Source: Ilex aquifolium (taxonomy: Eukaryota > Streptophyta > Magnoliopsida > Aquifoliales > Aquifoliaceae). From it: 64,000 bases of DNA. How positions within the stretch are numbered: position 1 is the stretch's first letter; the number at the start of each line of letters is the position of its first letter. The notes under the pieces were generated by a model. It searched no databases. It saw only the letters and a program-made list of their open reading frames with translations, and was not told the origin of the DNA. Location: NCBI GenBank assembly GCA_951799425.1, contig OX637398.1, forward strand, positions 21,214,270 through 21,278,269, read 5' to 3'. The position numbers were made by a program, and so were the translations under genes. Below, one piece after another: positions 1 through 64,000 of the stretch.

Positions 1-907
1 AGACCCCAATCCCACTCTACAACCTAAGATGCACAGTTTAGACAAAAAACAATGATAAGGTTAAACTGAAAATATGAAAGAGAATATAGAAAACTAAGTG
101 AAAAAATGACTTTAAATTGAAGAAATTATTAGTGCCACTATTGACCAGATAATCACCAACTTATGAACTATAATTATAGGTTTTTTCACTTAATTGTTTT
201 TGTTGTTATTTATATATTGGGTTTAGCAGGGGCGGGGATGAGTTTCAGTCCATCCCCACCTCCATCCCCATACGGGTATTCCCGTATATATCTACCGTCC
301 CATACTTATAGGGGTAAATTAGGTGTGTGTACTGTTTTTAGGACTTATTTGAATATAAGTTTCCTATTTTAATATATAAGCATCTAAGTTTAAAATAAGT
401 ATAAAAAATTGTAAGGAAGTATACTTTTCAGTTTTTTTTTAATATTACCTAATTATCCCTGCCTTGATTCATGCATAACTGATATAAAAATATTTGAAAA
501 GATTCTTTATAGTGTTATTGTGATATATAAAATCATTTGAATTTTAAAATACTGATATCAATTCAATTGACATTATACTTTTGAACTAAAAGTTTTCTTC
601 TTCAATATTTTCAGTTTTTTTTTTTTAATAAACTTTTCGTTGTACATAGAATGAAGTAAATTTTTTTTTGTGTAGCGAGATTTTGGCTTATGCTTCACCA
701 TTTTAAAGTTTCGTCTTCTCTTCTAACCCGACGAAAATTGCTCAATTGGACGCGTTTGTTTCATCTTATCTTTTTCATCTTTTTTTTTTATGAGTCGAAT
801 TCTTTTTGAAAATAATGTAACAACATAAAAATCAATGTGACAAGTTACTCAAAAATAATGTGACTGTATGTTAAAAAAAATGTGACAAGATAGTTCTAAT
901 ATAAGAA

Positions 908-909
<2 letters not shown>

Positions 910-983
<74 letters not shown>
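910..983. repeat. Compound microsatellite (TA)n(GA)n
   Basis: About 20 TA units run directly into about 17 GA units. The same TA-to-GA order is seen again near 2.66-2.72 kb. Such compound tracts are common in plant intergenic DNA and are length-variable. Confidence 0.95.
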
Positions 984-988
<5 letters not shown>

Positions 989-2654
989 ATCTTAGAAAAA
1001 ATCTAAAATTAAGGAATTTTAAGAGAAATAATTCTAATATAAGAAAACCCTAAAATTTAGGAGTTTTAGAGAGAAATAATCTTAATTTAGGAAAGATTTT
1101 AAATTAAGAAATTTAAAATTTATTTAAATTTTGAATTTAGTTACCTGTGGGTGTATATATATGTATATGAGTATATATATGAGTGCAAATACGTTTTAGA
1201 GTATTATCCGGCTTTCATTTGAGGGATATTGGTCATGATTTTGTTGGCCTTGATTTAGGAATTGTGAGAGACTGATGCTTTGAGGAGTACTTTTTTTTCT
1301 TGATGGTTAAATGAGTACTTCAGACTTTATGGAAAAAATAGGACTTTTATCCCAAATTTTTTTGAAATAGGCATTTCTCTCAAATAAGAGTTAAAAAATG
1401 TACCGACTTTCAAAGTTCCCTACTTATAGTCCATCTCCAGTTCAAACAAAATGAGTTTGGACGAATACTTGTTTTTTCCTAGTTCACTGTCATCCCTTGT
1501 GAGCTCTCACCTTAAGACAAGTTAGATACCTTCTTAAGCAGCCATTGGTAGATAGTAATCATGTAATTATTGTTATAATTATTCTCCATAGTATTCTGAT
1601 TTATGGATTCTATTTTTTTTACGAACAACATATGATTGATTCAAATTTAACACTAGCCTCAATCTAACCCCACATCATTGCGCTACCAATGTTTTTTCTA
1701 TTTTTTTTTTGGGGTAAGTAAGTTCTCCTAAAGTTCATATCTAAGTTAGATGCATTCGTAAAACACATGTTTTCTATATTGATTAGTAGCCCCTTGGTGT
1801 TTAAATCATCAGTTGAATTCACTAAATTTTGACCGTTATAGCTAAAATATATATTCTTTTTGATTAAAAAAAATGAAAATTTTAATTTGATAACATCTAA
1901 ATCCCATTTCCAGATTGGGCTTCGTGGCCCTACCCTAGCCCATATGAAGCTGAGATTGGCCCTATCAAGTTGGCATGAATGTCTTAAACCAAAACCGCCA
2001 TCGTCTTCCGCTTTGAATAGAGTAATATGGGTGTGGCTTCCTCCAATTTAATAATTAGGTGATTTTCCAATTCCATTTGAATGGTGAGGATTTATATCAA
2101 CAAATTTTTACTTATGTAAAAACTAGCTAATATAACGTGCATATGTAACAAAAATAAAAAATAAAAATCAACCATTAAAAAAGATGAGCATTAGCAAGTA
2201 GAAAATAGCACAAATAAGACTTATACCTGTAGAAAATAATATATAGACAAATGAATTTTGAAATTAACTAAAGGACTTATTCACATGTCTTCACATATAC
2301 CTCCATGGAATCACTACTACTACCATGAAAACAGAACCTCCACCAACAATACAAAACATTAAGGAAGGGAAATCTAGGGAACATCGATGCATGGAAGACA
2401 ACATAAAGAAACAACCCAGATATGTTCATGTTTCTAGCATAACTTGAGCTAATCTAAGCACATCCAACTTACTCACTGTAGGAATGCGAAAACATAATAC
2501 AACGAATCAGCACATTTGAATACCGTTTTACTATTCCTTCCAAATTTTCTTTATAATCACGAACACCTTTGAATATGAACCCTTCGACTCGCGGTAAGTT
2601 AAGCTACACGAGCCAAACTCAAATTTTCACCGTTCTGGAGTCTCACACAAGTCA

Positions 2655-2656
<2 letters not shown>

Positions 2657-2720
<64 letters not shown>
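2657..2720. repeat. Compound microsatellite (TA)n(GA)n
   Basis: About 16 TA units are followed by about 16 GA units, the same order and junction as the tract at 910-983. A short imperfect TATA/GAGA patch follows near 2776-2795. No gene was recognised across it. Confidence 0.95.
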
Positions 2721-2724
<4 letters not shown>

Positions 2725-2870
2725 GAGAGCTTCAATCGTATAACTTTTCTATATCTCGTGTTGGTAGAGTCCCACTGTATATAGAGAGATATATAACACA
2801 AGTGGGCATAAGGTTGAGAGTTTTTAGTAACTAAGATAAGGTGAAGAGATTTTAGGAACCAAACCCATCC

Positions 2871-4129
2871 TTATCTAGGCTTGACCAAGTTCAAGTTAAT
2901 CCAAACACTAACTATCCTTATCTATCCAGATTGTGCCCGCTCATGGGCGCCATACGACTCCATATCCAAATGCTAACATCTCTCACTCGCACATGGTGGG
3001 GAAAACGTTGCAATATTTATCTCTGCATAACTCTATCATCGTGACTGTTAATACAGACTAAAGAACAGTGCGACTGCTGAGTCCACCAGTAATCGGGAAC
3101 ACTATACCAGAAACCCTCTTGGGCCACCATAGATACATCAACCTTTTAGAAAACAAGTAAAGGAATAAAGTAACTCACTATACCATAGACCTATTTCTTC
3201 ATACTGAGTTAAGTATCTCTGTTCCTCATAGAGCTATACTTAAGTTTTCATCTAAGCTGCATTATACTTATAATTATATCATTCCTCTAAGAACAACATA
3301 ACCCACCGACGAATGAATATAGTGCATGGTCATGATATCAATAGTCTTCCCTTCGCCCTAATGGCACTCGGTTCCAAACTAACTACTTTCCCAGTAATGT
3401 CCCAGAAGACAGAATCAATCATGGTCATAGGTAACATGCCAAAGTAGCGAACATCAGTTTGTCACTCTATTACATAATCAAAGGTCACATAGGGCACAAT
3501 ATTAGGAAAATTCATGGAAAAATTATCCTTTAGGACTCACACAGTGAGGAAACAGGGATTCATTCACTCACTTCCTTGTCTCGGTCATCAAGTACATGTA
3601 GTATGAAGAACATGTTACAGTGGAGTAACGCTCCCAGAGATTGTATGTCACAACCTCCAACACTGTACAGATCTTAATCTAGTCACTCCCAGAGTACCTA
3701 ACTCGAGTCCTCACATTGCTCGTCACTCGTGGCACCAAAAAATGTAAAATGTCACATCTGGCTATCAACACAGGTATAATGGATAATGAACATATCCATT
3801 ATCGGTCTCTATCACTGGACCTCATCTTGGTTCCAACCAAGACGCGTATGTACACATAGGATATGTGATCTTAGCTCGCTATCTCAAGTGCCAAATAATA
3901 ATGTCTCATCTTTGCTCGCTATCTCAAGTGCTAAAATTGATTGCTCGTGTGAGTGAGCCAATCCAAACCTGATGACATACTCAATAATATATATGTGCTA
4001 AATGTTATTACTATTAAAAAAATGTCATGTGCATGAGCAATAAGATATCTAATCAAATAAAAAAAAATTCCAACAAATGGTCAACTAATACAATTAAATT
4101 GTATTGGCATATGGGATACGAGACATCTT
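2871..4129 (-). other. Probable copia 3' non-coding or LTR region, decayed
   Basis: No gene frame is supported. The stretch lies directly downstream, in the minus direction, of copia reverse-transcriptase sequence. It has the mixed composition typical of copia LTR and 3' non-coding DNA, including a repeated CTCGCTATCTCAAGTGC segment (near 3875 and 3917). No matching LTR partner or target duplication was found, so the assignment to the same element as the adjacent polymerase is an inference from position. Confidence 0.35.
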
Positions 4130-5151
4130 CTCATTTCTTTCAAGAGTACTAGGGCAATCCTTTGGCTTAGGGCCTCGTCTTTAGCTACAGGAGTGTCAAT
4201 GAGTTTAGCATTGTGTATCTGAAAATGTTCAAGGACCTGCCTCAGGTAAGTCTGTTAGGGAAAATCGTCGTCTTGAACGATCCTTGAAGATCCTCACACT
4301 GAGCACATAACTTGTTTCATCCATGTCCTTCATCTCGAAATGTGGCGATAACCACCCTTTAGAGGTGGCAGTCATCTCCTTGTTATTCTCAACCAATAGA
4401 ATATCATCAACATACAAAGAGAGGATAATGAAACTTCCTTTGGATTGCTTAATGTACAAAGTGATATTCTTCAACCATCGTGAACCCATCATCAATGATG
4501 GCTCAATGAAACCTCAGATACCACTGTTTAGATGATTGCTTCAAGCCATAGATAGATTGATTGAGCTTGCAAACTTTGCTCTCTTGATCTTCTATAAGAA
4601 ACCAACTAGTTGATCCATATAGATATCCTCATCTAGTTCTCCATTGAGAAATGTAGTCTTAACGTCTATTTGGTAAAGTTCCAAATCTAAGTGTGCGATA
4701 ATGGCTAAAACGAGGCGAATTGAAGCAAACCTCACTACTGTTGAGAAGGTTTCTTCATTAGTCTATTCTCTCAAGTTAGGTATAACCTTTTGCTACAAGA
4801 CGTGCCTTGTACCTATCAACGGAACCATCTTCCTTGTGTTTGATTTTGAGAACCCATTTGTTCCCAATGGTCTTGCGCCTAGAAGGAAGGTCAACCAAGT
4901 CCCAAATTTGATTGGTCTTCATAGACATTATTTCTTCAATCATTACACTTATCCATTCTTTGCTAGCAGTAGATGAGATAGCATGTTCATAAGTCTTAGG
5001 CTCATCAGTATCATGTACATCAATCATGAAAGCTTCCTCTTCAATCTGAAATCGACGACGGGGAATGCTTTCACATTTGCTCTTATCCAGATGAGTACCA
5101 GAAAAACTCTCACTCACTGGCAATGATTCACCTGGTGGTAAGATGCTCCCA
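4130..5151 (-). pseudogene. Ty1/copia reverse transcriptase remnant
   Basis: On the minus strand this encodes pieces of a copia-type reverse transcriptase. The N-terminal part has the family pattern KEWISVMIEEI, then NQIWDLVDLP, then GNKWVLKIKHKEDGSVDRYKARLVAKGYT (read in two motifs). The downstream part has the catalytic YVDDILL motif. The fossil is broken many times. It belongs to the same element as the integrase at 7.2-8.0 kb, from which it is separated by a solo LTR with a perfect target duplication, and probably as the gag piece at 19.3-20.1 kb. It is not expected to be functional. Confidence 0.8.
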
Positions 5152-5156
5152 CTATC

Positions 5157-7218
5157 TGCAAGAATCTGTATAAAATTTAAAGATGGATAATATGATATTA
5201 AGAGTACTTCCAAAAAGATGATAGAAACTTCGAATCGTTGTTGAAGGATTGATCATGAAGTTTGAGTTTCGCATATATTGACTTTTGTGTTAAATTTAGT
5301 TTCGAAGACATCTAAACTTGAGAAGGATAGATATGTAAGTTTCTGAATTTTTTTAGGTCAAAATAATATCACTATTGAATATAGAAGGACAAAAAACCAT
5401 GGGAGAGGTTATATGATTAGAAGTTTGGAAGTATTCCGGAGTTTAACACTACTTTAGTATTTTGATTATAACTTTTTATTCCAATGTCCAATTTTTCTGA
5501 TATTTGGACATTAGAAAACAAAATTCAAAGACTATAAAAGTATATTTTATGAAAATTTCTTGAATCGGCTTATAACTAGGTTAAAATTGAGCCGAAAGTC
5601 TGGACAGAAAGTTTCTAGTGTCCGGACTCCTAGGAATCGTCTGGACGCTTGTCCCAAAAATGAAATTGCGTTTCATCAAAATTAACGAGAAACAGAGATT
5701 TAGCACCATCCGATGCTCCAGAATCTTTCGGGTACCTCACTAAAAATGGCCTCGATCAATTTTTAGGATTTTCTTTGCTTTTCACCCTATAAATACCCTA
5801 GGCCCACAATCTAAAGTTTCTTCACCTACTTCTCATCCTAGAAAACTCTGGAGAGCTTGAGAGGAAGTAAAAGAGGAGGAACATGAAGGATTCTCGCGTA
5901 GGGATTGATTCAAACATGCTAGGGCTATCTTCAAAACATCGGATTGAGGTAGGGTTTCTTCCTAAACTTATTCATTGAGGCTAGGGTTAATATATATGTT
6001 TTAACTCTAAATTGTAGATGTATGGTAGAAAATCATTGTATCTTGGTTTTATTGTAAATTATAGAATGTTTTTAAATGAAATATATGTTTTATATTCTAG
6101 AAACTATCGTTCTTGTTTTTAAAACCCTAGTTTTAAAGAAATATGGGCTTTACACATGATACTTCCTTGTTCTTGATTTTAAAAATGTTAGTGCTGAGTT
6201 TTGAACAACAAAATTATGTTCTTAGTGACCTCTTGCATATTTTCTTGAATTGCTCCATTTAAAAAATACTTGTGAAAATATGGTGCTTGGTTTACATGTG
6301 ATTTGGTGAATTGGTTTGATAAAGTATCTCTTATATGAGTGGTTTGATGAACATGTGTGATCGTGGACTGGGTATCATAGAGTGAGTAGATGATTTTCTT
6401 GGACTGAGCGGGTTTGAAGGTTCCCTGCCACTTGTAGTAGGGTTGATGCCATGCAAGGACCAAACCACTATTCGCTAACGGATATAGAGGCTGGGGGCTA
6501 GTATATTATTCCTGAGTCGGTATACACCCTTCCTAAAGTTGTGTATCCTTGTGAGGATTAGGGTTGTGTGTGTGGCAGGATATTTTCAATGTGTGTATTA
6601 ATGCTATGTCTTACTACGTACCTGAGATACAGTGTTGACAATGGTTTATTATTTGAAAGTTGTTTTTACTTCTTCATTTATTTTATTGCACTCACGTAAA
6701 CTTGAGATTTGATAAACTTTCACTATTTTTATTTCAAAAGCTATATGTGATATTTTGTAAAGTGAGACCGACCTGTTTTATATATTTTCAAAATCTTGTT
6801 CGAGTTTGGGAGGATTTTCCTACAGAGCTTAGTGCTCACCCTTACAACAATATCTTTTTCAGATTACGGGTTAGAGGAGGAGCTTGGGTTAGATGAGCAG
6901 GTAAATTGAGAAACTCATACTGATAGAGATATGGATCCTGAGGTAGATATCTAGAGATGCTACCATAGATAATGATTTTTGATTATTTTGGTTTGAATGA
7001 TGTACTAAACATTTAGTAGTTAATTAGTTTTTGGGAATAATATTTAATTTAGTTTTTGGATATAATTGCGAAGGTTTGGCATATTGGTTTTTGGATTATG
7101 CTTTAAATGCTATGAATCATGAATGGATTTCTTTTGGATATGGTTTTTATTAGATTCTCGCATGGTTAAATGTTGTATAGATAGTAATACTTTCTAGGGT
7201 GGATTTTGGGGCATTACA
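5157..7218 (+). mobile_element. Solo LTR, Tekay-like gypsy family (copy 1)
   Basis: A 2062 bp LTR starts TG and ends GGGGCATTACA, flanked by the perfect 5 bp target duplication CTATC (5152-5156 and 7219-7223). There is no internal region, so this is a solo LTR left by LTR-LTR recombination. It is plus-oriented: a TATA box (CTATAAATACC) lies near 5787. A homologous solo LTR occurs at 61036-63263; shared blocks include GGAAGTATTCCGGAGT and GATTTTCCTACAGAGCTTAG. The end resembles the LTR end of the Tekay-like element at 8178, so the clade assignment is by resemblance. It interrupts the copia element. Confidence 0.9.
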
Positions 7219-7223
7219 CTATC

Positions 7224-8047
7224 TTTAGGGAGTTGACAAATTTCTTTTTCTGTCTCAACTAGACTGATAGATACGCTAAGTTCAGGATCATCCAATTCAT
7301 AGAGTTCCATCCTATCACTCACCTCGCCTCTACTAGGGAAATCCTCCTCAAGAAAATCCATATCTTGTGACTCAATTTCAATTTCAGCCACATTTCCAAC
7401 TGGCTGCTCTCCAATGAACACATAACCTTTGGAGTGTTCTTAGTACCTTATAACTTCATACTCCTAGGTCCTAATTTCCCATGCTTATGAGAAGTATTGT
7501 GTACATAAGCTGTCGATACCCATAGCCGCAAGATACCTAGATCACGCTTCGTGCTAGTCCATAACTCATAAGGAGTGGAAGGTACTGATTTGGAGGGTAC
7601 ACGGTTAAGAATGTAGGCTGCAGTCAATAAAGCATTTCCCAATAGGAGATGGGCAAACTAGCTTGCGACATCATCAATCTAACCATGTCAATCAAGGTTC
7701 AATTCCTCTTCTCTGCCACACCATTTTGTTGTGGTGTGTCAAGAATTGTCAACTACCTAATAATTCTCTTTTCTTCACACAGTTCCCTGAACTGATCAGA
7801 TAGATACTTGTGGTCTCGGTCAGTTCTTCAAGCTTTAATTCTTTTGTCCATTTGATTCTCAACCTTATTCATGTAAAGTCTAAAGCAATCCAATGTTTCT
7901 GACTTGTGGGAGATCAAATAGACATGCCCAAAGCGCATGTAGTCATCTATGAAAGTGATGAAATAGGAACCACCATGCCTTGCCCCCACATTCATTGCGT
8001 CCTAGTTATAAGAATAAATTAACTACAGTGGGATATCTGCCCTTGTG
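7224..8047 (-). pseudogene. Ty1/copia integrase remnant
   Basis: Minus-strand reading shows copia integrase motifs: TPQQNGVAERRN of the catalytic core, then LLTAAYILNRVPSKS and TPYELW, then an acidic linker toward reverse transcriptase. This is the middle part of the same decayed copia fossil. It is bounded left by the solo LTR ending at 7218 and right by the Athila-like solo LTR starting at 8053. It carries several breaks and is not expected to be expressed as a working protein. Confidence 0.8.
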
Positions 8048-8177
8048 GCTTTTGTTCTTGATCCGAAATGTGTACACCCAAGTGCAGGCGGTCAAGCTCT
8101 AGTAATAATCCGGTTTGAGTCCGGAGTTAAATCCACAGGGAACTTTTGTTGATATTTCTAAGGCAAGCAGTGGTAGA

Positions 8178-10300
8178 TGTGACGCCCCAAAAACCGGGGG
8201 TCCTTAATTTAACAAAATTTGGGCAGAGTCTCCTTTGTACGGGGAACTCTACCCAAAACACAACCTGTGTAATCATACAATCACATGACCCATCCGAGGT
8301 CCAATATACAATATTGACCACACCGGGTCCATTTATCCATACATAAGTGCATAGTATCAAATACTACCATAATCACCATCACTACGTACATTCATTCATA
8401 AAAGAATAAATGTCCCAAAAGAGTCCCATGTACATGCCTTTTAAAATATAAACAAGTTTTTGTTACAAAAATTATACAAGGCCAAAAATAAACATATACA
8501 AGGGACTACAAAGTCAAAATAAGAGCCACAGATCGGCTCTGTCGTCAAAGCGGGCCCATGGCCTCGCCTTCGGTGGATGCCTGGCCGATACCTGAAAAAT
8601 GTTCCCATAAAGGGTGAGCCAACGCTCAATAGGGTAACTCCTATAGAGAATTCCTCTCAACCTAAATGCATATGAAATGTCACATGCAACAACCATTTCA
8701 AGCATTCATTCAAATATATCTATTATGAACAAATGTCATAAATCATGTCATGCCATGAGATGAGACTCATGCAAGCAATACCAACATCGAGCCCCATCCC
8801 GAGCTCCCACAACACATGCAATGTCATGCGTATGTATCCAGGCATTCCAAGTCCCCCTGTCATTGGTGTTATGTACACTCAATGACTAATTAATTCATTT
8901 TCTTGTGTCTTTGTGGGGAGATGATTTATGGTATTACACCAATGGGACACCAACCATCAACGGATCTTCGGGACATCCCACCTGCGGCTCCGTTTACGCC
9001 GTTACACTTTTCTGGAATTTCACCGCCGGGAAGTGTATAAACCAAGTAAGCGGGTCTTGCACCCGAGGGAGAATCTAGCCCTTCTTGCTATCCCTGACAC
9101 ATTTATTCATTTAATTTTCCGTGCGACTCAGCCGGACCTTGGTACGACTTTCCCGAGTCCACAATCAACCACCGATGTGGTGATTGATTTCATACCATGC
9201 ACACACTCTCACCCATGTCAATGCCCATGAATGTAGTGCAACGCATGCATAATGCAATGCAATGCGCAATTGCCTTTGGTACCACTTATAATGTCCATTA
9301 TATAATGAATGCAATATAATGACATTTTCAACACAGTCCCAAGTATTTTATATAAGATAATCAATTCAATTAACATATTTGTATTCACCTAGGCATTTAA
9401 ACAAACACCTAGAGGGCACATCAATTTACACAAATAGCATGTTTATTACTTCCAACATGGCAACATGTTTATTAATTCTATAAACATAAGCACAAGTCCA
9501 CCACAATAATTATATGCTAAATAATCATTAAACTTACATATTATTTCATAATCACATAACAAGCTAATAATTTTATTAAACTTGATATGTCAATTAAACA
9601 TCAAGTCATGCTAATGTGCGATTAACATGCTTTAAACCACTAACATTAACTTACACCAAGTTAATCAAAATAGGATTTTATTAATTATAAAATTAATTAT
9701 AAATCCTATATTTGACCCACTAGTTACACTAGTCAAGACCTAACATGTGACATACACCCTTAGCCTGCTCATTTCATATGCAATATTTTAGGCTGAAATT
9801 ACATCTAAATAGGGGAAACCCTACCTCTCGTAGCGTGAGCCCACGTAGTAGGCCCCCAAAGAAAGCCCAAATTCAACTTCTCAAGCCTTAGGTCTAAATT
9901 TCGTACTTGATATCTTTGGAGAAAAGTACGATATTTGGTATCGTTGCGTAGCTCTCGTTGCGTAGAGCAACTTTAATTCTTGGCCTGAGGTGATTAGACG
10001 GTTAAATCTTCGTAGATCTGAGAAGGAAGGAATGAGGTCTAACTTTTCTTTTTTTCTTTTCTTTTTCTCCCTTTTTTTCTCTCTTTTCTGTCTCACTCTC
10101 GCCGTCTCTCCTGAAGAAGAAAAAGTGGAAGACTTTTGTCTTCCACTTATATATATATAGTCAAAACTTTTTTTTTTTTTTTAAACATTTACGTTTTTGA
10201 CCCGTACTTTAACAATTAATTATTCTTTTACCTCTTTAATTATGATTTTAATAATAATTTTTATTTAATTTAATTTAATTTTTTTTTTTCGGATTTTACG
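8178..10300 (-). repeat. 3' LTR of the Tekay-like element
   Basis: This 2123 bp repeat is a near-perfect copy of 15296-17418. In element orientation it ends GGGGCGTCACA. The identical-length partner and the adjacent purine tract at 10301-10313 show that it is the 3' LTR. A 100-residue open frame repeated in both LTRs has no coding character and is ignored. Confidence 0.95.
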
Positions 10301-10313
10301 TTCTCCCCCCCTT
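10301..10313 (-). promoter_or_regulatory. Polypurine tract of the Tekay-like element
   Basis: On the minus strand this reads AAGGGGGGGAGAA and lies directly next to the 3' LTR. That is where the plus-strand primer of an LTR element is expected. Confidence 0.85.
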
Positions 10314-10334
10314 AAGGGAATTTCGTCCCCGAAA

Positions 10335-13300
10335 TTACACCCACATGCACATGAAAAAAATCATTAAGTACTCTATAACTATAAGAGGTGTACCTCCATC
10401 CTCGAATAGAAACGGATAGGTAGCTCGGATAGTATCCTCACGCTCCCATGTCGCCTCCTCCACCCCACGGTGCTGCCACAGCACCTTCACCAGCCTCACA
10501 GTCTTGCCACGCAAAACCTGCTCTCGGCTGTCCATGATACGCATCGGTCTCTCCTCGAAGGTCCCATCCGCATCAACCACCAGCTCACCCCAATCCACCA
10601 CGTGTGTAGGATCTGGAGTGTACTTTCGGAGCATAGAGACATGGAACACTGCGTGAACACCAGATAAATTTGGCGGTAATGCCAACCGATAAGCAACTGT
10701 ACCAACCCTCTCGAGTACCTCAAAGGGCCCGATATACCTCGGCGACAACTTTCCTCGCTTCCCGAACCTGACCACTCCTCTCTTAGGCATCACCTTCAAG
10801 AAGACATGGTCTCCGACCTCGAACTCCAGAGGTCGCCGCCGTCTGTCAGCGTAACTCTTCTGTCGACTCTGAGCCGTGAGAAGACGTTTTCGTATCAAGT
10901 CCACCTTCTCCGAGGTGTCTCTAATCAAATCCGGACCCGTTGAGGGTCTCTCTCCAACCTCCGTCCAACAAATCGGAGAACGGCACGGCCTCCCATAAAG
11001 TGCCTCATAGGGTGCCATCTGTATACTCGCCTGATAACTGTTATTGTAGGCGAACTCCACTAAGGGTAAATGCTCCTCCCAGCCACCCTTGAGATCAAGG
11101 ACACATGCCCGTAGCATGTCCTCTAAAGTCTGGATGGTCCTCTCTGACTGACCGTCTGTCTGGGGATGAAAAGCGGTGCTCATCATCAATTGCGTCCCCA
11201 TGGCCCGCTGGAAACTCTCCCAAAAATGAGCCGTGAATCTAGGATCCCGATCTGATACTATAGATACGGGCACCCCATGTAACCGAACTATCTCCCGAAT
11301 GTACAGCCTACAGAATTCTTCCAGTGTGAAGGTCATCCGCACTGCCACAAAGTGTGCCGACTTCGTAAGCCGGTCCACTATAACCCACACCGCATCATGT
11401 CCCCGCAATGTCCATGGCAAGTGGGTCACAAAATCCATCGTGACGTGCTCCCACTTCCACTCAGCCACCTCCAAAGGTTGGAGCAACCCTGCTGGTCTCT
11501 GGTGTTCAGCCTTGACTTGCTGACACGTGAGACATCGACTAACAAAATCTCCAACGTGCCTCTTCATCCCACTCCAGTAGTACTGGCGACGAAGATCATG
11601 GTACATCTTCGTGCCACCTGGATGCACAGCAAAACGGGAGCAATGAAACTCCCTAAGGATCTCTTCTCTCAGATCTGCAGACTGAGGAACCACAACTCTT
11701 CCCCTGAATCGAAGACTACCATCTGCGTGAATGGCCCAGCCCTCGTCACCTGTACCCGACTGTACCCGATCCCTAATGGACAATATCTCAGCATCCTGCC
11801 CCTGGGACTCAATCACTCTGCTCAGTAGGGAAGGCGTAGCCACTAGACTCCCTAAAGTGCCCTGAGTCTGACCTCTGTAGTGTAATCGGAACTGTCCTAC
11901 AGTCTCGAGCATCAGCCATTCCCGGGAAGCTATACTGGCCAAAACTCCTCGTGACTTCCGACTCAGCGCATCAGCCACCACATTTGCCTTACCGGGATGG
12001 TAATGCAAAGTGAAATCATAATCCTCAAGGTACTCCATCCACCTGCGCTGCCTCATATTGAGGTCCCGCTGCGTGAAGATGTACTTCAGACTTTTATGGT
12101 CTGAAAACACCTCAAACTGCTCTCCATATAGATAGTGGCGCCATGCCTTCAAGGCAAAGACAATAGCCGCTAACTCCAAGTCATGCGTGGGATAGTTCTG
12201 CTCGTGGCTCTTCAACTGCCGAGAACCATAAGCTACCACCCTCCCGGACTGCATCAAAACACACCCAAGTCCGTCCTTAGAGGCATCACAATAAACTGTG
12301 TACCTCTGTCCCCTATCTGGAACTATCAAAATCGGAGCTGAAGTAAGCCTCTTCTTTAACTCTTGGAATGCCCTCTCACACGAGTCATCCCACTGAAACT
12401 TGACCTCCTTTCTAGTTAATCTAGTCATAGGTGCAGCCAGTCGGGAGAAGTCCTCAATGAACCTCCTGTAATAGCCTGCCAATCCCAAGAAACTGCGTAT
12501 CTCGAAGACTGACTTCGGCCTCTCCCAACTCATAACCGCCTCAACCTTCTCCGGATCAACTGACACACCCGAAGCCGACACCACGTGTCCCAGAAATTTC
12601 ACCTCCGTCAGCCAGAATTCGCACTTGCTGAACTTGACGTATAACTGATGGTCCCTCAAGGTCTGAAGAACAACCCTCAAGTGACCCTCGTGCTCCTCCT
12701 CAGACTTGGAGTATATCAGTATGTCATCAACAAAGACCACAACGAACTGATCTAGGTAGGGTTGAAACACCCTATGCATGAGATCCATGAATGCCGCCGG
12801 AGCATTCGTCAATCCGAATGGCATCACAATAAACTCAAAATGTCCATAACGCGTTCGAAATGCCGTCTTTGGAATGTCGGCATCCCTAATCCTCAACTGA
12901 TGATACCCCGTGCGCAGATCTATCTTGGAGTAGACCCGTGCCCCTCTCAACTGGTCAAACAAGTCATCAATACGCGGCAAAGGGTACCTATTCTTGATAG
13001 TGACCCTGTTCAACTGCCGGTAGTAAATGCAGAGCCTAAGCGTCATGTCCTTCTTCTTGGCAAATAACACAGGAGCACCCCAAGGTGAAGTACTCGGTCT
13101 GATAAAACCTCTATCCAGTAGCTCTTGTAACTGGACTTTAAGCTCCTGCAACTCCGCTGGTGCCATCCTATGCGGTGTCATAGAAATAGGGGATACACCG
13201 GGCTGTAACTCTATGGTGAAGTCTACATCCCGATGCGGTGGCAACCCCGGTAACTCATCTGGAAAGACATCTGCATAGTCGCACACGACTCGAGGCAAAC

Positions 13301-14897
13301 CCAACTCGTGTCTCGCCTCATCCTCCAGTGTAAGGCTAGCAAGCCAACCTATCAACTGTCCGTGCCATCTTGAGTCATATATGGCATGAGGTAAAGCATG
13401 GTGTTTCTCCCCCTGAAACTTGAAACAAACCCCGTCTGAGGTGTAGGCCGTAACCCTCTTGCGTTCGCAATCAATGACGACCTTATGTGCCGCCAACCAA
13501 TCCATCCCGAGTATGACATCGAACTCTGTCATTTCGATGACCCTAAGGTCAACGATAAGCTGGGTCCCTTCGATCTCCAACTCACAACCCCGACATATCT
13601 TGTCAATACAAACTCTGTCTCCTAGGGGTGAACTCACATACATGGGCTCTTTCAGAGTCTCGACCTCTAAGCCCAAGTCTCGTAAGCATGATGTAGCAAT
13701 AAAAGAATGTGATGCACCAGAATCAAATAATACTCTAGTCCATAATCTAGAGAGAAGAAATGTACCCTGAATTACCGACTGATCTGCCGGTAAAGTCTGT
13801 GGTGTGATGGCGAAGACTCGCCCTTGGGTCCCTGAAGTCCCTGCCTGAGAGCCCTGTCCCCGGCCTCGGCCCATGCCCTGGCCCATCTGGCCTGACTGCG
13901 GAGTCCCCGCTCGTGAAGTGGTAGGGGCTTGTGCTGCACCCTCAAACTGGACCTGATTTCCCCGGCCCATGGTGGGGTAGGGAGGAATGAAGTAGGTCTG
14001 TGGATGCCCCACTGATGACTGGGACTGAGATGCCCCATAGCTCTGGGATCCCTGCCTCTGAGGACACTCTCTCTTCAAGTGGCCTGGCTGGTGGCAATAG
14101 TAACATGTCCGTGGGCCTCCCTGTTGTGTGCCCCTAGAGTTCTTCCCACCCTGGGAAGATTGACCATAGCCTTGGCCTTGGCCCTGATAGCCTCGGCCCT
14201 GTCCCAGTGGTCCCTGTGGGGTAGAAATCCTCTGTCTCTTCCCCGAGCTAGTAGTGGAGGATTGTCCCTCCTTCTTCCTGTCCTTTGATCCGGCCTCTCG
14301 AATGCTCTTAGCGTCTTCTACCTCTCTCTCGATAGCCATGGCTGTCTCAACCATATCGTCAAAGTCGTGCAACCTGTGGCCAACAATCTTTCCACGGATG
14401 GATAACTTTAGGCCATTTTCAAACCTCCGCACCTTGGCCAAATCTGTGGCCACGTAGTCATCCGCAAAACGTGCCAATTCTGTGAACTTGGCCACGTACT
14501 GCATAACAGTCATCGCTCCTTGCTTCAAATTTAGAAATTCCTGGGCTTTGACTTCCCGAACAGCTGGTGGGAAATACTTTTTCATGAAGAGCTCTTGAAA
14601 CTCTTCCCATGTCATCCTCCCGATGTCTATCGGCTTTGCCCATGTCCACCATTGATGGGCTTCTCCCTCAAACTGGAAAGTGGCCAACCGTATCTTAGTG
14701 GCATCCGAAGTAATCTCCATTGCCTCTAAAATTTTGTCCACCTGTTGGAACCAATGGTCAGCTACCATCGGATCTCCTCCTCCTACAAAAGTTGGTGGGT
14801 TGTGGGACTTAAACTTCTGGAGGTTGTTCGAGCCTCCTTGGCCCACATTTGCACTGGTTTGCAAAAAGGTGGCAGCCATCGTGCCCATAGCCTCCAT
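10335..14897 (-). CDS. gag-pol polyprotein of the Tekay-like element
   Basis: One continuous frame encodes about 1520 residues. In order it shows a retrotransposon gag domain (about residues 30-140), a CCHC zinc knuckle [14 protein letters not shown] (about 264), an aspartic protease with DSGAS (about 390), reverse transcriptase with FVDDILIYS (about 720), RNase H starting VYCDASKDG (about 865), and an integrase HHCC finger (about 1085-1130). The integrase catalytic core follows (about 1150-1265), then a chromodomain-like tail ending in [19 protein letters not shown] (about 1430-1495). Gag and pol share one frame, as usual in Tekay/Del chromoviruses. The chosen start is the first methionine of the open frame; related sequence continues a little upstream. 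The element looks whole, but activity cannot be judged from sequence. Confidence 0.93.
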
Positions 14898-15279
14898 AAA
14901 GGCTTGTTGATCAAAAGCCGGTGGTGGTGGTTGGTTGTTCCGTCCACCCCGACGTCATCTTCCTCTAGTTGCCATCTACACATACATAAGATAGCAATAG
15001 ACAAATAACTTAATATCCCAAAGTTAGGGATCAAAAGTTAAAACCGTAAAATATATACCTACCGATAGATGCCCAAACAGTAGGCTTTCCCATTTTTTTC
15101 CTTTCCCGACTCTAAGGTTATGTTTTCTAACTGTAGTGTCTCATTTCTATATACATTTAATCATGCATATAATTTCATAACACATAGCATGTAACATTTA
15201 ATACATTTCACATGCAATGCACAATGGATGCAATGGCCTAGACTCATGCCTCACAAGCCCTAAGTAAATCGAGAACCTA

Positions 15280-15292
15280 GGCTCTGATACCA
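15280..15292 (-). promoter_or_regulatory. Primer-binding site, initiator Met tRNA
   Basis: The minus strand reads TGGTATCAGAGCC just inside the 5' LTR. It is complementary to the 3' end of plant initiator methionine tRNA, the usual primer of chromoviruses. Confidence 0.92.
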
Positions 15293-15295
15293 AGC

Positions 15296-17418
15296 TGTGA
15301 CGCCCCAAAAACCGGGGGTCCTTAATTTAACAAAATTTGGGCAGAGTCTCCTTTGTACGGGGAACTCTACCCAAAACACAACCTGTGTAATCATACAATC
15401 ACATGACCCATCCGAGGTCCAATATACAATATTGACCACACCGGGTCCATTTATCCATACATAAGTGCATAGTATCAAATACTACCATAATCACCATCAC
15501 TACGTACATTCATTCATAAAAGAATAAATGTCCCAAAAGAGTCCCATGTACATGCCTTTTAAAATATAAACAAGTTTTTGTTACAAAAATTATACAAGGC
15601 CAAAAATAAACATATACAAGGGACTGCAAAGTCAAAATAAGAGCCACAGATCGGCTCTGTCGTCAAAGCGGGCCCATGGCCTCGCCTTCGGTGGATGCCT
15701 GGCCGATACCTGAAAAATGTTCCCATAAAGGGTGAGCCAACGCTCAATAGGGTAACTCCTATAGAGAATTCCTCTCAACCTAAATGCATATGAAATGTCA
15801 CATGCAACAACCATTTCAAGCATTCATTCAAATATATCTATTATGAACAAATGTCATAAATCATGTCATGCCATGAGATGAGACTCATGCAAGCAATACC
15901 AACACCGAGCCCCATCCCGAGCTCCCACAACACATGCAATGTCATGCGTATGTATCCAGGCATTCCAAGTCCCCCTGTCATTGGTGTTATGTACACTCAA
16001 TGACTAATTAATTCATTTTCTTGTGTCTTTGTGGGGAGATGATTTATGGTATTACACCAATGGGACACCAACCATCAACGGATCTTCGGGACATCCCACC
16101 TGCGGCTCCGTTTACGCCGTTACACTTTTCTGGAATTTCACCGCCGGGAAGTGTATAAACCAAGTAAGCGGGTCTTGCACCCGAGGGAGAATCTAGCCCT
16201 TCTTGCTATCCCTGACACATTTATTCATTTAATTTTCCGTGCGACTCAGCCGGACCTTGGTACGACTTTCCCGAGTCCACAATCAACCACCGATGTGGTG
16301 ATTGATTTCATACCATGCACACACTCTCACCCATGTCAATGCCCATGAATGTAGTGCAACCCATGCATAATGCAATGCAATGCGCAATTGCCTTTGGTAC
16401 CACTTATAATGTCCATTATATAATGAATGCAATATAATGACATTTTCAACACAGTCCCAAGTATTTTATATAAGATAATCAATTCAATTAACATATTTGT
16501 ATTCACCTAGGCATTTAAACAAACACCTAGAGGGCACATCAATTTACACAAATAGCATGTTTATTACTTCCAACATGGCAACATGTTTATTAATTCTATA
16601 AACATAAGCACAAGTCCACCACAATAATTATATGCTAAATAATCATTAAACTTACATATTATTTCATAATCACATAACAAGCTAATAATTTTATTAAACT
16701 TGATATGTCAATTAAACATCAAGTCATGCTAATGTGCGATTAACATGCTTTAAACCACTAACATTAACTTACACCAAGTTAATCAAAATAGGATTTTATT
16801 AATTACAAAATTAATTATAAACCCTATATTTGACCCACTAGTTACACTAGTCAAGACCTAACATGTGACATACACCCTTAGCCTGCTCATTTTATATGCA
16901 ATATTTTAGGCTGAAATTACATCTAAATAGGGGAAACCCTACCTCTCGTAGCGTGAGCCCACGTAGTAGGCCCCCAAAGAAAGCCCAAATTCAACTTCTC
17001 AAGCCTTAGGTCTAAATTTCGTACTTGATATCTTTGGAGAAAAGTACGATCTTTGGTATCGTTGCGTAGCTCTCGTTGCGTAGAGCAACTTTAATTCTTG
17101 GCCTGAGGTGATTAGACGGTTAAATCTTCATAGATCTGAGAAGGAAGGAATGAAGTCTAACTTTTCTTTTTTTCTTTTCTTTTTCTCCCTTTTTTTCTCT
17201 CTTTTCTGTCTCACTCTCGCCGTCTCTCCTGAAGAAGAAAAAGTGGAAGACTTTTGTCTTCCACTTATATATATATAGTCAAAACTTTTTTTTTTTTTTT
17301 AAACATTTACGTTTTTGACCCGTACTTTAACAATTAATTATTCTTTTACCTCTTTAATTATGATTTTAATAATAATTTTTATTTAATTTAATTTAATTTT
17401 TTTTTTTCGGATTTTATA
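15296..17418 (-). repeat. 5' LTR of the Tekay-like element
   Basis: This is the 2123 bp partner of 8178-10300, with about 10 differences by eye. In element orientation it begins with AAAATCCG after a short terminus and ends GGGGCGTCACA beside the primer-binding site. The outermost bases differ between the two LTRs and are not the canonical TG. Confidence 0.95.
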
Positions 17419-18702
17419 GTAGAGACCTATTGATTGTAACCCTTGAGATTTGCTGTGAGATATGAGTTTTCCTGGAGAGAATATAAGATTCTTTCCAAGA
17501 GGATTTTCTTAACAAAATAGGAGATAAGTGCTGATTAAAAAGAGTCACTCTTTAGTGCAAGGATCTGGACATGTAGTTAGTTATCCGGTTTGTCATAATT
17601 GTGCTTGATAACTCAATTAACTCTCGTGTCAACAGTAAGTTAATCGGAAGATGAAGATGGATTGTGAGAATTAAGAACATGATTCCGATGTCTTTCTAGA
17701 AGTTTACAAGAATTGTCTGTGCCGAGACTTAACCCGTCTACAAACAAGCAAGCGTTTCTACAAGACATCCAATCATGATATTAATATTCCATTCTTTAAA
17801 TGAAGTACAATAAGGGGGAGGATTGAAGGGTAGTCATGAGGATCTAGCGGGGGTACTTGCCTTGAACTGATGAGTCTTTCTATGCAAGAGTCATCCGTGT
17901 CATAGAAAGAGCTCACAGTTATACAAAGTACCTTAGATTTGCTAGATGCAATCAATCATCCAATAACAAGAAGAAATAAATGTTAAGTATAAAAACAATG
18001 CACAAATATGATTCCCGGATAACTTATACATATCTTTCTCCTCTTACTAAAGAGTGAATGAGAAACTACTCACTCTTCATGGCTTGGGTAAAGCTAGAAA
18101 AGTGAGTGATGCTCATCCCTCCAAGTAGAGAACTTAAAAGATAAAGTAACAACAAACACGAACCAATCTTTAACAAAGAATGGGTGAATCATGTTCCACC
18201 CTTCACGGCTTTGGTAAAGCTCTAGAAAAGTGGAAGAGTTTCACTCTTCTAAGAAAGAAAGAAGCTCAAGCAATGGAAGTGAAATGCATTAACAATAAAA
18301 GTAGAAGAAAGCTAGTCACATTTGGAGGGTGGCTTCCTCAACCAAGAATTGGAGGGTTGCTTGCTCAACCAAAAGATGAACTATCTCTCTTCTATGCATG
18401 TAAAATGAAAGCATAAGCTTAAGCATAAGCATAAAACTACTTTGATAACAAACAAGAGATGTTGGACTAGAGCCAAACTAATCTCTAAGATAAAAACTTT
18501 ATACAAGGAAAACAAGCTAAATCTACAATGAGAGTGGGAGTCTAAGCCTCCATCAACTTTCCCTACTTTGGCCCCCCTTTAGCTCTCCAACAAGGGGAGT
18601 ATTTCTAGGCAAGAGGAGGGGACAAGAGGAGGTGAAGGAATAGTGTTTGCCGCCCAAGTCCAAGTGAAAAGCCAACCACTCTGCTGCCAGTCTGTGGAGA
18701 AC

Positions 18703-19062
18703 GTTCGAACGTGAGTTGGCGTTCGAACGTTGTTTCTGTTTTTGCACTATGGGCGTTCGAACGTTGACTGTCGTTCGAACGTTTCTTCTGTTTTTGCACT
18801 ATGGGCGTTCGAACGCCAGATTTGCTCTGACCCTTTCACTCGAGTGGTCTTTTGGTCTTCTGTGAAGTTCAGTTCCAACTCTATGCAGTAGTCTGGTCAT
18901 CAATCAACTCAAGTGCACGTTCGAACCTGAGTTGGCGTTCGAACGTGACACTCAAGTGCTTCAGAGCTTCAGTCTTCTTTCCTCACTGCAACACGCCCTC
19001 TCTTAGCAGTTGAGTCTGCTACAGTCTAATGTGGACGTTCGAACGTGAGTTGGCGTTCGAAC
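18703..19062. promoter_or_regulatory. Cluster of nine GTTCGAAC palindromes in an LTR U3
   Basis: GTTCGAAC occurs at 18703, 18721, 18755, 18773, 18807, 18919, 18937, 19037 and 19055. Eight of the nine form four pairs whose starts are exactly 18 bp apart. The cluster lies upstream (minus orientation) of a TATA-like site near 18500 in the Athila-like solo LTR, so it occupies the enhancer part of U3. A binding site for a dimeric factor is a reasonable reading, but unproven. Confidence 0.75.
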
Positions 19063-19253
19063 GTTCTGGCTGTGCTCCAAGCTTCTCCAATTTTGGGCTC
19101 TAATGTGCTGGTGTTGCATCCAAGTGTAGTACTTGTTGTTCTTGGGTCCTTGTTCAGTTTAGGGCCTGAAATGACATCACTTAAACTCCATCAAAGTACA
19201 ATTAGTCTTAAAATGTCACAATAATATGTCAATTTTAAGTACTAATCAGCTTT

Positions 19254-20070
19254 TCCAAACGGTATTCTGATTGTTTTTTCTGCTAAGCAATTTTCATGTG
19301 GACAAATTAATTTTAGCAAGTGGGCCCAATACATAATTGTTAATGACCTTCTTAGGCTTGAGTGCAACATTCCCTTTGTTTGAAGCTCTACTAATCTTCT
19401 TTCGCCCCGACTCAAAAGCCCCGCGAGAATTGGATTCAACAACATATGCATGAGAGGTCTTAGCCACCTCTAGGCGCTCATCCTCCAACTCCAAATGACT
19501 CACAATGTCCTTGAATGTCCTAACATTGTTGTTGTGTGTCATGTTCACCCTCATGTGTTACCATGAATTGGGAAGGGAGCGAATCACAACCTGGACCTAC
19601 TGCTCATCAGTCAAGTAATTTGTAGCAACCTTTAGCTCACATATCATGTTTGACATTACCCTTAGGTGTTGTTTTATCGTATGATTAACACGCTTCTGGT
19701 AACTGTTCAACCTCAATATCAGGATACGTAGCTTCATCGCTGAGGTAGCACCAAACTTAGCTTTGAAAGCTTCCCACAAGTCAAAGGCAGTAGAGTATTG
19801 CTTAAACTCAGCCAGCAGATCATTATACATACTGCTTAGCAACGTGATGCGAACTATGCGACTTTTCTTAAGCCACTGCTGGTATGCATCATGATCTCTG
19901 TGATTTTGAGCACTAGTACCCTATTCGGGTTTATCCATGACATCATTCAAGGCCTCTATGACATCCTATTCATCAAGCACATACTAAATTTTGCGATGCT
20001 AGATGTCATAGTTGTCACCATCAAGTTTTCCACCATTGTTTAAATCAGCAATAATCAGTTTTGAAGTCAT
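19254..20070 (-). pseudogene. Ty1/copia gag remnant
   Basis: Minus-strand pieces resemble the copia gag (UBN2-type) domain. They begin MTSKLIIADLNNGGKLDG near 20070, followed by a segment with SAFDLWEAFKAKFG-like character and by IKQHLRVMSNMICELKVA. The piece is broken several times. It abuts the right target duplication of the Athila-like solo LTR and matches, in orientation and order, the integrase and polymerase pieces further left. Together they form one copia fossil. Confidence 0.72.
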
Positions 20071-20675
20071 GGATAAAATACATTCACTGCACAAAATGTA
20101 ATAATATCATATATTACATGTTTGATGATATGTTTTCAAAATTTAGCACCATATATTCCAACATTGTATATTTAGCACAAATCAAAAAGTTAAATAAAAA
20201 TCAATCAAGTATAAATGCATAAAGGAAATATCGCTATGTTGAGAATCACATTACGCCATAAATGGTCAATTAATTATTATTTTATTAATTTTTCTCAAAT
20301 ATACCATTAGTTCTTAGGGAATAATACCATTTTATTCCACCCAAAAAGAATATTTGATTGAAGCACAAATTTAAGTATGCTTTATCCAAAATGCAACGAC
20401 ATAGCATGTATAACACGTGATTTAAAAAAAAAAATTCATGCTACTATTTAACAATTATGTTCAGGTATTCCAAATAAATGAACTAACATGCTAAATAATA
20501 CCAACATACTCCAATAATGTCAAAAATACAAAATATAATACTCCAGAATACAAATTATACTCAAAAATGATTTTTCGAAATTTTCTGTAATTTTTTGAAA
20601 TTTCATCTATAAAGCATAACAATGTAGCCAATTATGCCATAAATAATCATCATGCTTTATTTAATCCAAAATTCA
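20071..20675 (-). other. Non-coding DNA upstream of copia gag, with diverged tandem repeats
   Basis: No gene is seen. Upstream of the copia gag start the DNA is AT-rich. From about 20480 it contains a diverged repeat of roughly 150 bp (cores TTTTGAAATTT and AATCATCATGCTT) whose further copies continue at 38024-38302 on the other side of the CACTA insertion. It may be the copia 5' leader or LTR, but no LTR border or primer-binding site was identified. Confidence 0.45.
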
Positions 20676-20689
20676 CACTATAAGAATTA

Positions 20690-20850
20690 AGGCCTTTGAG
20701 GCGAATTTTTTGTGACAGTAAGATTTGCCGTCACAAAAAAGCCATTTTTTTGCAGCATCTTTTTCGCGGCTGTTGAATTGCCGTCACAAATGATAAATTT
20801 TGCATTACCCTTTTTTGTGATGGGCTATGCTCTGTCGCAAGTAATGTAAC
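20690..20850. repeat. Left sub-terminal repeats of the CACTA element
   Basis: Several diverged copies of the TTGCCGTCACAAA motif occur in both orientations, interleaved with T-rich spacers. They mirror the array at the right end. Confidence 0.8.
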
Positions 20851-21249
20851 AAGATAACGATGATGTTTTTTAAATTTATTTTTTGGCATTTTTTTTTGCT
20901 TGTTTTTCCCCCAATAAATAAAAATACCTATTTTTTTTATTTCCTATTCATTTTCCCCTTTTCTGTCATTAACTCTCTTTTATAAAAAATATCAAGTACT
21001 TAAGATAATTTCACACAAAAATTAAAAAATTTAACAAAAAACTAAAAAATGCGAACTACTGATAAAGCCATCAAGAAAGACTCCTAACAATTAAAACTAT
21101 CAAGAAAGACTCCTAATTTATAAATAACACCAATTCTATAATGGCTATATTCCAATGTGACTAAGAAATCTTATTTTATTATTTTTATTTGTGATAGAAT
21201 TAAACTCTAAATGGAATAGGATATTAGCTAGGTTAAACCTAATATCTTA

Positions 21250-21610
21250 TTCCCAAAATAATCTCACTTAAACGATCTCACCCAAGACTCTCTCACAGCA
21301 CTCCCACACACGACGAAGCAGAAACTGCTCACTCTTCCCGTTGATTCACATCGGCCGACAACTGATCTGGTAATCAGTCTCTCTCTCTCTCTCTCACTTA
21401 AACACATTTACGTTAGACTGTTAAGAGTCATTTGTTGCAAGTGGGTATCTATCTCTCTATCTCTTTAAGTTTCTATCAATCTCTATTATCTCTCTTTGCC
21501 GCTGCGAGCAAGCAAAGGACGAAGCCCGAAGGCTGCTTCAAAACTCCATTCCCTTGAAGCATCTAGCCATCAACAACCATTGACAGCAGGTACATTACTC
21601 TCTCTCTCCT
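21250..21610 (+). other. Leader-like segment inside the CACTA left arm
   Basis: The segment has CT microsatellite stretches (CTCTCTCTC), GC-richer blocks than its surroundings, and a possible splice donor (CAG|GTACAT near 21588). This is the look of a plant 5' untranslated leader with a first intron. No protein frame was recognised. It may be the promoter and leader of the gene fragment at the other end of the element, or part of a captured host gene. The remaining left arm (21610-22856) shows no convincing coding sequence. Confidence 0.35.
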
Positions 21611-22861
21611 CTTGATTTTTCTTGTTCTCTCTAAATCTGAATCTATGACCCCTTATACTCTTGCATATTATTTACATCCTGAAATATATATATTTAGCTT
21701 ATTGGAATCGTTACCCTGGATCTGATTTCCATTTTATATTAGATCTATGTGCAGAATCCTGAACAATTGCACTTTTTCTTTTGGGGTAAATTTACATTTT
21801 CGGGAATTTTAAAATTTGGAGCATTAATTTGATTCTTTGGTTTCTGGGTATTCATCTGTGTACTTTCCTAACAGTAACTAATCTGCTTCTACAATATTTG
21901 ATTTGTAATTTTTAATATTTATACATTGAATTTTTTATAATGCTATGAGCAAACATGCAATTATAAGTAGTTTAGTATATAGAATCAAATAAGTACAATT
22001 TACAACCTGTGATTACAATTTACAAAATGTTATAAGTAGTTGCTGTGAAGTGAGATGATGTTTTTGGGATGTTATTGTTATTATTGTTGCTGAGAATTTA
22101 CAACAGTTTAGGTGGAACCCGAACAAGAATAATCAAACAACAGGTGTGTTGGTTGGCAATGCCCTAATCCATAAACAATGAGAGAATCCTTTTGTTGGTA
22201 AACTTTTATAAGAGATTCTATTTGCAAGCTTTGGGGCGAAAATCACTCTTGAAAGCTCTAGAGAATTTGTTCTCCATTTTTTAATGTTTTGCTTAAGCTT
22301 TTCTAAGGAATTTGTTTTCTTTTTCCTTTAATGTCTTGATTGATTTAATTATTTTAATGAGTTGCAAACCGAGGGTATGTGTAATTTTATATTTGCATAG
22401 GAATACGCAGTGGTGGTTTACACCATCAGGGGTCTAATGCCAAATAAAGAGATGATTTCATTTTTATTTTTATTTTTGCTACAATTATGTAAAAGCATGG
22501 AATCATACAGATAATGACATTCCATGTTGATGACCTTTCTCATTGTTTATTTGCTGACCAATTTTCTCATTCTCGATTTTATATTGTAGTTATAGATGAT
22601 ATAGTTACAAACGACACACCTCTGCATTGCAATGTGCTTGCTTGTGCTTGGTTCTTTTATAAGAATTTCGTATCTACACAATCTGAAATGGGGGTAGGAC
22701 TTGAAAAGATGACAAGTGATTAGTAGACCAGCCAATCAATGTCTAGGATTAGCCTCTTTGAAATGGTTGCAAGGTTATCCATCATTTAGTCCTCTCAAGT
22801 CTCCACTATAAGCAAGATAATTGTGTATATGTGCGACGATCATCGACCCTATCAGTGTAAC

Positions 22862-24611
22862 TGATTAACCCTAATTAATGCAAAATGTAATTAAATTAAA
22901 AGGTTAATTGTGTAATTAAATAAAGTTAAACTAGTCAAAATAAATCTAATTAGGGTTAATGTGTGAATTAAGGATAATGCATTGAATGTTGTTCTTTTCA
23001 GGTTTTTATGCGTCAAAACGACGGGAGCCAATTATCAAAGCATGGAGAGCAACTTATCAAAGCATAGAGTGTAAATTATTAAAGCTCAAAATAAAGGGAG
23101 ATCAAAGTGTAAATCAAGATCTTCTTGATATTTGTAAATAAATATCTTTTAGGATATTTGTATTTAAATATCTTTTAAGATATTTAAATATATTTTAGGA
23201 TATTTGTAATTAAATATATTTTAGGATAAATATCTTTTAGGATATTTGTAATTAAATATATTTTAGGATATTTGTATTTAAATATCTTTTAAGATATTTA
23301 AATATATTTTAGGATATTTGTAATTTGGATGCCTATAAATACCCCCTTGGGGGCTTGTAATGGGCATCCTTCTCTTGTTTCATTTTTCTTGTAAAGAACA
23401 TTTCTTCCTAGTGGAAAACACTCCAAAGGTCTTGAATCTTTTTCTTGAATCATCTTTCAAGTATTATTGCTTTATTTATTTTCTTGAGTTATTGTTTTCT
23501 TTTTATTAGATCTTGGTTGTGAATTAAACACCAAGAAGTTGTTGTTTTCTTTTTATTAGATCTTGGTTGTGAATTAAACACCAAGAAATTATTGTTTTCT
23601 TTTATGTTTTTATTATATCTTGGTTGTGGATTAAACACCAAGAAGTTGTTGTTTTCTTTTATATATTATTATCTCTTGGTTGTGGATTAAACACCAAGTA
23701 TTTATTGCTTTCTTTTAATTTAAGTATTGTTTTCTTTTACTTCCATTGTTGGAGCTTCCTTCTTCCCCTTAGAGGAGTGAAACTCTTCCACTTTTCTAGA
23801 GCTTTACCAAAGCCGTGAAGGGTGGAACGTGATTCACTCATTCTTTGTCGAAGATCGGCTCCTTGTTTAGCTATTTTACTTTAAAGCATTTCACTTCTAG
23901 TGCTTGAGCATTTTACTTTGTAACACCTTTTGGGGATGAGTACCATTCATCATTCTAGCTTTACCATAGCTATGAAGGGTGAGTAGTCCTCATTCACTCT
24001 TTGGGAAGGGATGATAGATATGTAAAAGATTAATCCGGACATTATGTTTGTGTATCACCTTTATGCTTAAATGTTCTATACTCCACTTGATTTTTGGGTG
24101 ATTGAATGCACCTAGCAAAGTAAAGGTACTTTGTATAATCAACGGATCTTTCTATGATAAATGGATGACTCCTACATGGAAAGATCTATTGATTCAAGGC
24201 AAGTACCCTAACTAACTCTTCATGACAAACTTTCAATGTCCACCATTATTACACTTCATTCCTATCTTCCGATTAATTTGCCGTTGACACGGGAGTTAAT
24301 TGAGTTATAAAGCACAAACATAATGCACCGGACAATCAACTACATATTCTGATTTCCGAACCAAAGAGTGTTTGTTACATTTAATCATCTTATATTTTGT
24401 CTAGCAAAATACCCATTGGAAAGAATCTTACATTCTATCCAAAACTTTCCACAACTTCAAAATCATAATATTTCCAATTACAAGTCTTTCTCACTATTTA
24501 CTTCAAAGAACACCAACCATAGTTCCCTGAGGATTCGACTCTGGACTCAAACCAGATTATTACTCCAACTTGACCGCCTGCACTTGGGTGTACACATTTC
24601 GGATCAAGCCA
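22862..24611 (+). repeat. 5' LTR of the Athila-like element
   Basis: It starts TGATTAACCC and ends GGATCAAGCCA. A TATA box (TATAAATA) is at 23334-23341. Upstream is an array of AT-rich repeats (cores GGATATTTGTA and AAATATATTTTA, about 23128-23325). Downstream are four copies of a 24-base hairpin-forming unit starting near 23512, 23572, 23629 and 23675. Confidence 0.95.
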
Positions 24612-24618
24612 AGTTTTT

Positions 24619-24636
24619 TGGCGCCGTTGCCGGGGA
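24619..24636 (+). promoter_or_regulatory. Primer-binding site, Asp tRNA
   Basis: TGGCGCCGTTGCCGGGGA lies seven bases inside the 5' LTR. It is complementary to the 3' end of plant Asp tRNA, the typical primer of Athila elements. Confidence 0.93.
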
Positions 24637-24733
24637 ATCATAAAAGGTGTTTTTTTTTGAAAAAAGTGAAAAAAAAAAAAAAAAATCTCTCTTTTTGTTT
24701 ATATTTTTGCCTTATTGTGAATAATTTTGTTTT

Positions 24734-27700
24734 ATGACTGACACCAATCGCCTCTTTCAAAATTTGCCTGCTGAATCTTCTGGGTCTGTAAATCAACTTG
24801 AACCACCTTCACCCAAATCAGAAGCCGATTCTTGTAACTTCAATATGGCAAATATTGATAGGCAGTGTGAAGATCATGTGAGAGAGGGGGAAGTACCCAA
24901 CATTCGAACATTGCGAGATTACTTACATCCCACAAGGAATAGTGTCCCCTCTTGTTTTATTTTTCCTGAAAATGCTCCCCTCTTTACTGTAAAGCCGGGG
25001 ACAATGCAGTTATTGCCCGTGTTTCATGGATTGGATGCAGAAAATCCGTATCTGCATATCAAAGACTTCGAAGAAGTGTGTGGAACATTTCAAGACAATT
25101 CTGAATTGACAAAAATGAAATTGTTTTCTTTCTCTTTGAGGGATAAAGCCAAACAATGGTTACATTCTTTAAAATCTCTTTCAATCCCTAATTGGCAGGC
25201 TCTACAGAATGAATTTTTCAGAAAATTCTTTCCTCTGCACCGCACTAATACACTCAAAAGACAAATCATGAATTTTTCGGTCAAAGAAGGGGAAACTTTT
25301 TATCAAAGCTGGGAGAGATTCAAAGATCTTCTCCAATCTTGTCCACACCATGCTTTTGAAAATTGGACTTTGGCAGGTTTTTTCTATGATTCCTTGCCCA
25401 CTAGGTTACGACAGTTTGTCGCAATGATGGCTCAATGAGAGTTCATGGGAAAAAGTCCGGAGGAGGCATTCAATTTTTTTGATACCATATCTGACAGTTC
25501 TCAAATGTGGGACTCAGCATCTCCTACCACTGTAGAAGCCAAACCACCTACTTTCCAAGGGGGTAAGTATGTCTTGAGAGAAGATGATGATCTTAGAGCA
25601 AAAATGTCCACTTTGTCTCGAAAGCTTAAAGCTTTAGAGATGAAAAAGGTCCATCAAGTTGATGTTGTCCCTCCCACAGAACAAGTGTGTGGGATTTGTG
25701 CGCTAACAGGGCATCCTACTGGGGAATGCCCGACCATTCCGGCATTCAAAGAAGTTTTGTTGGAACAAACAAATGCCATTTCCAATTTCAACAAGCCTTA
25801 CTCCAACCCATACTCTGAAACATACAATCCAGGGTGGCGGAACCACCCAAATTTCAGTTGGAGAAACACACAACCAACCCCCATGAATCAGCAACAAGGT
25901 CCACAACAACCACCTCAAGGACCTCCACAATATCCTTATCAACAAGGGCCACCACATCCACCTCAAGTACCTCCACAATATCCTCCATATCAACCACCAC
26001 ACAAAAGGAGCCTTGAAGATACATTGAATCAATTCATGCAAACCCAAATGAGCTATAACAATAGTTCTACTCAGGCTTTTATTGATTTCAAGGCCCAGAC
26101 CACACAATCTTTTGAGGATCTCAAAGGCCACATTCAAAAGCTGACCCAGTCCATGAGCACACATGAGAAGGGAAAATTTCCTGCCCAACCAAAGCCTCCA
26201 CAAGGCCAATTTCAGGTGGGAAATCCATCAACTATGGAAACTCCACAAGACCAAGCCAAAACTGTCACCACATTGAGAAGTGGCAAAAAGATTGACAAGT
26301 CCATCAGAAACATGCTAATTCCAGACCCAAAACCAGACTCAATTCCAGCCAACCCATTAAGTGAGCCAGAACTTGCAACAAAAAATGACTGTGATCCCAT
26401 GATTGAACAAGAACCAGAGCCATCAAGGGAAGAAGAACCCTCGTGTTCTATTCCTGCTCCTTTCCCTCATAGACTCAAGAGCATACAGAAAGCAAACAAT
26501 CAGTCTGAAATTTACGAGCTTTTCAAGCAAGTAAAAATCAACATCCCACTTCTGGATGCAATCCAACAGGTTCCAGCTTATGCCAAGTTTCTAAAAGACT
26601 TGTGCACAGTCAAAAGAAGCCAAAATGTTCAAAAAAGAGCCTTTCTCACAGAGCAAGCCAGTGCCCTACTTCAACACAAAATCCCTTCAAAGTGCGAAGA
26701 TCCAGGGTGCCCCACTGTGTCATGTGTCATTGGAAATTTCAAAATTGAGCAAGCATTGTTAGACCTTGGAGCTAGTGTCAACTTGCTTCCTTTCTCTGTC
26801 TACCAGCAGTTGGGTTTAGGTGAACTGAAACCCACTTGCACCACACTCCAATTGGCCGATAGATCTGTAAAAATTGCTAGGGGTATTGTTGAAGATGTAC
26901 TTGTCCAAGTGGATAATTTTGTCTTCCCTGTAGACTTCATTGTTCTAGATACTCATCCAGAAGTTCATTCAGAAACTCCAATTCCTGTCATTCTTGGTCG
27001 ACCTTTTCTAGCAACCTCCAATGCACTAATCAATTGCAGGAATGGTATTATGAAATTGACTTTTGGGGATATGACTCTCGAAATGAACGTCTTTGACATT
27101 GCAAAACACCCAAGAGAGTACGAGGAGGTAGGAGAAATAAATTTCATTGAGTCATTGATACAAGCACATCTGAATGACTCATTCTGTGAGGATCTTAGTG
27201 AATCAACTTTGTCAAAATCTGACTCATCTGACTCTCTGGAACAAAACTCCATTGAGTGCCCTACCTTCAATGTGGGGACATGGACTCCTAAATTTGAAGA
27301 AATTTCATCAAGTGGTACAAAACCACTATCTTCAAGTGACAGGCCACCAAAGCCTGAACTGAAACCGCTCCCATCTGATCTCAAGTATGCATTTTTAGGT
27401 GAGGATAAATCTTACCCAGTGGTAATTTCTTCAAAAATCACAGACTTGCAAGAAGCTCAATTAATTGAAGTTCTTAAAAGTCACAAAAGCACCATTGGGT
27501 GGACCATCGCTGATTTGAAAGGTATAAGCCCGTTAATTTGTAATCATGCCATATACCTTGAAGATGACTCAAAACCCTCTCGTCAAATGCAGCGACGATT
27601 GAATCCTCACATGAAAGAGGTTGTGAGACTGGAAGTGCTCAAACTCCTGGATGCAGGGATAATTTTTCCTATCTCCGATAGCAAATGGGTTAGTCCAACC

Positions 27701-30334
27701 CAAGTTGTACCAAAGAAATCTGGAGTCACAGTAGTCAAAAATGATGCAAATGAACTCGTGCCAACACGAGTCGTCACAGGATGACGAATGTGCATTGACT
27801 ATCGAAAACTCAATCTGGTGACTAGAAAAGACCATTTTCCTCTTCCCTTCCTTGACCAAGTCCTCGAGAGAATAGCAGGCCATGAATTTTACTGTTTCCT
27901 GGATGGGTATTCCGGATACAATCAAATTGAGATAGCTCTGAATGACCAAGAAAAGACCACATTCACATGTCCATTTGGCACCTTTGCATTCAAAAGGATG
28001 CCATTCGGACTTTGTAACGCTCCTGCAACATTTCAAAGATGTATGCTGAGCTTGTTCAGTGACATGGTCGAAAATTTTTTGGAAATCTTCATGGATGATT
28101 TCTCGGTATATGGTGACTCATTTGATTTGTGTCTAGCTAACCTAGAAAAAGTTTTGATGAGATGCAAAGAGGCAAATCTGGTGCTTAACTGGGAGAAATG
28201 TCATTTCATGGTGAATCAAGGCATTGTCTTGGGTCACATTGTGTCGTCTGAAGGCATGAAAGTTGATAAAGCAAAAATTGATTTGATAGGAAATCTTCCT
28301 GCTCCTAGGGTTGTCAAGGATGTTCGATCATTCTTAGGTCATGCAGGATTCTACAGAAGGTTCATAAAAGACTTCAGCACCATAGCAAAATCTATGTGTC
28401 ATCTTTTGAGTCAGGACGTCATTTTCGACTGGAATGAAGCGTGCCAAAAATCCTTTGACAAACTCAAAGGCATGTTAATTTCTGCCCCAATAATGCAACC
28501 TCCTGACTGGACTCTACCCTTTGAATTGATGTGTGATGCTAGTGACTATGCTGTAGGTGCTGTTTTGGGACAAAGAAAAGATAAGAAGCCACATGTGATT
28601 TACTATGCAAGTAAAACTTTAAATGATGCCCAAATGAATTACTCAACAACTGAAAAGGAATTACTTGCTGTAGTATTTGCATTGGAAAAATTTCGATCTT
28701 ATCTTGTTGGTTCTTCTGTTACTGTATTTACTGACCATGCAGCACTGAAATTTTTGCTTACAAAAAAAGATGCCAAACCAAGACTCTTGAGATGAATCCT
28801 TTTGCTCCAAGAATTTGACTTAGTCATTAAGGACAAAAAGGGTGTGGAAAATGTGGTGGCAGATCATCTGTCGAGATTAACTTATGAATTTCATGAGGAT
28901 GGACTGCCAATCAATGAAAAATTCCCCGATGAACAACTATTCAGGATTGATGAGACCCCATGGTACGCTGATATTGCTAATTTCCTTGCTACCGGAATAC
29001 TTCCTCCATTTTTCACTCCCATGGACAAAAAGAAGTTTCTGAGGGAGGTCCGCAATTTCTTTTGGGAAGATCCCTACGTATTCAAGTACTGTAAGGATCA
29101 GATCATAAGACGTTGCATCCCCGCTCAAGAAAGTAGACAGGTAATAACATTTTGTCATTCAGAAGCATGCGGTGGTCATTTTTCATCTCGAAAAATCGCT
29201 GCAAAAATCTTGCAGTGTGGATTTTACTGGCCCACACTTTTCCAAGATGTCCATGCTTTTTGCGTAACTTGCGATAGATGTCAAAGGTTGGGAAACATTT
29301 CAAAAAGAAACATGATGCCCTTAAACCCAATTTTGGTGATCGAAATTTTTGACTGTTGGGGTATCGATTTTATGGGACCATTTCCCCCCTCCTTTGGCTA
29401 TCAATACATTTTAGTAGCCGTAGACTATGTATCCAAATGGGTTGAAGCAATTCCATGCCGAAATAATGATCATCAAACAGTGATCAAGTTTTTAAAAGAA
29501 AATATTTTATCTCGGTTTGGAATTTCAAAATCCATTATAAGTGATGGGGGTTCTCATTTTTGCAATCGTCCCTTCTGGAATTTAATGAAAAAATACTTGA
29601 TTTTTCACAAAATTGCAACCCCTTATCATCCACAGACCAGTGGACAAGCTGAGTTAGCTAATCGGGAGATTAAATTAATTTTGGAAAAAACGGTGAACCC
29701 AGATCGCAAAGATTGGTCATTAAGACTAACTGATGCGCTCTGGGCATACCGAACTGCTTTTAAAACAATTTTGGGCATGTCTCCCTATCGATTAGTCTAT
29801 GGAAAGCCATGTCACTTGCCTGTGGAATTGGAACATAGGGCATACTGGGCTATTAAAGCAATGAATTTTGACTTAGACAAGGCTGGACTGTCACGGAAGC
29901 TTCAGATTAATGAATTGGAGGAATTGAGAAATGAAGCATATGAAAATGCTAAGATTGCAAAAACCAGGATGAAAATTTTTCATGACAAGAACATAGTGCG
30001 AAAATCTTTTGAACCTGATCAAAAGGTTCTACTTTTCAATTCGAGACTTCGCCTATTTCCTAGTAAGTTGAAATCAAGATGGACTGGACCATACATTGTT
30101 AAAAAGGTATTTGAACATGGGACAGTGGAAGTGGAGAACCCATCAAACGGTAACATTTTTACCGTCAATGGTCAGCGATTAAAACCCTTTGTGGAGAATT
30201 TTGTCCAAAATGTGGAGACCATTTTTTTTATGGATCCAGAAAGTATCTCCGGAAATCACTCCGGAGATTACGCTTGCCGACACAAAAAAGGGTCGGGTCA
30301 ATCAGACACCCGACACGATGGACTGCCTTTATAA
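24734..30334 (+). pseudogene. Athila-type gag-pol, broken
   Basis: In order this region shows gag (matrix/capsid-like, about 24.98-25.43 kb), a proline/glutamine-rich stretch after a Cys/His knuckle CGICALTGHPTGEC (near 25.69 kb), and an aspartic protease-like domain (DLGASVNLLPFS, near 26.76 kb). Reverse transcriptase follows with the Athila signature WVSPTQVVPKKSG and FMDDFSVYG (about 27.6-28.3 kb), then RNase H (MCDASDYAVGAVLG, near 28.53 kb). Integrase has its HHCC finger and DDE core (about 29.1-29.9 kb). The reading is interrupted about three times, so this copy could not make a full polyprotein. Clade assignment rests on the polymerase motifs, the primer type and the long 3' region. 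Confidence 0.93.
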
Positions 30335-30480
30335 GGCCCCCATCGTTTTTTTTTTTTTTCCTTTTTCTTTTCCCCACCGCCTTTACTCTTTTCTTTTCTT
30401 TTTCTTCTTCTTTTTCTTCTCTTTTCTTCTTCTTCTCCACTGCATCTGGTCTTCTGTACCACGATCCAACCCATAACAGT
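30328..30480 (+). promoter_or_regulatory. TATA-like site and pyrimidine-rich leader before cassette A
   Basis: TTTATAAGG at 30328-30336 sits at the very end of integrase. It is followed by about 100 bases of almost pure C/T with a few breaks, a common plant core promoter and leader layout. A similar arrangement (CTTTATTAGG near 31961, then C/T-rich DNA) precedes cassette B. Whether either is used is unknown. Confidence 0.4.
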
Positions 30481-30483
30481 ACC

Positions 30484-30630
30484 ATGTCTGCATTTTTCGA
30501 TGACCCTATCCTCCTTCTCATGATCTACATTTGTTTGTATTATTTACTTATGGTTGTTCTTCTTCGGGCCGCACTGATGATCAAGGGTTTTTGTCCCAAT
30601 GAAAACCCAGACCACCCCAAAGATGCTTAA
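30484..30630 (+). CDS. Small hydrophobic peptide, cassette A
   Basis: A 48-residue frame starts MSAFFDDP. It is followed by an uninterrupted hydrophobic segment (about residues 9-32, including IYICLYYLL) and a short hydrophilic tail with several prolines and acidic residues. This predicts one membrane segment. Cassette B has a peptide of the same size, the same DDP start motif, the same ICLY core and a similar tail, although the surrounding DNA has diverged. That argues it is a real gene rather than chance. Small single-span proteins are common in plant RNA viruses (triple gene block 3, closterovirus p6), but no specific family was recognised. The frame is open further upstream; this ATG was chosen because it aligns with cassette B. 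Confidence 0.6.
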   Translation: MSAFFDDPILLLMIYICLYYLLMVVLLRAALMIKGFCPNENPDHPKDA

Positions 30631-30743
30631 TCTCTGTTTTTTTTGGTATAGGTCATCGGCGATTGAACAGATCTCCACAGTTAACTGCGTATTCAAGCTC
30701 TACAAACCGAAAAACTCGAAACATTGGGGACAATGTTCAGTCT

Positions 30744-30756
30744 AGGTTGGGGGGTG
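30744..30756 (+). promoter_or_regulatory. Internal copy of the polypurine tract
   Basis: AGGTTGGGGGGTG here is identical over 13 bases to the tract that adjoins the 3' LTR (35091-35103). It is preceded by GGGGACAATGTTCAG, a phrase typical of the region just before the 3' LTR in Athila and Tat elements. It could be a relic of an older 3' end or a central plus-strand primer. Confidence 0.6.
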
Positions 30757-30975
30757 AGATCTACAGTTTACAGTAGTTGATCTGCAGTTTACAGTAGTTG
30801 ATCTGCGCAGGTTGAACCCGTAAAATTTTCTGTAAATTTTTTTTTTTTTTTTTTATTGTTGTATCTGTTCAGATTATGTACCTTGTATTAATGATAATAT
30901 CTGTGGATCAGTTTTGATCGTCTTTGTGACTGGAAGACTTAAAAGAACCAGATAGTGGGTTATAAAGTAGCAATC

Positions 30976-31386
30976 ATGGATGTAAATCTTTTTTGGTTTA
31001 GTCTAGGAGTCCTACGTACTTTTCCATCTGATGTACATACCATGATCATGAGAAAAGCAAGATTAGTAAGGAAGACTGAAATCAAAGAAAAACAAGCGAA
31101 ACCCCTCTGTGGCCGAAGCAGTTATTCTAAACGTCGTCGTGCTACACGACTTGGTGCCTGTAAACAGTGTGGCAGATACTTTCATGAGAAAAGATACAAC
31201 AAATGTTCTGAACCAATTTCCGGTCGCGCAACCGATCGATTAAACTGGATAGTGAATGGGCTGAGTAAGGATTACCCTGATACGCCATGCTATTCCGGTA
31301 CTGTGCTTAACCGATTTGTGAGAGAGGAAGTTGGGAGAGTTACTGGTTGTCCATTTTACACAGATACGGAGGGGGAATCGGATTGA
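30976..31386 (+). CDS. Cys-rich basic protein resembling carlavirus NABP, copy A
   Basis: A frame of about 136 residues starts MDVNLFWFSLGVLRTFPSDV. In order it has a hydrophobic N-terminus, a basic stretch, the motif CGRSSYSKRRRATRLG, a zinc-finger-like CX2CX4HX6C, then PISGRATDRLNWIVNGL and YPDTP, ending in an acidic tail. The order GRSxY, RRRA, CxxC, C, PxIS, a V/L-rich helix, G and P matches the nucleic-acid-binding proteins of carlaviruses and relatives (Pfam Viral_NABP, as remembered). Those proteins bind nucleic acid and have been linked to silencing suppression or host gene regulation. The ATG was chosen because it aligns with MD in copy B; a non-ATG extension is open upstream. Copy B is about 69% identical. 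Confidence 0.75.
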   Translation: MDVNLFWFSLGVLRTFPSDVHTMIMRKARLVRKTEIKEKQAKPLCGRSSYSKRRRATRLGACKQCGRYFHEKRYNKCSEPISGRATDRLNWIVNGLSKDYPDTPCYSGTVLNRFVREEVGRVTGCPFYTDTEGESD

Positions 31387-31499
31387 CCTCTGTGGAAAAG
31401 TGTACTGAGGTTGGGAATGAGAGCTGAAGGTCCGAGTCTGTAAATTTTATTTTATTTTATTTTATTTTATTTTTTTTATGTTCTGTACAAACTCTTTTG

Positions 31500-31960
31500 A
31501 CTAAAATGAAAACATGGATTCCTTTTAGTATGCATAATGTAGTGTAGAAAAAAAAAAAAAAAAAAAAATTTTTTTTGATTCGACGTTCGAACGTTACAAC
31601 ACGTTTGAATGTTTTTGCTAAAATCCTTCTACAATAGTGTACAATTGTTTTTATTTAATGTTATTTTTAATGCATGTCACTTTCTTTTGTTGTATAGTTT
31701 TGTTGTTCCTATTTTCAGATATCGGTGCCAGGTCAAAACTCAAGGGCAATGTGTTCTCTTACCCTACTCATTTTTATTACTATGCACCATTATTGAGCCT
31801 GCCGACACTGCCGAAAGTAAAGTTAGAAAAAAGAAAAAAAAAAAGGGGGCGGGCCTCCCACTGCCTTTCTTCTTCTTTTTTCTTTTCTTCTGCCTGCCAG
31901 CTCCTGCCGACACTTTCTTATCTTAAAAGGTGGAAAAAAAAAAAAAAATCTGAGGAATGC
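31500..31960 (+). other. Spacer between the two accessory cassettes
   Basis: No gene is supported. The spacer contains A and T homopolymers, a palindrome pair GTTCGAAC (31585) / GTTTGAAT (31603) with 18 bp spacing, and two occurrences of CTGCCGACACT (near 31800 and 31900). These echo a CTTGCCGACAC segment near 30278 before cassette A, so they mark the repeated unit border. Confidence 0.5.
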
Positions 31961-32119
31961 CTTTATTAGGCCTTCCACCTTTTTCTTTTTCTTCCACCAT
32001 CACCGGTGTTGGTTCCCCCTTTTCTCTTTCCCTTCTCTTCTTCTCTTTCTTTTTCTTCTCTTCTTCTTCGTCGTCGTTCTTTCTGTTCTCTGTAAAAACA
32101 ACTCACCCCCTGTAAATCC

Positions 32120-32251
32120 ATGACCATATACGCCGACGATCCAGTCTTTTGTTTAATAATTTGCCTTATATGTTTGTATTTGTACCTGGGTGCTCTTTGT
32201 GTTCTCACACTTAGGATGAGGAGTTTCCAGAGAAACCCAGATATTCCTTGA
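32120..32251 (+). CDS. Small hydrophobic peptide, cassette B
   Basis: A 43-residue frame starts MTIYADDP, then a hydrophobic segment (about residues 9-31, including LICLYLYLGAL), then a short basic/polar tail (RMRSFQRNPDIP). It is collinear with the 48-residue peptide of cassette A: DDP at residues 6-8, ICLY in the centre of the membrane segment, and a tail with N and P residues. It is followed by a possible splice acceptor (TTTGTTTGTAG near 32280). Function unknown. Its conservation between the copies is the main reason to call it. Confidence 0.55.
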   Translation: MTIYADDPVFCLIICLICLYLYLGALCVLTLRMRSFQRNPDIP

Positions 32252-32823
32252 GTTGAGTAATTGTTGTATTTTGTTTGTAGGTTTCGGCAGATGAACAGAT
32301 CTGTACCTTACAACCTCATTTTCATGCGTCATACACTTTCACTACTGCAACCTTATCTCCACTAGCCCACTAGTGCTAGTGTTGTAAGTATTGCTTGTTT
32401 GTAATTTCATTTATATATATATTTGAAATTTGATATCTACAGCTTGTGATTCTCATGGCTATTTTTCTTTATAAAATTCCTTGTGAATTTGCTATGCCCT
32501 CCAATGACTATGCTGTAATTGTTGTTAGAGTAAGATCTGATAATTTGCCAAATAATCCTCCTCAATCCTATGTATTTTGGGTTTATTCCTTCTTCGTTAA
32601 TTTGTTTGTTTCATCTTAAATCTTCTTCCTTCCGCTTGTATTTTGGTATACTTTCTCTAATTTCGTATTTGTAATTTTAGTTTTAGATTTGAAAAAAAAA
32701 AAAAAAAATTTGTTTATTTTTTCTGGATCGCGTTTTTTTAGTATTTGTACCTGTATTTCATGATCACATCGGATGCAGCTTCAACTGTCTTTGTGACTGG
32801 CAGACGTTAAAAAACCAGATAGA

Positions 32824-33249
32824 ATGTCTTTAGTCTTAGCAAGCATGGATCCTAAACTTTTTTGGTTTAGTCTAGGAGTTCTACGCATTTTCCCATCTGA
32901 TGTGCATGCTGTGATAATGAGAAAAGCAAGGGATGTGAGAAAAATTGAGATCCGAGAGAAACAACAACAACCATTGTGTGGCAGAAGCAATTTTGCTAAA
33001 CATCGTCGTTCCAAACGACTGGGTGCTTGTTACCATTGTGGCAGGATATTTCATATGAAAAAACATAATCAGTGTTCTGAACCAATTTCGGGTCGTGCAA
33101 CCGATCGATTAAACTGGATAGTGTATGGGCTGAGTAAGGATTATCCTGACACGCCATCTTATGCCAGTCCGGGACTTACAAGTTATGTGCGACAAGAAGT
33201 TGGAAGGGTCACTGATAATGACATAGATCCAAGCGATGACTCGGATTAG
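32824..33249 (+). CDS. Cys-rich basic protein resembling carlavirus NABP, copy B
   Basis: A 141-residue frame aligns with copy A over almost its whole length (about 69% identity). The stretch SEPISGRATDRLNWIV and the following GLSKDYPDTP are nearly invariant. The finger is CYHCGRIFH then C, again CX2CX4HX6C, and the basic motif is KHRRSKRLG. Within the most conserved stretch four of five nucleotide differences are silent, which suggests selection on the protein before this insertion. The sequence just upstream (TCTTTGTGACTGG... then ACCAGATAG) is also shared, and aligned CAG acceptor-like sites lie 40-60 bases before both starts, fitting expression from a spliced RNA as known for Athila env-like genes. 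Confidence 0.75.
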   Translation: MSLVLASMDPKLFWFSLGVLRIFPSDVHAVIMRKARDVRKIEIREKQQQPLCGRSNFAKHRRSKRLGACYHCGRIFHMKKHNQCSEPISGRATDRLNWIVYGLSKDYPDTPSYASPGLTSYVRQEVGRVTDNDIDPSDDSD

Positions 33250-33360
33250 ATTTTGACTATAAAGACAAAGCTGTGGAAAAATGTGTTTTGGAATGAAGGT
33301 TAAGGGTCTGAACTCTTTTGTAAAATAGTTTTGTACAAAGTCTTGTTGTTGAAATAAAAA

Positions 33361-33625
33361 TGTGGGCCGAGTAAGGAACGTCCCGAACTACCAACTAACA
33401 GTGTAGGTAGGGATTTGATCCTGAGACGCCATAAATTTTCAAGTTCAATTTGTGCATTTTATCTTCTTTCAATTTTCATAGATAAATGAGTATGTGGGCT
33501 GAGTAAGGAATGTCCTAAAATGCCAACCTGTAGTGTGGGTAGGGATTTTATCCTGAGACGCCATAGTTTTTCAAGTTTAATTGGTGCATCTAGTCTTCTT
33601 TCAATTTTCATAGATAAATGAGTAT
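33361..33625 (+). repeat. 132 bp tandem repeat with decayed NABP-gene pieces
   Basis: Two copies begin at 33361 and 33493 with TGTGGGCCGAGTAAGG / TGTGGGCTGAGTAAGG. That start resembles the coding DNA for NGLSKDYPD in the NABP-like genes, and a second block (ATCCTGAGACGCCAT) resembles the DNA for YPDTP. These look like extra decayed fragments of the accessory gene. Confidence 0.6.
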
Positions 33626-35090
33626 GTTTATAATTTTGAATTTTATTTCTTCTTCTTTAAAAAAAAAAAAAAAAAAAAAACTCACTTCCTTGAAAAATGG
33701 TATTTTCTCTATGCTTAAATGTCAAATGTATATTGCTATTTGTTATTCTTAAGGTACAGAATGACCAGACTCGAAAATAGAATTAGTATATAACCGACAT
33801 TCCATGAAAAAACCTAACATTACCAGTGGAGATGATAAAGAATACCATGGTAAGTTTTGAGCCTTATCATACTTTTGAGAGATAATTAACATTTATTCAA
33901 GTAAGGTCTTTCACTCTCTATTTTTGAATAATCTCATTAAATTTGCTTTGATTGACGCAACTAAGGTAATATGTTGACATATCCCTCAAGAAATTTGTTC
34001 ATACGACACATACATGTTCACATACTTGAGAAAGGATCTTAGGCCATCTTTGATTTGATATTGAGCCTTAGCCATTTGTTCTACAAAATTATTTCCCTAG
34101 TCAGCCATGTTTGAGCCTTCAATGTATGATTTCTTCTTTGATAAACCCAAATGTTTACCAAGCCACAAGAAAACATACTGGACACACCATTGCTATCTAA
34201 TTTTCTTGCACACTCTTATAAATCAATATGACATAGAAATGCAAAGAAATGGAAATGCAAAGAAATGGGGAAAACTGTGGAGACTACTTTACGATGACAA
34301 GGAAAAAAAAAAAAAAACGTTAGAATTAGGTGTGCTACACTACATAAACAGAAGATAGCTTTTGAAAACCTCTGACGTCATTTCGTTAGCCACTGACCTT
34401 TGGCCATGCTACAACCTATGAAAAGCCCTAATTGATCTCAAGTTTGTTTTTACATGTGTGTGTTGTTAATCAAAATTGGGGTATGGTAAATAGTATTTCT
34501 TTAAATTGCATCAATATTCTTTCATGAGATTATGCCAAACATGATTAGTTTGTTTCCTTAAACTTCACTCCCTTCCTAATTGTGCATGTGATTTTTCGAT
34601 TGGCCACCTTCTGATCACATGCCCCGTGAGAGACAAGTCACTATAATCGGAGTGAATTTTTGCTGAGAGCATTCTACGAGAGGTTTGTGAAATCGAAGCT
34701 ATCCATGGAAGGTAGTAAAGTGGAGTGTTTGTTATATAACAATTCTTGTTGCTAGAATGATCATTCTTACTACATAGGGAATTTCAAATACTAATATAAC
34801 AAGTGTTTATTTTTGCATATATTACGTACCAATGACAGAGAAGTGTTTTATTTTGCTAAAAAAAAAAAAAAAAAATTCGGCGTCTCAGCTATCATGGTGC
34901 TAATGCATATACACATTTTTTTCAAATGGAGTTTGTAGGTAGCTTCACTGAAAACCTTCACGAGACAAAACTCGTCCACTAGGAATCACCTAGGGGTTTA
35001 ACGGCTTATTGCATATGCTAAATGCAATCGTGTTATCTACGAAAGTGATTTTGTTATGCTGTTATTTATTACTAGGGACTAGTAATGTTT
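33626..35090 (+). other. 3' non-coding region of the Athila-like element
   Basis: About 1.5 kb without a convincing frame, containing long A runs. A GGCGTCTCAG segment near 34880 is the inverse of the GAGACGCC block in the 132 bp repeats. Long non-coding DNA before the 3' LTR is usual for Athila elements. Confidence 0.6.
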
Positions 35091-35103
35091 AGGTTGGGGG
35101 GTG
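35091..35103 (+). promoter_or_regulatory. Polypurine tract of the Athila-like element
   Basis: AGGTTGGGGGGTG directly precedes the 3' LTR, which starts TGATTAACCC at 35104. This is the expected plus-strand primer site. An identical 13-base copy exists internally at 30744-30756. Confidence 0.88.
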
Positions 35104-36825
35104 TGATTAACCCTAATTAATGCAAAATGAAATTAAATTAAAAGGTCAATTGTGTAATTAAATAAAGTTAAACTAGTCAAAATAAATCTAATTAGGGTTA
35201 ATGTGTGAATTAAGGATAATGCATTGAATGTTGTTCTTTTCAGGTTTTTATGCGTCAAAACGACGGGAGCCAATTATCAAAGCATGGAGAACAACTTATC
35301 AAAGCATAGGGTGTAAATTATTAAAGCTCAAAACAAAGGGAGATCAAAGTGTAAATCAAGATCTTCTTGATATTTGTAAATAAATATCTTTTAGGATATT
35401 TGTATTTAAATATCTTTTAAGATATTTAAATATATTTTAGGATATTTGTAATTAAATATATTTTAGGATAAATATCTTTTAGGATATTTGTAATTAAATA
35501 TATTTTAGGATATTTATATTTAAATATCTTTTAAGATATTTAAATATATTTTAGGATATTTGTAATTTGGATGCCTATAAATACCCCCCTTGGGGGCTTG
35601 TAATGGGCATCCTTCTCTTGTTTCATTTTTCTTGTAAAGAACATTTCTTCCTAGTGGAAAACACTCCAAAGGTCTTGAATCATCTTTCAAGTATTATTGC
35701 TTTATTTATTTTCTTTTTATTAGATCTTGGTTGTGAATTAAACACCAAGAAGTTGTTGTTTTCTTTTTATTAGATCTTGGTTGTGAATTAAACACCAAGA
35801 AGTTATTGTTTTCTTTTATGTTTTTATTATATATTGGTTGTGGATTAAACACCAAGAAGTTGTTGTTTTCTTTTATATATTATCATCTCTTGGTTGTGGA
35901 TTAAACACCAAGTATTTATTGCTTTCTTTTAATTTAAGTATTGTTTTCTTTTACTTCCATTGTTGGAGCTTCCTTCTTCCCCTTAGAGGAGTGAAACTCT
36001 TCCACTTTTCTAGAGCTTTACCAAAGCCGTGAAGGGTGGAACGTGATTCACTCATTCTTTGTCGAAGATCGGCTCCTTGTTTAGCTATTTTACTTTAAAG
36101 CATTTCACTTCTAGTGCTTGAGCATTTTACTTTGTAACACCTTTTGGGGATGAGTACCATTCATCATTCTAGCTTTACCATAGCTATGAAGGGTGAGTAG
36201 TCCTCATTCACTCTTTGGGAAGGGATGATAGATATGTAAAAGATTAATCCGGACATTATGTTTGTGTATCACCTTTATGCTTAAATGTTCTATACTCCAC
36301 TTGATTTTTGGGTGATTGAATGCACCTAGCAAAGTAAAGATACTTTGTATAATCAACGGATCTTTCTATGATAAATGGATGACTCCTACATGGAAAGATC
36401 CATTGATTCAAGGCAAGTACCCTAACTAACTTTTCATGACAAACTTTCAATGTCCACCATTATTGCACTTCATTCCTATCTTCCGATTAATTTGCCGTTG
36501 ACACGAGAGTTAATTGAGTTATAAAGCACAAACATAATGCACCGGACAATCAACTACATATTCTGATTCCCGAACCAAATAGTGTTTGTTACATTTAATC
36601 ATCTTATATTTTGTCTAGCAAAATACCCATTGGAAAGAATCTTACATTCTATCCAAAACTTCCCACAACTTCAAAATCATAATATTTCCAATTACAAGTC
36701 TTTCTCACTATTTACTTCAAAGAACACCAACCATAGTTCCCTGAGGATTCGACTCTGGACTCAAACCAGATTATTACTACAACTTGACCGCCTGCACTTG
36801 GGTGTACACATTTCGGATCAAGCCA
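35104..36825 (+). repeat. 3' LTR of the Athila-like element
   Basis: This 1722 bp copy of the 5' LTR has about 18 substitutions by eye. It is shorter mainly because the repeat array after the TATA box (TATA at 35576-35583) is contracted. It ends AGCCA before the target duplication GTAAC. Confidence 0.95.
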
Positions 36826-37111
36826 GTAACCTAAAGACTGGTATAGGGCAAAAGTTCTCCAAAAAATGAAAAATGAACTATTTATGCTTAGAGGGAAAAA
36901 ATATACATGGCTTGTACAAAAATATAAATAGATTTATGTGACCATTTCAACCTTTTATTATTCCACTTTCTTATATTTGGTTGATAGAAATGCCTTTTAT
37001 TAATTTTTTCTCATAAATCATCTAAACATTTTCACATGGTTGAGATCAGCTTGGAAACTAAATGGCCACCTCCTTTATTTTTATATTATAAACTAATTGA
37101 GAGTTTTTTAG

Positions 37112-37377
37112 TACAGACCCATTGGCTTGAGATCAAATTTTTGGAAACTATTTATTGAAAAGGTAATTGAGAGTATTGCATGTTTGACAAGAACTCATCA
37201 AGGAGTCAAAATAGTTGGGAATGCTATTCAACGAAATGTTGCTTCGCCATGTATTGATGTATGTTCAACTTCTTTTAATTCTTTAAGACATATATCTATG
37301 TTTTTTTTTTCTATGTTGTAGTGGTATTATAATAACACAAGTTTTATTTGTTTTTTCAGGTACTGTTGAAATGGTAG
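37112..37377 (+). pseudogene. Two-exon gene fragment in the CACTA right arm
   Basis: Exon 37112-37258 is preceded by an acceptor (GTTTTTTAG) and followed by a donor (GTATGT). It reads RPIGLRSNFWKLFIEKVIES and later TRTHQGVKIVGNAIQR and ASPCID. An intron of 101 bp ends TTTTTTCAG at 37359. The next exon adds VLLKW and a stop. Clean splice sites and protein-like composition suggest a real gene end, either the element's own gene or a captured host gene. I do not recognise the protein. Upstream exons were not found with confidence, so it is listed as a fragment. Confidence 0.45.
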
Positions 37378-37699
37378 GTGATTTGCAGAAGAGTTATGGA
37401 GGACCTTAGGATTTTTTTTTTACATTTTTATTATAAGCATATGTGGATACAACATTGAACCTTTTGTTTTAATTTTATCTTTTTTATTTGTACTTGGGGA
37501 ATTAACATTATACTTGGTAGATTTTAAACTGTTTTGTCTAATTGGTGATTTGTTTATGTATATATATGAACATATTTTTACTTGGTGTTTAGATTTATAT
37601 ATGAATGAAATTGTATGTGGAATTATTTGACTGTGATAAGTCTTTTTGATTTGTGTGATGTATTTGTATATACAGGGTAGAAATTGATAATACAAAAAT

Positions 37700-38020
37700 T
37701 TTTTAAAAAAATTGGCATTTTTTTGCGGCGGCATTGTTGCTGTCACAATTGTATTTTGTCAACAAATACATAACATTTGTGACAGCAAAGTCTCTGTCAC
37801 AAATGTTATGCAAAATTACGGCACCATTATTTGCGTTAGGCAATTTCTGCCACTAATGTTTTTTGCGACGGCGTAATGCCGCCTCAAATACTTTTTGCGG
37901 CATTGTCTATTGCAGCTACTAAATGCCGCCGCAAAGCCGTCGCAAAAAGTATTTGTGACGACAAATATACTCTTTGCAACAGCCTTTCGCCGTCACAAAA
38001 AAAATTATTTTCTTGCAGTG
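37700..38020. repeat. Right sub-terminal repeats and end of the CACTA element
   Basis: At least eight diverged copies of the TTTGCGACGGC / GCCGTCACAAA motif occur in both orientations. They end in TTTTCTTGCAGTG, the inverted terminal sequence, followed by the 3 bp duplication TCA. Confidence 0.9.
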
Positions 38021-38023
38021 TCA

Positions 38024-39055
38024 GAGACTCCAAGGCTATAAAACTTAGAATGTCGAATAAACGACCTGCTAAATTTTTAGGATTTTTCTCAAATTTCTAG
38101 AATTTTTAAATAGCATGATAATATATCAAATAAATGAACAAATATGCCAAAAATGATCATCATGCTTCATTTAATCCACAATTCAAAGACTATAAGAACT
38201 CAGAATGTCAAATAAATGACCTAATAATTTTTTTGGAATTTTCTTGAATTTTTGAAAATTTTTAAATAGCATGATAATATATCAACTATTCACAAAAATA
38301 GCTAATTAATTCCAAAAATTAAAATTTTAAAACCCATCTACTCCTTAGGCTTATTCTAACCTCCCACTGAACTTTGAAGAGCTTTTCAAGCTCTTAAGTG
38401 AGGGAATAGGTTCTTACATCTTTTTTTTGGCAATATAAAAAAAAAAAAAATTTCTTGAACTTCAAAAATTATAAAAACTTTTATCATCATATTCTACACC
38501 AAACTACGAGTGCATAGAAAATAATGGGATAAAAATGGATATCATATGATCCCGCACTCCCTCAGTCTCCAAGCATGAGAGTGTGTGAGATTCTTTTTCT
38601 TCAACTTCTAGCCATATTATTTTAAAAAAATTCATATTTGATTTCAAACTTCAAAATCTCATAACTCATCAACCATAACTCCATTTTTAACGTTCTTTAT
38701 ATGTCTGGAAAGCTCTCGAGATAAGGATTCTAACCACATAGGTCTCGTTTGTTAAAAACGAATATGTAAAATGCAGTATGTAAGAAAAATTACAAATTTT
38801 CAAACTAGGGTTTGATTTTTCTCATGCTACGTAGATCCAATAAATCCCATATTTTTCAGATATGATCTAGCATATTTAAGGATTAACATATTCGTTCATT
38901 TCCATCTTTTGTTGCATTTTTGACAACTTTTAAATGGTAGGACGATTTCCATATCGGTCATCGGCCTGCCCTAGGCCACTAGTCGTGAACTCCCATTTTA
39001 AAGGTCTAGCTCACGTTCCGTGGCCTCCCAAACCGTTGGTCTGTAGGCCTTTAAG
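38024..39055 (-). other. Tandem repeats and possible copia LTR sequence
   Basis: From 38024 to 38302 there are one and a half to two units of a roughly 150 bp AT-rich repeat (cores AATTTTTAAATAGCATGATAA and CATCATGCTTCATTTAATCC, each within 20 bases). The first unit continues across the CACTA insertion from 20641-20675. The rest (38300-38950) is AT-rich without genes and could be copia 5' LTR DNA. From about 38950 GC content rises toward the Tat-like integrase remnant. Confidence 0.4.
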
Positions 39056-39680
39056 AACTGCCTGTTGATGGAGCAATTATGACGCTATCCATCCAAATCT
39101 CTTAGGTGGTAAACACCACTAGGATTTCAAATGGTCCTTCCTAGTTGGCCAGCCACTTGTTAGTCCTTTGATCATTAAGCTCTAAAGGCAACCTCACTTT
39201 CCAAACTAAGTTGCCTATTCCGAACGTCTTGTTTTTGACCCTTTTGTTGTACGCCCTAGCGGCTCTTAGCTTTTTCACCTTGATGCAATCCAAAGCACGT
39301 AGCCACAGTCCATCTAAATTTTCAAGCTCGATCATCATGACTTCATTGTATTTATCTGGACTTAACCTATGCTGAAAAGCCACTCGCAATGAATTTACTG
39401 TAATCTCCATAGGCAAGACTACGTTTGTATGTCAATAAGCCCATAGTGCTTTCGAGAGTTTATAATGCCTGCAATGGTTATCTTCCACCATCTTTGTGAT
39501 GATTCATTTCATCACTTTGTTGGTAGATTCTGCTTGTCCTTTGCGCATAGTATGGGGTTGAGTGGATCACGTAGAAGCCATACTCCACTGCAAATCCCTT
39601 AACTTCGCTTCCTGTAAAGATTGTTCCTTGACTGGCCACTATGTGCTGGGGAGCCCAAATTGGCGTTGGCCCAAAATGCA
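39056..39680 (-). pseudogene. Tat-like gypsy integrase remnant
   Basis: The minus strand shows the end of an integrase catalytic core (ASQGTIFTGSEVKGFAVEYG, HSTPYYAQ). The C-terminal part follows (LRVAFQHRLSPDKYNEVMM, LRAARAYNKRVKNKTF, GNLVWKVRLPLEL), typical of Tat-lineage plant elements. It is decayed, with several breaks. Neighbouring gag- and LTR-like DNA at 40.4-41.6 kb has the same orientation and may come from the same rearranged element. Confidence 0.7.
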
Positions 39681-40390
39681 ACCTAATAGAGGGTGAATTA
39701 GGTTTCAAAAATAATGCCCAATTTAAAATCTCAATTTCACTATTTGTGAAATTGATAAATGTTAGTTGCTATATGTTGATTAGATGATATGTGAATGATG
39801 GTGTGTGTATATATATATAATAAACACAAAATAAAGTAGAGGGAGAAGGAGAATGTAAACACAAGAATATATAGACATTCAGCCCCAACACTTGGCCTAC
39901 GTCCTCTTCTTCCTTCTCCCCTTGGAGGTTCCCTTTCTCTTACTTGAATCTCTTCAATGGGTGAGATCCCAAACCCTTACACCTTTCTCTTACTTGAGTA
40001 TAATACAAATATCCCTCTTTGTAAGCTTCACTCAAGAAGAACAATCTACCACACTCTCTCTTGTTTTTACAATAAGATTCTCTCAATCTAAAGAACAAGA
40101 CAAGAAGATATCAATGCTTACTCACAAACAAACAATTTTGCAATGCATGATCACTTTCTCTTTTGGCTTCTAGATCATCAATACAAAGTGGCAAAAGTTC
40201 TCTCAAATGCATTGAAGACCCCTATTTATACTTGGAAGAAAGAGTATTTTGAATATCTCCCAAATATAGCCGTTGCAAGACTAAACGGTCACACCGTGTT
40301 GAGATATGGTTTTTGATACATCGGCCTAGTTACTCGCCTTATAGTGGGGCCAACGTGCTCCTGGATTATTTCATCCAATTAGTCCATATT
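39681..40390 (-). mobile_element. Probable LTR fragment (copia-like), minus strand
   Basis: The segment begins near GCAACCTAATAGAGGGTGAATTAGG-like DNA, which in minus orientation (CTAATTCACCCTCTATTAGG) resembles the end of a common group of plant LTRs. It contains a minus-strand TATA box (GTATAAATAGG near 40215). It separates the Tat-like integrase from gag-like DNA. No clean target duplication was found, so borders are approximate. Confidence 0.4.
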
Positions 40391-40399
40391 CATGACCAC

Positions 40400-41640
40400 C
40401 TGGGGCGTTGTTGGAAGAATGATTGATGGTTGCCTCTTTTGCCCCAAAACTCAGGATTGGGGGCCACTTCCTCCTAAAAAAGAGGGTTGTAATTTTGTCG
40501 GTGGCTATTTCTGGTCTGTTGCACCCTTTGTGGTGGAACATACAAGGGAAGCACTAGTTGTGGTACTTCCATGGGCGCTACCTCTGCAGGGGGAAACAAT
40601 GGTTGTCTCACGCCCCCTAGACGGTTCAAACTATCAATTAGCCGCTCCAATGTCTACCTGGTGTGGCCAGATTCTACTCTGATCAAATCCTTTAGACCAT
40701 TGATAAACCCATAGACTTGCTGATAGACTTCGTGTGACAAAGCCTTAATTGATGCCTCTGGCTCTGAGTTAGATTCTCAATTCTCTTGACCCTCTAGTGC
40801 AGGCAACTATTCTTGTAAGTTGGGGATGCCAGGACTACTTTCTTCAACAGCCTCATGCATTGGAGGCACTTCTGAGAAGTTAATTTTGGTCTTTCCACTG
40901 GTGTTCACCATATGACCGCTTGGGGTCCCATCGGGCGTGGCGAAAAATATATTTGGCGTATTTTTAGATTGTGGCCATGCCAAATTCCAATTAGATTTAA
41001 GAACTTTAGTAGTGAGACATAAGGTTTCCTCTGAGTTCTTTTTTATGTCTTAGGGTTCAAGAACTTTAAATAATTTTCCAACTATTAGCGTAATGGACTG
41101 AAACGTAAAAAAGACAACTAGAATGCAAAGTAATAGGTAGACTAAATTTGGTAGATGAAATAAGTATTGTACTTAGCATTAAATGAAAGCAGTAAAAGAT
41201 CGCTAGAGTGATGGGTTACAGGAAAAGTAAAGTTGCTCGGAAGTAAAAAAAAAAATAGGTGAGGATAAGGTAGACTGGTTCTGTGTAGAGTTTGTTGTGT
41301 TTGATCATGGATCATTTCTCAATGGCTGGCCTTTGTTATTTATAGGATGGATTTTAACCATCGAAGCCATCTTTTTTTGGCCATGATTGTAATCATGGCT
41401 TGTCCCTTGAGATGTGTAGACATAAGATGAGCCGTCTCTAACTGACGGCTCATGATATCACATCTCACTTCTCAGGATTCTTAGAGTCCTACTTCCCTAA
41501 CCGCTCTATCCAACATGGACTCTCACAATTTCCTTCATGATCGTTGGATCTCTTCCATGTGTCACCCTATAAGTATGCTATTTTTGGGTGTAAACACCTA
41601 TATATTAGACTGATATGAAACCTGGTTGGTCACTAAATAA
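40400..41640 (-). pseudogene. Tat-like gag remnant and LTR-like DNA, minus strand
   Basis: Around 40.64-40.76 kb the minus strand reads like a Tat gag N-terminal region (QQVYGFINGLKDLIRVESGH, then LERLIDSLNRLGG). From about 40.94 kb on there is non-coding DNA with a minus-strand TATA box (CCTATAAATAAC near 41340), compatible with a 5' LTR. Polymerase domains between this and the integrase at 39.1-39.7 kb are not seen. Family assignment is tentative. Confidence 0.4.
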
Positions 41641-42649
41641 CACCACATTGAAACATTAGCTAAAGATTAATCTTTGAGAAGTTTTATCATAACAATTAGA
41701 ATAATTCTATCTTGATTGCCACAAAAATTGAAGCTCATAAACAAAGGGTGACGGGAGACATGACACAACCTATAACAAAAGGTAATCATTGGGTTGAATC
41801 GAAGAAAGGCTAATGTTATACCAACATAAGAAATTTGCAACAACAGAGGAACAAAATAGCAAATCCAACGAATGTACTGCATCTAGATATACACATGTGA
41901 ACAATTGGTTTGATTCATAGTCAGATGTAGACTGTATAATAAAACGGAACCCTAAGTTTCAATTTAAATCATCGATCTCATCAAAATCACAGAGAATTAA
42001 AGAACAAATAAAATCATTGTGATTATTAGTAGTTAGATTGGTGGATGTTCACAAACTATGCTTTTGAGGCATTTCAACAAACATTATATGTGCAATTGGC
42101 AGTTTTAGTCGTCTAACAAAGAGTTGTGGGGGTACTGGGATAGTAGCAGAAGGTGGTGGTGGCTAGGAACTATGGGGAGGGGGTAGGGTGGAAGGGCTGT
42201 GAGTGTGGTGGTTGGGGGTCGTAAAGTGTGGTGGTTGATTGGGGATGGAGGGATTGTAGACGTAGCAATGAGGATAAGTGTGTGTGTGTATTTATATGTG
42301 TGTGTGAGAGAGAGATAGAGAAAGAGAGAGAGAGAGAAAGAGAGAGATACCTTGACTGATGGGATGATAGATACACCAGGGCCAGAATAGACGATGCTTG
42401 TGTGGGTTGGGGAGCCAATGGTTGTGCGACTGCATGAGAGTAGAGAGAGATCGAGAGGTGGAAATATTTGGTACTTAACATGTACCATGCTGGCATGCCA
42501 ACTGGTACTCAAAACCAATTAGGAGTAGCCATTTCAATATTGTGGGATTAGATTCCTCATTCATCCTTACATATGCAATTTTGTGTCTCTCTTGAATATT
42601 TCCCCTATCCAACTTACTCCCAATAGCTAGAGAGTTTTGATTGGCCTTG
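41641..42649. other. No gene recognised; GT/GA microsatellite inside
   Basis: No supported gene. At 42277-42350 there is a degenerate TGTG / GAGAGA tract. Proline-, serine- and threonine-rich open frames on the minus strand over 42.1-42.5 kb follow simple repeats and low complexity and are not called. Confidence 0.5.
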
Positions 42650-43013
42650 GTGTTATTTGGAACTCCACCCATGGTTTGGGTGTGTTCCCTTCAGTGGAGG
42701 AGATTCTCTACTCTTTCTGAATAAATATTGGTACTAGACCAAGCTATGGGTGGTACTATTTGACCAAGAGGACTGATAGTACTAATTTGCTGACGAACAT
42801 TCCCGTTCTTCCAAAGGAGTGGAAGGACCAATTTTTCTTTGTTTTTAGTTCGGGTAGGGAATTCAGCCCTTCCGAACCTCTTATGGCCAACCCTGTTAGG
42901 ATTCTTTCTCGTTAGGGTGCAGCGTCCCCATCTTCTAGTAAACTGCAATATTTTTTTGAGTTTTCATTCTTTTTGGTACAAGAAATTAATGGCTTCTTCT
43001 TTTTTTAGTTGAT

Positions 43014-43243
43014 AATATGACCTTGCCAGAGAAATTTCTAGACAAGATTAAGGTGGTCCAAATCCACAAGATTAAGGAATTTGGTCTTCTGGTGACCGAG
43101 AAAAATCTCTTCAAGTTCAAACTAGGGCCTAAACCCCAATCTGCTATTATTACTGCAACAATTCCAATTAAGAGTAAGTAGCCAACTTCTTTTCTTAGAG
43201 CAGAAAGCTTTTTCTACTTTTGGTTATGGTTTCACTCTTAGAT
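43014..43243. repeat. 230 bp direct repeat, copy 1
   Basis: Identical in length to 44533-44762, with about eight mismatches by eye (about 96-97% identity) and no indels. It covers one exon of the antisense accessory gene and the start of the following intron. The two copies flank a 1289 bp foreign segment. Confidence 0.9.
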
Positions 43244-44532
43244 TCCCAAGAACCATTGACAATGCATATGTATCGAATACCAAAAATTTTTCTTTCCCTG
43301 CAAGCCAGAATTAGGATTTACCTTCAAGATTGCTCTGTATTGATCTCGTCTCAGCACGAATGCAGAGTCTAACAACAAACACGGAAGACAGCTCAACAAA
43401 CCTCGCGACCTGCTGTCATATATCCCCCAACGTTAGAATCCGGATGTAATGTGGGCTACCAGAACCTCCAAACTTCTGCTCTCCCTTTTAGCCTCTCTAA
43501 AAATCGTGAGTAGTGAATTGATGCTGATTTAGAGAGCCTAGACGTCTATATATAGGCTACGACAAAAATCCTAAGGAGAAATAAAGATCGGGGCTTCCGA
43601 TGGGCTTAGGATTTCTATGTTCAACCCAGAACAAATATCCTACAGCCCATTAATAATAAGTCAGCCCACTAAAAACTTATTATTGATCTCCTGAGCCTTA
43701 TCTCAAAATTATATTTGATCTCCTTATTATTATATGCTTAATAATATCCCAACGTTTAAGATTACAGATGTACATTAATTAATTAAATTACTGACAATTA
43801 TATTTAATTGACTTATTTTATTCCTTGAGACCTTACCACTCAACTTATTTGTCATATCGAATAATTAAATCCACCTGTAGGGTTTGACATGGAAAAAAAT
43901 TATGAGCTTCCTCAAGAGAACATCATCAGCTCATTTAAATACTAGGACGTGGTTTACTTTAATAATTAATTTCAATCATACAAATAACATTGTCTCCGAA
44001 TTCACTGAGCTTATTGACTCAATCTGAATCTCACTTTTGGATGAATTAAAGTGACAAACATTATATGCATGTGGCAATTAAATATTTCGGGATTAAGAGC
44101 ATAAACAATCATAAGGTATCTATTATCTTATTGAATCAGTAAAAGATAATAACCTCAACATGGGTCTGTTCAATACACAAAGTGCACTAGTGCAATAATT
44201 CGAGACATCAAACAGTCTCCTACTGTCAAGACAAACTATGCCAGAATATTACACTACAATCATACTGATGGTGTGTCCAATTTCATCTAGAATTGTGAGC
44301 CTATACTCATATTATACAAGGATCTGATAATCTGGTCTTCTGTGCATAAGCTGAACTCTACACACCAGGTTATCTACAATGTAAATATAAGACACACATG
44401 CATACTATATATTAAATATAATGCAAACATTTTGACCATATAGATTCTCAATAAAATGGAAAGAACAAACTTCTATTAATTAATAAAACGAGTTTCACTA
44501 CAAAAGCAAACTTTTAGTATACTACTCTATCA
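43244..44532 (-). mobile_element. LTR-like segment between 230 bp direct repeats
   Basis: 1289 bp with no relation to the flanking gene. It ends CTCTATCA (TG start in minus orientation) and has a TATATATAGG-type box near 43551. Its later half resembles copia LTR DNA (CTCCTACTGTCAAGAC and similar phrases). No 5 bp target duplication fits; instead the whole 230 bp flank is duplicated. Identification as an LTR is tentative. Confidence 0.4.
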
Positions 44533-44762
44533 AATATGACCTTGCCAGAGAAATTTCTAGACAAGGTTAAGGTGGTCCAAATCCACAAGATTAAGGAATT
44601 TGGTCTTCTGGTGACTGAGACAAATCTCTTCAAGTTCAAACTAGGGCCTAAACCCCAATCTGCTATTATTACTGCAACAATTCCAATTAAGAGTAAGTAG
44701 CCAACATCTTTTCTTAGAGCAGAAATATTTTTCTACTTTTGGGGATGGTTTCACTCTTAGAT
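44533..44762. repeat. 230 bp direct repeat, copy 2
   Basis: Partner of 43014-43243; the flank to its right continues the antisense accessory gene. Confidence 0.9.
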
Positions 44763-45850
44763 GCCCTTCCCTTGGTTTAGATCTTTTGCCAAGACTTGAC
44801 AAGAAGTCCCTTTCGTGATGTTAGAACTAGGCAATCTTCTGAGTGCTTTACCAGTCCTCCTCTGCCAATAACGAAGAGGTTAAGGTCTGAGGGCTCTCAT
44901 GCTTTAAAACTTTTTCCTATTGTTTTTGTTTATACGGAGGTGATCCAACTTGATGTGGAATTCTACCCTCATATTCCTCTTATAAAGAAGAGACATAAGC
45001 TAGCAGAGGGGAAACTTCATGTTCATGAGTCCATAGAGGTAACCCTGGTTTGTCCCTTGTTTCTACTAGGGCTAAGGCTAGCATTCCCCTGAAGAGTATG
45101 TGGAATGATCTAGAGTTTGCCATGAAGAAGTTTCAGGACTTCATTTCTGGTCCTGAAATCAAGGAAATGATGAAGCTAGGATCTTTCAACATCTCCAACA
45201 TGATGACCTATAAATTTTGTAAGATATATTCAATCTTGGTCATCCTTTCTCTTTTAGTTTTAATGATTCTAATGCCTCTTCTCTATTGTACATTTGCCAG
45301 ATGGTCATACTGGCAATGGGGATAAGTTGCTTAGCCTATATAGAGGAGAATCTAATGAAGGATAAGCTAGAGGCTAGCCTTAAAGAAAATCCAGCCTATA
45401 AGAGGGAACTTATCTCTCATAACAAGGAGTTAGTGTATGTTCTGCTGATCTAGAAAACATCAGGAACTCCTTAGCGATTGAGAAGGTTGCTTAGAGTGGG
45501 TTGGACAAGCTCTGAGGCGAGCACAAGAGGAGGCCAACAAAGCCAAGGAGAGAGACAAGAGCCTGGTAGACCAGCTGTCCACCCTTCTAGAGAGTTCCTA
45601 GAAGCTTGTCAAAATTGTGGACGCTATTGTCATGGCTACTTTCCAAAATTCATATAAGTTCCTTCAGATCAGAATAAGCTATTGAGATGTCAATTTTGAG
45701 GAATTATATCGCCAAGCCCTGGAATTATTTCCTGATCTGGACCTCTTTGCTATGAGACTCCCCCTAGGCAAGTTGCAAGAGAAGAAAGGAGCTCTACTAG
45801 AGGCCAAGATCCCTCTGCCAAGGAGGTCGAGGATTAATGTTATTTTCTAG

Positions 45851-46285
45851 GAGATCTGATCTCCTCTTTAATTTTCTTTTCTATTATTGTTCTTTTGTTT
45901 TAGAACTTTCGTAAATACAAATCTTTTTTATATGAATGCAATTAGCATTCCCTTAATGGAGCTTTCTCATTTCTCTTTTCACTGTTTGCTTCCCCCCCCC
46001 CCCCCCCCTCCCCTTTTTTTTTGCACTGGCCTTTAACAGCCTTGCTCTTGGTATTAAGGGCATTTTATCCTTGGTTTGGAGATTCAGCTTACCAGGTTTC
46101 CAACCTTAGCAGTATTCCTCTCCACTCTTTCAAGAGTATTTTGTTGATTTTTTTATAATTCCAATTGGTTTTTTTTTTTTTTTTTTTGTGGTTAGCCAAG
46201 TTGAACCTCAACAAGCCTAGGCAGGCCTAGGTCTTTTGCCAGTGAAAGGAAGGTCCCAAGATTTTCTTGCCTTCCATGGGCTAAG
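45851..46285. other. Non-coding spacer with a C17 run
   Basis: No gene. It holds an uninterrupted run of 17 C at 45992-46008 followed by CT-rich and T-run DNA, and another long T run near 46171-46187. The right end (CTAAG, 46281-46285) is the left flank of the next solo LTR. Confidence 0.6.
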
Positions 46286-47561
46286 TGTTTTGCCTCAAAA
46301 GTTGTAAACACAAGTATAGGTGTCAAACAAGTAATAATTTTTTGATAGAGTCTAAGGTTGATCCACAGGGAGATAGAGATTTTGAAGTGAAAAAAAAAAA
46401 GAATTAATAAAAGAAAATATGTTGTGTGTTTGAGAAAATTATTTGGTAATTGGAATTTAATACAACTAAAATAAAAGTGTTTAAGAAATGTAATGTGGAG
46501 AAATACTAAGGCATTGAGTACTATTTCAATAACACTTGGGTAGTAAATTAATCTCATTTGAGAATCAATTAGGGAGTGAACCCAATTAGAGGATTTGGCA
46601 ATAATTACTGTGGAAATTATCTTAGAGTATAATCAATGAGTTAATCTAATGAATCCAAATATTCAATTGTTAATTACAAGCATTTAACATACCCGGAGTC
46701 GATCATAAATCAAAAAATTAACCAATCAAACATCCAAATTCATAAAAACTAACAAATCAATTAATTAGATGCAAACTCTAACAATTCAACCCAAGCTTGT
46801 ACATCTAGTTATTCAACTCATAGGGAATCTCAAGCATTCATCACAATTAACATAATAATTCAAGAGATTATATAGAGAGGAAGCTTTACAAAAATAAGAT
46901 GAGTTGAATTACTAAAGAAGTCATCAATTGAAGAACATAGACTTAACTTACTTACCCAATTGAAAAGAAATCTCCCCTAGCCTTGGTATAAATGCTTAGC
47001 CAACTATAAATGAAGTGCTAATCACAAAATTAAAGAAGAAAAACAAATAGAAAATTTCTAGATTTGGTAAAGCTCTCTAAACTCGCCCAAAAAGTACAGA
47101 GTACTTTTCCCAAAGGAGGAAGATGATATCTTCTCGCGTCATGGGCTTTTTGATTGGTTGGGAGCAAAGACATGCATCTGGAATTGGCATAAGTGACGTT
47201 CGAAAATGACAGATGATTCAATATGCTTTTGGACATGAATTAATGAGGTCCGGACGTGGCCTTCTGGGAGCTTTAGCCTGTTTCTACCTCTGATGTAGCA
47301 CCTCGTGTCCAGACATGGATAAATTTTGTCCGGACATGGACTTCTGAACTTCAATCTTAAAATTTTCCTTTTCCTCTGTGCAGTCCACTCCCAAATTTAC
47401 CTATTTGCCTTCTAATCCTGCCATTTCACCTGGAAAATAGACAAACACTAATTAAATCATGATAAAAGCAAATATAACATTAATCTCATACAGTTAAGTC
47501 CAAACCCGTGACAATTTGCCCACAAAAGATAGGATAAATATGTAATATTTTGGGCTAATCA
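46286..47561 (-). mobile_element. Athila-like solo LTR, 1.28 kb
   Basis: In minus orientation it starts TGATTAGCCC and ends near GAGGCAAAACA. The flanks CTAAG (46281-46285) and CTAGG (47562-47566) match at 4 of 5 bases, as expected for an older target duplication. The end region (ACAAGTATAGG... then TTGATCCACAGGGA) matches the ends of the Athila-like LTRs at 8053 and 22862. U3 carries GTCCGGAC-type palindromes at 47198-47335. No internal region is present. Confidence 0.78.
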
Positions 47562-47566
47562 CTAGG

Positions 47567-48640
47567 CGCCTTTTTATTTGGCATACCTTTCTCTTTTCTT
47601 TCCAACCTAATGATGAAAGTGTCTTGCTTTTAGGCCCAGTTTCCACAAGCTGAGCTTACTTTAGGTTAAAAACTACATCATATTGTGAAACTTTTTTTTT
47701 TTTGAAGGAAATGAGATTTTATTGAACTTCTTCTCATATAAGAAAAAAATACATTAATTCACTAGCTAAAGAAAATGAGAAAAACCATTAAGAAGTAGGT
47801 GGACTATTGTCCTTATTGAGCTTTCCATAAGCTAACCCTTACTCGAAATACTTCGACAGATGTTCTGCATTCCAAGCGTGTGTCAGCTGTCTTCCATCCA
47901 AATTTTGTTGCTTATAGGTACTAGGCCTCACCATCTAGCTGACCTAACAGGGACCTTCCAAATTTGGACCTAGCTTTTCTCATTTGGGATCTCTAGATGT
48001 TGGAGTCACCTTATTCAGTACTAGCTCTCCTGGGAAAATTCCCAGTTCTTCACTCTCGTGTTGTAATACTTAGTAGTTTTACATTGGTAATTTGGCACCT
48101 TGATTTGGGACTGCTCTTTTTTCTTATATAGCAGATCCAGATTTCCCCTAAGTCATTCCTCATTATTCTCCTTAGTGAAGTGTTGGATTATGTGGGTTTC
48201 TAGCCCCAAACTAAACCGGGATCACCATCTTGGTTCCAAAGGCTAAGGAGAATGGGGTTTCTCTAGTTTGGGACCTTACCGTCGTTAAATAGGCCTATAG
48301 GATGTTGGGAAGGTCCTCTACCCACAACCCCTTTAAGGCTTCCAACCTTGTCTTCAATCCCTTTAGTAGAGTTCTAATGGTGACTTTAGCCTAACTGCTA
48401 GGCTGAGGGTGAATGGGGGATGAGTAATGATTCTGAATCCTCAAGTCAGACCATAATTCTCTAAAGACGTCATTATCAAACTATTTCTCATTATCAGTTA
48501 TGAGAACTCTAGGCACTCCAAAGCGATAGATTATGGATCTCCACGCGAATACCCCTGAGCTTTTGTTCAGTGATCGGGGCTAATGGCTCAACCTCTGACC
48601 ACTTACTAAGTAGTCAATGTCAACTATCGCGAATCTGTTA
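47567..48640 (-). pseudogene. Tat-like integrase C-terminus and 3' region
   Basis: Minus-strand reading gives integrase C-terminal motifs such as GLKTRLEALKGLWVEDLPN, then RETPFSLAFGTKMVIPV, then YNTRVKNWEF. These match Tat-lineage integrases (family pattern GLWVDELPxVLWAYRTTPRTATGETPF in two blocks). About 47.57-47.83 kb is non-coding 3' DNA. Several breaks are present. The LINE at 48654-55767 sits inside this integrase; the rest continues at 55781. Confidence 0.75.
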
Positions 48641-48668
48641 TACCCTTTGCCAAATTTTTTTTTTTTTT

Positions 48669-49728
48669 AATTAAAACCTCGACAGTGCGAGGGAATTTTA
48701 TTGATAAAAGATTAAATTACACCAATAGGGGGGGACGTATGTACCTTACCTCTCGATACAATGTAATTACAATAAAAAAGAATAAGGAAAATTCTAATGC
48801 ATGATTTTATATGGAATTATTTTAGAAAATCTAATTCCTAAAATAACTCTGACCAATGCTGCCTTTTTAAAATTCCAGCTGAAAGAAAACCAGCTGGGAG
48901 ACCAAATAGGAAAATGGGCAACATGCATGAGTTATGGGTTGAGCTAAGAGCAATATGTATGAGCTGCAAGAGCAGCAGCTTGAGATGAGCCGGTTGAGCT
49001 GAAAGCAGCAGCTAAGTGACCCTTGCACCGTGAGACGATTGAGCTGGGAGGCTGTCTTGGCTGTGTGATAAGTCTATCTGATAAGGTAAGTGAACAGCCT
49101 GCTTTGGAAGTTGTATCCAGAAGACATGCTATCTGATAAGGCAATTGAACCGACTGATAAGCCTCTGGATACCAAAGGTCCTTCTAGACTGTAAGGCTAT
49201 CTGGAAAAACGTATGAGACAGGGGAGACCGAACAAAGCATCTCCATATTCCTCCATCACTAATCAACGTAGAAAGCAAATCCAATCTAAGACGTGAAAAG
49301 CAACACGAAACAGACCACTAACAGAAAGAAAGCCTCCAAGAAATGTATATCCAATGGAGACTGCCAGCGAAGAAAATGAATATCCAGCAGTTTTGTTGAT
49401 ACAGCAAAGGCCAGAGAACAAGTCCAATCGAATTGGTGAGACAAGAATCCCAATCAAAGATGCTGTCCCAAGAGAACTAGAAGTCTTGACTTTGAACCCG
49501 AAGAAAAGAACAGGTGCCTGCCATATTTTCCACTTGATTTTCTTTGCTTCTAAAAATTAGATCTCTCTTTGTAGAATAGGGATGGGCATGTACTAGAGAA
49601 GAGACTGTATAACGGACTGTGATTTGATCTTCTTTGCATACATGACTATTTGTGCTGACATTTGGATGAATAGGCCTGTGAATACATCTGATCTGCATAT
49701 ATAGATATGGATCATCTACTGTAGATAT
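48669..49728 (-). other. 3' untranslated region of the LINE
   Basis: About 1.06 kb between the ORF2 stop and the poly(A) tail. No frame here is credible. A T/A-rich segment near the tail (AGGGAATTTTATTGATAAAAG region) is typical of plant LINE 3' ends. Confidence 0.7.
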
Positions 49729-52700
49729 TTAATTTGCCTCCGATCTTGCTGTGTGAGTTGAATGATTTGTCTTTATATGTCTGAGTCGTAAATTCCTGAT
49801 TTGCCTCCTGTCTTGTAACATTAAGAGTCTAGTAGTAACTGGAAGGCTGTCTGAAGACGAGAAAGTGGATGAGGCTCTAGCCAAAATACCCTGGTTAGCC
49901 AATGAATCTGTTACTGTATTACCTTCACGATAAGAATGCTGAATTTGAAAATCCAAACTATTAAGAATAGAGCGAATTTGGTGAATAATACTCCAAAATT
50001 TCCAAGAAGCCTGACTGTTATGCTTAACCATGTCCACTAGTAGTTTAGAGTCAGACTCAATGAGAAATGAGTACTCCATCAATCCAAAATCCCTTATCAT
50101 TATTAATCCATCCAATAGGGTCCTCATCTCTGCCTCCATACTAGAACAAAGACCATAAAAATAATATCCTGCCCGAACAAGTTGCCCTGTAGAATTTTGT
50201 AGAATAACTCCTCCTCCTGACATCCCCGGATTCCCTTTCGATGCTCCATCAATATTCAGTTTAAGCATACCCTCCTCTGGAAATCTCCAAGCTATCCATT
50301 TAACTTGCCGTGAAATTGTCCCAAGTCTCTTCACATTAATGGCATCTAACAAAATCAAATCATGTTCTGTATCCCCTGCTTTAGGACTAATATTATGTAT
50401 CTGTAGTTTCCACAAGTGTATTATGGACTTCAACAGAGAAGAAGAATGTAACTTCTTATCTTCAAAAAGTCTTCTACATCTTTCCCTCCATAGCTGCCAG
50501 TAGACCAACAGAGATAAACCTCTCAACAAAGAATGAGTTATAGATGATTTCCTATAAATTCTGACAAACCTCATAAACCTTGTGAGAGGCCCTTCATGAG
50601 AAATAAGATGAATGCCCAAAAGATCTGATAACCCTTCCCAAACAGAAATTGCATATTTACAATTAATGAATATATGAGCAGCCGATTCACAATTATTAGA
50701 GCAAAAAACACACCTACTAGCCAAAACAACCCCTATAGACTGAAATGTAGAATCTATAGGTAAGGCCTTATGCAATAATTTCCAACCAATGAGCTGTGCA
50801 CTTGGAGGTGCAGCCTGTTTCCATATATTAGAAGCCTGAACATTTTGTTGACCTACACTTCGTATTAGGTTCCATGCTGATTTAATGGTGAAATTTCCTT
50901 TTGTAGTACGTTGCCAAATAAGCTGATCCCCCCTCTCTGTCAATTCAATTTGCAAAGCAACCACCTCCTGTATAAGTTGTTCATCCATATGTTGTCTCAC
51001 CATATTAAAGTCCCATCTGCCTTGAACCAGTACCTGAGAAAGACAGGGAAAATTCAAAGGAGCAGACGAAGCTCTATGAATTAGTGGTCCTAATTATGAC
51101 CAGTTATCACACCAGAAATCCACCTCATCCCCTCTACCTACCAACTTCAACGAATTATTGACAACCTCCTCAAACCACGGATATAGCATTCTATGAACCT
51201 TAGAATAACTTTGTCTTGGACTCCTCAACAAATGGCCCTTATTACAATACTTATCCACAAAGAATTTAGCCCACAAAGACTTCCCATTAAGCAAACCCCA
51301 TACTTGCTTCATTCTAAATGCTTTTTGTACCTCTTCAAACTTACAAAATCCTAAACCTCCTTCCTCTTTGGGCATGGTAATATTCTTCCATGAACACCAG
51401 TGCCTCTTTCTGGTATTTGCTTTTCCAGACCATAGGAAAGAGGCCATGATTGAATTCATTCTTGAAATAATACCTTTAGGTAGACTTAATGAGGTTAACA
51501 AATGTATTGGCATGGAATTTAAAACTGACTGTATCAATACTATCCTCCCCATATTTGACAGGAGTTTAGTATACCAACCCTGTAGCCTTGCTTGAAACTT
51601 CTGGAGTAGATCCTCAAAATAGATAAGTTTAGCTCTTCCCTTAATAATTGGACATCCTAAATAGGATAGAGGACATTGTTTAAGAGGAATATTTGCCACC
51701 CGCGAGAGCATATTCTGCCTAACATGCGGAATTTTAGCTGAGCAATACAATGAACTCTTTCCTTTATTCACCTTTTGTCCAGACGCCTCTTCATACCTTC
51801 CAACAAACTTCAACAAATTTATCATTGACTATTTATTCCCTTTTAAAAAGACAAGTGTATCATCTGCAAAGAGCAAGTGACTAAGAAATCTTGCCCCTCT
51901 TCCTCTGTGAAAGTGTTTAATAAGCCCTTTGTGAAAGCTCTCCACCATTCCCCTGCTTAGTGCCTCCTCTGCCAGAATAAATAGACTAGGAGAAATTGGG
52001 TCACCTTGTCTAAGGCCCCTTGTCTTCTGAAAAAAACCATGCCTAACCCCATTGATAGTAAAAGACACAAACTGATTATGAAGACAATTACTAATGACAT
52101 TCTGGAATGCAGCAGAAAAACCAAAACTACTTAAAGTCTTCAGTAAAAAATCCCACTCTAACCTATCAAATGCTTTCATCATATCCAATTTGACAATGAT
52201 ATTACCTGCTTCCACTTTCCTATCCAATTCATTCACCATAAACTGAGCCATAGCGATGCTGTCCCCAATATTCCTCCCTTTGACAAATCCTTGCTGCTCC
52301 TCTGAAATAATCTTAGGAAGAACTTCCCCAAGTCTAGTAGCTAAAATCTTCGTGAAAACCTTATACACAAAATTGCCTAAGCTTATCGGCCTAAACTCAT
52401 CAAAGGAAACTGGGTTTTCCCTCTTCGGTATAAGGGATAACAATGTAGCATTCACAGATCTGGGAATTTCTCCCCCTTGAATAAAAAAATTAGCCGCAAA
52501 TAACAAATCCATTTTAATTACCTCCCATGCAGTCTGGAAAAATTGTCCTGAAAAACCATCTGGTCCCGATGCGCTATGAATAGACATCGCAAAAACAGTC
52601 TCCTTAAGCTCTTCTAACCTAACATTGGATAGCAGTAAAGCATTGTCCTCTTCAGTCACTATCCTAGGGATAACATTAAAAAGCTCCTCCTCCATAACAT

Positions 52701-53926
52701 GTGTTTCAATAGAATATAAAGCTGAATAATAACTCACAGCACAGTCCGTAATTTCTTGATCGTCCTCCAACAGATTCTCATTTGAATCTTTAATTCTAGA
52801 AACTCTATTCCTTGATGCTTTACCTTTAGCCATAGCATGAAACAATTTAGTATTTCTTTCTCCCTCCATAGCCCATTTTACATTAGCTCTCTGCTTCCAA
52901 AATATCTCCTCAATCCTCAAAGCTTGTTCCAGATCCTTCCTTACTTCCAATAAAGCCATGTAATTGGCTTCTGTATCCGATCTTTCCACCTGCAATTCAA
53001 CCTGGACCAAACTCCTCTCCAACCGTATTATATTCTCAAAAACATTACCAAAAGTGTCCTTATTCCATCTTCTTAACTGAAACTTCAAAGTTCTAAGTTT
53101 CAAAAAGAGATTCTCAACAGGGTTAGACGAATAATTTGCAGGCCAATAAAACTCTACCAACTTCATAAATCTAGGATGCTCAACCCACATGTTTTGAAAT
53201 TTGAAATAAGAAATCCTTACTTGAGAATCTATCTCTGAGAATTTAATAATTAAAGGGCAATGATCAGACTTCACTATGCCAGCATGTTCAACCACAGTAC
53301 TTACAAATCTACTTCTCCATTCCACACTCACCAACGCCCTATCCAGTCTCTGCCACATTCGTGTTCTACCTTGATGGTTATTGCACCATGTAAAAGTAGA
53401 GCCTACATACCCACAGTCTTGCAAACCCATAGAGCTTATAAAATCAGTAAACTCGCTCATAATTGACAAACTTGGAACCGCACCACCTTTTCTTTCCGCT
53501 GATGAGACGATTGTATTGAAGTCACCCACCACCATCCAAGGAGCATTAGAAATTGGTAGCCCAGTCAAATGAGCCCATAATTCTCTTCTTTGTATATGCT
53601 CACATTTAGCATAGACAAAAGAGATAAAAAAACGGCAATGAACCCATGTATGATACCTCCACTGTTAGAACTTGCTCATGGGCATATTTTAAGGAAACCT
53701 TTATTCTGTGATCCCAAATCACCCATATGTACTTTTCAGCTATTGGATTAGCTAACTATGATGAAAACCCCAGATTACTACATAAACCATGCATTTTAGA
53801 AGGAAGTAAATTTGGCTCCAAAATACAGACTAAAGAAATGTCATGCATTTTCACTAACTTCTTGAGCCTCATTCTAGAAGCCTCTTGATTTACCCCCCTC
53901 ACATTCCATGTAATCGTATTGATCAT
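49729..53926 (-). pseudogene. LINE ORF2: endonuclease, reverse transcriptase, RNase H
   Basis: It starts MINTITWNVRGVNQEASRMR, the usual beginning of L1 apurinic-type endonuclease, which ends with the SDHCPLI catalytic motif near 53250. Reverse transcriptase spans about 52.5-51.8 kb (RPISLGNFVYK, KLDMMKAFDRLEWDF, GLRQGDPISPSLF, FADDTLVF). A zf-RVT Cys/His region lies near 50.9-50.6 kb. RNase H (about 50.27-49.86 kb) has its acidic residues in NIDGASKGNPG, MEAE, ESDSK and VTDSLA. In-frame stops are at about 53764, 51829 and 51094, and there is a one-base frame change in a T run near 53620. Its ATG overlaps the ORF1 stop (TAATG). Confidence 0.92.
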
Positions 53927-55701
53927 TAAAAGGTTTTAGATTGAGAAATCTTGCTAGACCTTGATCTAGTAACCATACCTACCCCAGAAAGCTCTTGCCT
54001 TTGCTCTTTATCAGAATCCAGTTCTTGAGAATTATTAACCACTCCTTCATCTCCCCTACTATTAAGCTCATATTCCGAATAAAACTCCTTATCTGGTGGC
54101 TCCGTAGTTCGATGCAGTCCACATTCATCATCCATAATGACCAATGCACCCTCATAACAGGCATATTGGTGTTCCACCAAAAAAGTAGAGTCCGTTTGCT
54201 GGTTCAAAACATACTGCCCATCTCCACATCTCCTTTATTACTATCTTCTTGCCTCTGTAATTCTGTCCTAACATCCTGCTTTTCTCGAGAGTTACACTCT
54301 GTATGCTCAGCATATTCGGTATCCAAGTTCTTCTCCTTCCCCTCCAAGCATATCTATTACTTCGTTATCCACTTCCTTCTCTCCCTCCTCTCCCGATATG
54401 TCAATAATTTCTTTATCAACATTCAGTTTATCTGCCATCTCATTATCTTTACCAGAATGACCCCCATTCTCAAATGAGCTGTTACACCAAACTTGGTCTG
54501 GGCTATTTTCCTTTTCGGCTTCCAAAGACCCACCCGCATTAATTTCGGTGTTACTCCTACCGCCTTTGGTAGTATAATCTTTTAATTCTCCTCCCTTATT
54601 CTGCTGAATCCATATCCCTTTATTCCCGGCAGTCAAATTAAGTTGCCTCAAATTATCCATATCCTTTCTATAGGCAGACCCTCTTTCCGTATCTTGCATT
54701 ATGGGGTTTCCAACCTGCGCACCTTGTTTCCTTTTTCTTTTCTCTTTAGTTACCTTTCCTGTCTGCATATCAGTCAACATAGGATTCTTTCCTTTATCAT
54801 CAATTTCCAAATCAGTAACCTTTCTCCTTCGGCAGTCATCTTCTCCATGGCCCTGTTTCATGCAAGACTTGCAATACTTCTTGCTTTTTTCATAGATAAT
54901 CTTCTGCCACCTTGCTCCTTCCTCTCCCATATCCAATCAAATCCTTGATGGATTATTCGCCAATAGATTAACCTCCACACAAACTCTAGCAACCCCAGGT
55001 CTAGCCATGGATAACGTTGATTGATCATAAGCCAACACCTTGCTTATTGGCTTCATCAATAACTCAAGGAACTGTCTCTTGAAAAAGTTCAATGGCAAAC
55101 CCGGTAGAGATACCCACATAGGGACTACTGAAGGCTCAATTCCAGGCACGAAAGCTGTAAACCACTTAAAAAATCTGAATAAATAGTCCTCAATCAATGT
55201 AGCATCCTTCAACCAAACTTTAACATAATCCTCTTACAGCTGAAATCTTATGAGAACATGCCTCTGATCAATGACTCCCACTTCAAAAATGCCCCTCAAA
55301 CTCCATTTAGAACGAATAACCTCCTTTATAACACCTATAGAAGGTCTACCATAAGCAAACTTACCAATAAGAGCACACTGCAGCGACACACATGAGGCTT
55401 GAATATCTTCCTTGGTAAAGTAAAAAGCAGGCTCTCCTTCATAAAAGACAACAGGCTTGTCAATCCTTGGAGCTGTATCCGAATATTCTTGATAAGAAGG
55501 TTGCTTGAAAAGAGAAGCATAAGTTTGTTGGTTTTTAGGATGCAAATCTGGTAAGTTGGATGATATTGTTTCTAGTGGTTTTTTTTCATTAGATGGTTGT
55601 ATAGGTTGTGATTCTAGTGACTTTGGTTGATAATCTTGTGTTTTGGGATTAGGATCTGGTGGTTTTGGTGGGATTTGGTTAAGGTTGGATGAAGAACTCA
55701 T
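53926..55701 (-). pseudogene. LINE ORF1: DUF4283-type RNA-binding protein
   Basis: It starts MSSSSNLNQIPPKPPDP, a proline-rich N-terminus. A DUF4283-like domain follows (YASLFKQ, then FTKEDIQASCVSLQCALIGK, then VWLKDATLIEDYLFRFFKWF). A CCHC knuckle CKSCMKQGHGEDDC lies near 54.87 kb, then a long charged tail. Plant L1 ORF1 proteins bind the element's RNA. In-frame stops at about 55234 and 54937 and at least two frame changes between 54310 and 54205 interrupt it. Its final stop (TAA, 53928-53926) overlaps the ORF2 start codon. Confidence 0.88.
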
Positions 55702-55780
55702 TGAAGATGAAAATTCTAGAGAGAAGGTAGATCAACTTTAGATTGTCAAAAAAAAAAGGGGGCAGTGTACCCTTTGCCAA

Positions 55781-57154
55781 TTGAGAGGGGGCCTATTATG
55801 TTAATGTCATATTTTGTAAAAGGCCATGGGCTAGTCATTGAGATGAGCTTCTGTGGAGGGTTCTGGGGATATTGGCAAACCTCTGGCATTTGTCACAACT
55901 GCACGAGAACTCAATGACATCCTTTTGTATAATAAGTAGTATCCTTGGCGAAGAGCCTTATGAGCTAGAGCTCTTCCTCCAGAATGGTTGCCACATACTC
56001 CTTCATGGATCTCGCTAAGCACATGTTGAGCATCTTCTTGTTCCAGGTAGCGTAGGTATGGCATAGAGAAACCTCTCTTATAAAGGGTTCCACTTATTAT
56101 TACATACCTACTAGCCTTTTGATGGAGTTTTTAAGCTTCTACTTTATCTTATGGTAGAGTTCCATGCGTCAAATATTGAATAAGAGGATAGGTCCATCCT
56201 CCCTTGCGTTGAATTGCTTTTACTTTGCCTTTTCTTTCCTCTATGCTGGATCTTGGGAGGAGTTCCACAGGGATTACACATGGGAGATCATTATGGAAAG
56301 ATGAAGCCAGGCATGCCAAGGAATCATCATGAGAATTTTCTGACCATGCTATTTGCTATACGTTAAAGCTTCCAAACTGGGCAATATATTCCTTGACCAT
56401 GGTCACGTAAGCAACAATCCTTTCATCTTTTGTTTCATACTCTCCCTTGGCATGTTTCACCACTAGCTGAGAATACACCTTGGCTTGTAGATTCCTTGCC
56501 CCATGAAAAATTGCTAACCCCAACCTGGCAAGCAATGCTTTATACTCAACCTCATTGTTCAAGACCTTGAATTCATACCTCAGGGCATACTCTATTTCCA
56601 GCTGGTCTAGGGAAACTAGGATTAACCCAGACCCTCCTCCATCAATATTTGAGGATTCAATAGTATAAAGGATCAAATTCTTTTGCCCCTGAGGGACTGA
56701 ATTGGATTCTTCTGGCTTCTTGGCCATGTTTTCCACAACAAAGTCCACTAGTTCTTGTCCTTTGATGGAGGTTATGGGATGATAGCTTATATCAAACTCT
56801 CCTAACTCAATGGCCCACTTAGCTAACCTTCCTCACAACTCGGGCCTCTGTAGGATTTTCCTGATAGGGGAATCTATCATGACTGCAATCGTATAAGCTT
56901 GAAAATAGGGGCATAGCTTTTGTGCTGCTATTACTAAGGTCAGGGTCACTTTTTCTAGCCTTGAGTACCTAGTCTCAACTCCTTTGAGAATCTGGCTAGT
57001 GTAATATACTGGCTTCTGAACTCCTTGTTCCTTTCTGATACAACAAGATACATATATAACTTTCCTTCGGTTACTGCTCTTGGTAGGAGTGATGAGACTC
57101 TTGTGTCAGCTTTTATTCAGTTATTGCTTTAGCTTTTTTAAGTGCTCCCTCCTC
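55781..57154 (-). pseudogene. Tat-like RNase H and integrase zinc-finger remnant
   Basis: Minus-strand reading shows, from the right, the connection/RNase H end of reverse transcriptase (YITLA..., LTLVIAAQKLCPYFQAYTI, then ELGEFDISYHP). Next comes a second, archaeal-type RNase H (SSNIDGGGSGLILVS, VEYKALLARL, DERIVAYVTMVKEYI), a hallmark of the Tat lineage. The integrase HHCC finger follows (LSEIHEGVCGNHSGGRALAHK). It is broken several times. It continues, beyond the LINE, as the integrase at 47.8-48.6 kb. Its right side is cut by an Athila-related LTR at 57160. Confidence 0.82.
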
Positions 57155-57159
57155 AGAGT

Positions 57160-58617
57160 TGTATTTAATTAACAGGAATACCCAAGCGCAAGAAGGGGTA
57201 TCGTTTATAACTTGATCGATTACCAAGGTCATCTCCTCAGGGAAGACGGTTGGTTCAAAGGGTGATAAAATACAAAGAAGTAAAATTTCAAAATTTTGAG
57301 AGTATTTAAGAGTTGGGAAACTTAATTAATTAAAGAAATAACACTTAAATGAAAGATCCAGTTGATCAGTAGAGACTCACCATGAATAGGTGTTTTCATT
57401 GAAATTTGATAACTCACTCGAAATTGAGGTCAAGCTTCTCCTGAGCAATAGATATTCGCTAAACACCCAATTTAATAAATAACAAATGTGTACCCAAATC
57501 AATTGAAGCGATTAGCAGAATTAATTCAATTGCAGTGATTATAAGAACTACTCGTGCCAAGTCTTAGTTGTCGATGTGTAAACAAGAAGATATATAATTG
57601 AACATCTTCCCAATTAACCTATTCAATTGACCCAAATAACTTGACAGTAGACTAGCCCTAGTTTTGAGTTAAAATCCCTAATTCACGGATGAGACTACTT
57701 CATCCGATCAATCCGGCGAATGACTATTCACGCATGACAAAAAGTATTTGAAAGCGATTGAAGAAAGAATCATATAAATTAAAGAAAAAGGACAAGAATT
57801 GAAATTTCAAGTAAAGTAAATACCTTATACTGAAATTGCAATGAAAGGAAATCATTCGCATGAAGTAAACAAAACTAATTGCTTTGCAGAAATTAAAGAC
57901 TTGAATTTAAAGAAAGCTTGTAAAGTAAACAATAGAAGAAAAAGTAAAAAGAAGAAGAAAGACTAAGAACCCCTAGGAGAGAGAAGAAGAAGAAAGGTGA
58001 ATTAAACGATGGAATGGGAGCCCTCTCTCTCTTGCTAGACTTGGGTATTTATAGGGCGTCTTGTGCTGATTTTTCTCTTTTTAATCCACCAATCATTGCC
58101 TTTAAAATAACCCAGCTAATTGCCTTTCCAAATCTATCCTCACAGCAGATTTATAGGAACCTAATGGTAGGAAGCAGAAAAAGAGCTACCAGTAGGATAG
58201 TTCACTGTTTTCCTCCTATTGGTTTCTTCGATCTTCTACAATTAGGACGCATTTTTGTGTTCAACCTGCCGGTAGGATAACTCTCTAGATTGCACCTACT
58301 AGTAGGAGTGATAACCTATTGGTAAAACCTTTTTCAGGCTTCAGTTGTACCGATACAAGGCCTACCGGTAGAAGTGGTATTTTCCTCATTTTTTCTTGTA
58401 ATAGCCTTGGCTGCACTCCTGGATCTCTTAGCTCATGCCCAAAGTCTTCCATGGTGTTGAAATATGTGTCAATCCTCATTTTTACAGCAATTCAACTACA
58501 AACACACAAAATCACTATAAAATACAAAAACTTAACTAAAATAAAGGAATTAAGCGACAAGCATAACTAAGATGAATGATTATGAGGCTTATAATATGCA
58601 ATATCATGCTTTCATCA
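57160..58617 (-). mobile_element. LTR (3') of an Athila-related element running off the window
   Basis: Minus orientation: it starts TGATGAAAGCATG next to a purine tract at 58618-58632 (AAGTTGGGGAGGGCTG, read on the minus strand) and ends near 57160 (AATTAAATACA). Possible target duplication AGAGT at 57155-57159; the other end is outside the window. A minus-strand TATA box (CCTATAAATACC) is at about 58044-58055. Upstream of it, TACCGGTA-type palindromes cluster at 58160-58370. The end has the same layout as other Athila-like LTRs here (CCCAAGCGCAAG, then CTCCTCAGGGA). Confidence 0.75.
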
Positions 58618-61030
58618 CAGCCCTCCCCAACTTAGATTTTGCTAGTCCCTTAGCAAAACAAAATAAACAAACATTAAATTGAAATGCATATGCTTAAAGA
58701 ATAAATGCCACAATTGGAATCAAAAGACTTCTTTTATATATATATATATATTTCTGTATTCTTACTCGAAGCCAAATCATTCCCCTTAAAAGTGGTAGCC
58801 TCAGCCTAGGTACCCATTTTTCATCATCCGACTCCCCCCTCTTCCTCTTACCTTTCTCTTCTGCCGACAGCCGCCTCGATGGAGTAGCAGCCGTTGGAGC
58901 TTTGCTTATTCATCCAAACATTGTTCTTGCTATCTATGGCAATAACCAAGATCCAAGAAAATAGGGTAAACCCATGAATTTCGTAAGAAAAGTTGGTTAG
59001 GGACAGGATTTTCCTGGAAACCATTTTGGGATTCCAAATCAAGTAGAGGATATAAGTAAAATTGAAGAGATTTGAGGGTTTGGGGAGATTAGTCTAAGAA
59101 TTTTGACACCTAGGGAGAGTTTTGTAGTAATGGGTCTCGAGGGTTTTAGAGAATAGAATGACTACCTACTGATGGAACCCTTTTACAATTTTTCGGACCG
59201 AACAAGAACCTACCGGTAGGAAGTAACTTTCGACCTACCGGTAGCTGACTCTAGAATTTAAAAAGTTTTCTATTTTTTTTCTTTTCCAAAATTACTTAAA
59301 AACAACACTATTTAACCTAAATCCTAAAAAATGTGCCACAGATTCTCATGTATATATAGGGAAATTTATGATATAAAATAGCAAATATAATGCTAATGAA
59401 TTTAGAGCATAATAATCAATCTAATTAAATGAAAAATAAATTGCAAAACTAGAAAAACAAAACCAAGGTTTCTCCTAGTGGACGAGTGTTATCTCGTGAA
59501 AGTTTCTAGAGAAGATACCTACAAACTTCCCATTTTTATCTATTCAAAATTCAACTTATTGTTTCTCAATTACCATAAAATCAGGGATATGCCATATTTA
59601 CCCGAACTCATTAACACACTGTTTCCTAAAGACTTCAAAGTTATGCAAGAATATTCACCATCATGTTGATACCCAAATCCCGTGTGTGTGATGTGATCAT
59701 GTAACTCAAAAGATTTATCAATCTAGATCCATATTCCTATTAGCTATCCAAGGCTAGTTTCAATGCCAAAACTCACCAAGGTTTTCACACGCAAAAGAGA
59801 GTTCTCAGATAATCATGGTTGTTCCACTCATACGTATATGTGAGGATCGAATTTATATATTTAAAATAAATTTTACTCACATATGTCCCAAAAATGAAGT
59901 GCATAAGTGAAATAGAACAACATTGGCATAATCTCATAAAAGGAATATTAAGAGACATATAAGTAATATAGTCGGCATATCTCAGAAACATTGTAGCTCA
60001 CACACTCAACCATACCCTCTAAAATCAAATAGGACTTTTTATGGTTATAATGAGGCCTTTGGTTAAGGTTTAAGAAATGATGGATTTAAGGATTCAAAAC
60101 GGGTTATCTCATAAACAACTTTCATGTTCCACATTCACTATGTAAACTCATATCCTTCATTCTTTCTTCACTAGCCATTGATTCTCTTTCATTCATTTTC
60201 TATTGTTTTTTTCAGAATTTTTCCCTTATTTCATTTCTCGTCATCCCTTTTTTTTCTTGATTCTTTTACCACAATTCCCCATTTATTTCAAATAAAAATG
60301 CATATGGGGATAATCTTTATATGCTTGGCTCGGTTATTAATTGAGGTAAAGAAACAAAAAATTATCATGGCTCAATCACAGATACTAGAGATAATGCAAT
60401 GAAAGAATTGGCTTAAGATTCAAATAAAATTCAAAGATGGCCTAGAATCATCTTTCAGAAAGTATGGCAAAGTGTTGCTCTTTACAGAGATATAACCAAC
60501 TCATTACTCCTATGTTCCTAACCAAAACTAGAGTAATGAAATTATTGAAAAACAATGGATTTAAGATGAATATCATAAGAGTAAATATATTAAAACCCTC
60601 AAAAAATGATAAGCACAAAACTCACAGGGTTTATACATGCATATCTACTATGGATGTCAAGCTTAAAACATGAACCTAGCCTCATAAATCTCAATGGAAA
60701 TTGCATGCTCATTAAGAACAAAGTTTGGATTTTTAAATACCAACATGACCATGATGTTCAAGCATAGACTACAAGTCTCCAAAGTACAATATATAACCAA
60801 TTCGTGTATCACACAACATATCTAAATCTCATAGTTCTAAAGAAACAACAAGTATCCTTCAATTTTTCAAAATTTTCAAATTTTTCACTATGCGCAAGTA
60901 ACTACTACAAACTGAAATGAATAGAATAAAAAAATAGGAGCAACACAATGGTGTAACCTCACCTCCTAACTTAAAATGTGCAGTATCCTCAATGCAATAA
61001 TGATAATACAATGAGTAACATTAAAAGAGT
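58618..61030 (-). other. Internal non-coding region of the Athila-related element
   Basis: After the purine tract there is about 2.4 kb with no convincing gene. TACCGGTA occurs at 59211 and 59236, matching the palindrome word found in the adjacent LTR. Small T-rich frames here look like chance. Athila-type reverse transcriptase or integrase was not seen, although this is where it or 3' DNA would lie. Confidence 0.55.
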
Positions 61031-61035
61031 GAGGG

Positions 61036-63263
61036 TGTAAACGCCCACATTCGTATCTTTATATAGTAATATGATTATGTTTTTAGATGCTAATATATGT
61101 GATGATGTATGCATGAACTATGTAGATTGTAAGAGTATAAATAAAAAATTTAGGTGAGGTAATAGGGTATGTATTGGAAGCTAGGAAGTATTCCGGAGTG
61201 AAAGCACACTTTAGAGAAAATTTGGGTAGAAAGGATTTTGGACACTGCCTAGTATTTGGACCATAAAGTTTTAAGCTTATTTCCGTTTCAGCTGCAATTT
61301 TTACAGTAGATACTAGACTTCCAGGGCTATAAAAGTGTATTTCACAAAAAATTTCCAAATCGAACTCTAAGCAGGACAAAACTTTACTGGTAATTTCAGC
61401 AAAAACTGAGAGTCTGTTCGAACGTAAATCGACATTCGAACGTGAATAAGTCTCAGTACTTTGGTGTCTGCAAAGCTCTGATGGAAATGAAAAAGTACTG
61501 GGAGCAACCAACATTCGAACGCCAAAATTATGTTCGAACATGAATCAATAATTTGCACTATTGACGTTCGAACGCCAAATGACGTTCGAACGTGAGTTAC
61601 GAATTCTGACTTTCAGAATCGCGTACAGGAGACCCTTTCTTCCCCTTTAAATACTTAAGGACACCTCCGTTAGCCCCATTTCAACATTTCTAACCCTAGG
61701 AAGACTTAGAGAGGAAGAAAGAATGGGAAAACACAAGATCAAAGGAGGATTTACACATTGAAGATGATCAACACTTCAAGTTTTTCAAGAACACTAATGA
61801 AGAAGAAGGTAGGGGTTTCTTCCTATTCTCTTCTATTGAGGCTAAGGTTTATATATATGTATGTTTTGACTCTCAATCCTATATATATGATATGAAATCA
61901 TTATTTCTTGATGCTCTTGCAAAGATTACCATGTTTTGAAGGAAGCTATGGTGGAATAGCCATGAAATTTCTTTCTGTTATCTTGAAAACCCTAGTTTTC
62001 AAGAAAAATGGGTTTTTCTCTCAATTTTAATTTGATCTTGATTTCTGAAGTCCTATTCTTGATTAAATCATGTTTTCCTCTAATACTTGTTCTTGTTCCA
62101 AGAAATTATGATTTTTTGGCAAAACCCTAAAATGTTGATATCGAAATTGTGAAGGTTTTATTAATATGATCTCTTGCATATTTTAATTCCTTTATTATTA
62201 TAGTATATGGTGAATTGTATAATTGTGATACTTGAATTATTAACGGAAATGATGATTGATTAAGATTGTGGTTGTTGAGAAAAATATTGGTTTTATCTCT
62301 TGTATGGTTCGTTGTGACGGACTTGAATTGCCTTCGAGAGCTGCCGTAGAGTGTTAGAGGTTAGTCTATCCCAGTGGGGGTGAGATGGTTTCCTAACACT
62401 TGTAGTGGATTGTTGTTTGTGAGAGCAACCACTATTGTTCACGTAGGTTCGAGGTTGAGAGATGGTATACCTTTCCTGGGAAGGATTCGTAAATGTCGTG
62501 GGAGACGGTATACGCCCTTCCTAAAATGTCGGTGATGTGCCCTGCGGGGAATGATTGAGATTGTGTGATTGTGATGGGTGAACGAGGTAGAATCGTTGTG
62601 TAGATTCCTGAGAAGCAACCAACATACATGAAAATATGTAATGATGTTACTGAATTATTTATGGATTGCTTTAATTTCTTGTAAGTTTATTCCTGTCATT
62701 GATTTACTGTATTCCGTACACTTGAGATCATTACAACTATCATGGTTTTATTCTCGAAATCTATATATGCTATTTTTCAAAAGAGACTTGCCGTCTTTTA
62801 TTTGTTTTAAAACCTTGTTTGGGTTTGTGAGGATTTTCCTACAGAGCTTAGTACTCACCCCCTACAAACAACATTATTTTCAGATTATGGCTTAAAGGAA
62901 GAGCTCAGAGTTGATGAGCAGGTAGCTTGGAAAACTCAATTGGATGGAAGCGTGGATCCCGAGGGGAACGTATAGAGTTGTTCACTTTATGTCCTAGACT
63001 AGAAGAGGATTTTGAGACAATGTATAGATGATATTTTTTTTATTCCGCTGCAAGATAACAGTTGATTTTTGATGTACTTGTCATAGTGGGGCATATTCTT
63101 TTTGGATGTAATGGCCATGGTTTGGCATATTCTTTTGGATGATGTTATAGATATTGTGCATGATGAATGAAATTTTCTTTACTTATGGAAATTATTAGTT
63201 GCTCTCTTGATGTGAATGGTTTTAGATAGTAATGTCGTCCAAGGGGGATTTTGGGGCGTTACA
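61036..63263 (+). mobile_element. Solo LTR, Tekay-like gypsy family (copy 2)
   Basis: A 2228 bp LTR starts TGTAAACGCCC and ends GGGGCGTTACA, with perfect target duplication GAGGG (61031-61035 and 63264-63268). It is homologous to the solo LTR at 5157-7218 but clearly diverged. A TATA-like site (TTTAAATAC) lies near 61647. Upstream, at 61416-61591, are three pairs of GTTCGAAC-type palindromes. It is nested in the Athila-related element. Confidence 0.92.
61416..61591. promoter_or_regulatory. Three palindrome pairs (GTTCGAAC type) in LTR U3
   Basis: Pairs start at 61416/61434 (18 bp), 61513/61532 (19 bp) and 61566/61584 (18 bp). They lie just upstream of a TATA-like site near 61647. The word is the same as in the unrelated Athila-like LTR at 18.7-19.06 kb. 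Confidence 0.7.
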
Positions 63264-63268
63264 GAGGG

Positions 63269-64000
63269 AAAGAAAACACCTGAGCACAACACCTAACTAA
63301 ACTAACTGCAAAACCATAAAAGAACAAATTATCATAAAGTAAGATAACAAAACTAATTAAACCAAAAAAAAGAATTTAACAAATGTAATATACAAAAAGA
63401 AGCAGTTTATTCAAATAGTTCAACCGGGCTCCAATTGCCCAATACTCGACTTCCCTCGAGGTTTGGCTTCTTTAAAGAACAATTCTTGTTGGAGGTTCCT
63501 CTCCACACCTCGTAACTCCTACGAGTTGTTTAACAAGTCAGTATAAAAAAAAGCCCCGAAGTTATTGTCCTCACATTTAGAATTAATCAAATATAATTGA
63601 AGAGGATTAAAATACATATAAGTTTCAAACTTCTCCTCCACACACTCATCTACTAGTTCTATCTCACAAAATCTCCTTCACCACCCGGTTGTTTTGCTAC
63701 ATGGAAAATATTGAATTTAGCAGTCATATTCTCAAAGGAGCATTTCACCACACCACTCCTGCAATTTATTAGTGCATTGGATGTTGCAAGGAATGGGAGT
63801 CCGAAAATGATGGGAATTTGTGCAGCTGGGTTAGCAACCGGTGCAATGTATTGTATTATAAAATCGATAAGAAAGTAAAACCTATCTACCTGAACTAATA
63901 CATTTTCTACCAACCCCCTCGATACTTTTTCACTCATTTCTGCCAATTGAAGAGTAATTGAAGTAGGCTTCAATTCTCCTAAGCCTAACTACTTGTAAAC
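63269..64000 (-). pseudogene. Athila-related protease region, continues past the window
   Basis: At 63659-63973 the minus strand reads like the Athila protease region: KPTSITLQLAEMSEKVSRGL, ENVLVQVDRFYFLIDFI, PFLATSNALINCRSGVVK. This aligns with 26.83-27.12 kb of the Athila-like element. Downstream (63269-63658) protein-like sequence fades out soon after the protease. Gag would lie to the right, outside the window. It probably belongs to the element whose 3' LTR is at 57160-58617. Confidence 0.72.

What the first reader, a model, noticed from the sequence alone, without database searches (positions are those of the whole stretch)
30976..33249. Carlavirus NABP-like genes inside an Athila-like retrotransposon
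Two intact frames between integrase and the 3' LTR encode basic Cys-rich proteins. Their motif order (GRSxY, RRRA, CxxC...C, PxIS, hydrophobic helix, G, P) closely follows the nucleic-acid-binding proteins of carlaviruses and relatives. Athila elements usually carry an env-like gene here. This suggests gene exchange between an RNA virus lineage and an LTR element in either direction, and a possible silencing-related role for the element. The viral comparison is from memory of the family, not a search.
Basis: partly seen in the sequence, partly recalled or inferred. Interest (0 to 1): 0.92.

Follow-up and report, generated by a model that had tools for sequence, protein, structure and literature searches.

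The report
Virus-like RNA-binding genes in plant retrotransposons
An abundant, young jumping element in this plant genome carries two intact genes related to a small RNA-binding, silencing-linked protein known from plant RNA viruses, each behind a nearly unchanging short signal.

Summary
A complete Athila-type Ty3/Gypsy element (22862-36825) has two intact genes between integrase and 3' LTR (30976-31386, 32824-33249) that match Pfam Viral_NABP above its cut-off (2.5e-10, 1.5e-12). A profile of these two and ten close relatives reaches vitivirus RNA-binding proteins. Of the 25 best viral fold matches, 20 are from named flexiviruses, but the model is weak. Family membership is supported; 'carlavirus' is too narrow; direction of transfer is unresolved.

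New: the genes are a tandem duplication under purifying selection (dN/dS 0.28). Another subfamily has one NABP; 11 of 20 fetched places of that type keep gag and NABP without pol. A 37-nt non-coding motif precedes 116 of 117 copies; a 25-mer of it occurs about 3,080 times in the genome, 0 in the reversed control. It fits a 3' splice site and, weakly supported, a pseudoknot; it fails published coremin rules.

Best reading: a spliced, Gag-partnered RNA-binding accessory protein acting in cis on the element's RNA, perhaps against silencing. Function, expression and origin are inferred.

The parts
22857..22861 (.). target-site duplication GTAAC (5' copy; 3' copy at 36826-36830)
22862..24611 (+). 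5' LTR (1750 bp); K2P distance to 3' LTR 0.0105 (14 transitions, 4 transversions in 1721 aligned sites)
24618..24636 (+). primer-binding site; the tRNA-Asp type is recalled, not tested
24642..24650 (+). candidate 5' splice donor (AAAAG|GTGT) just 3' of the PBS; inferred, weaker than the GTAATT site of the sister subfamily
24734..30334 (+). gag-pol frame (gag, C-x2-C-x4-H-x4-C knuckle, protease, RT, RNase H, integrase), interrupted by three in-frame stop codons in this copy
30484..30630 (+). sORF1, 48 aa with a hydrophobic stretch; coding status uncertain
30919..30955 (+). conserved 37-nt motif before NABP1 (3' splice-site-like and pseudoknot-like)
30976..31386 (+). NABP1, Viral_NABP family, 136 aa
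32120..32251 (+). sORF2, 43 aa, counterpart of sORF1 (shared DDP ... hydrophobic ... NPD); coding status uncertain
32786..32822 (+). conserved 37-nt motif before NABP2
32824..33249 (+). NABP2, Viral_NABP family, 141 aa (134 aa from the second ATG at 32845)
35087..35103 (+). polypurine tract
35104..36825 (+). 3' LTR (1722 bp)

Best explanation
An Athila-type LTR retrotransposon lineage carries, 3' of pol, an accessory gene homologous to the NABP / silencing-suppressor proteins of alpha- and betaflexiviruses. Shown: homology, intact frames, purifying selection, duplication, high copy number, constant upstream motif, presence beside gag in pol-less elements. Inferred: NABP is made from a spliced subgenomic mRNA (donor just 3' of the PBS, acceptor within the 37-nt motif, which may also fold as a pseudoknot). 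The protein binds the element's own RNA with its basic zinc-finger region and helps that RNA or its Gag particle survive, for example by shielding it from small-RNA-directed silencing or by chaperoning or packaging it. Because pol-less elements that need pol in trans still keep gag and NABP, NABP most likely acts mainly in cis, like Gag. Capture from a flexivirus lineage seems the likelier direction to me, but this is not shown.
For: Homology. Element anatomy. Selection: NABP1/NABP2 dN/dS 0.28 (NG86), differences 28, 22 and 47 at codon positions 1, 2 and 3; 44 of 45 pairs of ten chosen copies give 0.07-0.41, the 45th an undefined dS. Frames in the fetched, similarity-ranked sample (four places counted twice): NABP1 20 of 20 open; NABP2 30 of 31; P0011-like type 34 of 65 open, 25 without a stop in the stretch read, 5 with an early stop, 1 with a changed start. 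Order int-sORF1-NABP1-sORF2-NABP2 in 18 of 20 fetched places. Motif in 116 of 117 copies; the miss had only 3 nt upstream. Motif 25-mer at <=2 mismatches: 3,080 places vs 0 in the reversed control. Of 20 P0011-like places 11 have gag+NABP without integrase, 6 have integrase, 2 have NABP only, 1 neither; gag of six of the 11 gives dN/dS 0.12-0.49 over 15 pairs. Splice signals: GTTA[AC]GGTAATT directly after the PBS in 11 of 12 places where the PBS was found, all of them pol-less; base -3 of the putative acceptor is C 83, A 26, T 7, G 0 of 116. The related carlavirus p12 is a silencing suppressor and nuclear transcription activator (PMC7588395, part 1 of 3 read).
Against: No expression, splicing, RNA-binding or silencing data. 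The window's leader has only a weak donor-like site (AAAAG|GTGT). 3 of 116 motifs lack the G of the putative acceptor AG. The element already has a Gag zinc knuckle, so a nucleocapsid role would be redundant. Modules are exchanged between lineages (L033 and L046: gag dS 0.07, NABP dS 0.80), so pol-less elements may have regained NABP by recombination and not kept it by selection on that lineage. The gag frames compared were picked because they were open. The two structure models are of low confidence (pLDDT 54 and 65), and the viral fold matches have low TM-scores (0.30-0.43 on the query).
Confidence: 0.55

Rival explanations
1. The NABP is a diffusible suppressor of RNA silencing: it binds small RNAs or acts in the nucleus on host silencing genes, helping all related elements in the cell.
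For: Three of the BFVD matches are annotated RNA silencing suppressors, and carlavirus p12 suppresses silencing and lowers siRNA (PMC7588395, part 1 read).
Against: A shareable trans factor might be expected to decay in pol-less elements as pol did, yet NABP is open beside gag in most of those fetched. No direct test.
Confidence: 0.25
2. The 37-nt motif is an exoribonuclease-resistant RNA that yields a decay-derived NABP RNA, instead of a splice acceptor.
For: An H-type pseudoknot fits: 94.9% of cells paired vs 25-44% when slid; its covariation score is reached by 2 of 500 shuffles. The motif shares GACGUUAAA with the coremin motif GUCCGAAGACGUUAAACUAC (PMC10520033).
Against: Published coremin rules are not met: the loop does not follow YG..AD, the spacer of NABP2's motif has A's at the C and U positions whose change to A's abolished stalling, and no constant second hairpin is seen. 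Pseudoknot support is thin: shuffles reach the number of pairs with changes on both sides in 233 of 500 and the further pair types in 203 of 500, mean paired cells in shuffles are 94.1%, and 6 of 44 distinct motifs mismatch at pair 15-30; Fisher tests on distinct motifs give p 0.036 and 0.083 for the two covarying pairs. No Rfam match at the motif.
Confidence: 0.15
3. Gene flow ran from the retrotransposon (or host plant) to flexiviruses.
For: NABP-family proteins occur in named plant genome records (Populus, Orobanche, Rhamnella, Xanthoceras), so plant-side diversity is large.
Against: Nothing decides it: the tree joins viruses and plant groups by long branches, is rooted at the midpoint only, and holds three viral sequences.
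Confidence: 0.25
4. The frames are ordinary env-like or non-functional leftovers with a chance zinc-finger resemblance.
For: [quoted passage not shown]
Against: Two Pfam models above cut-off, viral profile hits, purifying selection and a conserved upstream motif.
Confidence: 0.02

Closest known systems
Viral_NABP (PF05515) / Carla_C4 (PF01623) proteins of alpha- and betaflexiviruses
   Same: Match to the C-terminal half of the PF05515 profile, GRS-x-[YF]-A-K-[RH]-R-R-type basic block, CxxC zinc finger, size about 130-140 aa like several viral matches
   Different: Encoded by an LTR retrotransposon, twice in this subfamily; third zinc ligand His (C-x2-C-x4-H-x6-C); no viral coat-protein or movement-protein gene was seen beside it
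Athila lineage of Ty3/Gypsy elements with 3' extra ORFs (env-like, Athila ORF-1 PF03078)
   Same: Domain order, long LTRs, large 3' region with extra frames
   Different: The extra gene is a viral-NABP homologue; PF03078 was not among its matches
Orchid Ty3/Gypsy elements with an AlkB m6A demethylase domain (PMC9289625, passages)
   Same: A Gypsy element with an RNA-directed protein whose domain also occurs in Alpha- and Betaflexiviridae
   Different: Different domain; that survey of 121 angiosperm genomes shows no 'nabp' or 'carla' in its main text (supplements not seen)
Endogenised flexivirus sequence in cucumber (citrus leaf blotch virus-like CsFRLS1; PMC3136472, passages)
   Same: Flexivirus-related sequence in a plant chromosome, near a retrotransposon-like sequence
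   Different: A sequence related to the 5' half of a viral genome beside, not a gene carried within, an amplified LTR element
Coremin-type Xrn1-resistant RNA (PMC10520033)
   Same: GUC ... GACGUUAAA core in a small hairpin context
   Different: Loop, spacer and second-hairpin rules not met; pseudoknot topology proposed instead
Spliced env-like mRNA of barley Bagy-2 (as told in PMC7264820, passage)
   Same: 3' accessory frame expressed by splicing (proposed here)
   Different: No splicing evidence here; the product is an NABP

Membership tests
Viral_NABP (PF05515) | Score above Pfam gathering cut-off | tested here: met
   41.1 and 48.4 bits vs cut-off 23
Viral_NABP (PF05515) | Basic block followed by zinc finger with CxxC | tested here: met
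   in an alignment of 17 sequences with Grapevine virus A, H and Carrot vitivirus 1 proteins, G53, S55, K59, R61, R62, C72 are invariant and A58, C69 at least 90%; the vitivirus fingers have CxC spacing
Viral_NABP (PF05515) | Fold like viral NABPs | tested here: inconclusive
   of the 25 best BFVD matches (E<=1) 20 are from named alpha-/betaflexiviruses, 4 unnamed, 1 closterovirus p23; only 1 of 35 matches has E<=0.001; TM-scores low; model pLDDT 65
Viral_NABP (PF05515) | Nucleic-acid binding and silencing suppression | not testable with these tools
   no experiment
Carlavirus NABP (Carla_C4, PF01623) | Score above Pfam cut-off | tested here: met
   26.6 and 24.2 bits vs 20.9
Carlavirus NABP (Carla_C4, PF01623) | Closest viral relatives are carlaviruses | tested here: inconclusive
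   best viral fold match is a prunevirus, a carlavirus is fourth; the named viral proteins in the sequence searches were vitiviruses, but those searches reach only relatives sharing exact words and the last list was cut at 120 of 733
Athila lineage | Ty3/Gypsy domain order, no additional RNase H (the Tat mark in PMC6317226) | tested here: inconclusive
   RT, RNase H, Integrase_H2C2, rve found and no further RNase H reported; no RT tree was built
Athila lineage | tRNA-Asp-type PBS and 5-bp TSD | tested here: inconclusive
   PBS sequence and 5-bp TSD found; its assignment to tRNA-Asp is recalled
Coremin xrRNA | hp1 loop of YGAD / YGNNAD type | tested here: not met
   motif letters compared by eye with the rules in PMC10520033
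Coremin xrRNA | Second hairpin directly after the spacer | tested here: not met
   no constant inverted repeat downstream, by eye; a few copies (e.g. L033) could pair there
Coremin xrRNA | Stalls Xrn1/XRN4 | not testable with these tools
   no experiment

The most novel reading that the evidence does not exclude
A whole lineage of plant LTR retrotransposons carries a flexivirus-type gene module - a structured 37-nt expression signal plus an RNA-binding silencing-linked gene - as an essential cis partner of Gag, kept through pol loss, duplication and module swapping. Plant elements and RNA viruses would thus share one counter-defence or RNA-handling toolkit and exchange it.
Probability: 0.35. 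Interest if true: 0.88.

Novelty: new variant of a known kind. Interest (0 to 1): 0.74.

Why it matters
Functions of extra genes in plant LTR elements are mostly unknown; for the antisense ones PMC7264820 states a lack of similarity to viruses (passage). Here the extra gene has viral relatives, one of which (CVB p12, PMC7588395) has measured silencing-suppressor activity, so it gives a testable idea of how an abundant element could evade silencing or handle its RNA. It is also a possible case of gene exchange between plant RNA viruses and retrotransposons. The pol-less gag+NABP elements may separate cis-needed from trans-supplied functions.

Tried and rejected
Rejected or left open: (1) sORF1/sORF2 as a viral movement-type small membrane protein: no such Pfam match; dN/dS between them is high (0.53 by NG86, 0.77 by ML), so coding status is uncertain although start and frame are kept in 18 of 19 and 26 of 28 copies. 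(2) Motif as canonical coremin: rules not met. (3) One IUPAC form of the motif in viral contigs: no match. (4) NABP relatives in phage records: none; in IMG/VR contigs: none confirmed of 31 pattern matches. (5) First structure model: pLDDT 54, not searched. (6) L036 as retrotransposed spliced RNA: it keeps sequence upstream of the putative acceptor, so a deletion derivative is likelier. (7) P0015-type and Populus-type proteins as members of this genome's sets: best identity 47% and 28-36%, so they probably come from other plants; whether those genes lie in LTR elements was not tested. (8) The family search of PF05515 in this genome did not complete.
Full report
Observation. The window lies in an unnamed 800 Mb genome of 103 contigs (G000:C8:21214270-21278269). 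At 22862-36825 there is one complete LTR element: LTRs of 1750 and 1722 bp, TSD GTAAC, PBS at 24618-24636 and a polypurine tract at 35087-35103. LTR divergence is low (K2P 0.0105), so the insertion is young. Gag, protease, RT, RNase H and integrase domains are found by Pfam. The gag-pol frame 24734-30334 is one reading frame cut by three in-frame stop codons in this copy (from the ORF ends).

Identity of the two genes. Pfam gives Viral_NABP at 2.5e-10 and 1.5e-12 and Carla_C4 at 5.9e-6 and 3.3e-5, all four above the curated cut-offs. The Viral_NABP match covers residues 9-117 and 5-113, so it includes the N-terminal part that the vitivirus proteins lack. NCBIfam has nothing above cut-off. Sequence search of the PDB gives only weak matches, mostly ribosomal proteins (E 0.077 and above). 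A single-sequence search finds 10 proteins, all with both Pfam domains. A profile of the two window proteins and these ten finds 29 at E<=1, among them Grapevine virus A (2.9e-7), Grapevine virus H (1.5e-6) and Carrot vitivirus 1 (1.8e-2). A mixed profile of 12, which already contained those three viruses and P0023, finds 733 at E<=1 (120 listed), among them named plant genome proteins from Populus, Orobanche, Rhamnella and Xanthoceras. Because P0023 belongs to that plant group, this second result is an extension, not an independent test. Five proteins were re-scanned one by one: P0050, P0094, P0107 (barely) and P0015 are above the Viral_NABP cut-off, P0101 is below both cut-offs.

Structure. 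A first model (23 sequences) had pLDDT 54 and was not used. A second (81 sequences) has pLDDT 65. Foldseek against viral models returns 35 matches at E<=10, one of them at E<=0.001: an RNA silencing suppressor of Glyptostrobus pensilis prunevirus, 29% identity over 127 columns of a 130-aa target. Of the 25 best (E<=1), 20 are from named alpha- or betaflexiviruses (family by name or recalled), 4 are unnamed and 1 is closterovirus p23; the other 10 of the 35 are unrelated or unnamed. TM-scores of the 25 are 0.30-0.43 on the query and rmsd is mostly high, so this supports relatedness more through sequence-structure letters than through superposition. The PDB gives three matches, none below E 3.

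Duplication and selection. NABP1 and NABP2 are 76% identical in DNA over 402 aligned bases, with 28, 22 and 47 differences at codon positions 1, 2 and 3, and dN/dS 0.28 (NG86) or 0.22 (ML). The upstream small frames sORF1 and sORF2 also correspond to each other but with weak constraint (0.53 or 0.77). The order integrase, sORF1, NABP1, sORF2, NABP2 is found in 18 of 20 fetched places; L011 and L016 differ. In the tree NABP1 and NABP2 fall in separate groups that each include proteins from other samples (support 99/99 for the NABP1 side, 91/41 for the NABP2 side), which suggests an old duplication; those samples could come from the same species. Among ten chosen copies, 44 of 45 pairs give dN/dS 0.07-0.41; the remaining pair has an undefined dS.

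Copy number. The NABP2 search scored 150 of 4,093 first-look candidates; all 150 are at 99-100% identity without internal stops, which is expected because only the best were scored. A second type, found with P0011, gives 150 of 4,067 candidates scored, at 73-86% identity to P0011. The motif count below gives about 3,080 places. All copy samples here are similarity-ranked, not random.

Other architectures. Twenty P0011-like places were fetched, most with 4-5 kb upstream. Six have integrase, with NABP a few hundred bases 3' of it; 11 have PBS, gag and NABP and no integrase; two (L036, L050) have NABP without gag or pol; in L045 neither was found. For L033 the polypurine tract and start of a 3' LTR lie downstream (L095), so it reads LTR-PBS-gag-NABP-PPT-LTR; its 3' LTR was not seen to its end. 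Nine of the 11 gag frames, picked because they were open, run 751-913 codons; L040's is cut into pieces and L043's was left out. dN/dS of gag is 0.12-0.49 over the 15 pairs of six of them; 8 of the 9 have the Gag zinc knuckle. L033 and L046 have near-identical gag (dS 0.07) but distant NABPs (dS 0.80), showing module exchange. L050 is a tandem array with a 4.21 kb period, and one search shows NABP2 copies at about 2.13 kb spacing near C12:1122170-1129002.

The upstream motif. In 92 loci plus the element, 117 NABP copies were located and 116 have a 37-nt motif that ends 20-80 nt before the ATG where the homology starts (in NABP2 an earlier in-frame ATG lies one base after the motif); the one miss had only 3 nt of upstream sequence. 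Four places were fetched twice (L029-L032 equal L033-L036), so the distinct number is smaller. Between representatives the motif is 84-100% identical where upstream 60-nt stretches, when both were complete, are 30-38% identical, and dS between the window genes and P0011-like copies is 1.16-2.94 with one undefined. A 25-mer from it at <=2 mismatches occurs 1,544 + 1,536 times in the genome and never in the reversed control. Whether all these places are followed by an NABP was not checked.

What the motif may be. As a splice acceptor: AG preceded by C, A or T but never G (83, 26, 7, 0 of 116) in a U-rich stretch, with the G of AG lost in 3 of 116; a donor-like GTTA[AC]GGTAATT follows the PBS in 11 of 12 P0011-like places with a PBS in reach, all pol-less (L033 differs), while the window has AAAAGGTGTT there. 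As a pseudoknot: stems 1-5/17-21 and 12-15/30-33, 94.9% of cells paired vs 25-44% for slid versions; 2 of 500 shuffles reach its covariation score and 10 of 500 its paired cells (mean 94.1%); but 233 and 203 of 500 reach the numbers of two-sided pairs and of further pair types, six of 44 motifs mismatch at pair 15-30, Fisher tests on distinct motifs give p 0.036 and 0.083, and the tool warns that relatedness inflates such scores. As a coremin-type Xrn1-resistant RNA: it shares GACGUUAAA with the published motif but misses the loop rule, the spacer rule and the second hairpin (PMC10520033: abstract, introduction, part of the methods and the whole results section read; discussion not read). Rfam shows nothing at the motif; the matches elsewhere are below gathering scores.

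Mechanism. I consider most likely (0.55) a spliced accessory mRNA whose product binds the element's own RNA and acts largely in cis. The cis argument is an inference: pol can be supplied in trans and is missing from 11 of 20 fetched P0011-like places that still have gag and NABP. A silencing role is plausible because the carlavirus relative p12 suppresses silencing and lowers siRNA (PMC7588395: part 1 of 3 read), but nothing here tests it.

Origin. In the tree of 47 proteins the three viral sequences, the P0015-type (four rows) and the Populus-type (23 rows) each form one side of a branch; the root is a midpoint for drawing, and the tool warns that long branches meet. Direction is open. The Populus-type was not found in this genome except for weak matches, mostly to this genome's own NABPs (best 28% identity with three stops).

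Prior work. Six full-text searches bearing on the combination (listings seen, up to 25 rows each) showed no paper describing an NABP-like gene in an LTR element. Passages seen of PMC7264820, PMC11728184, PMC2714080, PMC3136472, PMC6317226 and PMC9289625 do not describe one; supplements were not available, and the library holds only open-licence papers. Hence 'apparently unreported', not 'proved new'.

Noticed in passing
window 24734-30334: The window copy's gag-pol frame carries three in-frame stop codons while both NABP frames and both small frames stay open.
   Followed up: partly
L050 (G000:C15:22447000-22456500) and G000:C12:1122170-1129002: Tandem arrays of NABP-bearing units, period about 4.21 kb and about 2.13 kb: satellite-like expansion of element pieces.
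   Followed up: partly
window 30484-30630 and 32120-32251: Two small open frames with a hydrophobic stretch and a shared DDP...NPD pattern upstream of each NABP; no family match above cut-off, weak constraint.
   Followed up: partly
window 10338-14897 (-), with 8057-8151 (-) and 17473-18312 (-): An open 1520-aa Ty3/Gypsy polyprotein (SH3_Tf2-1, RT, integrase) lies between fragments of an LTR related to this element: probably a nested insertion.
   Followed up: no
window 49732-53568 (-): Non-LTR retrotransposon frames (Exo_endo_phos, RVT_1, zf-RVT, RVT_3).
   Followed up: no
window 33352-33615: 132-bp tandem duplication (83% identical) just downstream of NABP2.
   Followed up: no
proteins P0015, P0016, P0017, P0019, P0020, P0026, P0027, P0029: A further NABP type from other samples; P0026, P0027 and P0029 look by eye like decayed copies, as expected of genomic repeats.
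   Followed up: no
proteins P0023 and P0030 onwards (e.g. P0050 Populus, P0094 Orobanche, P0101 Rhamnella, P0107 Xanthoceras): A large plant group of NABP-like proteins, many 145-182 aa with C-x2-C-x4-C-x3-C fingers; whether they lie in retrotransposons is unknown.
   Followed up: partly
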